Origin: Siphonodentalium dalli
Lineage: Eukaryota; Mollusca; Scaphopoda; Gadilida; Siphonodentaliidae
NCBI GenBank assembly: GCA_032622095.1
Contig: CP136064.1
Coordinates: forward strand, 174,042,310-174,106,309
Direction of reading: 5' to 3'
DNA: 64,000 bases
Positions within the stretch are counted from its first letter, which is position 1; every line of letters starts with the position of its first letter. A model generated the notes under the pieces. The model did no database searches and was not told the DNA's origin. It saw only the letters and a list, made by a program, of their open reading frames with translations. This document shows, piece by piece, positions 1-64,000 of this stretch. Made by a program: the position numbers and the translations under genes.

Positions 1-1636
1 GCCTCCGCAAACATGATAATTCGCGGACCATATGTCAGGCGCTAGAATTATCAGATATGATATCAGTCACATTGATTAGTAATACAGAGATAAAGACGGG
101 CTATTTTCTATTTCATCTTTTAAGTGAAAACGGAAGAGCGAGTCACCGCAGGCTTATTATGTGCCCAGCTACCTTAATTGAAAATTCTATAGAAAGAAGG
201 TCTCCCGCTCGATATTGTCAACAGATGAATTAAAACGTCAGGTATATTCAATGGGTAGGTGGGCTTATGCAAATTCTCACAGGTGTGGGAGGGACAAGGC
301 GAGAGTCCTCCTGTCATGGATGGTAACTAGACAATGGCATGACAGGCGATGTGGTATGATGAGTGTTTGAGATGGTACATAATAACCAATTGAATTGTGT
401 CTATAAACCACACCATTTACCGTTAGTGCGGATATTAAATATTACTAAATCGTGATACCTTACTAGAGTGTGCTGATTGATGATTAGTTTATTGTTTGTC
501 TTCTGGTCTACAGACCTCTCGGCATTCCGAGGAGATTGATTCAAGGTGAGCATATGGAATTGGTATTTATCAGTTTATATCTTGTCATGTGTTATCTGCG
601 ATTTGGTTGGAGTATTTCATATCCGATTTTCGAAACTGAAGGCATCCAGTGACAGTCTATTTTTTTCTCAATGAGTCTGCATTATAATAATATCAAATTT
701 CATGGAAATAACATGGAATAACTGTAATTCTATAGTAGAATGTATAACTTTCGTTTCGAGATTTTCAAAGAACTACATTTTAGAGTAATGTTCAATGAGT
801 TCTAGTTTGCAAGTTTTTGTTCGAAACGAGAATGTTGGCATCAAGTATACACTGCACTGGTTGAAAAATATCTGTTTTCACGCAAACGTTTTAATAATTT
901 ACATATAACAATATTGGGTGAGGTGTTATTATCATGATATAACAACGAATGATAAGTTTCTATTGGTGACTTGACATGGAGCTCATATTCGTTTTGATTT
1001 GAATTAATTCGTATGGTGATTCACGATGAGCTCATCAAAAGCAACTCAATAAAGCACAATTGGCGTCAGTAAGTCGGTGACCATTTCTCTATGCTCATGG
1101 ACAATTAACAGTTATATATATAACAGTCTGATTAGTTTTATAAGATCTAAAACTTGAAATGTCATCTTATTTATTCCAATCAATCAGGACCATAACTCTA
1201 AAGCATTGCAATATACCAGCACCAACCGAAAGCAAGAGAACTCAAAATTCCAACGGATATTATACAAATGACAAAATACGATATACTTTTCCGCTTGTTG
1301 CTCCAAATAAAGGTGGTGATGCCCACCCGATCTGACAATATAAATATATTTTTTTGCGTTTTCTGTACCAAAAACAAAGAAGATGGACCATGAGACCATT
1401 CATTGTGTTTTGTGTGTCAAAATGGACTTTCAAGAGAAGCAGTTTACCAGGTTTTGATTTTGGTCGACACCCAAAAGATCTCTAATACGACCCCTTGGAG
1501 TAAACATTTTATTTCCAATCCTAAACATATTTTACAAAAAATCACACAACTATCACTATAGAATATACATAAATGAAATTATCGAGAGAGAAAAAAACAA
1601 GGATTAAACAACAAGCCAGTCCTCGTGTGGCAAATA
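1..1636. other. Unannotated AT-rich DNA, nothing recognised
   Basis: No coding exon, RNA gene or repeat with clear ends could be recognised here. It may be intergenic, or intronic to a longer MECOM/PRDM16 transcript starting outside the window. The short open frames look like chance frames: no family motif and no splice signals. Confidence 0.5.
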
Positions 1637-1640
1637 TTAA

Positions 1641-1874
1641 CCCTGTCTTTATTAAATACTGATTGACGACTGAGTCGTTCCTATAGGAAATGTTCAGATA
1701 ATAAGTTCAACAAATGACGCTTGTTTAACATATTATCTGAACATTTCCCTCCATATGTATAGTATCTGTCGTCTACTTATAAGTTTCACAAAAATGCCTT
1801 CAAATAAATAATAGACATTTCAATATACACGTTTGTAACTGCGGGTGAATCCATTTAGTATACAGCATCAAGGG
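1641..1874. mobile_element. Short TTAA-flanked MITE, piggyBac-like (family A, copy 1)
   Basis: The segment is bounded by TTAA at 1637-1640 and 1875-1878. Its ends are inverted, CCCTGTCTTTATTAAATACT on the left and the complement of CCCTTGATGCTGTATACTAA on the right, so the termini match imperfectly. Inside is a hairpin with arms GGAAATGTTCAGATAATA (near 1687) and its complement (near 1731). A second copy lies at 11409-11631 and shares TTAACCC, the TATACTRAATGGATTC end and the internal GAAATGTTYAGATAATAAG. The 234-bp length is far too short for a transposase. TTAA target sites with CCC termini are typical of piggyBac; the assignment to that superfamily is inference. Confidence 0.6.
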
Positions 1875-1878
1875 TTAA

Positions 1879-2814
1879 AGAGCGTTCCTAAAATAAGTGT
1901 TAATACTTGTTCTTATCGTATATTATGTTGGATATATTCATGTGACATATTTGTGATGCATGTGGCTTGCTTACAAATTGTTATGATTTATATGCCTGCT
2001 ATACGAAGGTATTTTGATAATTTTGTGCCAAATCCGATGGTACATCTTTAATTTAGCATTGTTATATTTAGCGATATATGTGACTAAATAATAAAGAGTG
2101 TATCGTATTATACCATTCCTTGATATGGTGACAGACAAAGAGCGTCTAGCACTGAACAGCACCACTGAATTCCATGGTTGAATTCAATCTAGTCAGAACA
2201 TGAGTTTGTCCCTTGGAATAGATTGCCTGCATACACATTTTTCGTATATTAAAGCGATAACATCCTTTTATTGCATAGCATGTTTTGCCCTGACTTAGTT
2301 TTTCAGCATCAGGGTAATACTAAGGGGGTAGTGTCATTAAAGATATACCGGTTATAAAATCGTACATGATTCTTCTATTAGCAGTAATTCGATTCAGTAT
2401 AGTGTTCACGTTTTCTACGGATTGCACATTCTCTGGAAGAACTAACATAAAAGGATAAAATGAACACAGCTAATACATCATTTTTTTCTTTCTGTAAGGA
2501 ATACGATTAGCCTATTATAGGTTATTATTATTATTTTATTGGAAATGAAAACGTAGACCGTTCACGATTATTATAAGACTTGCATTAAAAATATGCTCAC
2601 CGAGAACGGCTTCGATATAGTTTGGCAGTGTCATTTACTTCTACATTCAAAAAAATAATAATAACATTTTTCCAGTAGTCAGAAGTCTGGTATTTTTATT
2701 TAACTTAAATAATTTTTGCATAAATCCGCACATAATCTGCCGATTTCGAATGGGATGTTTGATAACATTAGTCGCGTTCTGTGGAATTAAATAGGTCGAC
2801 AAATACATGAAATA
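1879..2814. other. Unannotated DNA, nothing recognised
   Basis: AT-rich sequence without recognisable exons. It has one copy of the dispersed CGCTCTTT motif (complement at 2137) and a short ATT/TTA-rich stretch near 2520-2540. Confidence 0.45.
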
Positions 2815-3201
2815 TCTATATAATAATAATAAATGAATTTATATAGCGCAAACATCTTGTGGCAAAATTATGTCTTTTCAAACAGGATTTTTTTAAAGGC
2901 GCTCCTTTAATGAATTGACATTTGAGACATTGTTCAAGACATCTGGAAGTGAGCTCCAGAGGTGAGGACCAGCAAATGAAAATGCCGTCACCAAATGCCT
3001 TACATTTGTTGAATGGTACCTGCAAAGAGTATTATTATTAGATCTTCGGCCATAATGCATATATATCGTTTTCTCCTGAACAAGATCATTAATATAAGAT
3101 GGTGCCACATTGCTTCTGGATTTATATACCAGAAGTAGAATTTTGACGGTGACACGGTTCCAGACTGGCAGCCAGTGTAAAGTCTTCAGCACACGACTCA
3201 T
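2815..3201 (-). mobile_element. 3' fragment of a non-LTR retrotransposon (RT C-terminal region)
   Basis: The minus strand from 3201 to 2893 encodes about 102 residues with a pattern typical of the region after the reverse transcriptase in CR1/L2/Jockey-type LINEs: LHWLPVWNRVTVKILLLVYK, then APSYINDLV, then FSFAGPHLWSSLPDVLNN. No YADD core or endonuclease remains, so the copy is heavily 5'-truncated. The minus-strand 3' end runs into an ATT-rich simple tail around 2818-2832, as expected for a LINE tail. No intact gene is present. The clade was not resolved. Confidence 0.75.
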
Positions 3202-3270
3202 ATGTTCAGACCGTGTGGTGAAGCATACAACTCATATGTTCAGATCGTGGGGTGAAGCATACAACTCGAG
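3199..3270. repeat. Two-copy 37-bp tandem duplication
   Basis: The unit CATATGTTCAGAYCGTG followed by KGGTGAAGCATACAACTC occurs twice in a row with two or three substitutions, immediately right of the LINE fragment. Confidence 0.75.
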
Positions 3271-3464
3271 CTGAAACATTTTTTGGTGGAATCGTGTGTA
3301 AGGAATGGTCGAATCTGTCTAATTGTATACAATCCACAGAACGCGTTCTTGCATACATTTATACTGATGTGACATTGACATGTTTTCGTCGAAATATACT
3401 CTTAAGTTGTGAAATGGCTCGATATATCCTGAAAAAAACGTATCAAAGTGACACAAGTTAGCAG

Positions 3465-3560
3465 CTCTTTCACAGAAACGCTCTTTAATGCTGACCATAT
3501 CAAGAGAAATGAAACACGAACGCTTTTTATTATTACATACTGTACATAGTGAGAAGAATC
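3465..3560. repeat. CGCTCTTT-bearing repeat, copy 1
   Basis: Contains AACGCTCTTTAATG at 3477 and a degenerate second copy about 40 bp on (ACGCTTTTTATTATTACAT near 3520), separated by CATATCAAGAG. The same two-block layout recurs at 6580-6645 and 7080-7140, so these three loci are copies of one small repeat. Its class is unknown. Confidence 0.6.
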
Positions 3561-3879
3561 TTTTTATTGCTGATGCTACAATTATGGTCACTTGAACGCG
3601 TTTCCCCAGGCATATAGGTAAAGCGGGGTAACGTGAACATAATTGGGAATATGGACACCCCATGATTCGGCCTGATGTGTTTGAGTTATTCATTTCGCCA
3701 TTAAATTTTCATGTAGGCATTGCGATTCCTGCTATAATAGGACAAGATATTCACCAGCTGACTAATTTTGAAAAATTTAATTGTTCGTGCATTTCTACTA
3801 CTATGTTATAAAAATGTTATATGTTCGCAAACAAATATTTTTCATAATCTAACTGAGGCAACCGAATTTTAACCATCAG

Positions 3880-4035
3880 TATTAGTCCAGGCACATTAGA
3901 CATGGAAGTGGAAAAGTAAGGAAATAAATCGGGGAAAGCTGATTTTTTTATATTATTTTGGTCATAACATCGCGGACGCGTCACGAAAAGTCCCCTAAAA
4001 TCCGATTTGAGCTTTCTGAGTTACATCATTTTTTC
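3880..4035 (-). repeat. Dispersed repeat, inverted partner of 6320-6460
   Basis: The reverse complement matches 6320-6460 with indels: both have AGTCCAGGCACA..., AATCGGGGAAARCTGATTTTTT and AAAAGTCCCCTAAAATCCGA in the same order. No coding content was recognised. Confidence 0.65.
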
Positions 4036-4039
4036 CATA

Positions 4040-6315
4040 TAATTAAACAAAACAATATTTTTCACAATGATGGAAATAATTGGATGTTGTAACAATTTTT
4101 CAGCCGAAACGTATACAAAAAGCACTCAATATTGTTCGATATACAATTCTCGAACCAACGACACCCATTCAAAGGGAAATATCGAATGAATTTCGCATAT
4201 ATAGATATGAAATAAAACACTGAGCCAAAATACTGACGATTTTGAAGACAAACTGATGTATTCGATGTCGGATTTCTCAGGCTTCTCAAAACATAGGCGC
4301 AAGCTATCTATTTTAAAAACTGCACAGACACCACCCCGTCGCTATAATAGGCAGAACTAGCGAGTACGCACATCATAAGTTGTCAAAACTTGTAAAAACA
4401 TAACCCTACCCCCGAAACTGGTTGTCAACGATCTGGTCGTATTTTGATATTCTATTTTGTCTAAGCTAGTCATATGCATTACTAAGTTATACCAGTATAT
4501 GTGAAATATGAGTACGAGAGCGAATATAGTGACACGATCAGAATACTACAAACGCGGTCATGAAATGGCTGTCAAAATGGCCGCAACCACCAAGCTAAGC
4601 CGAAATGATGGCAACTTATTATATAACCACCTAGTAGGTAAAATAAGTATTAACAATATACAAGTCTGTTGTTAAATATCTTTAAAGGTACACAGTTCAT
4701 TAAAACAGGCCCATGTGGAGGATTTATCAGCCATTGCAACGCAGGTCAAACCCAATGAATTACGTCTTTAAAATTTCGGGTTTTCTGTTTACAGTCGGGG
4801 CCAAAAATAATAATTTCGGGCATGCAACATACGAAGTAATGTTTCGCCACACAGTGTATGGTAGTTTCGTTCGGCGTGATGATAAATTATTGAATGGAAC
4901 GCAGAAACTTAAGTGCATATCCTTGCGGTATAAATAGTAGTTACATTTCCGGATTGTTCATCACTGTACATGATAATAAACCACACACGTATGTTGCAAT
5001 TCTTTTTATATTGCAAAGAAACCGCCACCTCTTCAAAAGATTAGCACTGCATCACACCAGATCAAATAGACAGCACATCGTACATTTGATATACGACTAA
5101 TTTTCGTGCTGCTTCCAAACCGGTCTCTTAGTAAACAATTTGTTCAACTTACTTCAGTCGGCAACTTGCAACTGGAATATGCTATTACGCAATGTACAAT
5201 ATTAGTTTTCCGTATTTTGTTGTTTGAAAATATCTTGCCAAAACCACCCATGAACTTGTGCAAAATATCAGGTGATCATCGTTTAAAGCTGTTATTTCAG
5301 CGTTGAACATTGACTCAATGTTGCTAGTTATGGTTGTTAGTTCAGCAGATATGTGTAACATTAGGGAGAAGGGATACACACGGTAATGCGGTTGCAGAAA
5401 ACATAGTACCCTTCGCGTATATGTGACCTTGGTGAATATAACCAAATATTATTTCCAGGTGTAAAGACAGTCTCTGTCACAGAGAATGTGGGCAATTTTG
5501 GTCAAATTTAGATTTTTTTAAAGAAAGTATATGGTACTCCTTTGTGTTTTGATAAATTGCTTTCATAGTATACCACCATGCATTCTTGTGATAACAGCGA
5601 AATATTCGTGTTTTATTACTTATTCTTAGGCAAAAATTACTAATATTTTAAGACACGGAGAATATAATCTACACAATTCACCCATTACTCTATGAATATC
5701 TTTCATACTGCTCTATAGCAGTGTATTTCGAAAGGTTTGATGGTGTATATATCAAAAGAAACGATGACCGGTCACATTAGTGATACTGCTATGAGCACAT
5801 ATATTTCGGCTTCTATGAAAGGTCACAGAATCAATTCTTCGCTATTAAATTTCATTTTACAGTGTAGTGTACATATATATCACACGATTCAAGATGAATA
5901 GTGCAGAAAAATTTGCCTTATTCTCCCGTTTCTTTGCGGTCAAAAAGTCCAGATTTAACCATTTTATGAGACCTTGCTTTTCGCTATATCTCTCGCGATA
6001 TATATTAGAGATAATTCGCACATACCCGATAAAATGTTTCTCTTATTCTCTGCAATCATTCTTCCTCACATATTTCGAGCGTGTTGTCACTCTTATGGGA
6101 CTAGCTATTCAATTATGCATAAAATGTAACTTTCATTCTATTTTGGCCATTTTGGCGGCCATTTTGGGACTTCAGTTCAACTTATATGGTTCACGGCTAA
6201 GCATTGTTTGTATGTATGTCAATGTATTATGAATTTGGAATTAATTGATCTCCACATGACTGCATTCCCATATGGCCTGATGGAGATGCTTCAGAATTTG
6301 AACCATTCCGAAAAA
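4040..6315. other. Unannotated DNA, nothing recognised
   Basis: No exon, RNA gene or bounded element recognised. The short open frames (for example 5867-6232, 121 codons) carry no family signature and sit in AT-rich sequence. Confidence 0.4.
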
Positions 6316-6319
6316 TCAA

Positions 6320-6460
6320 GATATCTCAAAAAGCTCAACTCGGATTTTAGGGGACTTTTGCCACGTTGTTCATAAACATGTTCTTATTGATCCCTGAAAA
6401 AATCAGTTTTCCCCGATTTTTTACACTAGTGAAACCTTATGTGCCTGGACTATATGTTCC
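6320..6460 (+). repeat. Dispersed repeat, inverted partner of 3880-4035
   Basis: See the entry at 3880; the two copies are in opposite orientation about 2.3 kb apart. Confidence 0.65.
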
Positions 6461-6574
6461 AGTTGTTAAGTAACGGTGGTAAAATCGATAGACATTATAT
6501 TTGAAAACTTATGTGGATGTGGATCTATATGTATCGGGACGACTAAATTACCTGTTGGTTGTTACAAACAGAAT

Positions 6575-7140
6575 CAAGGAAAACGCTCTTTATTACTCCA
6601 TATCAAGAAGGAACTGACTGGCGCTCTTTATTGTTACATGCTGCGTAAAGGCATTTTTTCCATTTCAGTGTGTATTTTCTGAAGAGTATGGAAATTCTAC
6701 TGCATTAAGTTTCAGTGTTTTAAGTTTACCATGACATGTATATTTTCCTCGAAAGGAGGTCCGCTTTAAGTTTAGGCTAAATTGCGTTTGTTTGTTTTGT
6801 TTTTGTTTTTTGGGGTATCCGATCTTTCACATCATAAATTCAAGTAAATGTCAACCTCGATTTCACACCAATTAGTGTCATATGTGTATCAACCTGACAT
6901 TTGACTAGCCATGCAACTAATAACTTGAACGAACATGGCTCATTCGAACTTTCAAATTATATCAGCGCAATTTGGAAGGATGTATAAGATAGGTTGACAC
7001 AAATACTCGAAATACGGGCTTCATATATGCTCCGAAAGGTACTTCCCATGGTCACAGCCAGTTCGCACAGAAGTAAAACAAACGCTCTTTATTTCTACCA
7101 TATAAGGAATAGATTAACACGGAACGCTCTTTTCTGTTCC
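6575..7140 (+). repeat. CGCTCTTT-bearing repeats, copies 2 and 3
   Basis: Two loci each contain a pair of motif blocks about 40 bp apart: AACGCTCTTTATTACTCC (6582) with GGCGCTCTTTATTGTTACAT (6621), and AACGCTCTTTATTTCTACC (7081) with GGAACGCTCTTTT (7121). A shared CCATATMARGAA stretch joins the blocks. They align with 3465-3560. Confidence 0.6.
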
Positions 7141-7164
7141 ACGTCGTGCAAATGGCTGACTTTT

Positions 7165-7946
7165 TATACGCCCGTTTGAAGAAAAAAAACGGTCGTATTA
7201 TGTAAATGGGTTGTCCGTCCGTCCGTCCGTTCGCACTAACCAGAGAGTACTTGTGGGGTGCGATGAATTTAACATGAATTTAACATGCTTTTCTTCTAAT
7301 TGTTTTATTTACAAACCATCTCCGTTATTTCGTTAATATAATATTTCTCAGAATATGTAATAAAAATACGCTCTTTAAAAAATCGTCAGTTGTTGGTTGC
7401 ACCCCACAATTTACTCAAACAAAAGATCGCACCCCACAAGTATTCATGGGTATGTGCAGTCACCCCACAAGTATACTTTGGCCAGTACGTCCGCCCGCTT
7501 TTGGTTTCCGGATGATAACTTTAGATTGAATCGAGTGTACTGAACCAAATTTGGTATGTTAGTTTACCACACCAAAATACAGATCAAGTTCGAATATGGA
7601 TTTCGTCCGCATGATTTTGACTGAGTTATGCCCCTTTTTCGACTTAGATTGTTTACCTGATTTGCGGTTTCCGGATGATAACTTTAGATTGAATCAAGTG
7701 AACTGAAGCATATTTGGTATATTAGTTTACCACCCCAAAATACAGATCAAGTTCGAATATGGGCTTCGTCCGCATGATTTTGACTGAGTTATGCCCCTTT
7801 TCTACTTAGATTTTACCTAATATGCGGTTTCCAGATGATAACTTTAGATTGAATCAAGTGAACTGAACCAAATTTGGTATACAGATAAAGTTCAATTATG
7901 TGTTCTGTATACACGCCCCACTCTACTCCAGAAACGGGCGTATTAT
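7165..7946. mobile_element. Non-autonomous element with TATACGCCCGTTT ends and internal tandem repeats
   Basis: The left end reads TATACGCCCGTTTGAAG, and the right end is the complement of ATAATACGCCCGTTTC (near 7931). Between them lie a TCCGTCCGTCCG tract and about 2.5 copies of a roughly 160-bp tandem unit starting GGTTTCCGGATGATAACTTT (near 7503, 7665 and 7824). Each unit carries AAATTTGGTAT and GACTGAGTTATGCCCCTTTT. A second member lies at 37667-38114. No coding sequence is visible. Similar structures are common in mollusc and other invertebrate genomes; the superfamily is not determined. Confidence 0.65.
7249..7441. repeat. Perfect 16-bp inverted repeat inside the element
   Basis: ACTTGTGGGGTGCGAT at 7249-7264 is exactly inverted at 7426-7441. 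Further partial copies of CACCCCACAA occur near 7400 and 7461. This could be a small nested foldback insertion. Confidence 0.7.
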
Positions 7947-8255
7947 GCCACGCCCCGACGGCGTGCTCTTGTTTTGTATCCTAACATCGTGTTCAGAGTG
8001 GTATGTTTTATGGCGTCAATGCGTCTTTCTGGTGCAATTCATGCTCGTAGAAAGGTAGTTCAAGTATTTATCGACACATTTCGATACGGGAAAAATAGGT
8101 GTATTTTGGAGCCCAAACCGCCAAGTGGCTTTAATGGTACTTTCGGTCAGTAAGGTTTATAATCCACAGTTATAAATTACAAAAAAAGGACAAAGAACGT
8201 TTTCAGCCGTTTCCAATTTTCCGCATATGTTGGACAAACGCTCTTTATTCTTATT

Positions 8256-10660
8256 ATGTTGATTGATTGATTGATTTTTATTTTCATAAAAACAATCAGC
8301 ATTTTAACACTATAAAATTTACAAATCACATAGTTACATTGATAAAAGTAATACCAAATTGACAGAGCTGAAAATTTGAATGAGAAGATATTTATGTTGG
8401 CTTATAAGAGGCTGTAAAATTAGAGATGTTAGAAAGGAGAGTAGGTGGGCAGACTAATCGAAAATAAGAAGATGAATGCTGAGGGCTATCAAGGATGACA
8501 CAAAAAGTCCCAGAAGGGACTTATTTCCATTGTGGTCCTTAGGAAGCTCCCAGCGACACGGGAGTGTTGAAATAATTCCACTGTTGTCAATTCGTCAGTT
8601 GAGTTTTGTATTATTTAAAAATAGTATTTAATAATAGTATGAGACTACTCCATGACAGGAATTGGGTTTAAAATATTGGTATAAAATTGCTTCATTAACC
8701 CTTTCAATTGATGATTGAAAGTAACTAACATTTCTGGGAGGATATACCCAGATGGTTATAACGGAGATGGAGAAGGGGGGGGGGGGGTCATCGTTTGTTT
8801 AGTGCAAAAAGGGGTGAGTGAGGGGGGGGGTAAAATATGGAAAAGTTAAGATGTTATAAAGACACTGGCTGGAGTCTCTGGGTTCTGCGACGGGTTCAGC
8901 AGCCTATTGACTAGCTTCCAGGCCGAATGCCATCAAACTTATTTCGAAATTAAGTGATCATATAGAGTTTTTAAATATCCCACTCCAAGAAAACCAAGTC
9001 AGAGTTGGAATCAAGTAGAGAAACTCTCTCTGAATGACCACAAACGCAATGCCGTTGTGCAATCATATCATCCTGGAGTGGGCTATTTCTTGCTCGGCGT
9101 ATTACTCCATTGCATAATCCAGAGACCTCATACATACTAGTATGCCTTTGTTGGTTTGTGATGTATATAAACAAAATTCCTCAAATGGCTTAAAAGTATA
9201 CAAGGGGATTTTCATCGCGTATTTTCAAATTGTTGAGAAGGTGATCTTTTACACATTTCTTCCAATGTTTATAATCAAAGCTATTGTGACAGGCTTTGTC
9301 GAGGCTATTCCAAAGTCTGATACCTGTATAATAAAAGGATTTCTTTCCATAAGTTCCCACTGAGGGAAGAGAAAATCTGAGAGGACCAGATCGACTGTCA
9401 TAAGGCGAATGAGCACGAGCATATGAGAAATGTTCCTTCATATATTCTGGTACTTTGTTTTCAGAGATCTTTAGGACCATACTCAATTTCAATAAGTTGA
9501 CCCTTTCGCTAGTGGAACCAATTTAGTGCCTTGAATTCCGTGTACCAAATCGTGGTACGATAATGGAGGGATTAAATATATCTCGCCAGTCTGTTTTGTG
9601 TTGCCTGCAGACGTTTCTTAGTTTTGACTGTAAGACTAGAAAACCAGAATGAATAGTCAAAATGGCGCTGAATTAATGCAGATACTAACATGATTCTACA
9701 TTTCTTGTTGAGAAAACATGCCTTCCTGTAGAGAAATATTAATCTTGAATTGGACTTTGAAAGGACTGATTGACCCATTAACTCATCATTTAGATTTTGA
9801 TCTAGTTGGACTCCAAGGTATTTGACCGAGTTGGTGGACCTGATGTCGATACCATTACATGATACGGATAGATGTGGTAATCCCTTGTAATTTCTAGGTT
9901 TAAACAAGATGGATTCAGTCTTTCCTAAATGTAATGACAACTTGTTGTCCACTAGCCACATACTAAGTTTGTCCATTTCCTGGCTAAGGGTATTTTGAAT
10001 GGTATCGACATCACGACCAGATACTATGAGGGCTGAGTCGTCCGCATACAAAAGAAGTTGACAATTTATGGCACCTGGAGTATCATTCACGTAGATAAGG
10101 AATAGTAACGACCCTAAGATCTAACCTTGTGGGACACCGCATGTTATGGGTTCAAATTCAGATAAAGTGCCCTGAATATCCACAGCCCGAGTTCTTCCTT
10201 TCAGGTAAGAGTTAAACCATGATAGGGTGATGTTATTAAGACCAAGCGTTTTTAGCTTTGTTAAGAGTATTTCATGGTTAACCGTATCAAAGGCCTTTTG
10301 TAGGTCAATGAAAATCACACCAGTTAAATTGCCTTTATCAAATTGATTCCTTATAAGGTCGGTTAAGTACAAGATACTGGTGTCTGTTGAAAAACCTGGT
10401 CGAAATCCTGATTGGTACTTGTACAGAAGGTTGTTAGATTTGGTTATACATTAGGCGTTCAAGAACTTTAGATGCTAGGTTTAGTACAGAGATAGGTCGA
10501 TAATTTCCAGGTGTCAACTTGTCGCCCTTCTTGTATATGGGGACCACCCTAGCCCTCTTTTGGTCTTCAGGAATTTCACCATTGCGAATAGATAGATTTA
10601 TAATATTTTGCAATGGTGATGATAAAACGGCAGCGCCATCTCTCAAGAATGTTGCCGGTA
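8256..10660 (-). mobile_element. Degenerate CR1/L2-like non-LTR retrotransposon, 5'-truncated
   Basis: Reading the minus strand from 10660 leftwards: RT finger region (VVPIYKKGDKLTPGNYRPIS, 10646-10434), IFIDLQKAFDTVNHEILL and GVPQG (10372-10121), then YADDSALI and VKYLGVQLD (10090-9572), then the post-RT region with YYTGIRLWNSLD (9492-9190). The 3' UTR continues to a (TGATT)n-type tail at 8256-8276, as in LINEs. The copy is dead: a one-base shift near 10434, an in-frame TAG at about 10122 just after GVPQG, another stop near 9570 and a further shift before 9492. The endonuclease is missing, so the insertion is truncated at about 10660. The family assignment is by motif recall, not alignment. 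Confidence 0.88.
9572..10646 (-). pseudogene. Reverse transcriptase pseudogene within the LINE
   Basis: This covers the fingers, palm and thumb of a LINE reverse transcriptase, which copies element RNA at a nicked target. The catalytic YADD motif is visible at the start of the 10090-9572 segment and the FIDLQKAFD motif in the 10372-10121 segment. Reading is broken by a stop codon replacing the residue after GVPQG and by a frameshift after MYNQI, so no functional enzyme could be made. No start codon or upstream endonuclease domain is present. Confidence 0.85.
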
Positions 10661-10664
10661 TAGA

Positions 10665-11404
10665 CTAACAAGGAACGCTCTTTTTTTCCCACAGATTTCG
10701 TCCAATATATTTTTTATTCATGGGGGCCGAAGTTTGGCTGGCAATACAGAAATGAGTTATGTTCATGCACCCATGCACCCTTGAAGATGCACAATCCGAA
10801 TTAACGCTCCTTAATTACTATTTCTTTTGCTACAGGGGGGGGGGTAAAAATATTTGAATACAGTCGAGGAAGCTCATGAGTTATCATATATCGATTTTTT
10901 AAATCTGTTATTTTTCACCACCTGGAATATTTGGCAGCCTGGCAAATATTCGCCGAATGCCGACCGACGTACTCTCGATACAAAATGCGTTAAACAAAAT
11001 GTTGATATATAAAACTTTTTGGGCAATTTTATAATATAGTTGACAGTGATTAGAATTATTTGTTTTTTTGTGTGAATTAATCTATTCTGATAACTGAAGC
11101 GGCATTTCAAGAAATGTTGTTATTGTTGGTGTTGTTGTTGTTGTTGTTGGAATCTGATGATTTGGGGACAATCGAATCAGATTGTGTACCTTTAAGTTAC
11201 GGGCTAGTTGAAATAATAGCAATGTCAGTTTCACTGGGGGAGGAAAGACCACGCAGAAGGCCAATGTCACCTGTAAATCACTACATACATACACTACTTG
11301 TAGAAACATGGAAAGCAAACTAGCCCAGATACATGGACCATGTTACCTTCCATGTGCGGCTTACCGGGAATAGAACCAGATTCACAATCAATCGACGGCT
11401 TATG
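10665..11404. other. Unannotated DNA with simple repeats
   Basis: Contains two CGCTCTTT-like motifs (10676, and a CGCTCCTT variant near 10805), a G10 run near 10837 and a (GTT)n-type microsatellite at about 11115-11150. No gene recognised. Confidence 0.4.
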
Positions 11405-11408
11405 TTAA

Positions 11409-11631
11409 CCCTTTATATACTGAATGGATTCTCCAATTAAGCTATAAACGTATCTATTGGAGTGGCCTGTATTATTCATTTTTGGGGGTTCAGAATAATT
11501 TAGCAGATGGCAGTCAGACGAAAAGATAATACAAGTACAGGAGTATTCATTTTCATTGGCGGGAAATGTTTAGATAATAAGTTTAACAAAAGTTGGAACT
11601 ACTCGGCAATGAGTATTTAGTATATAATGGG
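11409..11631. mobile_element. Short TTAA-flanked MITE, piggyBac-like (family A, copy 2)
   Basis: TTAA occurs at 11405-11408 and 11632-11635. The ends are CCCTTTATATACTGAATGG on the left and the complement of CCCATTATATACTAAATAC on the right, about 15 of the first 18 positions matching. Internal AAATGTTTAGATAATAAG matches the internal hairpin arm of the copy at 1641-1874. Length 223 bp, no coding capacity. Confidence 0.7.
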
Positions 11632-11639
11632 TTAACAAT

Positions 11640-12425
11640 GCCCCATGCACCTTACCATATTACTGAGCTATCGCCCCGGACATTTATGGAAAAAAATTCC
11701 CGTTTGATGCAGGTTTGATGGGTCCCTCGCCGCGAAATGCGAAATAAAGCACACGTCAACTCTACTGGGTCCGTAAATAAATGGACAGCGAACACACTTA
11801 ACGCGAACGGCCCCGTGACGTGTGGCCATGTGCTCCAATGTTGTATGGAGTTCGGAGATAAACTTTCTCACGTTTCCGAGTGGACACGCAACACTTGTCG
11901 CCAATAGGCCGGCGACGTGAATCACATATTGTCATTGAATTGTAATAGTCTCTATCTATCGCATGTTAAAGCTGAGAATGGGAATAGATTTCAACTTCAA
12001 AACGAATCCGGGCATGAATGGGAAGATTCTACCTGTGCGGTCAAATACGACAGCCTCTATTCAATTGGACCAATAGAAAATCGTATCATCCGCTTCTCTT
12101 TACAAATCGGCCAATAGGATAAAAGCCCTATACCATGACCACAAATCCTGGTGTCCACGTACCCGATGAACTTCTGAAAGTGTCTTGACATTTTTGACAT
12201 CCGAAAATTCCTGATGAAAAGCAAGAGCAAATGATTTGCAATGCTCTCTGGTCTGCACAAAGGCGGGATTATAACTTCCCGCAGTTGCCATGATTCACAC
12301 CCTTGCCAATTGTGGAGGGAAATATCCCTGCGTACGCGTAGTTGCTACTAAAACAGTTCCATCGGACAATTGCATTGGACCTGTAATTCTTCGAAAGTAG
12401 ACCTAAATCAGTTCATACCACACTT
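11640..12425. other. Unannotated DNA, nothing recognised
   Basis: Somewhat more GC-rich than the surroundings, but without splice-bounded exons or motifs that could be assigned. Confidence 0.4.
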
Positions 12426-12835
12426 TCGTGCAAAAAGACACACAAGATATCCTAAACGTGCAAAAAGACACCCAACATCTACTAAACGTGCAAAAAGACA
12501 CCCATGATCTCCTAAATGTGCAAAGACACCCAGGATATCACAAAATGTCACCCAGCATCTCAAAATCTCATTAAAAAAAATTCGATTTCAAATTAGTAGC
12601 ATGTTAATTATTGTTCCAATAAATATTTGTGATTTTAGAGTGAAATTTCAAAGGAATTTGAATAGGTATTCCATCCATTGCACGTTGTGTTTAACTGTCG
12701 CAGACTAACTTTGAGATCCTGTGTGTCTTTTTGCACGATAGAGATATCCTGGGTGCATGTCTTTTTGTAAGTTTGAGAGATCCTGAGTGCATATATCTTT
12801 GCTGCACGTTTAAGAGATCATGTGTGTCTTTGCAT
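12426..12835. repeat. Foldback structure whose arms are 36-bp minisatellites
   Basis: The left arm (about 12426-12565) has four or five units of CGTGCAAAAAGACACMC followed by ARSATMTCCTAAA. The right arm (about 12710-12835) has the complement (GAGATCCTGTGTGTCTTTTTGCACG and variants) in three or four units. The spacer is about 145 bp and AT-rich. Transcription through it would give a long imperfect hairpin. No coding content. Confidence 0.8.
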
Positions 12836-12839
12836 GACA

Positions 12840-15265
12840 CCATGCGACAATGACCAACTCAGCTCTAGTATGGTGTCCATAATTAACTTATATTGTTGCG
12901 AGCAATCCTTATGTGTTTGTATATGCCTACTTATACTGTCGCTGATACTGGTGAAATGAGTCTCTAAAATTAATGTGGTAACAACCGAAACCAACATAGG
13001 CCATACGCGTGTGACCTTATCTGAAAGAGAGTATAGAAGAGAATGGTCGAATGACTTAATTTGAAGCAAACTCGATTGTGCTTTATTTGAACTAACAAGT
13101 TGCAAGTGATGCACTAAGAGTTTTAATTAAAATTCAAGACGAATTGATACGAAGTTATGGAATTCCGTGAGTCACAATTGAGTTGGTACTAATCTCCCGA
13201 CTGATGAAATATTGTAGAGTTAATTCTCGAAAACATCTCAATAATGAGCCACAATTACATACATATCTAAAGAACCCCGCTGCACGCACAATTTGTAGAC
13301 CTATACTTCCGAGTTTCCCGCCCCAACAGAAACCTGGTTATGGAATTCTTCGCTGAATAAACTAAAAAGTCAAACTTGCTACTAGTACATTCGTGTTCAA
13401 TGTCCGTACAAAAATATTTACTGAGTTGGCTCTATGATTTACCAGATGTGTTGGTAATATTAAAGACTTGATTATGTCGCAGGTGCTCGTAAAAATCCGA
13501 CGCTGTCAAAAGGTCGCCACGTAATAGCGGTCATCCTCAATATTTATACCAGTTTCCGTCATTTATGTGACCAAAGTGACAAAACCAACATTTTGATGAC
13601 ACTATTGATGTCCTAGCCATAGTCTGATTTGCTCTCAATTTTGAACAAGTCGCATGACACATTGATCATAGCGAAGGCTCCATTTGATATTTGGTGTAAC
13701 ATGGCTTCTAATAATTTACAAAGAACGAAATTAATTGGTGCCAAAAGGAACTTGAGAGCTGGCAATATTCACCGTTTAATCGTCCAACATATATACATGT
13801 ATAGGCCAGTACCAGTAATCTTTGTGGTCACAAATGCAATTTCGGAGGTAGTGCATTATGCTGCTCCAATATATACACAGAATGACAGATCCGTTCTGTG
13901 TCAATATTTGAACCCATGTTCAGACTGATATGCTTCCTAACTCTCGGCGTAAGGGCTTCCTTTTAAGGATATCCCCGTAGCCGATGTGGTTGGTCGCGGA
14001 TAGTTTCAGTTTATTCTGGTCGTCAATAATAGACATTACAGAATTGTATACGTAAATACAATATATATGGTCATTACAGGTATATATGTATGTGTATGAC
14101 ATAACATAGAAATGGGGTGGTCTATATTCGTTAACTACACTGTTTCAGTTCGACAGGCTGGTGGTAGTAAGCCTCAGGGGGACCTAAATTCACAGGTCGA
14201 CACGGGTTTTCAAACTTGATCTGACTAGAGGGACATCTCAATGTGCCATTCTGATCGATACATGGCCATTTCGACAAGAAATGAGAATTTGTTCGCTCTC
14301 ACTTAATTAAGCACACAATGCTATTATTAAGCAATGAACACTCATACTGAGTCCGTGTCTCCATAACTCTGATATACATATATAAACCGATAAGCTACAT
14401 GTACCACTCAGTCAATTTCGATCGCGTCATGTAGCACCATAGTGCACGTACCTGCATTTTGTCATAAAAGGCGCTCAGAAATATCCGAAGGGCTTGCTTT
14501 TACGCTTGCATTGATAATATAGATCATGTAAAAATATTATTTCTCGTGTGACGCTAACCATACTTGCAGACCAGTTTCGCCTACAAAAAAGATTAGTAAC
14601 AAGGATCAGAGCATGCTGCTGATTTCATGTTTACTAGGAATCCTTGTGTTGGTTACAAATTGCAATATGTCCCCAGAAGTCTCACAAAAGAAACAATGCT
14701 GTTATTGGAAAAAAATATCTGAACCAATGTTACGCTTTAGCTTTATACGGTGCAACCGGCTGGGTTTAAATCCGAACGCTCCCTTTCGAATTATAATTAA
14801 GACCATTTTGTGAGGCAACCATGGCGCCCATATGTTCGGCAAGTGGCAAAAATAAATATGTCTGTCTGTCTGTCTGAATTTTTCTGCAAGACCCTTGGAC
14901 TGATTTCAACCAAATTTGGTGTGGTGAATCGTGGTACCCTGGCGGATGTTATAACGGCGTTAGTTTTTTTTTCTTCAAAATTTTGATTAAAACAAATTTA
15001 ATTTAAAAATATGATAAAATAAAAAAAAGGACCGCTTCTGTCTATAGATCAAAATGTAAAGTGCGTAAAGCGCTTACGTGGGCCGCAGGCCCCTCCGACG
15101 CTGAATAAAGCCTCCCGAATGGAGCCTGTTTAAGCTTGTCTATATTCTTCAAGACTCGAAAACAATGTTTGGATAGTTGATTTGAGTCTTGACTCATATC
15201 CCTTTTAATAAGTATTGCCTATATAATATCACACGCCAAATAGTAATATCCTTTTTTAATTTCAG
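12840..15265. other. Unannotated DNA, nothing recognised
   Basis: No supported gene. Around 14860-14945 there is a CTGTCTGTCTGTCTG tract followed by GACTGATTTCAACCAAATTTGGTGTGG, resembling the edge of the TCCG-type tandem elements seen elsewhere in the window. Its other end was not found. Confidence 0.4.
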
Positions 15266-15346
15266 AAGAACGAGTTTAAGGAAACAATATGGTTGTCAAT
15301 TTAGAGGATGAAAAGGACGACAAGGTCGTTGAAGATGTTGAGAATA
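15266..15346 (+). CDS. Candidate small exon with a start codon, possibly 5' exon of MECOM/PRDM16
   Basis: A good acceptor (CTTTTTTAATTTCAG, ending 15265) and donor (AATA then GTAAGT at 15347) bound 81 bases. An ATG at 15289-15291 has A at -3 and G at +4, with an in-frame TAA at 15277 within the exon, so translation would begin here. It encodes an acidic 19-residue start, MVVNLEDEKDDKVVEDVEN, ending one base into a codon. That phase is compatible with splicing to the MECOM exon at 29957. No homology was recognised; it could instead belong to another transcript, or be chance. Confidence 0.4.
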
Positions 15347-15754
15347 GTAAGTCTTCACCTCCATTACTCATCTACATTATATTCGAAGTTATATGTGAAA
15401 TCAGATGAAAATGCCAAGTTCACTGCAAATATTCTTGACTCCGGTTGACCCAAAACAATTACCGATGACTATAAAATATATTTATAAATATATTCCTCAT
15501 TATCACATTTTGGTATTTGAAAAAAATGCTATATTTGGGAAGCTATGAATCAAATATCTTGATGCCTTCAACCATCGAACCTCGTCAAATCTCACATGTT
15601 CGCCGAATATTGGCGGACGATGTTGGGGTGTTCCGAATACGACGTCTTGTCGCAACGACCCCTGTTAACAGGCGATATGAACGATCTTTGTTTTTATTTT
15701 CTTCAGAACTCATGACAGAACGCTTATTGTTTTTTCTTTCTCACTTATAAGTTG
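15347..15754. other. Sequence after the candidate exon, nothing recognised
   Basis: Intron if the exon at 15266-15346 is real. No other exon was found in it. Confidence 0.35.
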
Positions 15755-16235
15755 TGTGCAGTACATGGTGGTATCACCAAGGTGTGGTCTTACTTTTTGT
15801 AAGTCCGTTTGTCCGTCACACTTTTGAGTACCTTCATGGGTGTAATCATCTCCTCCTACAGATTTCATCCCATTTAAAACTTCAGAATATTGTTTTTTCC
15901 CATATATTGAAGTTGTGCAACGTGTATATAGATGACGGAAAAAAATATTTTTTTGACGGAGTTATTAACCCTTTTCGAATTTTCTGTATGATGGTACCTT
16001 CATGGTGTAATCAACTCCTCCTACAGTTTTGATCGTAGATATTTGAAACGTCAGAGTATTGTTACCCACATATTGGAGATGTGCAATATGTATATAGATG
16101 GCGGAAAAAAAATTTGACGGAATTATTAACCCTTTCGACTTAGAACATTTCAACATTTTTTTAAATTTCTTTAACAAAGCGGCATCGACTTACCACGTTG
16201 TCGGGGACACTGTGGTCGGCTGACCTTTTATTTTT
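15755..16235 (+). mobile_element. Non-autonomous tandem-unit element, inverted partner of 56785-57510
   Basis: Two units of about 155 bp carry TACCTTCATGGTGTAATCA, CTCCTCCTACAG, a TTGAAAC/ACTTCAGA stretch, GTGCAACGTGTATATAGATG, GACGGAAAAAAATATTTTT and TATTAACCCTTTTCG. The right end reads GCGGCATCGACTTACCACG, then GTCGGGGACACTGTGGTCGG. The same order appears complemented at 56785-57510, so the two are family members in opposite orientation. Confidence 0.75.
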
Positions 16236-16239
16236 TCAC

Positions 16240-18774
16240 TTTTGAAGTTGTCGTTATCTTATATTATCTTGGGGACGTTTTTTAATATCCGGATTGCCTT
16301 GACGTTGCCGGTAGGGATAGATGCGTTGCAAGCAGCTATATATAGTGCAATATTGACCAATAGTGCACTCAGATCTGCATATTTCCTGCAGTGTATGCAG
16401 AATGAAAACTGCACACTGGTGTATTGCATATGCCAATTGTCGTGTGGATTGTTCATGGACTTGTGAAAAATGACATAATACACCCACATGGGGCCGATGT
16501 CATATACATGTACAATAGACATACATTACACACATGCACATCAATATAATAAACGTTAATGATAATTATTAACTTATTAAGTTTTATAAAATCTAATTAC
16601 TAGTTTACCATACGTTTTGGCTGCTTGTGTCGTATCGACTTAAAGTTTGTGATTACTTATACTCTGAGTTTAATAAACGCCGATCTGATTTCAAAGTTCT
16701 TCACATGAATTAGGTACGGCTCCATCCATGGTGACCCCGTCGCAAATCACAATCTGTACCCTTCACATTATTTGCGTTTGATAGATCTTACATAATTTGC
16801 ATATATAACAGGTTTATCCGATCTTTAGTAATTAATTAACCCAACTATTATACAGATTCTATGTCAATATATTTGGAGTACTTTCTTGGAGGACAAACCA
16901 TTTTATACCAATAGTTTAGACAAGTCATTCACAGACAAAATGAAAAGCATCTTTGAATTGACGTCATATCCGTTGAAGTCCCCAGTGCTCCAAACTGATT
17001 CACTGCCATCTCTATTCATCTATATCTTGCTAACGGTATGCGGACGTTTCGTGCACTTTTTTCTAATTAGTGCAGTCTGTAAAAATGCATTGGGGGTTTT
17101 CAGTAATTAATACCAAGTAAAGAAATTCCGATGATGAACATTTTTGTTGTTGATCAAAATTCTTAGGTGTCACCATAATGTGACGCTTCCGATCCTCAAA
17201 GGAAAGATTATAAACTTAGTTATGTTCGCTGACATATGTGCTGTGAAGAGAAAAGCTGGGATGTTTTATTGAATAGCGTTTAACAAAGGTTACCCCAGAT
17301 GACACCGGTAAAGCAGTAATCCGCGGCAATGGGAACGGATCAAAAGCTATTACAAACCCGGCTCCTTATTATACAAAATATGTCCGACCAACAAAGAAAT
17401 AATTCATTATGGGTATCTTATTAAAATATTAAGATAATTTCATGCTTTTACATTTAGCAGGTAAATTAGTAAAATTTTGCATGTGATTTCATTCGCAAAG
17501 GACTGACATGTTTTATTTTCTTTATACGGAAGACAGTGCGTTGAATGAAAGCACCAAAATCCCGGGCTCTCGCGACAATAGGTGTTCTCGGTCACCTCTG
17601 TCACTTTTGATTGGATTTCTAAAGGATAGCAAAGCTCGAGACAAGATAGGTCTACATCTCAACACACAAAACACTTGTACTAGTTAACTTATATTCAGCA
17701 TGACGGTCTTTACAACTCCTTTGATCATCTTTAATTTATAGATTTAATGCCTCCCATTGAAAAAAAATCGCAATGTCAAATTAATAAGAAGAATCACATA
17801 TTATGAGCATATACTGTCAAGCGCGTTTGACTATTGAAGAGCCACTATAATTATCACGACATAAAACAGAGAATTCACATTTCCAATTTTCATAGCGACC
17901 ATTAAAAGACAAGTGACGAACTACTGTAAAGTTTCTTATATTTGTGGCGCGTCTGTTTTCGTCACTCTTGACAGAAAATTTAGGGGCCGGCTTGACAGAC
18001 AATTCTATAGCTTCGCGCTTGTTCCGGTAAAGTTTAAATACATCGCGACGCATTTGGTCAAAATTATAACAATATTTAATTATTTTGAGTGCAAGTACGG
18101 TTTTTAGAACGCAAAATAAATTTAAATTATAGATACACCCATGATACGTCGCGAAAACCTACGTATCGTATGTATACAGGGTGACTCTTTAATTCGTTTT
18201 GTGAAGTTGTCACACTTGCGATTCGGCACCTCACATTGGTGTTATTTTTATTTGGGGAATTCCCCGGCTGGAGCCATACACTATAACTAGATGCTACTTT
18301 TCAACTTTGACCTCCGGGTTATATACCAATGGAGGATTCACAGCGAACAAGTGATTTCACTATGTATGTATAATCGAAGCAGCGAGATTTTCGCTTTGCA
18401 GATTAACCAAATTAAGCACAACGGGTATATACAATAATACAAAATTATCAATTAATGGGCCAATTGACGGACAGTTGACAGAGGCTTGACAAGTGATGGC
18501 CCTATGACACAACAAAAACTAACTGACTGAGTGACTGCATGTATCTTTAAATACAAACCGAAGAAATTGATACCCTATACGGTGTGTTGGTCATGACATC
18601 ACGGCTACTACTATACGGTTAGGACGTGTGCATAATTTGGTGACGAGGTGCGCATAATTTGGTGTAGTAATCGTATATAACTGTATATACGTGCTTTGCG
18701 AAACTTCCCGAGTACTCGTAGATCTAATTCGGGAAAGGGTGCACTGCTCACTACTTCGGTTGAGTTGTTCTGTC
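16240..18774. other. Unannotated DNA, nothing recognised
   Basis: No supported exon or bounded element. The open frames are short and lack motifs. Confidence 0.4.
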
Positions 18775-18828
18775 ACCCCCTTTGTTTTGTTTTTTTATTG
18801 TTTGCTTGTTTTGTGTTAATTTTATTTA

Positions 18829-19407
18829 ATGATTTTAATTTTACCGCCCTTTCATTTTTCTTTCGTTTTCTTCTATCTTATTCCCTCTATTTTAATATTA
18901 TTTTGTATGTCATGGAGCAGTCAATCAATTGGCCTTTTCGGTCGAAGTCGGAAATGTTCGATCACGCATTGCATGCTTGAAGAACATCATCATAAAAATC
19001 AGATGATACGAAAAACACAGCAACTGATTGTTTTGATTATCGATCTCATTTATAGATATAGATTGGAACCACATTCGGAAGTAGATTGGCCGATATACAG
19101 CAACGTTGGTCCAATCCGCCGTCCCCGATCACAATTTGGCTGGGTAACATTAGCGTGTCGATTGATTTTATCCGACAAAATAACCCACGTTTACATTAAA
19201 TCGCATATCCACGGGCTTTATCAAGATCAGATCAACTTAACGGCTATCATATTTATTTTACAAATTATTGCCGCAATTATTAATTTAATATTAGTTGTTT
19301 ACTTCAAAACTTTTCGCGGAGATTTCCGAAATGCGTCATCCATCGGTTATTGTAATCAAATAGACATAAACCCGGCCGTTCTGGTGATAAACGAAACACT
19401 TCAATAG
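18829..19407 (+). other. 192-codon open frame of unknown status
   Basis: This is the longest single open frame outside the zinc-finger exon and the LINEs. It opens in a T/C-rich tract (18775-18907), which makes the first 25-30 residues hydrophobic as a composition artefact. Near the end is a second hydrophobic stretch, LTAIIFILQIIAAIINLILV. The middle has no recognised domain. AT-rich sequence can give such a frame by chance, and no promoter or splice structure supports it. I record it without claiming a gene. Confidence 0.2.
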
Positions 19408-19409
19408 AA

Positions 19410-19804
19410 ACCGGCTCGACCTTTAATGAATTTAAAATCAACTGTCACGTTTTACGGGGTTGTTTGAGCCTTTGGTACTCCTCACGATCATTATGCTATC
19501 TTCGTGGTTTATGGGGTATTTTATGAGATACATTATGGGTAGTTTTGTAGCGGGAATCATCGAAATCATTCAGCGTGCAATTGTAATGGAGGAGCGTCCA
19601 CAACACACAAAAGCTTCCGAATAGCTGACATCTCAACCAAAAGGTGTTAAAGAAGAATATTTGCGGGAAAAATGAACCTAAATTCTAGCAACGGTTGAGT
19701 CGCACCCACTCTTAAAACAAGTGATGATTATAATCGATGAAATTATCCGAAAAGGTGCGAAGTTGAATTAATTTTAATTGCTCCTGTCATCTATACGGAT
19801 ATTA
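19410..19804. other. Unannotated DNA, nothing recognised
   Basis: No feature recognised in this stretch. Confidence 0.4.
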
Positions 19805-20380
19805 TTTTATTTTACTGTGTGGTCAGGGGGGGGGGGTGAAAAAAAAAATTCCGGCACGTATGCCGGGGTGGGTGGGTGGTCAAAGCCACCAACAAGCAAT
19901 TTTTTCCGCAACTAAAAAAAAATTCCTGCTTGTTTTTAGTGTTTTGGCAATGAGTTGGGCTTCAAACCCACTTTGAATGAGAGTAATAATGTAATTCTAA
20001 CTGTAAACTGACTGCAGGCAGTTATCGTGTTGTATTTTGTTGCAAATTTTGAAATCCAAGATGGCCACTGGCAGCCATGTTTTTTTGGCCGAATGACCTC
20101 AAAATGACTCATTCCTATTTACATGTCCATGTTAACATCCATGATAAATAGTATGCACAGAAATTCATATACAGCTGTTTACAGTGAATTCCCCCCCCCC
20201 GCAAATCTCTGTTTTAGTGTTAAAAGGGGGGGTGGGTGTCAAAAAATGGTCGGAAAAAACTGCCGAAAACGGAAAAAAATTTGGGGGTGGGGGTGGGTGG
20301 GTACAAAAAATTATCGAAAGGGAAAAAATGCCATACGTGCCTGAAATTTTTTCCGACCCCCCCCCCCCCCCCCCCCCTGG
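19805..20380 (+). mobile_element. Poly-G/poly-C-bounded repeat element, inverted partner of 35500-35775
   Basis: Contains a G10 run near 19827 and ends in a C20-class run at about 20357-20378. The 20100-20355 part (ATGTCCATGTTAACATCC, ACAGAAATTCATATACAGCTG, TTTTAGTGTTAAAAGGGGGG, GGTCGGAAAAAACTGCCG) is found complemented at 35500-35775. The 19827-19930 part, with TTTTTTCCGCAA, resembles 36975-37080. No coding frame is credible: the apparent frames read through homopolymers. Confidence 0.65.
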
Positions 20381-22212
20381 TGTGGTTAATTATTTTTAAG
20401 GATATAACTACAATAAGGGAATATTGGCATGAGTGCATATATATAGCACATTTATGCTATATGTGTAGATAAAGTATAAATTAGGTAAATAAGGTATGGA
20501 GTGCCCGTGAATTGAGTCCTTGTTAAACGCACTGCTTATGTTTTGGTTTATCATGCTACATGTAATTTATTATCCATTTGTTGACAATGAACAAGAGTAT
20601 AGCAGGGCCACGTGTTGATCGAAAGGGAGAACATGCTGTGGGGAATATTGGTCTGAGATGAGATGAACATATTCAATGAGATCCGTTGTCCGTGCAGTAA
20701 AGGCCAGATATGCTTGTCTATATAGCTCCATTGTCTGCACTATAGCAATTCCTCTTATCTATAGTAGCTCGGGTAAAAAAAAACCCGAATCCCCACCCAT
20801 CATATATGGCTCCCCGGAATACGGTCGGCATCAGCATGCCTAAGTAGCTTCTATACATTTGTATTACCATTTCTTTGCATAATTTCGTTCGATTATTTTA
20901 GCCCCCATCAGGTTACCCCAATAAGCGTTTGAATTATAAGTGACTGATTTGCCTACCTCAAGCGAATCGCGCAAAGTTTGAGAAAGGGGGATAACTCGTT
21001 GAGATAACCCAGTTGAGAAAGGGAAATTACTCATTGAAAATGGGAAGAACTTGTTGAGTAGGGGAACAGCTTATTCATTGTAAATATACGTGTTAATTGT
21101 TTTTTCTCTCTCACCTAACTGTAATCCATCAGTTCATTAATCTTCTCACCATGCATGGTTTTTCTTCCTCTTGCTTAGTCTTATCTTCCACTTCTCATTG
21201 ACCACTATATAAACTGTTATTTTCTGAGGAGATGGCTCTATATAAGCATCCGATGCTTGATGCTTATTGTCAAATCATCTTCCTTACATGCATGTGTCAT
21301 GTTTTTATAATTATATGTTTTTGAGAAGAAATAAATAGTGTTTAAACCAGAAGGGGGAACAACACTGTGAGAATTATAGGTCGATGACCGGTTTCCAATA
21401 TGCTCTATATGCTGCAAAGCTGGAGAACGGAGGCTCGGTTCTATATAAAAGCCACGACCCATACCGACGATCAACACCTAATTACTTACCCTTGACCTGG
21501 GGCCTTGTTTGGACTTGAAAACTCAACAAATGTGGTCCAAATTTTATTGGATTAGTTTAACAGCAAAATAATTTCCAATACCCTCGAATAAAATAGTCAT
21601 GTATCTGATAAACACAAATCGCCGGAAGACCATCAAGAAACACCTATATCTTTCGGTCCAGTGCATCAACTCTTCATAACTTTTCAACAACATCGATAAA
21701 AAATCATAATTATTTTCAGAAGATTAGATAATTGGGTCCAATGGGGCTATAAAACTGGACCAGAGAACGTTCAGTGTCAAAAGGGTAATTTGGAGAGCGA
21801 CTTTCAGTTTTCGAAATAAATTTAAATATCGTCATAAATGGTTCTGTCCACAAAAGCTGGTCGGTTCGGGAGCGGCGCGGACCTATCCGGACATTTAACA
21901 GCATTAATATCTTATTGTTAATTCCCCAACTGTCATTAAAAATATGTGACATAAAATTTTAAAATTATCTGTGTCATCAAAGGATAGTCGTTCAGTGTTC
22001 TGTGTCCCATGACGCCTGTCCGAAATATGGGAAGTTTATCTTCTATATCGTTCTATGTGCGAATAAATGGATATCAACAGGTGTGGAGTATAGTGACTTA
22101 TCTGTTCTGACATACATTTAAAATAGTTGCTTTTCGTTTTAGGAATAAAATGACTCATATATAGCGATGAATTTTCACGTTCAATACGCCCATGTACGTT
22201 TTAGCAATATGG
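20381..22212. other. Unannotated DNA, nothing recognised
   Basis: No supported feature. At 20985-21065 a short GTTGAGAAAGGGGAWAACTC-like unit repeats about three times. Confidence 0.35.
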
Positions 22213-22400
22213 ACGGAAAATGCATGCTCAGTTGATAATTTGTATTAGGACAACATAAGTCGTCCAGCGATCCCGAAGCTGGTTCCAATCCTGGTCGGCG
22301 CAGATTTGTGATCCGCGCAAAGGGGAAGCAATCTGATTCGTGACAAGTTTGTCAATTGTTTTCCGGGGGTCGGTGGTTTATACGTACAGTGGAGTATTTT
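22213..22400 (+). repeat. Possible tRNA-derived SINE remnant
   Basis: TGCTCAGTTGA at 22225-22235 resembles a pol III A box. GGTTCCAATCC at 22281-22291 matches the B box (GGTTCNANNCC). The spacing of about 55 bp fits a tRNA-like head. The cloverleaf itself is not preserved, so this is not called a tRNA gene. The 3' limit is arbitrary. Confidence 0.35.
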
Positions 22401-22691
22401 TCTTCGAGAAATTAATCATATGTGTGGTCTTCCCCCACCAATAGAACTGACGTCGTGAAATGAACTACTGGCTGAAACGACGATAAAACACAATTACCCC
22501 CCCCCCCAAATGACATGTATATTCTGCATACCAAAATAGCGCGATCTCGCTCTGGCGCACTGCATGTTGCTATGTTTTAGAAGTCCAGTCATCGCTAATA
22601 GTATATGCATGGACTTTAAAATTAGTATAAGGTTTTCTGTTGTTCCAAGTGAACATACATTCGACGTAAAATAGAACAATGTGCCCCACCT

Positions 22692-22787
22692 TTAACCCTT
22701 TCAGAGGAAGACTATACCATTCCAAATTACCAATGTATACTTGAATAACTGATGCCAGAATCCATTTAGTATAGAGAGGGCTAATTC
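22692..22787. repeat. Possible degraded fragment of the TTAA MITE family A
   Basis: Begins TTAACCCTTTCAGAGG and ends AATCCATTTAGTATAGAGAGG then GCTAA. The right end resembles the AATCCATTTAGTATACAG end of the copy at 1641-1874. The right TTAA is mutated. Confidence 0.4.
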
Positions 22788-23077
22788 TAGGTATATCGAG
22801 TGTCGAAGTTTTAATGACATTTGGTGTCAAGGAAGAAAGAAATAATCCATTCATGATGCCAAGTGTTGCTCTTCTCGTTAATTCTAAAATGTTCCAATGC
22901 CAAACAATGTTGAGCTGAGATACTGTATTATAGTGTTAAAACTATTTTATTCTCAAGAACTAGCACATATAAGACATAATATAAAGATAACAATTCAACA
23001 TGATTAGAGAACAGGATTTGGCAGTAAGCCAAAGGCTTATAGATTACCATTTCCTTGGTATATATATATATATACTA

Positions 23078-24163
23078 ACAGGTGACTCCGTCCGGGCTTG
23101 GACCTTGAATTGACCATTTTGAAGGTCAGGTCGGAGTCACTATTTGACCCGTCCAAAACACTCTCCGGACAAAATGATCCATAGGTATCAAATTTCGTCG
23201 AAATCCGTCCAGCAGTTTTCCCGGCCATAGCTAACAGACAAACAAACATATATTAGATCATGTGTGGGTACCCGTTTCAAGGTGAAGGTCACCTCGGGCG
23301 GAAAAACTGACCCGGTAAAAATCTCCCCCATTCCCAGGAACCCCTAAGTACGAACACAGACATATATAACACGCTCATGTCTGTACACAGACACAACACG
23401 CTCATGTCTGGACACATATACGCTCTTTATCAACGACACTGCGGATACGAACGCTCTTTAACTATCACGCGATTAACCCATGAATTCAAATTGCGGTGGC
23501 GGGGGATTGGAGAATGAGTGCTCTGACGTTCTCAGAAGCGGTGCGATGACACTCCATCTGGTATTTTACCCTTAGATAGGAAGTTTGGGCTCAATCTGGC
23601 CGGCAGTTTTCCCGGCCATAGCTAACAGACAAACAGACAAACAAACAGAAGTCCCAAAATATATATTAGACTAGCCGATGAGCCCGACGTTGTCCGGGCT
23701 ATTCAAAAACCAAATTTCAAGTCGATAGCTACACCTGTTTCCGAGATATGGTCTGCGCATGCGCGAAGCTGGCGTCGCACGGGCTCGGCGACCCGATAAA
23801 ATTCGTATCCGGGGCAAGATACATTCACATAGCAAATTTCAAGTCGATAGCTCCACCCGTTTCCGAGATCTCGTCTGCGCATGCGCGAAGTTGGTGTCGC
23901 ACGGGTTCGGCGACCCGATAAAATTCGTATCCGGGGCAAGATACATTCACATAGCAAATTTCAAGTCGATAGCTCCACCCGTTTCCGAGATCTCGTCTGC
24001 GCATGCGCCGCACGGGCTCGCCAATACGACAAGGTCGACCGCCTGGTCAAACTAAACACACGTACCAAGTTTCGTCCCGATCGGTCGAGAATCGTAGATT
24101 TGTATAAATGACAGACAAACATACATACAGACAAACAGAGGTCTTCAAAATATATATGAGATA
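23078..24163 (+). mobile_element. Composite non-autonomous element (copy 1), with 122-bp tandem units
   Basis: From left to right: CTAACAGGTGACTCCGTCC; GGTCAGGTCGGAGTCA; GACCCGTCCAAAACACT; TTCGTCGAAATCCGTCC; ACAGACAAACAAACA; TCAAGGTGAAGGTCACC; paired CGCTCTTT motifs (23421 and 23452); ACTAGCCGATGAGCCCGACG. Then come 122-bp tandem units (repeat starts 23711, 23833 and 23955), each with GCGCATGCGC, ending in GATCGGTCGAGAATCGTAG and an ATATATATGAGAT tail. The whole series recurs complemented and in the same order at 48467-49970. No coding sequence seen. Confidence 0.8.
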
Positions 24164-24248
24164 GATTGCATCATGGTTTGATTGCGTCTCAATTATGAAT
24201 TTCCTGTTCCACAAGCACCCGCAACTTATCCCGTGGCCAATTGATGTA

Positions 24249-24292
24249 TGCCCCCCCCCCACCCCCCCCCCCCACACACACACACACAATCA
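24249..24292. repeat. Poly-C run followed by (CA)n
   Basis: Long C runs broken by single bases, then ACACACACACACACA. Confidence 0.9.
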
Positions 24293-27200
24293 CATCTCTG
24301 GTATGCATTAGTATACGAGGGCACAAATGTTTTTAGGCTTTTGGTTCACGTCTTACAGTTCATAACCATATTATGCCAGTTAAATCGTTTGGTATCGTCG
24401 ATGAACTTTTTGTACGGCGATGAATATTTCGTCATTTTTGGTATAAGATATATATATATCTATAATAGACACATACAATAATATTTTGACATCCAAGTTC
24501 GCATTTAGATACTTTCTTTAGTGACATAGCTCCAGTGGTCCAATGCAGAATTAGAGATACAATGCAATAGTATCCCAAGTTACGCGAAGAACAACCCAAA
24601 CTCGGTCAACAAGTGACAATGCCGGATACTCGAAACAATGATAAACCACAATATTCTTCTGTGCATTGTGTATTCGGCATAGGCCTTAAAGTGAATGTTA
24701 TCTCCAAAGAGATATCTCTCAGTCTATTTATTTGCCATTGTAAGGAGCTTCTTCAGGTAGTCGATTGTACTTGAATTTTATTACTGACAGATATATAGAG
24801 CATTGCATGCAAGGGCGACAATTCACACGGATACCGGGTGTCATCACAAGTGTCATCAAAGTAAACGTTGTAGTGCCTCAACGATTTATAGAGGGTTCTC
24901 TTCAGTCGAACCAACACACAAAGTGGCTGTCAGCCTTTTTAGTTCAAGAGAAACGCCCTATAGATAAAGTTGCAGAACATTAGTTTGTTATTCAGTTTAT
25001 TTGAGTTTGTTGTCAGCATGCATAGTGAGCAAAAATACTTAGTAGCATAAGGTGACATAAGCATCAATGGTGTAAGTCCGTCGAGAATAAAAAAAATGTA
25101 TCCCTAAATATCGATTCACGGTTCGCGATTTTTATATATCGTTTCTAATATTTAAAATAAACTTTCTATAAGTCAAGGATTTGTGACCGAAAATCTATCT
25201 GTCATTATATAGGTTAAGTATCAATGTTTCGTTTAATAATTAGAATAATATCGACTGGCTAGAGGGAATGCATTAATCGCCGGAAGATAACGATACTTTC
25301 CGGAAATATCCGGAATTTTAATTCGTCGATATTCATCGGCAATTCGCGAACATTTTTGCCGACATTCATTCAGATTCAGCTGTTCGAACTATCGGGCTCA
25401 TTTTACCAAATTGTCTCATTTAAACATTGACATTTGTAACGGTTGTGATGCCTGTTATATATAGTTTGATACCGTCGTTTTATTTTTCGATATAAATAAG
25501 CCAGCTCTGGTACATACAAATGTTGTGGTTGTTGTCATCATATTGGATAGAATCGTGACTACATCTTTAATGATAACTCTATCCACGTATAGAAGGGTAT
25601 ACAACTCCCAGCGCCACACAATTAAGCAACAGTCAAATCCAATACCTAAGCCAGAATGCGGCATGGAAACGATTTATTTTTATCAAATATTCAAAGATAG
25701 TATGATTACACGATATAACGTCGTTTATCATTCCACAAGGAGACTGAATCTCCGATGGGCATGAAATTTTTGACATCTAAAACGAGTTTAATTCCCGAAC
25801 AGATGGCAGGGGAAGATTTTCTTCCCTTTAAACAGTCTTGGTCACCTGTGCTAATTTATGGCATCAAAGATAACAAGTATCGTCGAGGCTTCCTTGTTCT
25901 TTGTGTGACGTGGCGCGTCCGGTACCCGTTCGATGTGACCACATACCCCGGTAATGAGTGGATAGCGAGACAGGTGATCACTCTCCGTACGGTCATCGGG
26001 TACGAAATACCCGATTACAATTCCTAGTTGCCGACATAATGAACGTTTTTTGCGAGTTTTAAACAAATGCAGTAAAAAAGTTAGCAATCGTCTCTGGGAA
26101 TTATTTTTGTTACTTTACATTACGTGTCATTCCATTTGTTGCTTAATAATAATGACTCTTTTGTGCACCGCGCATGTCAAAACACACAACGTTCAATTTG
26201 AGGCAACAATTCTAAGACTCAGTCTCCTATAATAACAGCTGCTGGAGTTACATCGACTGTTTTGAATATAAAATGTCGCCAAATGTTTTGAGAATTAACC
26301 AATATTTAATTCTTCTTTTGACTCCTTTTTATTTAATCATCCGCTATTTTTCTCCCTCCTTTTTCAATTTTCAAAGTTTGTTTTTGTTTATTTATTTTAG
26401 TTTTTTAGCTGGCAAAGGTAACGTCAGTTGAATTGTATTATTCATTGATATTCCTGATTATACAGTCGTAGATAATTGGCTGTTGGTGACGGATTGGAAG
26501 AATATGTTAAGCATATTTATATATAGAGAGCGTTTAATCATAACAATTATCGTGATTCCTGCAATCGGATTCATGTGGTATTTCAAAACGAAAATAAAGA
26601 CAATTGTTCTACACATAAAATCACATCAGTACAGTGGCTCCAGTCATAAATACCGCGAAAATTGTATTCGTGTCGAATTGCGACCGAACGGGTATATACA
26701 GGGATTATTTCTGACAAATGAAATAAGAGGAGTCTAACTTGATTCAATATCCCATTTGTTTGTTCTAAGGATAATAAACTAGTTGTTGGCTCATTGTAGA
26801 TGTCATGATAATGATCTTGTAAAGCTTGTTTGAACCAGTATTGCAGATTAAGACAAGGGTGAGAAATGCTCCCGGTGTACTTTGTGTCGTTTTCCGACAA
26901 CGGTAACCCCCAGTCTCAGTAATTGCGCCATAGAAATTGAGGCTAATTGACATCTTTTTTGCAACATTAGGATTAACAATGGTTGGCTTAAGCCACCAAG
27001 CAAGTCTTGTGTTTATCTAATTAGTATTAGAAAACTGCGAAATTATTTCTTGTGATGCAAACAAATTGTAAATTAGTGGTGTTAAAAAGGTCAGAATGTG
27101 TTATACTTGCAATCCATGTACACTGCAACGAAGAACAAACAGCTATTAAAATCACCTCCTGATTATATACATAACCATCTAGAAATTTAATTTACAGATT

Positions 27201-28559
27201 ATGTAAATAGGCTCAGTCTTGTTGTCCTGATTATATGTAACGTGGTAATAAGTTTGTCAATCTTGGGTAGATAAATAGTATTTAGATTGTGTTTTTCTTG
27301 TCATCTTGGGTTACTTTACATTCCGAGGAGGGGACTTTAAAAAAAAAGCAGGTAGCTCGTTGATCAATATTTATTCTAAATATGTATCTGTAGTCATGTG
27401 TGTATTGTGTATATGCCTTGTTCTGTCGATTTGATTTGGAATAAAATATTGTTTACACTAAACCAAATATGGCCTTTGGAATTAAAGGCGCTTATATCAC
27501 CGGATATTTACCGGACTAGTCCCATCCCTTTGCTACCAGTTTACTCTTTATCATAACAGTCCAAGGGAACCAAGGCACTCGCATTGGATAAATGTGCAAA
27601 CATATAAAAGTCTGTAAAATATCACCACTAAGAAGAACATGCAAAAATAGATAAACTGTGTTCTTATATTCCTTTTTGATAGTTCCCCAAAAACGAAATT
27701 TCACGTGTTGAAACAATTGTTATGTAAACAAATCATTTACAGTAATTTGTGAACACCTTGTAGTTACTTAAAATATTTTAGTCTCAAAACGATTTTCAGA
27801 ATATTTTTTCAATTATTGGACCTTTTCCAACGTTTACGTCAAGATTTTATTAAACTTTTGTATCTTATTTGACAAATTGGACTTTTATTGGTAATTGAAC
27901 TGCATGTAGCAGTACAGTTTACAGAACACTGATTTTTACATGGGAAATCTCATTATTTGAGAGTTATTAATGGTGAAAATAAGAAAAGATCAATTAAGTT
28001 TTACAGGTAATTGCTGATGACAGTTATTTTACAAACGTTTATAAAATTGATGTTAGTATATGGGCATGAACCCACTTCAAGTTCGAAGGCATTGAGTACC
28101 TTTATAGACAATTAACTAGCGGCAACCCAACTCGATCGCTCTCCGACAAAGTAGCATTGGGTACACCGATAACTTAGTTTGAAAATTCCTAACTTTCAGA
28201 AATGACAAGACCATCCCCCCAACCCTCCATAAAAACAAATAATTGCTGAATATCGTCGTACACATTTAATACACATATATATTTTTTAATAATGTATGCG
28301 ATGACTACTGAGCAATTTGTGACTGCGATATGTGGCATTAATCGGATGTAAAAATAAAAGCTAACACATGCATGACTTGTGGTCATGCAAAAGCAAATTA
28401 CCTGAATAGATAAATGGCGAGAAGAATTGAGATCTATAGTTGTACTTCGATGACATACCGTTTAATTTGTGTCGCGTAATGGTTTCACACAATGAATTGG
28501 TGGCATATTGTATGACTGCTTGACAAGAACAATAGCACAAATTATCGTTTCAAGTTAAT
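24293..28559. other. Unannotated DNA upstream of MECOM exons, nothing recognised
   Basis: No exon with PR-domain content was found. There is a small perfect hairpin, ATCGGGTA (25995-26002) and TACCCGAT (26008-26015) with a 5-base loop. A pyrimidine-rich stretch at about 26305-26405 precedes no convincing exon. Confidence 0.35.
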
Positions 28560-28800
28560 CCGATTTGGGTTTACCGTAAAGGGGGCCTCTGACGGCTATC
28601 AGTAGCGGGACATACATAGATCAAAGGGCTGGTGGTGCTACTTAATGAAAACAATACCGGTAAACATAGGTCACTTCGCACCTTTGATTAAATGTCCTTG
28701 CTAGAGCAATTAGTGCCTGTCAGACAATGGGATTATCACACCAGCTTGGGACTTGGTCTCCTGTGATACTCCAATAGAACATAGTCAGCTTGGCTGACAG
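28560..28800. promoter_or_regulatory. Candidate regulatory region upstream of the MECOM start exon
   Basis: Within 240 bp there are two opposed TCF/LEF-like sites, AGATCAAAGG (28619-28628) and CCTTTGATTA (28681-28690). There is also a cluster of a homeodomain core (CAATTAG), ACAATGG (SOX-like) and GGATTA (Otx-like) at 28706-28735, and a CCAAT at 28771. Such sites occur by chance; their clustering just upstream of a promoter-like sequence is the only argument. Confidence 0.3.
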
Positions 28801-28866
28801 ACCATCGGCGTGTGTGTGTAGAGACTAGAATCACAACGTGTCTATCTCACGCTCTGGTGTCTCGGG

Positions 28867-28903
28867 TATATAGTCATAGACAATTCAGAGAATATCATCA
28901 TTC
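28867..28903 (+). promoter_or_regulatory. TATA box and initiator-like sequence, candidate MECOM short-isoform promoter
   Basis: GGGTATATAGTC places TATATA at 28867-28872. TCATTC, the arthropod-type Inr consensus TCAKTY, follows at 28898-28903. Its A at 28900 lies 33 bases after the first T of the TATA box, close to the usual 28-33. A 5' UTR of about 110 bases would then precede the ATG at 29011. Confidence 0.4.
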
Positions 28904-29010
28904 GAGTTTGAAATCTTATCCACGACGATTCTTCTCTGTTTACGGATATTGGTTGTGTCCTTCCACGTATTCGTTATTCATTCATCAAATAGTGCTCTAT
29001 ATTCTTCAAC

Positions 29011-29047
29011 ATGGTCTCGGCTGCTAGCATAGGTTATGTTAGGACAG
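29011..29047 (+). CDS. MECOM: Likely first coding exon of a PR-less MECOM/PRDM16 isoform
   Basis: ATG at 29011 has A at -3 and G at +4 and is preceded by an in-frame TAG at 28990. It encodes MVSAASIGYVRT plus one base, then a strong donor (ACAG then GTATGT at 29048). The phase matches the exon at 29957: G joins AA to give Glu, producing ...YVRTEENRFACTN. In vertebrates the short EVI1 form also begins just before this first finger, while the long form adds the PR domain. If this start is used, the protein is 655 residues. A less likely alternative is an internal exon with a weak acceptor ending at 28992. Homology of these 12 residues is unproven. Confidence 0.55.
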
Positions 29048-29956
29048 GTATGTCACTGTTTTTATTAATTGATGAAAAATAAGACTTCTGCCGATAATTG
29101 TCCTGTTTAGAATTTCCTTTCTATCTAATATCTATATTTTATTCTTTTGCAAACAACACCTAATCTTCACCAACGCAAAACAACTTAAGCAACAAATCAC
29201 ACGGGAACAAATTATATTTTTATTTTTATTATACCCCATTATATGTGACAACAAATTATTAAAACAAGGCAAACACAAATAAGGTTTACCGATTTAATGA
29301 GCATCGGGTGCAACGTAACACACAATCATCACGAATACCTTTAAATGTTACAAAAATAATACTTTAAGAATGAAATTAACAAAGTTAAATCAAGAACGCT
29401 CTTTAATAAATATTGTATGAAATAATTATCTTCAATAAACATGTAATTGAAGGCATAAACGATGTTTATTATATGATATCTTGCATTTTTTTTTACTTCC
29501 AATGAACAAAAAAAAACGTGATAAAATTGTCAATTTGTTGTCGACATCTGAACCATGACTAAATTCCTCCTACGGTTTTGTTATCATTTTAGTCGTACTG
29601 ACTCGTTGCGATTTGTGAAAACTGGTATAATGGCGTCTACATTCTTTTTTTCCAAACAGGCATCAGATTACTGTAAATAGTGTATAAAACTATCGTTAAC
29701 CATATAGTTTTAATGGTTATTGAAAGATATTGAAACTGGCCTCATGCGCTATATGTACATGTATATATGTTATTATTAATATTGTAAGCGGTCACGTTCG
29801 AAATAAGTTGTCAGGGGAAGTGCAAAATATAATGAGTTGTAGTGTTGTTAACAGAACAAGTTCGCTCGGCGTCACAAGTTAATATATCATGCGTTGAGAA
29901 ATGCCCAACCAATACACCAAACATCGAGTTAATTTACCATTTTCTTCTCGTTTCAG
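29048..29956 (+). other. MECOM intron (29048-29956)
   Basis: GTATGT donor and CTCGTTTCAG acceptor. It holds one CGCTCTTT motif (29397) and poly-T/poly-A stretches; nothing else recognised. Confidence 0.55.
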
Positions 29957-30098
29957 AAGAGAACAGGTTTGCTTGCACCAACTGTGGTGAGGTATTCCAG
30001 AGCGTAGAAACAGTCACTCACCATCTACACACCGCTGGGTGCAGCATGACGTCATCAAACGAACCCTCGCGAGAAACCGACGACAGCAGATCCAACAG
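29957..30098 (+). CDS. MECOM: MECOM/PRDM16 exon: atypical zinc finger 1
   Basis: Bounded by TTTCAG (ending 29956) and CAACAG then GTAATT (30099). It encodes EENRFACTNCGEVFQS followed by VETVTHHLHTAGC. The pattern is C-X2-C-X12-H-X5-C, a C2HC finger corresponding to the atypical first finger of EVI1/PRDM16 (human form also ends in Cys). A Ser/Thr/Glu-rich linker follows. It ends two bases into a codon, completed by the T opening the next exon. Residues 13-60 if translation starts at 29011. Confidence 0.85.
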
Positions 30099-30880
30099 GT
30101 AATTACACGTTTGATAACTGTTACTTGGTTCCAATTCTGAATCCCTACAAAGAATGACTGAATCCATTGTGCTTGTATCTGAATAGACATAACTATAATA
30201 AAAACATACTGTGATATTAACTGTAATAAAAATTTACTATTAGGAGCTTTCTCAGTAACGAATATCATACTACAATTTATTTAGAAATTATCTACTTCCA
30301 TATCTTCCCACTACGGCAAAATACTGATGTTAATGTTAACATTTAACCCTTTGAGTGCCAGGGGCCGATCTTATCGACCCTAATTTACGGTGTGTAAAAT
30401 CGGCCCTAAAAAAAAACAAAATCTATTTTTTGGGGTTGCATTTTTTTGGGTATGCTTAAGCATGCTATAGCGAATTTAAAAACAAACTGGATAAAATCTT
30501 AGGGGCATGTTATAACTCAAAACTATCACCAAGTATTCATAGTAATAATTTTGATGCTCATGAAAAACATGAGATTCACTGGCACTAAACCTACAAAAAT
30601 AAGTCTGTTAAAGAATATAAGAAAAAATTATGAAAAATTGTTAGGCCAATGCATTCTCTTATATATGCGAGGCGACCTATGGTCGACTCGCATATATAAG
30701 AGAATGCATTGGCACAGGGTATATGGGTTGATACAAAAATCGGACCTGGCACTCAAAGGGTTAAACAGAATGTTATTTTATCATGTTTTAAAATATTGAC
30801 CTCGTGATTATAGATATAGCGCTAGCGATGTCTCTTTTTTGCCAAATTCGATAATCATTTATATGTTGTTAATTTTACAG
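30099..30880 (+). other. MECOM intron holding a piggyBac-like MITE
   Basis: GTAATT donor, AATTTTACAG acceptor. More than half of its 782 bases is the MITE at 30347-30760. No exon for the vertebrate second finger was seen inside. Confidence 0.8.
30347..30760. mobile_element. piggyBac-like MITE with internal palindrome (family B, copy 1)
   Basis: Flanked by TTAA at 30343-30346 and 30761-30764. The terminal inverted repeats are CCCTTTGAGTGCCAGG on the left and the exact complement on the right (CCTGGCACTCAAAGGG). The interior has GGGCCGATCTTATCG near the left end. A 26-bp perfect inverted repeat (arms 30646-30671 and 30687-30712, reading CCAATGCATTCTCTTATATA then TGCGAG) has a 15-base loop. A 232-bp relative in opposite orientation is at 63463-63694. 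It has no transposase and sits inside a MECOM intron. Confidence 0.88.
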
Positions 30881-30980
30881 TGATGATGATATGTCTGACA
30901 GCTACAACGTCAGAGGAGACTTCCAGTGCGATGAATGTCCGGCTAAATTCACATGGAAACTAGAACTCGACCGACATACG
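30881..30980 (+). CDS. MECOM: MECOM/PRDM16 exon: zinc finger corresponding to vertebrate finger 3
   Basis: Bounded by TTTTACAG (ending 30880) and CATACG then GTAAGT (30981). It encodes SDDDMSDSYNVRGD, then FQCDECPAKFTWKLELDRHT, the first part of a C2H2 finger. The second His comes from the next exon (LTH). The match to the vertebrate CDQCPKAFNWKSNLIRH finger is clear, so the vertebrate finger between this one and finger 1 is absent. The exon ends in phase 0. Residues 60-93 counted from the ATG at 29011. Confidence 0.9.
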
Positions 30981-31504
30981 GTAAGTAAAACAATAAGAAC
31001 CATGCCATTTAACAAGCATTCGTTTACCTTATCACACTAGACAGCGATTATGGCAACTCTGATAATAAATGTAATTTTCTTTGCGTCTGCGTTAGCTTAC
31101 CACTTCTAACCTGTATAGACAAAATAATCTTAATGCATAATAGCTCAAGGCGACTGTGTTGTGGCAGTTAACTAGGCCAATAATGAATAGATCCTTGCAA
31201 CTGATTCTCCGCCTGCATGGTCTAGTGGAAAGAGGGGGGGTAGATACTTTCTCATAACCAGCTTGTTCAAAGTTTGAAAGAAACCTACCTTCTACGACAA
31301 TATTAATCAAGTTATTCTGAGGCAGGGACATTCACCAAGTCACTTTTCATTCATTTCTGGATTTATATACGTCTCACTATTACTACACAATGTATTCACC
31401 GACGAGACAACCATGAATTTTTAATTTCTATTTGTCAATTTTTGATCTGGCAAACACGGTATGTTTCAAATTAGCTTATCGATATTCCATTTTTCATCCT
31501 GCAG
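30981..31504 (+). other. MECOM intron (30981-31504)
   Basis: GTAAGT donor and CATCCTGCAG acceptor, 524 bases. No other feature recognised. Confidence 0.85.
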
Positions 31505-33193
31505 CTCACTCATGACAGCAACAGGCGATTTCCATGTGACCAATGCGACAAACTATTCACCGACCCCAGTAATCTTCAACGTCACGTCAGAACTCAACAC
31601 GTCGGGGGTAGGTGTCACACCTGTACAGAATGCGGCAAAACATTTGCAACCTCTAGCGGGCTGAAGCAGCATCAACACATCCATAGCAGCGTTAAACCGT
31701 TCCAGTGTGAAGTCTGTCTCAAAGCCTACACCCAGTTCTCCAACCTGTGTCGCCACAAACGCATGCACGCCGACTGTCGACAGCAGATAAAATGCAAGGA
31801 TTGTGGACAAGCATTCTCGACAGTTACTTCACTTTCCAAGCACAAACGATTTTGCGATGGTTCTGCCAAGATGCCAACTCTTCATCCAAACAACGCCAAT
31901 CGACTTCACATGCCCTCACCATTCCTCAGTGCCTTCGGTTCCAGACCGCCATTCCCGATGTTTCCGTACGGCCCGTCCATGGTACCACACAACCCCATGA
32001 TGCCACACCTCAACAACCTGCCAATGTTCCCGACGAAGGTCGACGACATGGTCAATGACATCAAACCACAAGTCGCGTTCCCAGGGCTTGGACTTCAACT
32101 GCCGACATTCAACCGAGATATTTTCGCCGCCGCTCCTCTACGACCACCATCCGAGAAGAGTTCTCCAAATAGCGGTAGTAGTTCGGACAGTGACCGTAGT
32201 GATTCTAAGTCAGACAGCTCCATGAAGCTTGAGACGGACGCCGAGATGATTTCGCCCATCAACGAGAGTCGACCCAGTCATTCGCCGAGCTTCAACGACA
32301 AATGTGCAGATCAGCCTTTAGACTTGAGTGTTAAGCGCGCACCAGTTCGGGAAGTTCCCGAAATTCTGAAACAACGTGAGACTACACCACCAAACCTCAT
32401 CGACAACAAACTTCATAGTGCCTTTCCTTCAATGACGTCACTTCCTGAGCAGGTCGACAACAAACTCCCGAGTGCTTTCACCTCATCTTACGGCAGATTT
32501 CCGATGACTCATCCAGCTTTCATGGGACTCAGTCCATTCGGTTTGGTAAACTTTTGCAGACCTGAGCCAACATACCCATCTCAGTTCTCTCCCTTCAAGT
32601 TCGACAAGTCACCACAGATGTCGCTTTCGCCGATGGGCAAGGATCGTTACTCGTGTAAGTTCTGTGGGAAAGTGTTTCCCCGTTCAGCTAACCTCACTCG
32701 ACATCTCAGAACCCACACAGGCGAGCAGCCTTACCGATGCAAGTATTGTGAACGTTCATTCAGCATTTCATCTAACCTTCAACGTCACGTGCGTAACATT
32801 CACAACAAAGAGAAACCGTTCCGCTGCCCTCTGTGTGACCGATGTTTCGGGCAGCAGACGAACCTCGACCGACACATCAAGAAGCATGAAATGAACGCAC
32901 CTCTCTCACCGATATCTTCACCAACACACGGCGACATAGACGATGATGACATTGAGGAAGAAATTGATGTTTCTGGTTGTTCTGACACTTGTCTGCAGAT
33001 TGACATGAGTGCTAAGAAGGATTCTGATTGTGATGCCTACAATGATAGTGATTGTTCGGACTTGAATGACAACAACCCCAGTAAGCGACTCAAGTTTAGC
33101 GATGAGTCGGGGGAGGAGCGAGAACTTTACGGTCGACTCAGCCCCAGCGAGGGATTCTCACTACCACAGACCCTGACGACAGCAGTGTGTTAA
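31505..33193 (+). CDS. MECOM: MECOM/PRDM16 (PRDM3/16, EVI1) transcription factor, large terminal coding exon
   Basis: A sequence-specific nuclear zinc-finger regulator; family members control cell fate and chromatin. This exon encodes 562 residues to TAA at 33191. Numbering from the ATG at 29011, four C2H2-type fingers complete the first cluster (about C104, C133, C161, C190), with diagnostic [35 protein letters not shown] and IKCKDCGQ. A Pro/Ser-rich middle carries PLDLSVK (364-370), a CtBP-corepressor-binding motif. The second cluster has three fingers (C477-H497, C505-H526, C534-H554) with [19 protein letters not shown] and [11 protein letters not shown], nearly identical to vertebrate EVI1. 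An acidic tail ([10 protein letters not shown]) follows. The tail is much shorter than in vertebrates. MECOM versus PRDM16 cannot be split; invertebrates usually have one copy. Confidence 0.95.
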
Positions 33194-34040
33194 TGTTACC
33201 TGGACTCGTTGTTCTAATTGTATATGAATGTGATCAAACTTACGACCTCGAACTTACAGTTTTGTTGCAAGGCAGAAATAATCAATGTTTTGGTTGGATG
33301 TGAAATAGTCATATTTTGAGCATAGAAAGCTAGATTTTGAGATAGTCATATTACCGATCCAACAAAGCACTCCATATTGCATTTATAACTTATTCTAATT
33401 ATATGGACACAATTAATATTAATTCCAAACAAGGGCATGCTTAATGGAAACTACCCTGCAGAATATTCGAAACTTAGAATCATTCATTAACTCGAATGTC
33501 TCATTTTTGTTAAATTATATAATATATAATGAACCTGTCATTTGTATATATGTTATGTTGAACTAATTTAAATTGTTATTATATGTGTAGAATTCTACAA
33601 TTCTTCATTAAATATGAAATGAAACATACTCTCCTCAGACCACACCCTTGCCAATGACGGACCCGTACGAATACCAAGGATCTATATTGCCAACATTTGT
33701 TAATTTCCCTTTGTATCCACCCCAAAAATTTCCAATTTGCAATATGTTTGGGTCAATTTCTAACCGATGGCCATTATTTTCATAACTTTATTTCGTAGTA
33801 AATTGAAATATTCGATGTATTTTTCACTAAACTGGTGGGAAAATCAGAACAATTTCAACATATTTTAGGTCTGTAATTTCAAATATTGCCTGCCAGGAAT
33901 TAAATATCAAATTGTTTAAATTTGTCACCAAAAATTGGATGACAATCCCTCTTTGTCCCCACGTCCCTGTATATGAAGACCACAAACTCATACTATTTGG
34001 TTACCATACTCTGAATAAAGGTCATCGTTAACCCTTCTAT
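33194..34040 (+). other. MECOM 3' UTR
   Basis: AT-rich sequence without frames follows the stop. ATTAAA occurs near 33606, and the first canonical AATAAA is at 34014-34019, giving a 3' UTR of about 850 bases if used. A TTAACCC-started, palindrome-bearing repeat begins directly after. Confidence 0.5.
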
Positions 34041-34205
34041 GGCGGGAGCATCCTGAAATTTGCGAAAACACTTGTGCCAATGTATTCTCTTATATATGCG
34101 AGTCTCCCATATGAAGTCTAGCATATATAAGAGCATACATTGGCCTAACAATATTTACGTTGACCTTGTAAGCCAATGCATTCTCTTATATATGCGAGGC
34201 TTCTA
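34027..34205. mobile_element. Palindrome-bearing repeat related to MITE family B
   Basis: Begins TTAACCCTTCTATGGCGG. It contains a hairpin (left arm CCAATGTATTCTCTTATATA from 34077, right arm ending CATTGG at 34143), then GGCCTAACAATATTTACG, then a second half-palindrome with TGCATTCTCTTATATATGCG ending near 34200. No right-hand GGGTTAA was found, so the right end is unknown. Confidence 0.65.
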
Positions 34206-34974
34206 ATTTCAAACTCCAATCACTGTTAAAACCTATATTCACCTGATAGACTCCATCGCCAGATCATTTCGTGTCTTCGGATATATAAATGCGACCCGTC
34301 TTTATCGATATTCGAAATGTCTGGCTATCACATGCACATCATTTGACCATTGGTAACTGGTAAAACCTGAAGTTAGAAGTCCTCAATCTAAACCTCTATT
34401 GTCTTTTTGAGTGAGATCTGATGAGCAGACGAACAACCGGATAATAAAACATAATTATCGATATCGCGGATGTGCGGGAAATTGACGCATACTTCAGCAT
34501 AATTTCTATAATTTTATTCCCATAACTCCCTTTATATTTAGTACTTTCAATCACTTTCATCTGTGTATGTGTATAGGCATGTATCGCGAAAATCCACAAG
34601 CATCCATCGGTTTTACATTGAACACGAGTACAAAATATCTACTGCTTTTGGTCAAAGAAAGCATGGACGAATATTGGGATTTTTTGTCTAGCCTGGCAAA
34701 AATTCAAAATGTATTAAAACTTCCCCTTTTGAAAGACGATATATGATCACAGGCAATTCTTCAAGGATTGGCCATTTATAAACGAACAATCCGTACCTAA
34801 AACGCGTGGCACGCGAGCTTGGGATTGTCCACTAAATGACGACATGTATAGCTAATCATGCATGTTGGCTTCACATTTAATATGAAGGGCAATAACTCTA
34901 TAAAGAATGTTAATTTACTAAATAACGGCCATTTGTATGAGAAGAAGTGTTTTTAAAGAGCGTTTCCCATAATT
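34206..34974. other. Unannotated intergenic DNA
   Basis: Nothing recognised except one complemented CGCTCTTT motif at 34955. GCGAAAATCCACAAGCATCC near 34586 resembles 36461-36500. Confidence 0.4.
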
Positions 34975-34975
34975 A

Positions 34976-35108
34976 GCCTGGCATATATAATAGAATACAT
35001 TGGCCTAACAACATTTACATTGATATTGTAAGCCAGTGCATCATCTTATATATGCATGCGAGACTCCCTATTGGAGACTTGTATATATAAGAGAATGCAA
35101 TGGCACAT
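34976..35108. mobile_element. Palindrome-bearing repeat, family B related
   Basis: A half-palindrome (GCATATATAATAGAATACAT, then TGGCCTAACA) is followed by ACATTTACATTGATATTGTA. Then comes a full hairpin from GCCAGTGCATCATCTTATAT (35032) to TATAAGAGAATGCAATGGC (35105). Block order matches 34077-34200 and, complemented, 43250-43410. Confidence 0.7.
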
Positions 35109-35489
35109 GATATTTATTGCTGCACCAGCGCATCTCCCATCATGAAATGGTTCTAATTATGTTCTGGTAAACAAAAACGTACCAACTGTTCTGTTCTGTC
35201 AAATCGGACCGTGCATGGGTCTTCACCGATTTAGCCTTAGTCTCTTGTTGAACTCCTTAGTTAGACATCTCTGTAGGCGAATCGGATGTGTTCATCTGTC
35301 TGTCGTCTCATTATGGTATCTGAACATCCATACAAATAAAGGATACAAAACAATATATTATTTCGGAACTCCATTCAGTAATTGGACCCAGCCACCATCA
35401 TGACCACATACATTCATTATATGTCCAATGCTTGCATTCCTTTATTTGCTCGATGTAGTTTGGCTGAAGCGGTCACTCCAACATAAAAC
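35109..35489. other. Unannotated DNA
   Basis: Nothing recognised. Confidence 0.35.
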
Positions 35490-35775
35490 AAAGTGCTGAA
35501 GGGTACTGAGGGGGGGGGGGGGGGGGTCGGATTTTTTTTTCCAGGCACATATGCTGATTTTTCCTTTCGACCCTTGTTGGGACCCACCCACACCCGCGTC
35601 CAAAATTATTTCCGTTTTCGGCAGTTTTTTCCCGACCATTTTTGGACACCCACCCCCTTTTAACACTAAAACACTGTAAACAGCTGTATATGAATTTCTG
35701 TGCATACTATTTGTCATGGAAGTTAACATTGACATGTAAATAGGAACGAGTCATTTTGGGGTCATTCGGCCAAAA
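35490..35775 (-). mobile_element. Poly-G-bounded repeat element, inverted partner of 20100-20380
   Basis: A G17-class run at about 35511-35527 is followed by the complement of the 20100-20355 sequence, including CGGCAGTTTTTTCCCGACC and CAGCTGTATATGAATTTCTG. TGCTGAAGGGTACTGA lies directly left of the G run and resembles the motif of the neighbouring foldback at 35989. Confidence 0.7.
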
Positions 35776-35988
35776 CAAAAATTCAATCCATTAGCATAGA
35801 CCACAGGCTGATCATCATGAAATTTTTCATTTCGGTTAATATTGACATTCTAAGTTTTAAGTCAAACTCATTGCAAAAACAGTCAAAAAGACTTGCAGGA
35901 AGAAAACAATTTGAGTTGCGGAAAATATTGGTTGTTGGTCCCATCGACTACCCAAACCCAACGGCATATGGACCCCCCCCCCCCCCTC

Positions 35989-36253
35989 TGAAGGGTACAC
36001 ATGTTTTGAAGATATGCTGAAGGGTGCACATGATTTGTTATCGACCCTAACGCAGTTTCTTCAACGGTGTTCCTGAAAGTCTGGCGCCCACCATCAGTTT
36101 GTTTTCAGTTCATTTAAATTTTCATTGGAACGTAAACAATTATTCTCTAACAGAAATCATGACAGAAGCGAAAAGTAAACGTCATTTAGAACGAGATTTC
36201 AAAACCTGTGTACCCTTCAGCACATTTCAAAGCATGTGTACCCTTCAACACTT
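35989..36253. repeat. Foldback with duplicated GAAGGGTACACATG arms
   Basis: The left arm has CTGAAGGGTACACATG, TTTTGAAGATATG and CTGAAGGGTGCACATG (35987-36034). The right arm (36207-36253) is its complement: CTGTGTACCCTTCAGC, ACATTTCAAAGC and ATGTGTACCCTTCA. The spacer is about 175 bp. A C13-class run borders the left arm. Confidence 0.8.
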
Positions 36254-37666
36254 TTTATGAGAGTGACTTCTTCAGCTATATTTTGACATGGCTCATTTGA
36301 AGTTAATCACTGTTTACGAAATATATGTCGAAATAAACATTAATTCTTCTGAGCAGACTCTAAATACCACGAAAAGTTTTACATAAGTTATCGAGAATTA
36401 GCAGCGGTTTAAATTGTTCAATAACGAGACACTAATTAGCGCTCTTTATTTCAACCACAATCGAAAATCCCACAAAAGCAGCCATCAGTTTTACTTTGAA
36501 GACGAGTGAAAACGCTCCTAATTTTTTTGAGAACGCTCTTTATTCAGAAGTTCGGATATGTGTTGCGCGAATTCTTTTTGAAATATTTACACAATAGCAA
36601 CGGAAAAAAGTGTTCGGATTATGGGCGGTATTAGAATCGACGAACACATTTTTCGTTGCTATTATGCCAATATTTTAGATTAAAAGAAAATGCAGGACCT
36701 ACGCTTTTGACTGAAAATAGTATACAGTCTAATCACCCCACGATATCACCGATTATTCTTGTTCAAATAGTCATTAAATGGCGAAAAAGTTACTTTGTCT
36801 GCAATTTGGTTTTTTCCCCTACCGAACGTAATCAAGTTACAATGCGCATGTCACACCAACAGAGAGAAAGAGAGACTTCCGGAAAAGTGTTCATCTATAC
36901 TAGCGATGCGATTTTTGGATGTGGATTGTAAATCTCCACAGCTCATGTACTAGTTTACCTCATCAGTCAGGGGGTCGGGGGGGGGGGGGGGGGGATGTTC
37001 CGGGACACGAAAGTGGGTGGGTGTGTGGGTCATCACCAGCTCAAAAATAAGTTTTTTTCCGCAATCTGAAATGTTTTTCCTCATGCTTTAAAAATATATA
37101 TAACCAAGTTTGACCCAGAAATGGTAATACACATTGTATACCTAAGTATATATACTATATATAGTGTTCTACATGAGTGGGTTATCATTTCAGAACCCAT
37201 ACTGAACCACTCTGATGGATGCATAGAATTCATCACTGTTCCAGATTGTGACCCGAAAACATTTTGTCATTCAAGATTTCACCAGTGACTCTGAGTGACT
37301 TACAAATTGCTTGACCAGTTCTAACAAGATGAATTTAATCAAACATAACAACTGAAGATAATGAAATAACTATCAATTAAACATAATAAATCAATACTAA
37401 TTTTGCACTACCTGCTGCGAATTATAAAAAGCTTTTTGCAAAAATAAAATTTGATACTAGATACATCATATTAGGTAGTCAATATAAAAACTGGAAACTA
37501 AAAAATATTGCCTGCCGCTGCCTGGCATATGAATAACAGACTATACATGTATTGGGTGTCCTACTGCATCTTTATTTATGATGTTCCTCATAAGAACGAC
37601 CATCAATTTCGTAATGATTCTGTGCGAATTTTGAATCCGATACCGAACAAGAGCTACGCTGGGCGT
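36254..37666. other. Unannotated DNA with a poly-G element fragment
   Basis: Two CGCTCTTT motifs at 36440 and 36534. At about 36970-37090 there is a long G run, GGTGGGTGTGTGGGTCA, then GTTTTTTTCCGCAA, which resembles 19827-19930. No gene recognised. Confidence 0.4.
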
Positions 37667-38114
37667 GCAATATACGCCCTCTCTTGGGTCGGCGGAAACT
37701 GGTAAAAAAGGGGCATAACTCTGGTAAAAATTGGCGGGCGGAACTCAAATTCGAACTTGACCTGTGTTTTGGTGGGAGAAAGTAATATACCAAATTATCA
37801 TTGAATCCGATAAGCTCTAGTAAAGTTATCATCCGGACAACAAATTTCAGGGATTTTCTAAGTCAAATTACGTCAAATAAGGGGCATAACTCCGGTGAAA
37901 ATTGGCGGACGGAACCCAAATTCGAACTTGAACTTACTTTTCGGCTAATAAACCCACATACCGAAATTTTATTAAATTTGGTTCACTCTAACTAAAGTTA
38001 TCATCCGGACAACAGGTTAACGGACGGACGCCCGCCCGGACGCCCGCCCGCCCGGACGCCCGGACGGACGGACCAATACTATAATACGGCATTTTTTTCA
38101 AAAGGGCGTATAAT
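37667..38114 (-). mobile_element. Non-autonomous element with TATACGCCC ends (second member)
   Basis: The left end is ATATACGCCCTCTC. The right end is the complement of TATACGCCCTTTTGAAAAAA, preceded by a (GGACGCCC)n-type G/C tract (about 38018-38070). It holds two tandem units of about 165 bp, each with GGGGCATAACTCYGGTRAAA, TTGGCGG, AATTCGAACTTG and AAAGTTATCATCCGGACAAC. These are the complement of the units at 7503-7900. Confidence 0.7.
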
Positions 38115-38157
38115 AATGAAAAGTGAATAATAACGTGTTTACTGTGTGTCATCTCTA

Positions 38158-38203
38158 TGATAATGGTGATAATGGTGATAATGGTGATAATGGTGATAAT
38201 GGT
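38158..38203. repeat. (GATAATGGT)n microsatellite, about 5 units
   Basis: Nine-base unit repeated in tandem. Confidence 0.95.
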
Positions 38204-38287
38204 TACATGTGTGTCGAATAAGTGTTGAAAATGTCAATGAGACAACCTTGAAATTGCGACGAGAAAGTGACTTAGAAGACACACAAT

Positions 38288-39413
38288 CAGGGATGTGGCT
38301 AGAGGGTCTCCGCTGGGGGGGGGGGTGTCCACCTTGGGAATTTCCAACTGCACCCCCCCCCCCCTTGAGTCGGAATCACACCAACACAACTTTTTGCATA
38401 ATTCCATTTGCACCCCCTCCCTTGAGTCGGAATCGCACCAACACAATTTATTGCATAATTCCATTTGCACCCCCCCCCCCTTGTACCTCTTGCTCAGGCC
38501 TAATTTCCTATATATTCATAAGCCATGCTTCTATTTTCCCAATATGAGAACATTAAGATATTTTAACCTGAAAATTGCCCCAAAAAAACAACTAGTGATC
38601 TAATTCCAGACAAATGCACACAGCTACCGACAACAGACCAGGAAACACCGAGCCGACCATGGTTGTAATGGCCCGGTGTGAGAAAATTTTGAAAACTATA
38701 TACAAGAAAATCGCAAATCCTAGCATCTATAGACTGGCCTCAACTGAAGCTTTCCTAGTGTTTGAAATTTCAAACCTCATGCTCCCCCTCAGGTTGGAAA
38801 ATTCTTCAACTGATGACCATTTATGTCTACAAGTTTGACCAAATGTAGTAAAATATTGTTTTGCTAAACTAATTAGCAGTTTTGTATTGGCACACCGGGC
38901 CGACCATGGTTCGGCCCGGTGTGCGAAAATTTTGAAATCTGAACAAGAAAATCGCAAAATCCTAACATCTAGACTAGCCTCAAGCCTTCCTACTGTTGGA
39001 AATTTCAAACCCTACACCCCCACTTAGGTTGGAAAATTTCCAACTGATGACAATTCCAATGACAATGTTGACCAATTGTATGACAATATTGTTTTCTTAA
39101 ATTAACTAGAAGTTTTTTGACTGGCCACGGGGGAGGGACCAGGACACAAGCTTTCCAAGTGTTGGAAATTTCCAACTGATGTCCATTTCTGTCAAAAATT
39201 TTGACCAAAAATAGGAACATATGCAAATATTGGTCGAAAAACAATAAATTTCCACCAATAAATTGTTTTATAATCAAACTACAAGAACATTTTCAACCTA
39301 TTGTTGGTGTAAAATTTCGTTGTGGCAGGTATGAAATTTCCAACTATTGAAAATATAGCTCTCTGCTGGGGGTGAGACACCCCCCCACACCCCCCCCTCT
39401 AGCTACATCCCTG
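38288..39413. mobile_element. Non-autonomous hAT-like element with 8-bp target duplication
   Basis: Perfect 8-bp direct repeat CACACAAT at 38280-38287 and 39414-39421. The ends are CAGGGATGTGGCTAGAGGG and the complement of CAGGGATGTAGCTAGAGGG, one mismatch in 19. CAGGG-type termini with 8-bp duplications are the hallmark of hAT transposons. The 1126-bp interior has no transposase. It has three units of about 62 bp with CCCTTGAGTCGGAATC (38355-38500) and a twice-repeated block of about 240 bp around CGGGCCGACCATGG and AAAATTTTGAAA (38640-38960). Confidence 0.85.
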
Positions 39414-39421
39414 CACACAAT

Positions 39422-39912
39422 CTTCCAGAAACAGTTTCAGAAATTAGAATATTTTTTCAAATAAAATATAACGTTGCATTAATTCCCTATCTTCAGATAC
39501 CCCTTGCGTTTTCTACCAATACTATTGCTCTTTATGGGTGGCACTGTGTGAGTATGATTGCACTTGGAACCTTCATAGGAATGACTTCAGCGCGATGTTT
39601 GATATCTCTGATAAGACAAGAGAATATGTTCGGTTCTCACAATTAGATCAACGGATTCCTGGGTGCCCTTCGCTCTTCATCGATCTGATCGAGGGGCGGA
39701 ACTTGCTATCCATTACTGGTATACCGATCGCCCTAATTCGGAATCAGCCTTGATCTGATATCAGTGCGATGTCAAATTGGTGCTATAGTATATTCTATGT
39801 CCCATTTATTTTTTGTGAGAAACTTGATTTGAAATATTTACTACCCGGTTTTCATATACATGTTCCTTATTATTGTCGTATGTGGTTTTTATTTGACCCG
39901 TGCATGCATGCA
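39422..39912. other. Unannotated DNA
   Basis: A 71-codon open frame (39538-39753) shows no recognisable domain; nothing else seen. Confidence 0.35.
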
Positions 39913-39917
39913 ACATT

Positions 39918-40415
39918 CACGGTGGGGAATCACGTGGTTTCGAGTTGATGAGAATCACACATTCAAAATGGCCGAGGTGATCTAAAACGCAACTAAAAGC
40001 AAAGAAAAAGGTAATAAACTAAGATATGACATATTTTTTTTGACAGCTACGAGCAGATGCTATACTATTTTTCAAGCAAGCTGACACCTCATTTATGTCC
40101 AAACCCACATTTGATTGCTCTAACAATCTGACCAAAGTTGTCAGTCGAAGGATTCTCCAAGATGTATGGACTGTCGTATTCCACGCACATCCGACTGGCA
40201 ACTTTGGTCAGAATGTTATAGAAAAAGTATTTCCGAACAAAAAGGTATCAACTTGTTTAAAAAATAGACTATAGCATATGCTCGTAACAGTCGAAATGCT
40301 ATGTTTTGAGTCAGTTCGTCATATAATTTTTTTTTTGGGGTGCTTTTGCACTAGGCTCGGCAATTTTGTATGCGTGGTACTCACCAACCTCGAAACCACG
40401 TGATTCCCCATCGTG
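39918..40415. mobile_element. Candidate Transib/RAG-like non-autonomous element, 5-bp target duplication
   Basis: The left end is CACGGTGGGGAATCACGTGG, then TTTCGAG. The right end is the complement of CACGATGGGGAATCACGTGG, then TTTCGAG: 26 of 27 identical, with weaker similarity for about 15 more bases. A 5-bp direct repeat ACATT flanks it at 39913-39917 and 40416-40420. Transib elements and RAG transposons make 5-bp duplications, and their ends begin with a CACNRTG heptamer like the V(D)J signal. The 498-bp interior has no credible transposase. Superfamily assignment rests on end sequence and duplication length only. Confidence 0.55.
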
Positions 40416-40420
40416 ACATT

Positions 40421-43250
40421 GGTATCGAAAAAATATCAGTTTGAATATTCTGCTTGTTATTAACTGAAACGTGTTTGGAGATACATTTTCTGAAGTTATA
40501 GGTTTTCTCGTCAATGCTATCATAATTCTTGAGTATCTCAATCATCTAAAAGTAAAAAATTCCCACATCTCGCAATTTTCGGTGTTATTTTAACCCAAGA
40601 ATTATCATAGAAATAAGATTTTTGACAGCTACTACAGGAGTAAAAATGCACTATTTCCAACCAGTCACTTCATTGGCGCTCCGCCAAATTCGGTTTTCAT
40701 TGCTATATGTAGCCTATTGAAGATTGGAGATACGTACAACATAACAGCACTGAAACTTATTTGATCACATGGTTCAAAATAATTCAATTCACTATAATAG
40801 TCCGACTGTTCTCTCTTATCATTTTCTACTTCACCCACTTGACTATATCCATATACTATACACTTTTATCGTCCCCTGCGACCATCATTACATTGTTACT
40901 ACTACACACTATCTCTCCATCTCTCTTCATCCATACTTCACCACGCCAACGCCCAACACCATCATCATATTTGTATTTGTATAAATGTGTATGTAAATAT
41001 AACTCTCCCATGAGTTAAAGATTTAAAAAAACAAAAAGCCTCTCATTCAAATTTGGTATACTTATAATTTATGTTAGACATAGTGGTGATTTTCGGACAT
41101 GAAATCCCTCTCCGAATCGGATGTATCAGTTTCCCGTCAAAACGGACTATAAACGAACTCTATATCACTCAGAATTCATGTCGACAGTGGAATTGGGACA
41201 TCACTGTATGCAGTGCATGGGTAACGCTATGTATCGGTACAATAACATTTTGAAATTTCAGACTGAATACTAGATTAAGACTGCTCAGTTTGCTATATGT
41301 TGAATATTTAGTGCTAACTATCTGCATGGTTGAATATTTCTTGAGTTCGGTCAGATTTTAGATTCACTATAAATTTTACACTCTGCATGTACGACACTTA
41401 TGAGTTCTTTGTAATTTTGTAATTTTCGTGCATGAGGTATCATTTTGAATATTTCAATCCAATCCGATCCAATTGGGTTATTTTGTCTGGTTCATGGGAG
41501 GCATGATGGGAGCTATTTGTACAGTTATAACAGCACAATCCATTGAACACACAATGACCTGGATTATATAATTTTATCGGTAACAAATCGAGTAAGAAAT
41601 GCAATAATGGTGTTCGAATCTCCAATGAACAAACTATCTAAGATGGCGCTCAACGCTTTCTCCAACACGAACATAATATGATAATTTGCATATATGGAAA
41701 CGACATATCTACCTTCGCGTGTGTGCAGCTAGCTTAAGAAAAGTGAAGGATGGATATATATAAACTATAAATCAAGATCTGCATGGCTCTAGAAATGGCG
41801 ACCAAAATGGCCGAATCCACGAAAAAGCTTAAATATTCGACTGAGTTTCAATTTGTGTACGGACTATATAACTTTCCAGCCACCATATACACGTTGATGC
41901 AAATATAATTCACTCATAACCATCAGAAGAAATACTAATTTCTGTGACAAAATAAAACACATCTATCATTTAGGTTCATATGCTCTAAAGGAGACACTCG
42001 AACTATGTTATACCTCTTGGTCACGAGGAAAAGGACTGCACGGTCGCATGGAAATTACTTATAATCTATACGTATCCGCCCAAGACCGTTTTTCGTGTTC
42101 TCCAATTGTGTTCTCGGCTTATTTGTTCGTGACGACGATATTAAAAATAAATCGGATATAAACTATATGGGGCTCAAAGGGATAGCCTATGAGAAGCATC
42201 CCAATCTATCTATCATTCCGATCTGAATATTGCCGTTTCGAAATAAGAAATTAAAATTCTTCACGTATTCTGGAGCAATGTGCCTCTCATAAGGGCGAAT
42301 GTCTTCAGCATTCAATCAGAGATCTATACTAGTATCTAAAATGATTGCACGGAAATCACAATACGAGGTATTGACATATCATAGAATATCGCCAATTACC
42401 GAGGCTATATATTCGAAGAGTTAACAAACGCTTACACCATCCAGGATAGTATCAAAGTGATCCATTGTCTTCATCCACAATGCAATGCCAGAACAGCTAT
42501 TTGGTTTTCGAATGTCCGAAGTTACCCGCGTCGAGCATCGATCGATTTGAAGCCACTTACTGGATACAATTACCTCTTCACACTACACAACACGATATTT
42601 AATTATCACTTGCAAAGACCAATGATAGCACACAATAAAGCAGTGAAAATGTTTTTATGCAGAAAATTGATTTTCTGCATTGACATCTTGATTAATTGTT
42701 TCGTCCCGTTTCACTTTAATTTCATGACAGTTTGTTATTCTGTCGGCATTTAAGATTGATTGTTCCCCGGCGTAAATCCGGCGCATAAGACTTCCCCTGC
42801 TTTCACTTGAGGCTGGGAGATACAATGCCAACAAATGGAAGATATATGTTCAGGTAACATCAAGGTGTGCTAAAGAACGGTGATCGATTTAATGGCACTT
42901 ACGGCGCTCCATACATTACCAAGAAAACCCGCGCCGCAAATCTGACAATTATCCTATCTATACTAGATATTAACGCTGGAGTTGGCAGTTCCAGCTCGTT
43001 GCAAAAAGTCAATCCATGAATGGACAAAATGATTAAAACCATTCTGTTCCAATTATATCCGGTTTAAAGGTACCACTGATGTTTCAGAGACAATCAAACT
43101 CCAATATGTTTGTATATATGCAACAATATGAGCCTCATGAAATATCAATATTGATATTTGCTGAAAACTAAAACAAAATCCGTGTTGACCCAAATACGAT
43201 CATGAAACATGATCATAACGGGAGCTGCGCTGGTGCAGCATTAAAGATCC
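40421..43250. other. Unannotated DNA, nothing recognised
   Basis: No supported exon or bounded element. GATTTTTGACAGCTAC at about 40617 repeats a motif inside the neighbouring element (near 40034). Confidence 0.4.
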
Positions 43251-43412
43251 TGTGCAAGTGCATGCTCTTATATATGCGAGTCAGCCTAGCACATATAAGG
43301 GAGTGTACTGGCTTACACTGTCAAGGTAAATATTGTTAGGCCAGTGTATGCTCTCATATATGCGAGGCTCCCTGTGGGAGACTAGCATATATGAGAGAAT
43401 GCATAGGTACAG
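43251..43412. mobile_element. Palindrome-bearing repeat, family B related (two hairpins)
   Basis: Hairpin 1 (about 43253-43312) and hairpin 2 (about 43339-43410, CCAGTGTATGCTCTCATATA paired with TATATGAGAGAATGCAT) are joined by GGCTTACACTGTCAAGGTAA then ATATTGTTAGGCC. The joiner is the complement of that at 34142-34175. Confidence 0.75.
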
Positions 43413-43431
43413 GGTTTTTGCAAAATTTCAG

Positions 43432-43520
43432 GAAGCTCCAGTCATGGAAGTATTAAGTACAGGGCCGGAACCTCGTCGTTATATTTGCTCGAAAATTGCG
43501 ACAAGAACTCTCACATCAGA
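43432..43520 (+). CDS. Candidate isolated exon, unknown gene
   Basis: GCAAAATTTCAG (ending 43431) and ATCAGA then GTGAGT (43521) bound an 89-base open frame, EAPVMEVLSTGPEPRRYICS followed by KIATRTLTS. It is more GC-rich than its surroundings. No protein family was recognised and no partner exon was found nearby. It abuts a palindromic repeat, so it may be repeat-derived or chance. Confidence 0.2.
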
Positions 43521-43524
43521 GTGA

Positions 43525-46500
43525 GTATTCATCGTTTTATTCACCTATATAAATAACTCAACAACAAAAAAAAATATAGCGAATGGGATATGTATCAATT
43601 TTTGCTAACTCACTATGAACCCCACCCTCATACTAATATGATCGTTGAGAAGATATACATGTTCTAGTGACTTCGGTCACCATTTTTCGAGTTTGTGAAT
43701 TTGAACTCCAGAATTTCCTAAAAACAAACCTGTCCAATATTCGGAGTATCCGATATGAGCTGTTTGAGTCTAATAGCCTTGCTGATGTCTTTGAAATTGC
43801 CAGTCGTGACATATTGTGGTCATTTTAGAGCAATTATGATGTACGTCGCAAGCTCTCCGAGATAAGAATATAACTTTGTCACACACCATGCACGCTATTA
43901 ACAGATTTAGACAAGAAACCATGTACACTGCTGCAACATGTTCTGTATTCTTCTGCGATGGAACGTCATGTACTGAGTATGTTTCTAATGATCGCTATAC
44001 TAATGATAGCTGGAATGCTCCGTGGCGGCTATTGGGCGTCTTCAAATCATCTTTAAATGCTATCAATCGTTCTTTCAGTGCTATCGAACGTTCTTCGAAT
44101 GGTATTTTGGGTTACCTTTCGACCCCATAATTCGAATAAGCCCATGCTTGGTCGGGAAATATAAACTCATTCTGCTATTTCTCAATGTATGCCCATGCTA
44201 AAGTTATTTTCAACGCGAGTTGTAAGACAAAACAAAAGCACACTATTTAAGGATTTATATGATGGGTTAATTGTACTAACATGGCCATCAGTTCGAAAAT
44301 GTTCAACCAAATGGAGTGTCAGAGGAAAGTTCCAACAGTGGGAAATTTTATGTATGACATATAGGAGAATAGAGTGTCTGGGCAGACATATTATTTCTAA
44401 TTAAGCATAAGTATCGATGGTCGCACTACGGACATGTCGCTTGTCTCTACCACCGGATTATTGTTTGCATGTTCTGCTACAAGTTGGGCCGATATCTCAA
44501 AACGTGTAGCTTTGGCGTCGTAAAATCACATGACTTTTCCCGCCAAGTGCAGATCCATAGTGTCATAGAAAATACATAGTTAAAAGTTACACGTAAGTGT
44601 GGCTGATCCTGAATATTATACGATTCATTTGAAATGTTGTTCTACGAAAATACTCAAGTTTGCTTCTGGTTACGCATTAACTGATGCTTGCAATATCAGA
44701 GAACCGTGGTGGGGGAGGGTGGCTCTTTGTGGGAAGTCGACAGCTTCTGGTATCTTATCATTGCTATCACGATTCCATCTCTCGACAGCATTGTCAACAC
44801 TATTTACTCCTCAGTAATTATTTGTCATATAATCAGCGATAAATCTCCATTGACTTGTTGGCTCGCGTATGATAGATCTGTCATGAGCAGAATCTGCCGC
44901 CGACACTGCGCACATCCCCGTCGATGTCAATGCTCCATTAATGACCGCGGTCGCCAAGAGAAAGTAAAGAAGACCATATGTCCGTGATAACAATTAACTT
45001 TTTCAAGGAGCGCCTAACTGCACACGCCGATGACATATTGTTATCAATATTACACGTTCTGATGGAGTCCGGAGATATAATTCCATAACTGCCCCATTAA
45101 CGATGGTTCTGATTGTGATCTTTGTACTTATCTTGTTGCGTATTTTCAAATTAAAGGAAGCACAATAAAGTCTTATTGGCGAGACGATACCATTGTAGGT
45201 TACATCTAGCCGGCCTCATCTTTACAATGCTTAATTCTTAGAACACCCATTGAATTTGGTGGTGAATAATTATGCACGGATGGATCTGGTTTAGAAAAAA
45301 ATCTGTTTTGACAAGGAAAATGTCATAGATAAGATAGAGCCAGATGTCTTAAATTTTCTTGACTAAAAATTCGTGGTATATTCTTAAGCCTTATTACCTG
45401 CTCCTATGGCCCGAATTGATTTTTCTCTCCCTTTCTCTCTCTCTTGATTTGTGACTCCCCTGTTTGTTGATTGTATAAAGGTGAAAATACCTACACCTCT
45501 TACTATCTGTACACCATGCAGAGCCCCATCTCAACGATACGCATGACATCGCATACCAGTGTTACCATTCGTGATATTCATACAAATTTGATGTTGTATT
45601 AGTTGTATGTTATATGTTGATGTTGTAATAGTGGCGAAGTGTCGACTAATTTGTTAGTTTTATCAAGCGAGAGACACGTTGATAAACCTATATTGATTCA
45701 GCAAAGTCTCATAAGAGTGCGAACCGATTTTCGCAACAACCAAACAATAGTGAGCAGACCCGACCTCTTTGGGCGGGGGGGGGGGGGGTAATATTGATTG
45801 TTGTGCCAATATATATATGGTAATGGGAATGTGTATTGAAAAAAATTCTTGCATAATATTGAACGATATTCGTATCTACAAGCCCAACTGGATCGACAGG
45901 GCGTGCTCCAATTGGCGAGATTTCTTAGACATGGGGGCGGGGGTGGTACCGATGGGCACGCATATATGGTCTTAGTCATGGGCGTTAAGGAATAATCGCA
46001 CATCTTAAACGTTATTCACAGCTGAGCTTCCCATTTGGGTTGAATTGGCCCGCTGCTACTGGCGATATAATGTTGGCCGGGATGGTGGGGGGGGGGGGGG
46101 GGTGTGGTGTATTGACCAATTCTTGCTAAACGCCAACTGGGTCGACTTGACGTGCTCCTGTTGTTCAACACAGCGATTATCAATTGTGGGTTTTCGTCCT
46201 TCCAGAAGGCTACTAGCTATGTTATGCGTTTGAAGACGTTTTAAAGAGGAACTTGTAGATGATTTATACACCGTTTGGTCTATACATATTGAAATTATAT
46301 GACAACAGTGAAAATTATAATGCGAACATATCGACGTCTTCACAATTTCTGGCCACCAGTTTCGCCGCCAACTTGTTATTGCCCAACCCAAACGGATACT
46401 TTGTACCAATGCTTCCTATATATACCCACCAATCTCAACCAGAATCAGTTCTCGGATCGCCATAACGATAACTTAAGAGAGGTTAGCGATGCTGGTAGAG

Positions 46501-47880
46501 CTTGCCTAACCATATGTAAATATGGGTGGAATTCACGTATAGCAATATCGCACGTTGTAAGTAAGTATATACGTACAGGAATATTCGACATGTTTTCAAA
46601 TTCAATCGCCATTTTAGCCACCATCTTGTAATAGGAAATTGTTTCTTGGAGGGGATGTAAGGTAATTTCTTTGCCTCAGTATTTACTTTGCCTCAGTATT
46701 TCTGATGTGAATAAAAGAAAACCATAGTCAGAAATGGCAACGCCATCTAGATCATATTTTTACGCATATATAAAATATATTGGAGTTTTAATGTAGTGAT
46801 TGTGAAAAATGTCTATATAGGTAATGGCTATGTATATAGTTGATTATATGATGTGTTCACAAAGGGCGCATACGTTCCGATTGGTTGAAAGGTTCATCGC
46901 CAAACATGGAACGGCCATTACATTGATACACCAATGTATTACTGGTTATATCCAAACACCCATTGCCAACAAAATGACAAACGCCTTGACGATTGACATG
47001 TTATTATTTTGACGTGTATCCAGCTCGCGTTCTCTTTTACGACATTAGAATTGTTTTCGGCTGGCATGTATCTTTTCTTTGTTATTTGTTCTAATTTCTA
47101 TCGAAATAGAGGTCTGCAATTGACTGACAGAAGCCAATATACGGCGGCTGACCACTGAATGATTTACAAACAATCTCGAGAGTCATTATGAAATAATTTC
47201 CGATAAGGTTTCATTCACCACCGATTATGGAGACTAATTAATCACAATGTCTTCAAGGTTTCATAAAAGCATCACCTCAGAATTCCGTTCAAACAACTAA
47301 TCCTTCCAATCATTACAACAACTGCGCCTAATCACTGAAAGTTTCTCATTGGCCACACCAGAAAAACCTCAAAATCTACTAATCGGATTAAATACACTCC
47401 GCATACTTCGTAATAAGACCTTTAGTCTATATTCCCATTCTTGGTAATATCTGGAACGTATTCGAGCTCAAACAACATTTAAAATGAAGGTCATGGTTGA
47501 CTGACAAGTAAAAGCATGTGTCATAAGAAAGCGTTAGATGTTTGTACCCTTAGAGATTCATACTGTCCGACGTAACATCACTGTCCAAAGTCACCCCATT
47601 TTACGGTACAGCAATGTTACCTGAACAGTATGTTATGCATTGTATTCCCGAAATAAACTCTTCAAGAGTCGTCCAGCCATTGTTCACACCAAAATATCGA
47701 AAGCAATTACGCTGTCGTAAAACTTACATACTGCAACAATGAGACATCCGCGAAGATACATCGGCGAATACATCCATCCTGCAAAAGTTTAACCCGTACG
47801 GAAATTGCTAGTACCTTTGTAATCACAGCAAGGGTTGCTTCAGCCAACTTGAATTTTAGGTATTGAAGCTTTAATTTAAT
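43525..47880. other. Unannotated DNA with two poly-G repeats
   Basis: Two G-run loci (about 45775-45788 and 46088-46102) are each accompanied by CCAACTGGRTCGAC followed by a GTGCTCC stretch, a degenerate duplication about 280 bp apart. A pyrimidine tract lies near 45420-45446. No gene recognised. Confidence 0.35.
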
Positions 47881-47882
47881 GT

Positions 47883-47923
47883 AATGTAATTAAATTAAAT
47901 TAAATTAAATTAAATTTAATGCT
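47883..47923. repeat. (TAAAT)n-type microsatellite
   Basis: TTAAATTAAATTAAATTAAA and variants. Confidence 0.9.
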
Positions 47924-48466
47924 CAATAGGTACCGGTGGTATTTATTTTTTTATTTTTTTTGGCATTGAACCTCATTCCCCAAAAATTATAATCATAACT
48001 TAAAAAACATTAATTATACACCGGAAATAAAACGTGGAAAGTATACCTTTTTCCATGTTGTCAGCTTTAAGTGTGATAAATATCAAACGAAACACGTTAT
48101 TCAGGATTCATTATTGCACTTATGTGCTTATATATTGACGTAATTTTGTCACATTTGCAGAAACATTGGAACCGAAAACTCTTATAGCTATTTTTAAAAA
48201 TCCGTTTCCCTGTTATACTGCACCCATGCACCCTTCATGCATGTTTTGGCTTATGACATTTTTTTTTTGAATGTGTAACTGTAGTTTCTCTTGCATCTCA
48301 TTATGCAGAATATCTTTACTGGATAGGTGGCATTACTGCGTATTTCGAGAATTTCCATAAAAACTAAGATGGCCGCCAAAATGTCCGCTTTCCTCGCCAT
48401 CAGTATAATCAGCTATAAACGAACAAACGTAAAGTGGGTGGTATTTTATTAGTACAATACGTATCT
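47924..48466. other. Unannotated DNA
   Basis: Nothing recognised apart from poly-T runs. Confidence 0.4.
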
Positions 48467-49970
48467 CATATATATTTTTGAAGACCTCTGTCTGTATGTC
48501 TGTCTGTATGTCATTTATACAAATCTACGATTCTCGACCGATCGGGACGAAACTTGGTACGTGTGTGTAGTTTGACCAGGCGGTATCGGAAACGGGTGGA
48601 GCTATCGACTTGAAATTTGGTATGTGAATGTATCTTGCCCCGAATACGAATTTTATCGGGTCGCCGAGCCCGTGCGACACAAGCTTCGCGCATGCGCAGA
48701 CCAGATCTCGGAAACGGGTGGAGCTATCGACTTGAAATTTGGTATGTGAATGTATCTTGCCCCGGATACGAATTTTATCGGGTCGCCGAGCCCGTGCGAC
48801 ACAAGCTTCGCGCATGCGCAGACCAGATCTCGGAAACGGGTGGAGCTATCGACTTGAAATTTGCTATGTGAATGTATCTTGCCCCGGATACGAATTTTAT
48901 CGGGTCGCCGAGCCCGTGCGACGCAATCTTCGCGCATGCGCAGACCAGATCTCGGAAACGGGTGGAGCTATCGACTTGAAATTTGGTATGTGAATGTATC
49001 TTGCCCCGGATACGAATTTTATCGGGTCGCCGAGCCCGTGCGACGCCAGCTTCGCGCATACGCAGACCAGATCTCGGAAACGGGTAGAGCTATCGACTTG
49101 AAATTTGGTTTTTGAATAGCCCGGACAACGTCGGGCTCATCGGCTAGTCTAATATATATTTTGGGACTTCTGTGTGTTTGTCTGTTAGCTGTGGCCGGGA
49201 AAACGACTGGACCGATTGAGCGCAAACTTCCAATCTAAGGTTAAAAATCCACGGGAAGTGTTTACCGCTGTTTTGGAGAAGCTCCGAGCACCCCTTCTCC
49301 ACTCTCAGTCACCAAAATGACCGTCCTTGGCACTGTGGGGTTAATCGCGTTGATAGTTAAAGAGCGTTCGTATCTGCGATGTCGTTTATAAAGAGCGTAT
49401 GCGTGTAGTGTGATTCTTATGTCTGGGGCCAGACGTGAGTGTGTCTGTATCCAGAGATGAGCGTGTTGTGTGATTCTTATGTCTGTCTTCGTACTTAGGG
49501 GTTCCAAAGGACGGGGGAGATTTTCATCGGGTAAGTTTTTCCGCCCGAGGTGATCTTCACCTTGAAACGGGTACGCAGTGATCGCGTTTGGCTAACGAAA
49601 ACGACCTTCTCACATATATATATATCTCTAATATATTTTGGGACTTCTGTTTGTTTGTCTGTTTGTTTGTCTGTTAGCTATGGCCGGGAAAACTGCCGGA
49701 CGGATTTCGACGAAATTTGATACCTAGGGGTAATTGTGTCCGGGGAGTGTTTTGGACGGGTTAAATCGTGACCCCGACCTGACATTGACCTTCAAAATGG
49801 TATATTCAAGGTCAAATCGGGTAAAACTGACGGATTTCGCTAGGTGTACTTTTGTCCGGGGAGTGTTTTGGACGGGTCAAATCATGACTCCGACCTGACC
49901 TTGACCTTCAAATTGGTCAATTCAAGGTCAAAGCGCGGACGAAGTCGGGTCACCTGCTAGTATCTCAATA
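48467..49970 (-). mobile_element. Composite non-autonomous element (copy 2), inverted relative to 23078-24163
   Basis: Read on the minus strand, it repeats in the same order all blocks listed for copy 1. It has four full 122-bp tandem units (repeat starts 48609, 48731, 48853, 48975 and 49097), paired CGCTCTTT motifs (49359 and 49390), and two rather than one of the GACCCGTCCAAAACACT-bearing units at 49740-49965. It is longer than copy 1 because of extra units. No coding frame is credible: the 84-94 codon frames simply read through the tandem units. Confidence 0.8.
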
Positions 49971-49974
49971 TTTT

Positions 49975-50235
49975 TAATATCTGGAGAGAAAAGGAACGTG
50001 GAATTCTTACAGTCACTCAAATTATCCGCTTTCCTATACAATTCGGTCACGGATACGAGGCAATTTTATCAGCGCATCTGGTAATGGCGTATACAGTTTT
50101 TGTTCAACGAATCACAAAAGTGTCTGGTGGAAAAACAATCAACAATAGTAAATCTCAGTATATATGATATCAGCTGCGAGTTTAACTTTGAGCGAAACCG
50201 TCACTGGGCATAACATATGCAATGATGAACTTGGC
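49975..50235. other. Unannotated DNA
   Basis: Nothing recognised; possibly degenerate sequence of the LINE whose trace follows. Confidence 0.35.
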
Positions 50236-50358
50236 AAAACAAAATGGCGATAACTTATATTGTGCTTCTATTGATTTCACCAAAGCTTCCGATAATGTGT
50301 GGAGACAGGGACTGCATGTGGAGCAAATTGAAAAAAATCACGGTTTATCTGGTTACTA
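50236..50358 (+). mobile_element. LINE reverse transcriptase trace
   Basis: Plus-strand translation gives NGDNLYCASIDFTKASDNVW then RQGL, matching the FIDFTKAFDKVWRxGL motif of non-LTR reverse transcriptases. It ends at a TAA at 50356-50358. Too short to assign a clade. Confidence 0.65.
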
Positions 50359-50359
50359 A

Positions 50360-51779
50360 GGGTTATACATAATACCAGAATCTAAAAATGTATGTGAATG
50401 CAAATGAGACTTGCGCAAGCTTCTTTCATAATTGTATTTGTTTAAAACAAGGAATAATCCGTTAAGCTTCCATTGCTATAGACATTCCATTGCTATAGAA
50501 AATATGTTCTGTATGTATTTTATATACCAACAGTTGAAGTCAAGGCAATTTTCTATAAATTCAACAACAAAAACCAAATTAATTTCGCTGGTTCTTTCTA
50601 TGTACCGCGATTACTGTCCGACAAAAAATCCAATCTTTGCACCTTTGCACCTTGAATACGCTAGACATAGTCGATCGTCAAAGTTCTCAACCAATAACTA
50701 TATGTACTAATCATGCCATTCCATCGTGTAATACTCAACCGGCATTGTGTGGATTTTGTGCTGACACACAAATGGTTGGAACTTCTTCAACTGGTGGCGA
50801 TTTCAGTCCAACAATATTCGACTTTTTGTCTAAAATAACATAGTTTAATCTAAATGCTGGTTGAACAAGTTGAATATCGCAACAATTCCAACATAGCGTT
50901 GACCTGGAATTCCCAATTGATGTTATGTCAGGCATGTCTGTCCTTACTAAAGTCTAACGCTGAAGGGGTCATTGTCGTCACATCTTGGTGTTTGGTACCC
51001 AGCTTTAAATAGGAAAAGGTGTTTTGGGCACCCAGTTTGACCTTTACATTGTTTTGAGCACATAAATGTTGAACAAATATCGCATGCTATCAAATGGCGA
51101 TTAGACAATCATCTTTAAAATTTATATTTCTGACTAATAATTATTTTTTCTCGGCGATATAACTTTATGATTTACGATAACGTATGTATCATAAAACCGC
51201 AAAATACCCAAAATACCTACAGTGTATTCCTTCCCAAAGCTGGGCAGTAGGTACACAGCATAACAAAATTGTTGACACGGGGAATTGTTAACCCGATTAA
51301 TTAAATTAATATTCACCAAGGCCGTATATGCTGAGGTGAATATTGACTTCCAAGGGCTGACAATTCCTCGTGTCTATCAAGAAACCAAGCTGCAAAACAT
51401 ATTTCAGTCCCCTCGCTATGCAATGGCTGACCTCTGCCGGCATGATTGTGTATTTTCTTAATTAAGTCTAACATTTTTTATTGAAGTGTTTTGTCAGTTA
51501 CAATTCATTCTGACTTAGACAATTTTAAAATGAATATGGACAGTTCAGTTTCTCAGAATAATGCAGAATGAATTGTAACCTACAAAAATCTCAGATAAAT
51601 AAATGTGACATTTCTTCACATTATGTGTAGGTGCTGGCAGTGGTAAGTCATGCGTAGGGGACTGAACTCTGCATGGAGCTTGATTACAAAAAAATCCATT
51701 TGAAGAGATGTACCCAAATTTGGTATGTTTGAGTATTTATATTCCATTCACTAACATTATAGCTGGTTAATGTTTGAAT
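50360..51779. other. Unannotated DNA
   Basis: No supported feature. Confidence 0.4.
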
Positions 51780-52785
51780 TTTCCATGGGAATACAGCGAA
51801 TTATTCAATGGCCATGACTGATGTGCATATGCAAGTCTAGAGAGGATGACTAGTCGAGGTGCAGTGTATTGATATATCTGGACGGGCTGTACATGGCCTT
51901 TTGTAGCGTGCATATGTGTACCTGGACTGACTGTATGGTCATGGATGGGGAGTAACTGTATATCTTGAGTGGCTATATGGTCGCAGTTGGTGTAAATATC
52001 TATACACGGAGAGACTATATATATGGTCATAGTTGAGGTGAATATGCATACAGGGAGTTAGTATATGGTCATGAATGATGTGGATATAGGAGTGACTTGG
52101 TCATGTGTGGGGTGCACATGTATATCTGGTGTGACTGCATGACAATATGAGCATACACTGAGTTGATGTGTAGTAGTGTGTGTGGTGAATATGTATACTA
52201 GGATTGAATGTATGGCCACGTGTAGGTGTACGGGTATTCACAGTTTAGCTTTGAGGTAATTCATATGTGTATCAACATGGCCATGCGCATGGTGTTTATG
52301 CGTATATGGAGTGACTGTGCGGTCGTGGTGGAATGCTCATGTGTACATTGGGTGGCTGTGTTGTCGAGGTGAGTGTATATGTATACATGCGTTGGCTGTA
52401 TACATATGATGATCAATGAGTGGGGTACGTGATTGGATACATTTGGAGTTGTTGTGTGTTGTAGGTGGTGTGTATATATGCACATGGAATGACTGTGCAT
52501 GTAGCATAATTGTCATGGGTGACGTGTATATGAAAGTGAGCGGTGGCTGTAAGGCCGTGTGTGTGGTATTTGGTGTAATTGGAAGGGCTGTATGACCATT
52601 GGTAATGTGTATATGTATACATGGAGTGACTGTATGGTCCTGGGTGGGGTGTATATGTATATATTGAGTGGCTATATGAGCATAGATGATGCGAACAGGC
52701 ATACATGGAGTGACTGTATGGTCATAGGTGATGTGGTAGGTTTACAGGGATTGACTATGCTCATGAATGACGGGAATAGGTATAT
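51780..52785. repeat. Degenerate minisatellite, left part
   Basis: Irregular tandem units of about 50-60 bp built on GAGTGACTGTATGGTCATGG and GTGTATATGTATACATG. The apparent minus-strand His/Thr-rich frames are translations of the array, not genes. The last 265 bp (52521-52785) are duplicated at 54852-55119. Confidence 0.8.
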
Positions 52786-53174
52786 ATATATATATATTTC
52801 GTTATTTCCTCCATTAATGAAGAGCTCACAGAGATATACATGTAACATATACACAGTTCAAAAGAAAAGACAAGAAAAGCACAAATCATACAAGACGGAG
52901 CATAATGATACAGTCATATGAAATACAGAGTATTAAGACAACGCATCGCACTTGTTATGTACAATATGTATATGATAACGATATCGCACACCCAACAAAC
53001 GTACAGCGTATTCGCAACACTCAGACAGGTATCTGCGGATCCGCTATACGCATATACACCTCTCTCTCTCTCTATCTCTGTCTCTTACTCACATGTCTCT
53101 CTATTTCTCTCTCCGCTATATCTTTCTCTCACACACGCGCGCATGCCCTCGCACACACACAGACACACACCCCC

Positions 53175-53205
<31 letters not shown>

Positions 53206-54851
53206 TTCACATACACACACACACCCTCACCACACCCTAGAACCCACACTCGCACACATACATCCTCACACACACACACACACACCTACACACACACACC
53301 CTCACACGCACACACACACACACCCACCCTCACGTATCATCACATACTCCCCGCATGCACACGCACACAACGTGCACCCCGTGACAGTTCACGCTCTTTT
53401 ACATAGTTATAGGCTTGCTTGAGATCCCGCCATTCGACGCATAGGTTTACCTATTTTGTTGAGTGACTTCGACCTCATAAAAGTTCTGTACAGAGTTCAA
53501 CGCCAAATCATGCATCATTGCTGAAGCGTGCATGTGTTAGGCGAAGGCCGAAGTGCTAGCTGTTGGCTATAACTGGAGCTTGGCCATGTAAAATATCCTG
53601 TTAAAGATTTGACACCATCGTACTGTATGCTTTCCAAAGTAAATGTGTGTGGTGCACCATGAAAGAAACGAAACACATGGGCTCATCGATGAATGAATAA
53701 AGTTCGCCAGGTAATTTTGTTAGATGAAGAAGTACTAGTTCATCATCATCGAGTTCATCTGTCCAGAGGTAAAACAATCATCCAAATTTGTCAATTAGCT
53801 GGTACCACATACCATTTCGAAGGATGCATAATGCACGGTGATTACAGTAAATTAGAACATGCTTAATTACATCATGGTGAGTCATATTGCATAACATACA
53901 TACAGTAGGTTCACATGCATGTACAGCTGTGGCAGCTACTAATTGTGCAACTGTGAAAAAGGCACCCTTTCTATCTGGGTAAATGCGACAGCATCGCCAC
54001 AAAAGGGACAATTGCAGGCAACTATGCATTTTCCCGAAACGAAGAAGGGATGGGTCATTATCAATATTGCGCTTCCAGTCGAGTTCACGTTTGTTATTTA
54101 ACTTCAGTTTTGAGTATACGGGACCATTCTGATTTTGTTGGAAACATGCCGCGATAGGAGAATTGGTAAAAGTATTGAACAATGTTATATGACATGAGAA
54201 TACGATCAATATCGGAGAAGAACGAGTTTGGGTTGACGTACTCCCCAGAGAGATGCGAGTGTAATCTTAAGGTGAAGATTTCTTTGCACGCTTTGGTAGG
54301 TGATAATCGACAAAGACTACCAAAGAGGCTGAGTTTACGAGCATCTATGGTTGAGCAGATAGAGCCTAAGCCCATAAGACCAGACACGATGTCAGTTCTA
54401 GCTCTCACCGGCAATGCTTGTATTCGCTTCAAACAAAATCGGTGAATTTTCTCGAGATCTGATATGTTTGCTTGAGACATACCGCAAAGGAATTCTGTCC
54501 CATACAAGCCTTTTGGCAACACAATTGATTCATATATGATTGCACAACTTGATGGTGTGATACCACCAGCATAGAGCCCGGCGTTGCTCAAAAGAAAGTA
54601 TGTAGATAGGATTTTATCTACTACCACTTCAACAAATTCCTTTACAAAATTGACTTTACTAATGTGAATACCCAAATGTGTGATTTCATCAGTTTCGGAT
54701 ACAATTCCATCCCCAAGATACCATTCTCGATTTAAGGCACCATTTTGACGTACGTTTTCGTTGAATGCAATGACTTTGGTTTTCTTTGGGTTATACCTGA
54801 ATCTCCACTTTTGGCTGTAAGATGAGCATATATCTAATAGGCGCTGTAAAA
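52786..54851 (-). mobile_element. 5'-truncated non-LTR retrotransposon inserted in the minisatellite
   Basis: The minus-strand frame from about 54851 to 54094 starts LLQRLLDICSSYSQKWRFRY, then NPKKTKVIAF: the LINE region downstream of the YADD core. A second frame (54209-53778) carries CMLCNMTHHDVIKHVLIYC, a CxxC-H-C zinc-binding pattern seen at LINE C termini. A frame change separates the two. The minus-strand 3' end falls in an AT-repeat tail (52786-52797). The insertion interrupts the tandem array and is flanked by a 265/268-bp direct repeat. Confidence 0.8.
53055..53345. repeat. (CT)n and (CA)n microsatellite
   Basis: About 290 bp of CT-rich then CA-rich simple sequence within the 3' portion of the LINE insertion. 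Frames through it (Leu/Ser and His/Thr repeats) are not genes. Confidence 0.95.
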
Positions 54852-55400
54852 GACGTGTATATGTAAGTGAGCGGTGGCTGTAAGGCCGTGTGTGTGGTAT
54901 TTGATGTAATTGGAAGGGCTGTATGACCATTGGTAATGTGTATATGTATACCTGGAGTGACTGTATGGTCCTGGGTGGGGTGTATATGTATATATTGAGT
55001 GGCTATATGATCATAGATGATGCGAACAGGCATACATGGAGTGACTGTATGGTCATAGGTGATGTGGGTAGGTTTACAGGGATTGACTGTATGCTCATGA
55101 ATGACGGGAATAGGTATATTAGGCGTGACTGATTGTATGGTCACTAATGTGGTGAATATATGCAGATAGTGACTAAATGTAGTATTGGAGTATACCTGAT
55201 GTGCCTGCATGGTGAATCATGGCTGTATGGTCACGTGTGAAGATGGGTGTACATATATACCCAAATGTGGCTGTATATGGTCATGGATGAGGTGTAGTGG
55301 TATACATAGAGTGGCTGCATTTGTGTGGTGTTTGCGTATAAAGGGAGTGACTGTATGGTCATGGGTCGGTTGTACATGTATACTTTGGTGGCTGTCGCTT
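54852..55400. repeat. Degenerate minisatellite, right part, starting with the duplicated 268 bp
   Basis: 54852-55119 matches 52521-52785 with about six differences. After 55119 the array continues in the same style (GGCGTGACTGATTGTATGGTC and so on) to about 55400. Confidence 0.85.
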
Positions 55401-56784
55401 TCCACAAAAAAATCGAGGATACTTATCTTAATCGAGAGTGAGGTCATATTAGAGATTTCTCACGTGGCGTTTATGCACAATGGAATAAACGCTAAACGGT
55501 TTTCCTGACAAAAGTTGAATCCAACGAGACGATGTAGCCCGGGCGTGTTATGACATCTCCAGTTTCTGACAATAATTGTTATGCGAAAATCCCAATTCCA
55601 AACTACCATTAGATTTGATTGAATAGCTTATGCTGTTGTTGTTTTACGTGGAAGTATGGACAACTGAAGACATTCTCGGCATCTCAGAGCAACCATAACC
55701 ATATTCGCATGAGGTAAAATCCGTTTATGTTTTGAGGACAGTGCACCATTATCGTTGTATTGGTTGTCATAGGAGTATCCGTTGTTTGTTTTTTGTTGTT
55801 GTTGAGAAACCACTTTTCCGGACCACCAAGAACAACACCGTTGCTGAATTATATTGGGCCGGCATAACAATAAAAATATGTGGTGCCATTTTCTTTCGCT
55901 ATGCCGGTACTGCCATAAGTAGATGTTATGAAAAACAATGGGATAATTCCAAACATTTGTCATTACAAGGTAAGCTGTAGTTGCAGAATACTTATTTTTG
56001 TGAATTCTCAGTATCAAATTCATGGCAAAAAAAATCGATTTTTAATATTTTATAAAATTATTTATTTCGCCACTTAGTTCTGTATATTGATACATTTTTT
56101 GGGAAGTTTAATCAATTTGCTCCACAACAAAACCATTTCCATAGTAGACATTCCAGGAAAATGATCTGTTATGACCAAATTACTTCCCCTCACCGCATCA
56201 AAATTTCTACCAAAAGACAATTGACATATTGACATTCCATCCGTGCGTCAGAATTTTCGATTTCTGCCCATTATACTTTAATAATAATAAAAAACTGCCT
56301 TAGCTATTACTCTTTACAAAATAATAGGAGAATAACTATAGACATCGACATTAAGACCATGTCGACCCTCAGAATACTTTAATTGTTGCTTTTTCACACT
56401 CTTCGCAAAATTAAAAAAAATAATTTAAATTTAAATTCGCGAAAAATACAATAATATATCCATGTTAATTTGGTTGTATACATACTACAATTATATGATA
56501 ACACCCCTTCAAATTGAAACCAACTGCACTTCGATATATGTAACACTATGTCCAGTATTAGGGGAATTACCTACCCCTACCCCACCAATTTAGACAAACC
56601 CTACCCACAATTTTGACAAATACGATAAAACATAAACAGTGCCATAAAATTCGAATGCACGACACTTTTCAGGTGGCAGACATGCTCCAACCGATACGGA
56701 ATGTCATAAGAATTGTCTCTTAAAAATTCCGCAGAGGGGGGGGGGGTCCATATATGTTGGCTCAGGGTCTATATTAAGTATAAT
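55401..56784. other. Unannotated DNA
   Basis: No supported feature. An 82-codon frame at 55732-55980 ends near a possible GTAAGC donor (55971) but has no recognised domain. A G10 run lies near 56737. Confidence 0.35.
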
Positions 56785-57510
56785 AAAAGGTCAGCCGACC
56801 ACAGTCCCCCGACAACGTGGCAAGTCGATGCCGCTTTGTTAAAGAAATTAAAAAAAATGTTGAAATGTTCTAAGTCGAAAAGGTTTAATAACTCCGTAAA
56901 TAAATAATTTTTCCGTCATCTATATACATGTTGCACATCTCCAATATGTGGGTAACCATACTCTGAAGTTTCAATTATCTACGATCAAAACTATAGGAGG
57001 AGTTGATTACACCATGAAGGTAGGCCTACCCTCATCCAGAAAATTATAAAAAATGGTGAAATTTTCTAAGTCGAAAAGGGTTAATAACTCGATCTGTCAA
57101 AAAAATATTTTTTCATCATCTATATACATGTTGCACATCTTCAATATATGGGCAACAATATTCTGAAGTTTCAAATCTCTATAGGATGAAAACTGTAGGA
57201 GGAGTTGATTACACCATGAAGGTAGGCCTACCCTCCTACTGAAAATTATAAAAAATGGTGAAATTTTCTAAGTCGAAAAGGGTTAATTCTCCGTCAAAAA
57301 AATATTTTTCCGTCATCTATGAGCAACAATATTATGAAGTTTCAAATCTCTGGGATGAAATCTGTAGGAGGAGATGATTACAGCATGAAGGTACTCAATT
57401 TGAAGTGTGAGGGACGGGCGGACGGACGGACAAACGAACGGCTAGACGAACGGACGGACGGAACCCGTTTCTATAGTCCCCCTTCTCTTTCAGAACGTCG
57501 GGGGACAATA
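56785..57510 (-). mobile_element. Non-autonomous tandem-unit element, inverted partner of 15755-16235
   Basis: The left end has GTCAGCCGACCACAG then TCCCCCGACAACGTGG. The right end is CGTCGGGGGACAATAA, so the termini share an inverted CCCCCGAC. Inside are three units of about 150 bp with TTTTCCGTCATCTATATACA, TGTTGCACATCTYCAAT, AGGAGGAGTTGATTACACC and ATGAAGGTA. A GGACGGACGG tract lies near the right end. It stops about 150 bp upstream of the POLR2D start codon. Confidence 0.75.
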
Positions 57511-57540
57511 AAATAGTGTTTACGATAACTCGGCGAACTG

Positions 57541-57663
57541 ACCCCCGAAGTCCTATCCAGAGGTGTCGCACTGTTTTTTAGTCACCGGCAAATACCGGAA
57601 AATGAGTAACATTCTATCCGAATAACGTGAGAAAAGCTATTCCTCATTTTGAAGACAACCAAA
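57541..57663 (+). promoter_or_regulatory. Probable POLR2D promoter and 5' UTR
   Basis: The short interval between the repeat and the ATG contains ACCGGAAA (57594-57601), an ETS-type core common in housekeeping promoters. No TATA box was seen. The transcription start was not determined. Confidence 0.4.
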
Positions 57664-57733
57664 ATGGCTGCCGCCTCATCGACAGGGAGCGAATTGCAAG
57701 ACGAAGATGCTTCTGAATTGGTATTTCCGAAAG
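57664..57733 (+). CDS. POLR2D: POLR2D (RNA polymerase II subunit RPB4), exon 1
   Basis: RPB4 pairs with RPB7 to form the stalk of RNA polymerase II in the nucleus. This exon encodes MAAASSTGSELQDEDASELV then FPK plus one base, closely matching the animal RPB4 start (MAAG...EEDASQLIFPK). The ATG at 57664 has A at -3 and G at +4. An in-frame TTG 15 bases upstream is not a likely start. The donor is AAAG then GTAACG at 57734. The first base of the split codon (G) joins AA of exon 2 to give Glu. The codon use and length fit a genuine housekeeping gene. Confidence 0.92.
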
Positions 57734-58883
57734 GTAACGACCACCACATTCGAATAATGAATAAAACTAGTTATTTACTACAAGCTCTCATAAAATATTT
57801 TAATATTCGGATGCAAAAAATAATGGAAATGTCTGGGGAGAAACTTCTGTTCCTTATATTCGTGACAACTTCATTGTTTGGCAAAAGTGACACTGTATCT
57901 GGGACTGGAGATGTGTCAGTGCAGGAACCTTCCGCTTATAGACGCATTGGTCCAGGTGCTACCACGGCCGACTTCAGAGAATGCAATCATGCATTGATAC
58001 GTGCTTGAGTTAGTGACTATATATCCGGCAAATTTGCACACGTAACTATTTTCAATCATGAAGATGTCACATGGTACACGTTCAATGACTGGAGTGTTGT
58101 CTGATGTCAGACAAGATAGCGAATTACATGTACCATCAATACCATGTCAACTAACCCTCATCTACATTTCAATGTACTGAACATAGGTCACGAATTGTGA
58201 TATACTAGCCGATAGTGGGCAATATCTAACTCCAAGTACACTTATCTACATGTTTGAATATGTCAATTGGCAATGCTAAGAACAAAATGTTATGAGTGCT
58301 GAAAGCATTTACACTTAACCCAATCATAGCATTTTGGGGATAGCGGAAACATTAACTACATACGCTGCAGTGAGTCACAAGTTTTAAGCACATATCTCTA
58401 ACTTCTATACAATGATGGAGATAAGAAATTACATTACTCTACACATTTCACTGGACCGCCCTCTTCACTGGACCAGACCACCACTAGCGGTCTGGTGCGC
58501 ATCCCTAAAGTAGTAAAGTCCTCGTATAATTATCTCCTTACTAACGTTAGCAATTTCAAGTAAGATGTCATAATAGGCTAGAGAGAATAGGGAAAGCTTG
58601 TGATGCTACGAACAATGCCACGATTCCCTGTTGATATTTGGAATGTTCATGACTTGACAGTTAATAACAGAGCTCTCACCAACATCTGTGAGACTGTTAA
58701 CCAACATATCAACATCGCTGGTCATTCGACTAAGAAAATTCCTTCTAATCGGGCTGGTGTGTGTGTAAAATTGTACGTGAGAATCAGAGATATACCGGTA
58801 GATGAAAATAGCATTATGTGAAAACTGCATCAATTCAATACATGTAATTACTTACTAACGCTGTTTCTTCTTTCTTCCAACAG
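57734..58883 (+). other. POLR2D intron 1
   Basis: GTAACG donor, TTCTTTCTTCCAACAG acceptor, 1150 bases. It contains a small hairpin (CAGACC and GGTCTG, about 58474-58495); nothing else recognised. Confidence 0.9.
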
Positions 58884-58941
58884 AATTTGAGAATGCTGAA
58901 ACTTTACTGATATCAGAAGTTAAAATGTTACTGGAACACAG
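58884..58941 (+). CDS. POLR2D: POLR2D exon 2
   Basis: Encodes (E)FENAETLLISEVKMLLEH plus the first two bases of Arg. The human counterpart is [20 protein letters not shown], so nearly every position is conserved. The acceptor AACAG ends at 58883 and the donor is AG then GTATTG at 58942. This segment forms the first helix of the RPB4 core, near the RPB7 contact in known structures. Confidence 0.95.
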
Positions 58942-61900
58942 GTATTGTTTATATAAATAGTTACATATATACTCTTGGGTGCCTAATAAACATACATGTA
59001 CGATTGTTAAATTTGAATTAAAATTGCCGCCTGACGCCTGTACGATCGTTATTTGGCCCTGTACGTTTATTCAATTTGGCGGTCGAAATATGTCAACCAA
59101 ACTTTTTTTTTATACAGGGATGATTTGTGATTATTGAACAAATAAAGCGTGTGTGTTGATTCGTATGCACATTCGAAGACTCAGTTATCTACACATCGAA
59201 ACTATTTCTGTTAGGCCAAAAAAAAAGTGTTTTGGTTCTCTGGCAATTTCTTTTTCAAATCAATGAGGGAGGGAGGGTTTTATTTTTATTTTTTATTTTT
59301 TTCTGCGCATAGTAAGCATGGACAAAGATACCTTCCTCTGTCTAGTAATAACCAGAAAGGTAGAGGGAACTGTTATGCATATAAACTCATTTAGTCTTAT
59401 ATAAAAATGACATTGTACTACCAGTGTATGACTGGGATTACCTAACAATATATAATGCCCCTGACATTAACTACTGTTATTGTTGTCTAAAACCTGATAC
59501 CTCCCCATTCTAATATGTGATCCTGAATTTAGTCCTGTGCCTTTCAATTGTATAAAGTTACAATTAGTGTAAGTTGTTCACAGTGACTAATTGTAAGAAG
59601 AGCATGAGGATCAGCTAATCATTTTCTTAATTGTAGTCATCTACTTCATGTTGTAAGCCTGTAAGTCACTTTTTAACACATTACATGTTAGAGCTCAATG
59701 CACACTAATATTCGACACATATCTGCTATGGACATGTTGATAAAATGCAAATATTTTTTATTTTTTTTCGTAAGTTTTTTTGTCATAACATCAGCCCTGT
59801 ATGTTAATCCGCCCTGTATGTTTATTAAAAAATTGGGAATATTCCGCCCTGTATGTTTATTCCGCCCTGTATGTTTATTAGGCACTCAAGAGTATGGTGG
59901 TTTATATTTGAGTAATCAGAAATTTTGTCTATTGAAAGATATATAGTAAGATACAAGAGCACACCAGTGACCAAAAAAAAAATTAATTCGTGTATATAAT
60001 TTTACCCCCCCCCCCCCCCCAATAACTTGGACTGGCCATGACTTGATGCAGCATATTGTATTTAAGTTATTTCGTACTCCGCATGTATAATGTTTCGCTG
60101 ATTCTTGGTATACAGTGGGCGTTTTATTTATAGAAATGGGAATTTTTGGGACGGATTAAAAGTCGAACTGCGACCCGGAGGCCGAGTCCGGTAGAAGATG
60201 TAGTTTGTAATTCTGGTGAGATGCAAGAGAAAACTTCAGTGATAAGCCATATATACATATAGTTGTTGTAATAATTTGAAGGATTAGTTGTTTTAACGGA
60301 ATTATGAGTTGGTCATTCATGAAAGCAATATATTTTATATTCTACAATTACAATCATGGGTATATAATGTATGATCTTGAGCGCGTTACCATTTCTGACA
60401 TTGGTTTTCTTGTTTCAGATAATGCGTGATAGTCTGGGCATGGTTATGTACATGTATTTGTATCCTCTGTGTAACATTAGTATACCTTTCCTAACATCAT
60501 CATATATCCCCTTCCAAATACTGAAATCTAACAACTAATCCACCATAGACATAACTTGGTTCAAGCTTTTATCCATTAATTTTCTAGTCAGTTTTAAAAA
60601 AACTATTAAAAAAACATTGAACAGATATTTTTCGCCATGGGAACTTAAAATAATGAGATCAATGGTAAGATTTATTTTAGTTATTGCCCCAATCAACGAA
60701 ATTTGTTTGCAACATGCACAATTTTTCAACTTTTGAAATAATTGGCTATCGATGCAGATTTGCAGACATAACCTATTCGAGGCAAATAATGTTTTCTAGT
60801 ATAATCTTGATATAATACGAGATATTCATTTATTTCATCTGTAGCTATTGCATTAGTGGTTATTGTCAGGTGATATTTTATCCGGGTGACTAGAAATCAC
60901 CGGTGTCCGTCCCAGATGGTTTCTGGATGATATCTTCAGTAATATTTAATGAAATTAAACAATGTTTGGTTTGTGAGATTGTTGGTTAAGAGCAGAGGTC
61001 ATGTTTGAATATGGGTGTGATCTGTCAATTTTTACTGGAGTTATAGTCCTTGTTGACTTAGAATTTGCATGACTATTTTGATTTCTGGATGATAACTTTA
61101 GTTTTAGTTATCTGATTGTTTGCAAATATTGTACGAGGATTACCCGCATAAAAATATATGTCAAGTTTGAATACGGGTGCTGTCTGCCCATTTTTACTAG
61201 AGTTGTTGTCCTTGTTGACTTATAATATGCCAATTATTTTGGTTTCCAGATGATAAATTATCCAATTGTTTTCAAATTTGGTATATGGACTACTCTTATG
61301 AAAATTCAGGTCATGTACGATTTGGTTTGGTCCACCAAATTTTACAGGAGTTATGGCCCTTGTCGACTTAGAATTTGTCGGGGGACATTTGGCCAAGTAT
61401 CTTTTGATTAATTTCTATTTCATGATGTTTCTAAAGATATGCCTATTTAAAGGCATGGACCACAACCATATTTGCTACTTTTATATGAGTTTAACACAGA
61501 TTTAAAAAAATTTAAAGGCCCACTTAATTTTCGTATCACTGAATATTTTTTGTTATAGTGCCTTGATATACGGTTTGAATAACTATCTATGCCATAAAAT
61601 ATGATTCAAATACTATAATTCATCACCATTTGGAACGTCGGTGTCTCAGAAGGTGCCATAGAGTAATAGAAAGTAGCTGAAATCATAAAAATCATTCCCC
61701 CTGTTATGCCTCCCAGAATGCAACAGAATTCAAATTATAGTTTATTTTCAATGGAAGGGGAATTACTCAATATCTAAATATATAGAGTTAAACCCATCCA
61801 TTGAAAATAATAGACTTTGTGCAGAAACTTGAGCACAGAACAGACATCAATATCTCAACAAAAACAACATGTTCATATGGCATATATTTTATACATGTGT

Positions 61901-62077
61901 ATAATGTGATTTGGGGGTTCGAAAATTAAGTGGGCCTTTAACTTTCCTTTAGAAATAGCAAGTGTAATTGATGATGCATACTACTGAGTCTACTCCGCAT
62001 ACTAGCTCGGAGGTAGCATTCATGGAAAAAAACTGGTGCTGAGGGATACATATATCAATATGATTTTTGTACTTCAG
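58942..62077 (+). other. POLR2D intron 2, with degenerate tandem repeats
   Basis: 3136 bases. CCGCCCTGTATGTTTATT repeats three times near 59820-59880. A C18-class run lies at about 60005-60021. Degenerate units of about 120 bp at 60890-61390 have TTTCTGGATGATAACTTTAG and GTTATAGTCCTTGTTGACTT. Confidence 0.85.
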
Positions 62078-62200
62078 AAAACAACAGAATGAGAGTGCTG
62101 AGGATGAACAGGAGTTGTCAGAAGTCTTCATGAAGACGCTGAATTACTGTCAGAGGTTCAGCAAATTCAAGAATAGGGAAACAATTGCAGCAGTCAGAAG
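62078..62200 (+). CDS. POLR2D: POLR2D exon 3 (gene continues beyond the window)
   Basis: Encodes [20 protein letters not shown] then [20 protein letters not shown]. It matches animal RPB4 at all but a few positions (human: [20 protein letters not shown]). The acceptor TTCAG ends at 62077, and the donor is AGAAG then GTAAAG at 62201. It ends two bases into a codon (AG), expected to become Ser. The remaining conserved C-terminal part (starting SLLLQKK in vertebrates) was not found before base 64000, so intron 3 exceeds 1.8 kb and the CDS is incomplete here. Confidence 0.95.
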
Positions 62201-64000
62201 GTAAAGGTCTACACTATCAGTCGTAAGAATTGAGTGATCAGTACATTTTCCTGAATCTTGTTCCAGGCAGTATTCAGGAACAGACTCGGCTAATTCATGA
62301 TGTCATTCCAGTACACCTCACCAAATACCGGTAGCTATAAATGGCATAATCAATTTTCTGTCACATTGCTAATTTCACAGAGCTTTTACCAATTTAGAGA
62401 TTAGGACAACTGACACTAAAAACATCTATGAAGAGTCCTTAATTGACTAATAATACCTAGAAAGGCGAATAGAATTAAGTATTTCCAAGATTTTCAAAAG
62501 TTAGCACACTATATGTTACCTGTGAAAACGAAACTGGAAGCAGATATCTGTCAATCGTAAAACTATATTTAATGCGAAATGTGCATGGTGGCTTCATAGA
62601 TGGGGAAAGCTATTTATGGTGATGGTATTTAAATGGGAAGGGTGTTGAAATGTTTCAGACTATAGAACTCATAGCTAATTCTATAGTCTGTATTTTAATT
62701 AGACTGTGAAGACACTGGCTCAGTATGGTATGTTCATATGTGTGTGAACAAATTATCATTTAGATATATTTTCTGTGACTTGTTGTTTGCCTGCAGGTTT
62801 CCTAAAGTAATATCAATGTTCTGTTAAAATAGTCTTACTGATTGTCTAATAAAGATGAATGTTTTCCAAATAAAATTTGGTACCTACAGTGGTTTGAAAC
62901 CTCCTGTTTTATGTATTTCTGTATAAACTACGATGCCTGGAAGACCAGTCTTCTAAATTTTGCTATATTGGTGCCAACTTGGTGGGTCCTATGATTGTCC
63001 CCCAAAAACAAATTTCGGGGGACTAAAGAAATCTGCACAATCCCAGATGGTTTCCGGATGATGACCTTAATTAATAGTTTTAGTTATCTGATTGTTTGCA
63101 TGTATGATTTCATATGTGGATTACCCACATGAAAATACACCTCAAGTTTGAATTTGGTCCGACCCATTTTGCCATAGTTATGGTCCTTTTTTACTTAGAA
63201 TTTGCCAATTATTTTGGTTTTCTTGTGATAACTTTAGTTTTAGTTACCTGATTGTTTTCAAATTTTGTATGTGGATTAGCCTCGTGAAATTACAGGTAAA
63301 GTTCGAATTTGTATTCAGTCCAATAATTTTTGCCAGAGTTATGGTCCTTGTTGACTGATTTAGTATTGCTTTTCTATAAAGTTGGTTACACTACTTTTCT
63401 TTCATTCCATTTATACCATAGTCATAATGCATCCAAACAAGTCATTCCACATGTAGTGTTAACCCTTTGAGTGCCAGGTCGATTTTTGTGTCAACCCATA
63501 TACCCTGTGCCAATGCATTCTCTTATATATGCGAGTCGACCATAGGTCACCTCGCATATATAAGAGAATGCATTGGCCTAACCTTTTTTTTTTTTTTTTT
63601 TTTTTTACAATTTTAATAATTTATTCTTATATTCTTTAACAGACTTATTTTGTAGGTTTAGGGCCGATGAGATCGGCCCCTGGCACTCAAAGGGTTAAGA
63701 CAGTTTTTAGCTATTGTCGTGTGTTGGCATCCGTTCGTGAGTCAATAATTTCCCTTGGCACACCCCACTTCCCTCATCTGATCATCACCGATTTCACAGG
63801 GATCTTTGGGGTGACCTTTAGATGGGAGCAATCAATATTTTTCTGAATTTTGTTAAAAAAAACATGGCCACCAGCAGCCATCTTGGAGTTCACATATGAA
63901 TTCATCGGCACACATTTATTGGAGAATTCTTTTAATAATTTACAGGCATGTTTAGGATCACTTCTAGATGGGAGCTATTGATTTTGAATAATTTTTTATG
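62201..64000 (+). other. POLR2D intron 3 (partial)
   Basis: GTAAAG donor; no acceptor assigned. It contains about three degenerate units of about 125 bp (63040-63360; GGTTTCCGGATGATGACCTT, CATAGTTATGGTCCTTTTTT), the family B MITE, and ATGGCCACCAGCAGCCATCT at about 63864, the complement of a stretch near 20060. Confidence 0.75.
63463..63694. mobile_element. piggyBac-like MITE with internal palindrome (family B, copy 2)
   Basis: TTAA at 63459-63462 and 63695-63698. The ends are CCCTTTGAGTGCCAGG and its exact complement. The 26-bp palindrome arms are at 63510-63535 and 63551-63576 with a 15-base loop. A T23-class run follows. GGGCCGATGAGATCGGCCCC lies next to the right end. It is the reverse orientation of copy 1 (30347-30760) and 182 bp shorter. 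Confidence 0.9.

Follow-up and report, generated by a model that had tools for sequence, protein, structure and literature searches.

We have examined an element of 498 bp located in a 64-kb window (the whole stretch of DNA analysed here), and the evidence leaves very little doubt that it is a non-autonomous cut-and-paste MITE with 5-bp target duplications. It has what characterizes these elements: it is short and non-coding, it carries terminal inverted repeats (TIRs) and a target duplication, and it is accompanied by many dispersed copies and by element-free sites. The family moved as a unit, duplicated 5 bp of its target, entered AT-rich sites that include other repeats and left thousands of ends genome-wide. 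An initial annotation of the window had already proposed a non-autonomous inverted-repeat element (MITE), and the copies, the 5-bp duplications and the CACNRYR-type ends bear this out. Actually, that annotation understated the element, which is a palindrome over its whole length, and one of the two terminal words on which it relied, CACGATG, is a minority variant. The family is an ordinary but numerous MITE family, probably of Transib type. Taken as a whole, with a transposase of the Transib/RAG type included, we consider the cut-and-paste explanation moderately probable.

Structure of the element

The features of the element are collected in Table 1. It had been described as having 27-bp inverted ends that start with CACGGTG and CACGATG and are 96% identical, and so they are: the arms 39917-39944 and 40389-40416 (28 nt) are 96% identical, and inside the element 26 of the 27 pairs match. 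Even when up to 3 mismatches are allowed, CACGRTGGGGAATCACGTGG is found in the 64-kb window at the two ends of the element and nowhere else; the chance expectation is a mean of 0.01, and two or more occurrences were found in 0 of 100 shuffles. The CACGTG palindrome noticed earlier at a fixed distance in each TIR falls at the same place in both ends because the TIR is repeated. Besides, CACGTGG constitutes a second heptamer-like word, 13 bp inward of the first heptamer.

Table 1. Coordinates of the element, its inverted-repeat blocks and its target-site duplications in the window.
Feature	Position	Strand	Remarks
Whole element, imperfect palindrome, 498 bp	39918..40415	.	one family member; consensus of the family 505 bp
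5' terminal inverted repeat, starts CACGGTG	39918..39944	+	
3' terminal inverted repeat, starts CACGATG on the - strand	40389..40415	-	
CACGTG palindrome, positions 14-19 of 5' end	39931..39936	.	
CACGTG palindrome, positions 14-19 of 3' end	40397..40402	.	
Inner inverted-repeat block, left arm	40038..40072	+	80% to partner 40262-40296
Inner inverted-repeat block, right arm	40262..40296	-	partner 40038-40072
Centre-proximal inverted-repeat block, left arm	40115..40147	+	88% to partner 40192-40224
Centre-proximal inverted-repeat block, right arm	40192..40224	-	partner 40115-40147
Left target-site duplication ACATT	39913..39917	.	length 5 fixed by other copies
Right target-site duplication ACATT	40416..40420	.	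length 5 fixed by other copies

The inverted repeat spans the whole element, which is 68% identical to its own reverse complement over an alignment of 510 columns (E 4e-38). Even without the ends, the interior gives a self-complement score of 137, whereas 300 shuffles averaged -2.6 (sd 11.5) and reached no more than 34. The longest stop-free frame within the 498 bp has 76 codons. Exact 18-base inverted repeats within 1 kb appeared in 0 of 20 dinucleotide shuffles of the window, yet they are found at several further places in the real one, so that palindromes as such are common here. What sets this element apart from the others is its duplication and its copies.

We found no further copy of the element within the window, where the best other blastn match was no better than E 0.026. 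A search with both arms by nhmmer gave a single weak match in the window, at 40610-40706, 195 bp outside the element, that was not significant (E 0.18). Colinear with the inner left arm, this segment resembles it weakly; in local alignment, 35 of 300 shuffles scored as high as the right flank. There were no matches in Rfam at gathering thresholds, and the tRNA search gave none. In collections that do not include animals, the 20-base end pattern matched no viral and no bacterial or archaeal contig, and an 18-base inner piece matched no viral contig. End pieces of 14 and 15 letters, in both orientations, did not occur in the main text of papers.

Copy number, consensus and age of the family

The host genome (2.23 Gb in 9 contigs) was searched, and the best 40 of 3,506 first-look candidates were scored. 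Looking for other copies by the 27-bp end, as had been suggested, proved rewarding: with at most one mismatch there are 2,566 such ends in the genome (1,242 + 1,324), while the reversed-pattern control gave 0 + 0. The 39 copies that we compared with the one in the window are 84-88% identical to it and are distributed over all 9 contigs. The consensus of the 40 is 505 bp long and starts with CACGGTG at both ends, so that the CACGATG of the window copy is a minority variant, which recurs at a single end in L025, L037 and L053. The palindrome is clearer in the consensus, with 192 of 240 aligned pairs matching (80%) versus 68% in the window copy. From the outside inwards, the arms agree in 26/26, 31/34, 27/40, 54/68, 15/25 and 31/35 positions, with 8/11 at the loop edge; that is, the outer 26 bp are identical and the inner blocks range from 60 to 91%.

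The copies differ from the consensus by 5.2% at non-CpG sites and by 8.9% at CpG sites. The mean pairwise distance between them is 9.9%, about twice the distance to the consensus, in keeping with a star-like burst from few master sequences, and the sampled copies stem from an old burst. In the initial annotation, the existence of a non-autonomous member was taken to imply an active transposase somewhere in the genome. The ages seen are old, with copies about 5% from the consensus in a star pattern, and leave that suggestion unsupported, as far as the 39 copies reach: they were chosen as the best matches to the window copy, a choice that may have disfavoured subfamilies of very low or very high age. 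The closest pair, L023 and L037, only 1.2% apart, has common flanks and is a segmental duplication. Common flanks likewise identify the two MITE copies of L049 as a duplication. Within a tandem duplication at another locus, two identical MITE copies (L050:3603-4134 and 6439-6970) lie 2,836 bp apart.

Target duplication and insertion sites

The target duplication of this family is 5 bp. The ACATT duplication reported before abuts both ends of the window copy flush, and a flush 5-bp match at the spacing of the element occurs at 103 of 63,460 window positions (0.16%). Its length is upheld by the other copies. Our sample consisted of the window copy and its 39 best host-genome matches, 35 of the 40 being readable at both ends; five (L019, L020, L040, L043 and L044) were dropped when the alignment ended before an element end, a rule that was not uniform, as L010, L021 and L036 were kept despite 1-4 unaligned end bases. 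Exact flush duplications of 2, 3, 4, 5, 6, 7, 8, 9 and 10 bp were found in 8, 2, 2, 19, 2, 0, 1, 0 and 0 of the 35 copies, and the per-base match was 0.85 at length 5 versus 0.27-0.40 at the other lengths. At length 5 the agreement was 5/5 in 19 copies, 4/5 in 12, 3/5 in one (L030), and 1/5 or 0/5 in three (L016, L024 and L036). Without the window copy the exact 5-bp duplications are 18/34, and across all 40 copies they are 19/40, none of the five dropped copies having a flush 5-bp match. L023 and L037, both with 4/5, represent one insertion, given their common flanks. The flanks of L036 match over 6 bases, which allows a reading as a 5-bp duplication with one base added; the same gap of a single base is left by its element-free relative.

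The exact duplications have A at the first base in 14 of 19 cases and T at the last base in 12 of 19. They are AT-rich, with G or C in 15 of 95 bases (16%) versus 37.7% in the flanks (p 3.8e-6).

Comparing filled with empty sites was another check proposed at the outset. We joined the flanks of the 40 copies, with one duplication copy removed, and compared them with the window and with host-genome loci L001-L008. Element-free relatives across the junction appeared for three insertions. The joined flanks of L011 align without gaps over the junction to a neighbouring repeat in L004 (114/132), those of L012 align to window repeats (147/200 and 94/116) with gaps near the junction, and those of L036 match an element-free relative in 107/129 positions, a single base being gapped at the junction. 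In these cases the element has inserted into pre-existing repeats.

Search for a parent element

We have looked for a longer, transposase-bearing parent in small samples of loci, on which the following negatives rest. None was found around exact ends in 20 stretches of 6-9 kb; of the 2,566 ends in the genome, 100 exact ones were listed, and these stretches take in 25 of them. Similarity to the MITE continues inward for about 210 bp or more in 19 of the stretches and for 92 bp in L062. Frames of at least 150 codons in the 20 stretches, inspected by eye, have coordinates outside the elements. One locus with 1,045 bp between its ends, L048, was rejected as a longer relative, being a MITE copy interrupted by other DNA. 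At 78 places in the genome (control 1) the centre-proximal arm is followed by foreign sequence; 10 of these 78 loci were fetched, and all were copies with indels, inserts or truncations, with no parent among them.

A half-copy at L076:1514-1725 was also discarded as a parent. The remaining part of that MITE reappears at L080:4521-4850, about 5.6 kb away and with 90% identity. In between lie an endonuclease domain (PF03372) and a reverse-transcriptase domain (PF00078), so that this is a MITE split by a non-LTR retrotransposon. The two parts have about 85 bp in common (consensus 154-238), perhaps the target duplication of the retrotransposon.

A search of the host genome with PF12940, run without a positive control, gave nothing credible as a RAG1-like gene. 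Its single match (E 2.14, L079:103-2613) is clearly spurious, a tandem repeat of units of about 28 bp that is open in three frames over more than 830 codons. Among the fetched stretches, L062:1-65 contains tandem 40-bp units, each combining bases 1-24 of the MITE end with 16 further bases, and the 92-bp partial MITE follows immediately. They are apparently a MITE end turned minisatellite, with only the last units in the fetched stretch.

Proposed mechanism and possible relationship to Transib and RAG

In the mechanism that we propose, the family would have been moved in trans by a cut-and-paste DDE transposase, putatively of the Transib/RAG kind. The enzyme would have recognised the outer 26-60 bp of the element, cleaved at CAC and inserted the ends into the target DNA with a 5-bp stagger. 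We take these outer 26-60 bp as the part bound by the transposase because the arms are identical or nearly so there, whereas further inward they had diverged by the time of the burst. The palindrome may go back to a longer parent, one end of which was duplicated in inverted orientation; the inner arms would then have drifted apart, before the burst, the outer ends recognised by the transposase staying identical. The family presumably no longer moves.

The initial annotation placed the element in the Transib/RAG group. Part of the argument stands, namely the CAC ends, the heptamer pattern and the 5-bp duplication, whereas the AT-rich duplications, the departure from the RAG-like end consensus and the lack of a nonamer go against it; membership is plausible. 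Transib and RAG-like transposons are described as having both CAC ends and 5-bp duplications in the pertinent parts of PMC7204232, PMC4411706 and PMC8289069, and 5 bp is the Transib criterion in the relevant section of a survey of MITEs in Helicoverpa (PMC9033116). Mouse RAG prefers heptamers of the pattern CACNRYR, according to an extract of PMC9723617, and both heptamers of the element conform to it, as does the CACGGTG found at both ends of the consensus. In the mouse RAG assay of the same extract, beside GG both heptamers fall in the bottom quartile and are poor substrates there; the figures in its Table 1 are 0.054 for CACGATGGG, 0.022 for CACGGTGGG and 0.020 for the canonical CACAGTGGG.

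Transib and its non-autonomous members, as portrayed in portions of PMC4411706, PMC8289069, PMC8355894 and PMC9033116, resemble this family in their 5-bp duplications, in their CAC heptamer ends alike on both sides and in their short non-autonomous forms. In contrast to them, the family has AT-rich duplications and no nonamer-like block, it is palindromic throughout, and no transposase was found in the sampled loci. Transib is further characterized by cleavage with a hairpin formed on the flank. A GC bias of target duplications is reported for ProtoRAG, Transib and RAG in the section of PMC8289069 concerned, and the AT-rich duplications of this family do not follow it; we regard this bias as a preference rather than a strict criterion. 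Protostome RAG-like (RAGL) transposons share the 5-bp duplications and the CAC ends, and non-autonomous RAGL copies are reported in an oyster (excerpts of PMC7204232). Their end consensus in the same excerpts is CACTWMCAAACKTYKBB, with AAA at positions 8-10; the ends of our element read CACGGTGGGGAATCACG, with GGG at 8-10, and their agreement with that consensus is limited to the CAC and to scattered later positions. Full-length RAGL transposons carry a RAG1L-RAG2L gene pair, and no RAG1L was found either (PF12940, without a positive control). A survey of mainly bivalve genomes gives, in the part concerned, a single Transib element (PMC10294476); the present host, an animal and, judging by its repeats and genes, perhaps a mollusc, may not be a bivalve. 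As to a nonamer, the best matches in the element ends, 5/9 and 6/9, do not exceed chance: when the letters of the 5' end were shuffled 2,000 times, at least 6/9 came up in 520 cases.

In other superfamilies, MITEs of the foldback or long-TIR type are also short and present in high copy number, with an inverted repeat over nearly the whole length; this family differs from them in its duplication length of 5 and its CAC ends. The same cut-and-paste MITE could owe its movement to a transposase from a different superfamily, be it known or undescribed, with a 5-bp stagger, the CAC ends being there by chance. Among the large DNA-transposon superfamilies of animals, no other one is known to us that combines CAC ends with a duplication always 5 bp long, which counts against this, and we regard it as a possible but lesser candidate. 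In its favour are the AT-rich duplications, the mismatch of the ends with the protostome RAG-like consensus (as given in the excerpts of PMC7204232) and a PF12940 search, lacking a positive control, that gave no RAG1-like match.

An undescribed branch of the RAG/Transib type would have AT-rich targets and, at each end, a doubled heptamer, CACGGTGG with CACGTGG at a distance of 13 bp; both sides would be symmetrical and devoid of the 12/23 asymmetry. We think this unlikely. The block GCCATTTTG (consensus 47-55, opposite strand) agrees in 8/9 positions with the TR5 block of ProtoRAG, GCCATCTTG (in the passage of PMC8289069 concerned), in another orientation and spacing; this likeness, spotted by eye after the fact, is not significant alone and is a weak lead.

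Far less probable is a hairpin-RNA locus, a source of siRNA or miRNA kept for its transcript and not a transposon. The predicted RNA fold is indeed very stable on either strand (z -16.8, with 0 of 100 shuffles equally stable). However, the mismatches between the arms are without G-U bias, with 16 G-U versus 15 A-C in the window copy and 6 versus 11 in the 40-copy consensus, so that selection on a one-strand transcript does not explain the symmetry. Besides, dispersed copies with target duplications and element-free sites are those of a transposon. An element with a 3-bp CAT duplication and ends one base longer (TCAC...GTGA) is a formally possible second reading of the window copy alone, but it needs the form A....T, present in 9 of the 19 copies with exact duplications, and in the other 10 the base beside CAC or GTG differs and yet all five duplicated bases agree; because of these other copies we chose the 5-bp reading, the additional T and A lie outside the element, and the 3-bp reading is refuted.

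If the parent of this cut-and-paste MITE were Transib/RAG-like, the family would be a large natural resource for the study of how RAG relatives in this genome recognise their ends and choose their targets. If it were something else, CAC ends with 5-bp duplications would not be diagnostic of Transib. Either way this is chiefly an annotation result, a numerous and clearly bounded family with a 5-bp duplication signature.

Other features of the window

The element is located about 6.7 kb downstream of the end of the open frame 31475-33193, and no link between the two is implied. This frame of 572 codons has C2H2 zinc fingers in two clusters (Pfam), and its best solved-structure matches are zinc-finger proteins. 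We take it to resemble the 3' part of a PRDM3/16-hamlet-type gene.

Another palindromic repeat family, based on GCCAATGCATTCTCTTATATATGCGAG and unrelated to the element, is found at 30645-30713, 34076-34201, 34975-35107, 43283-43414 and 63509-63577. It forms hairpins of 30-33 bp, paired to 90-97% in the best copies, and is present also in L004, L019, L036 and L042. Inverted copies of a repeat of at least 1 kb with a 122-bp tandem array are found at 23064-24163 and 48462-49971, with pieces 79-96% identical. Similar array-bearing families are seen at 15803-16232 and 56782-57423, and at 7499-7881, 37702-38014, 60922-61377 and 63048-63359. An open frame at 9572-10120 has a reverse-transcriptase domain (PF00078, E 1.9e-7), and another frame, at 54094-55002, with no Pfam match at E 0.01, resembles a non-LTR element by eye.
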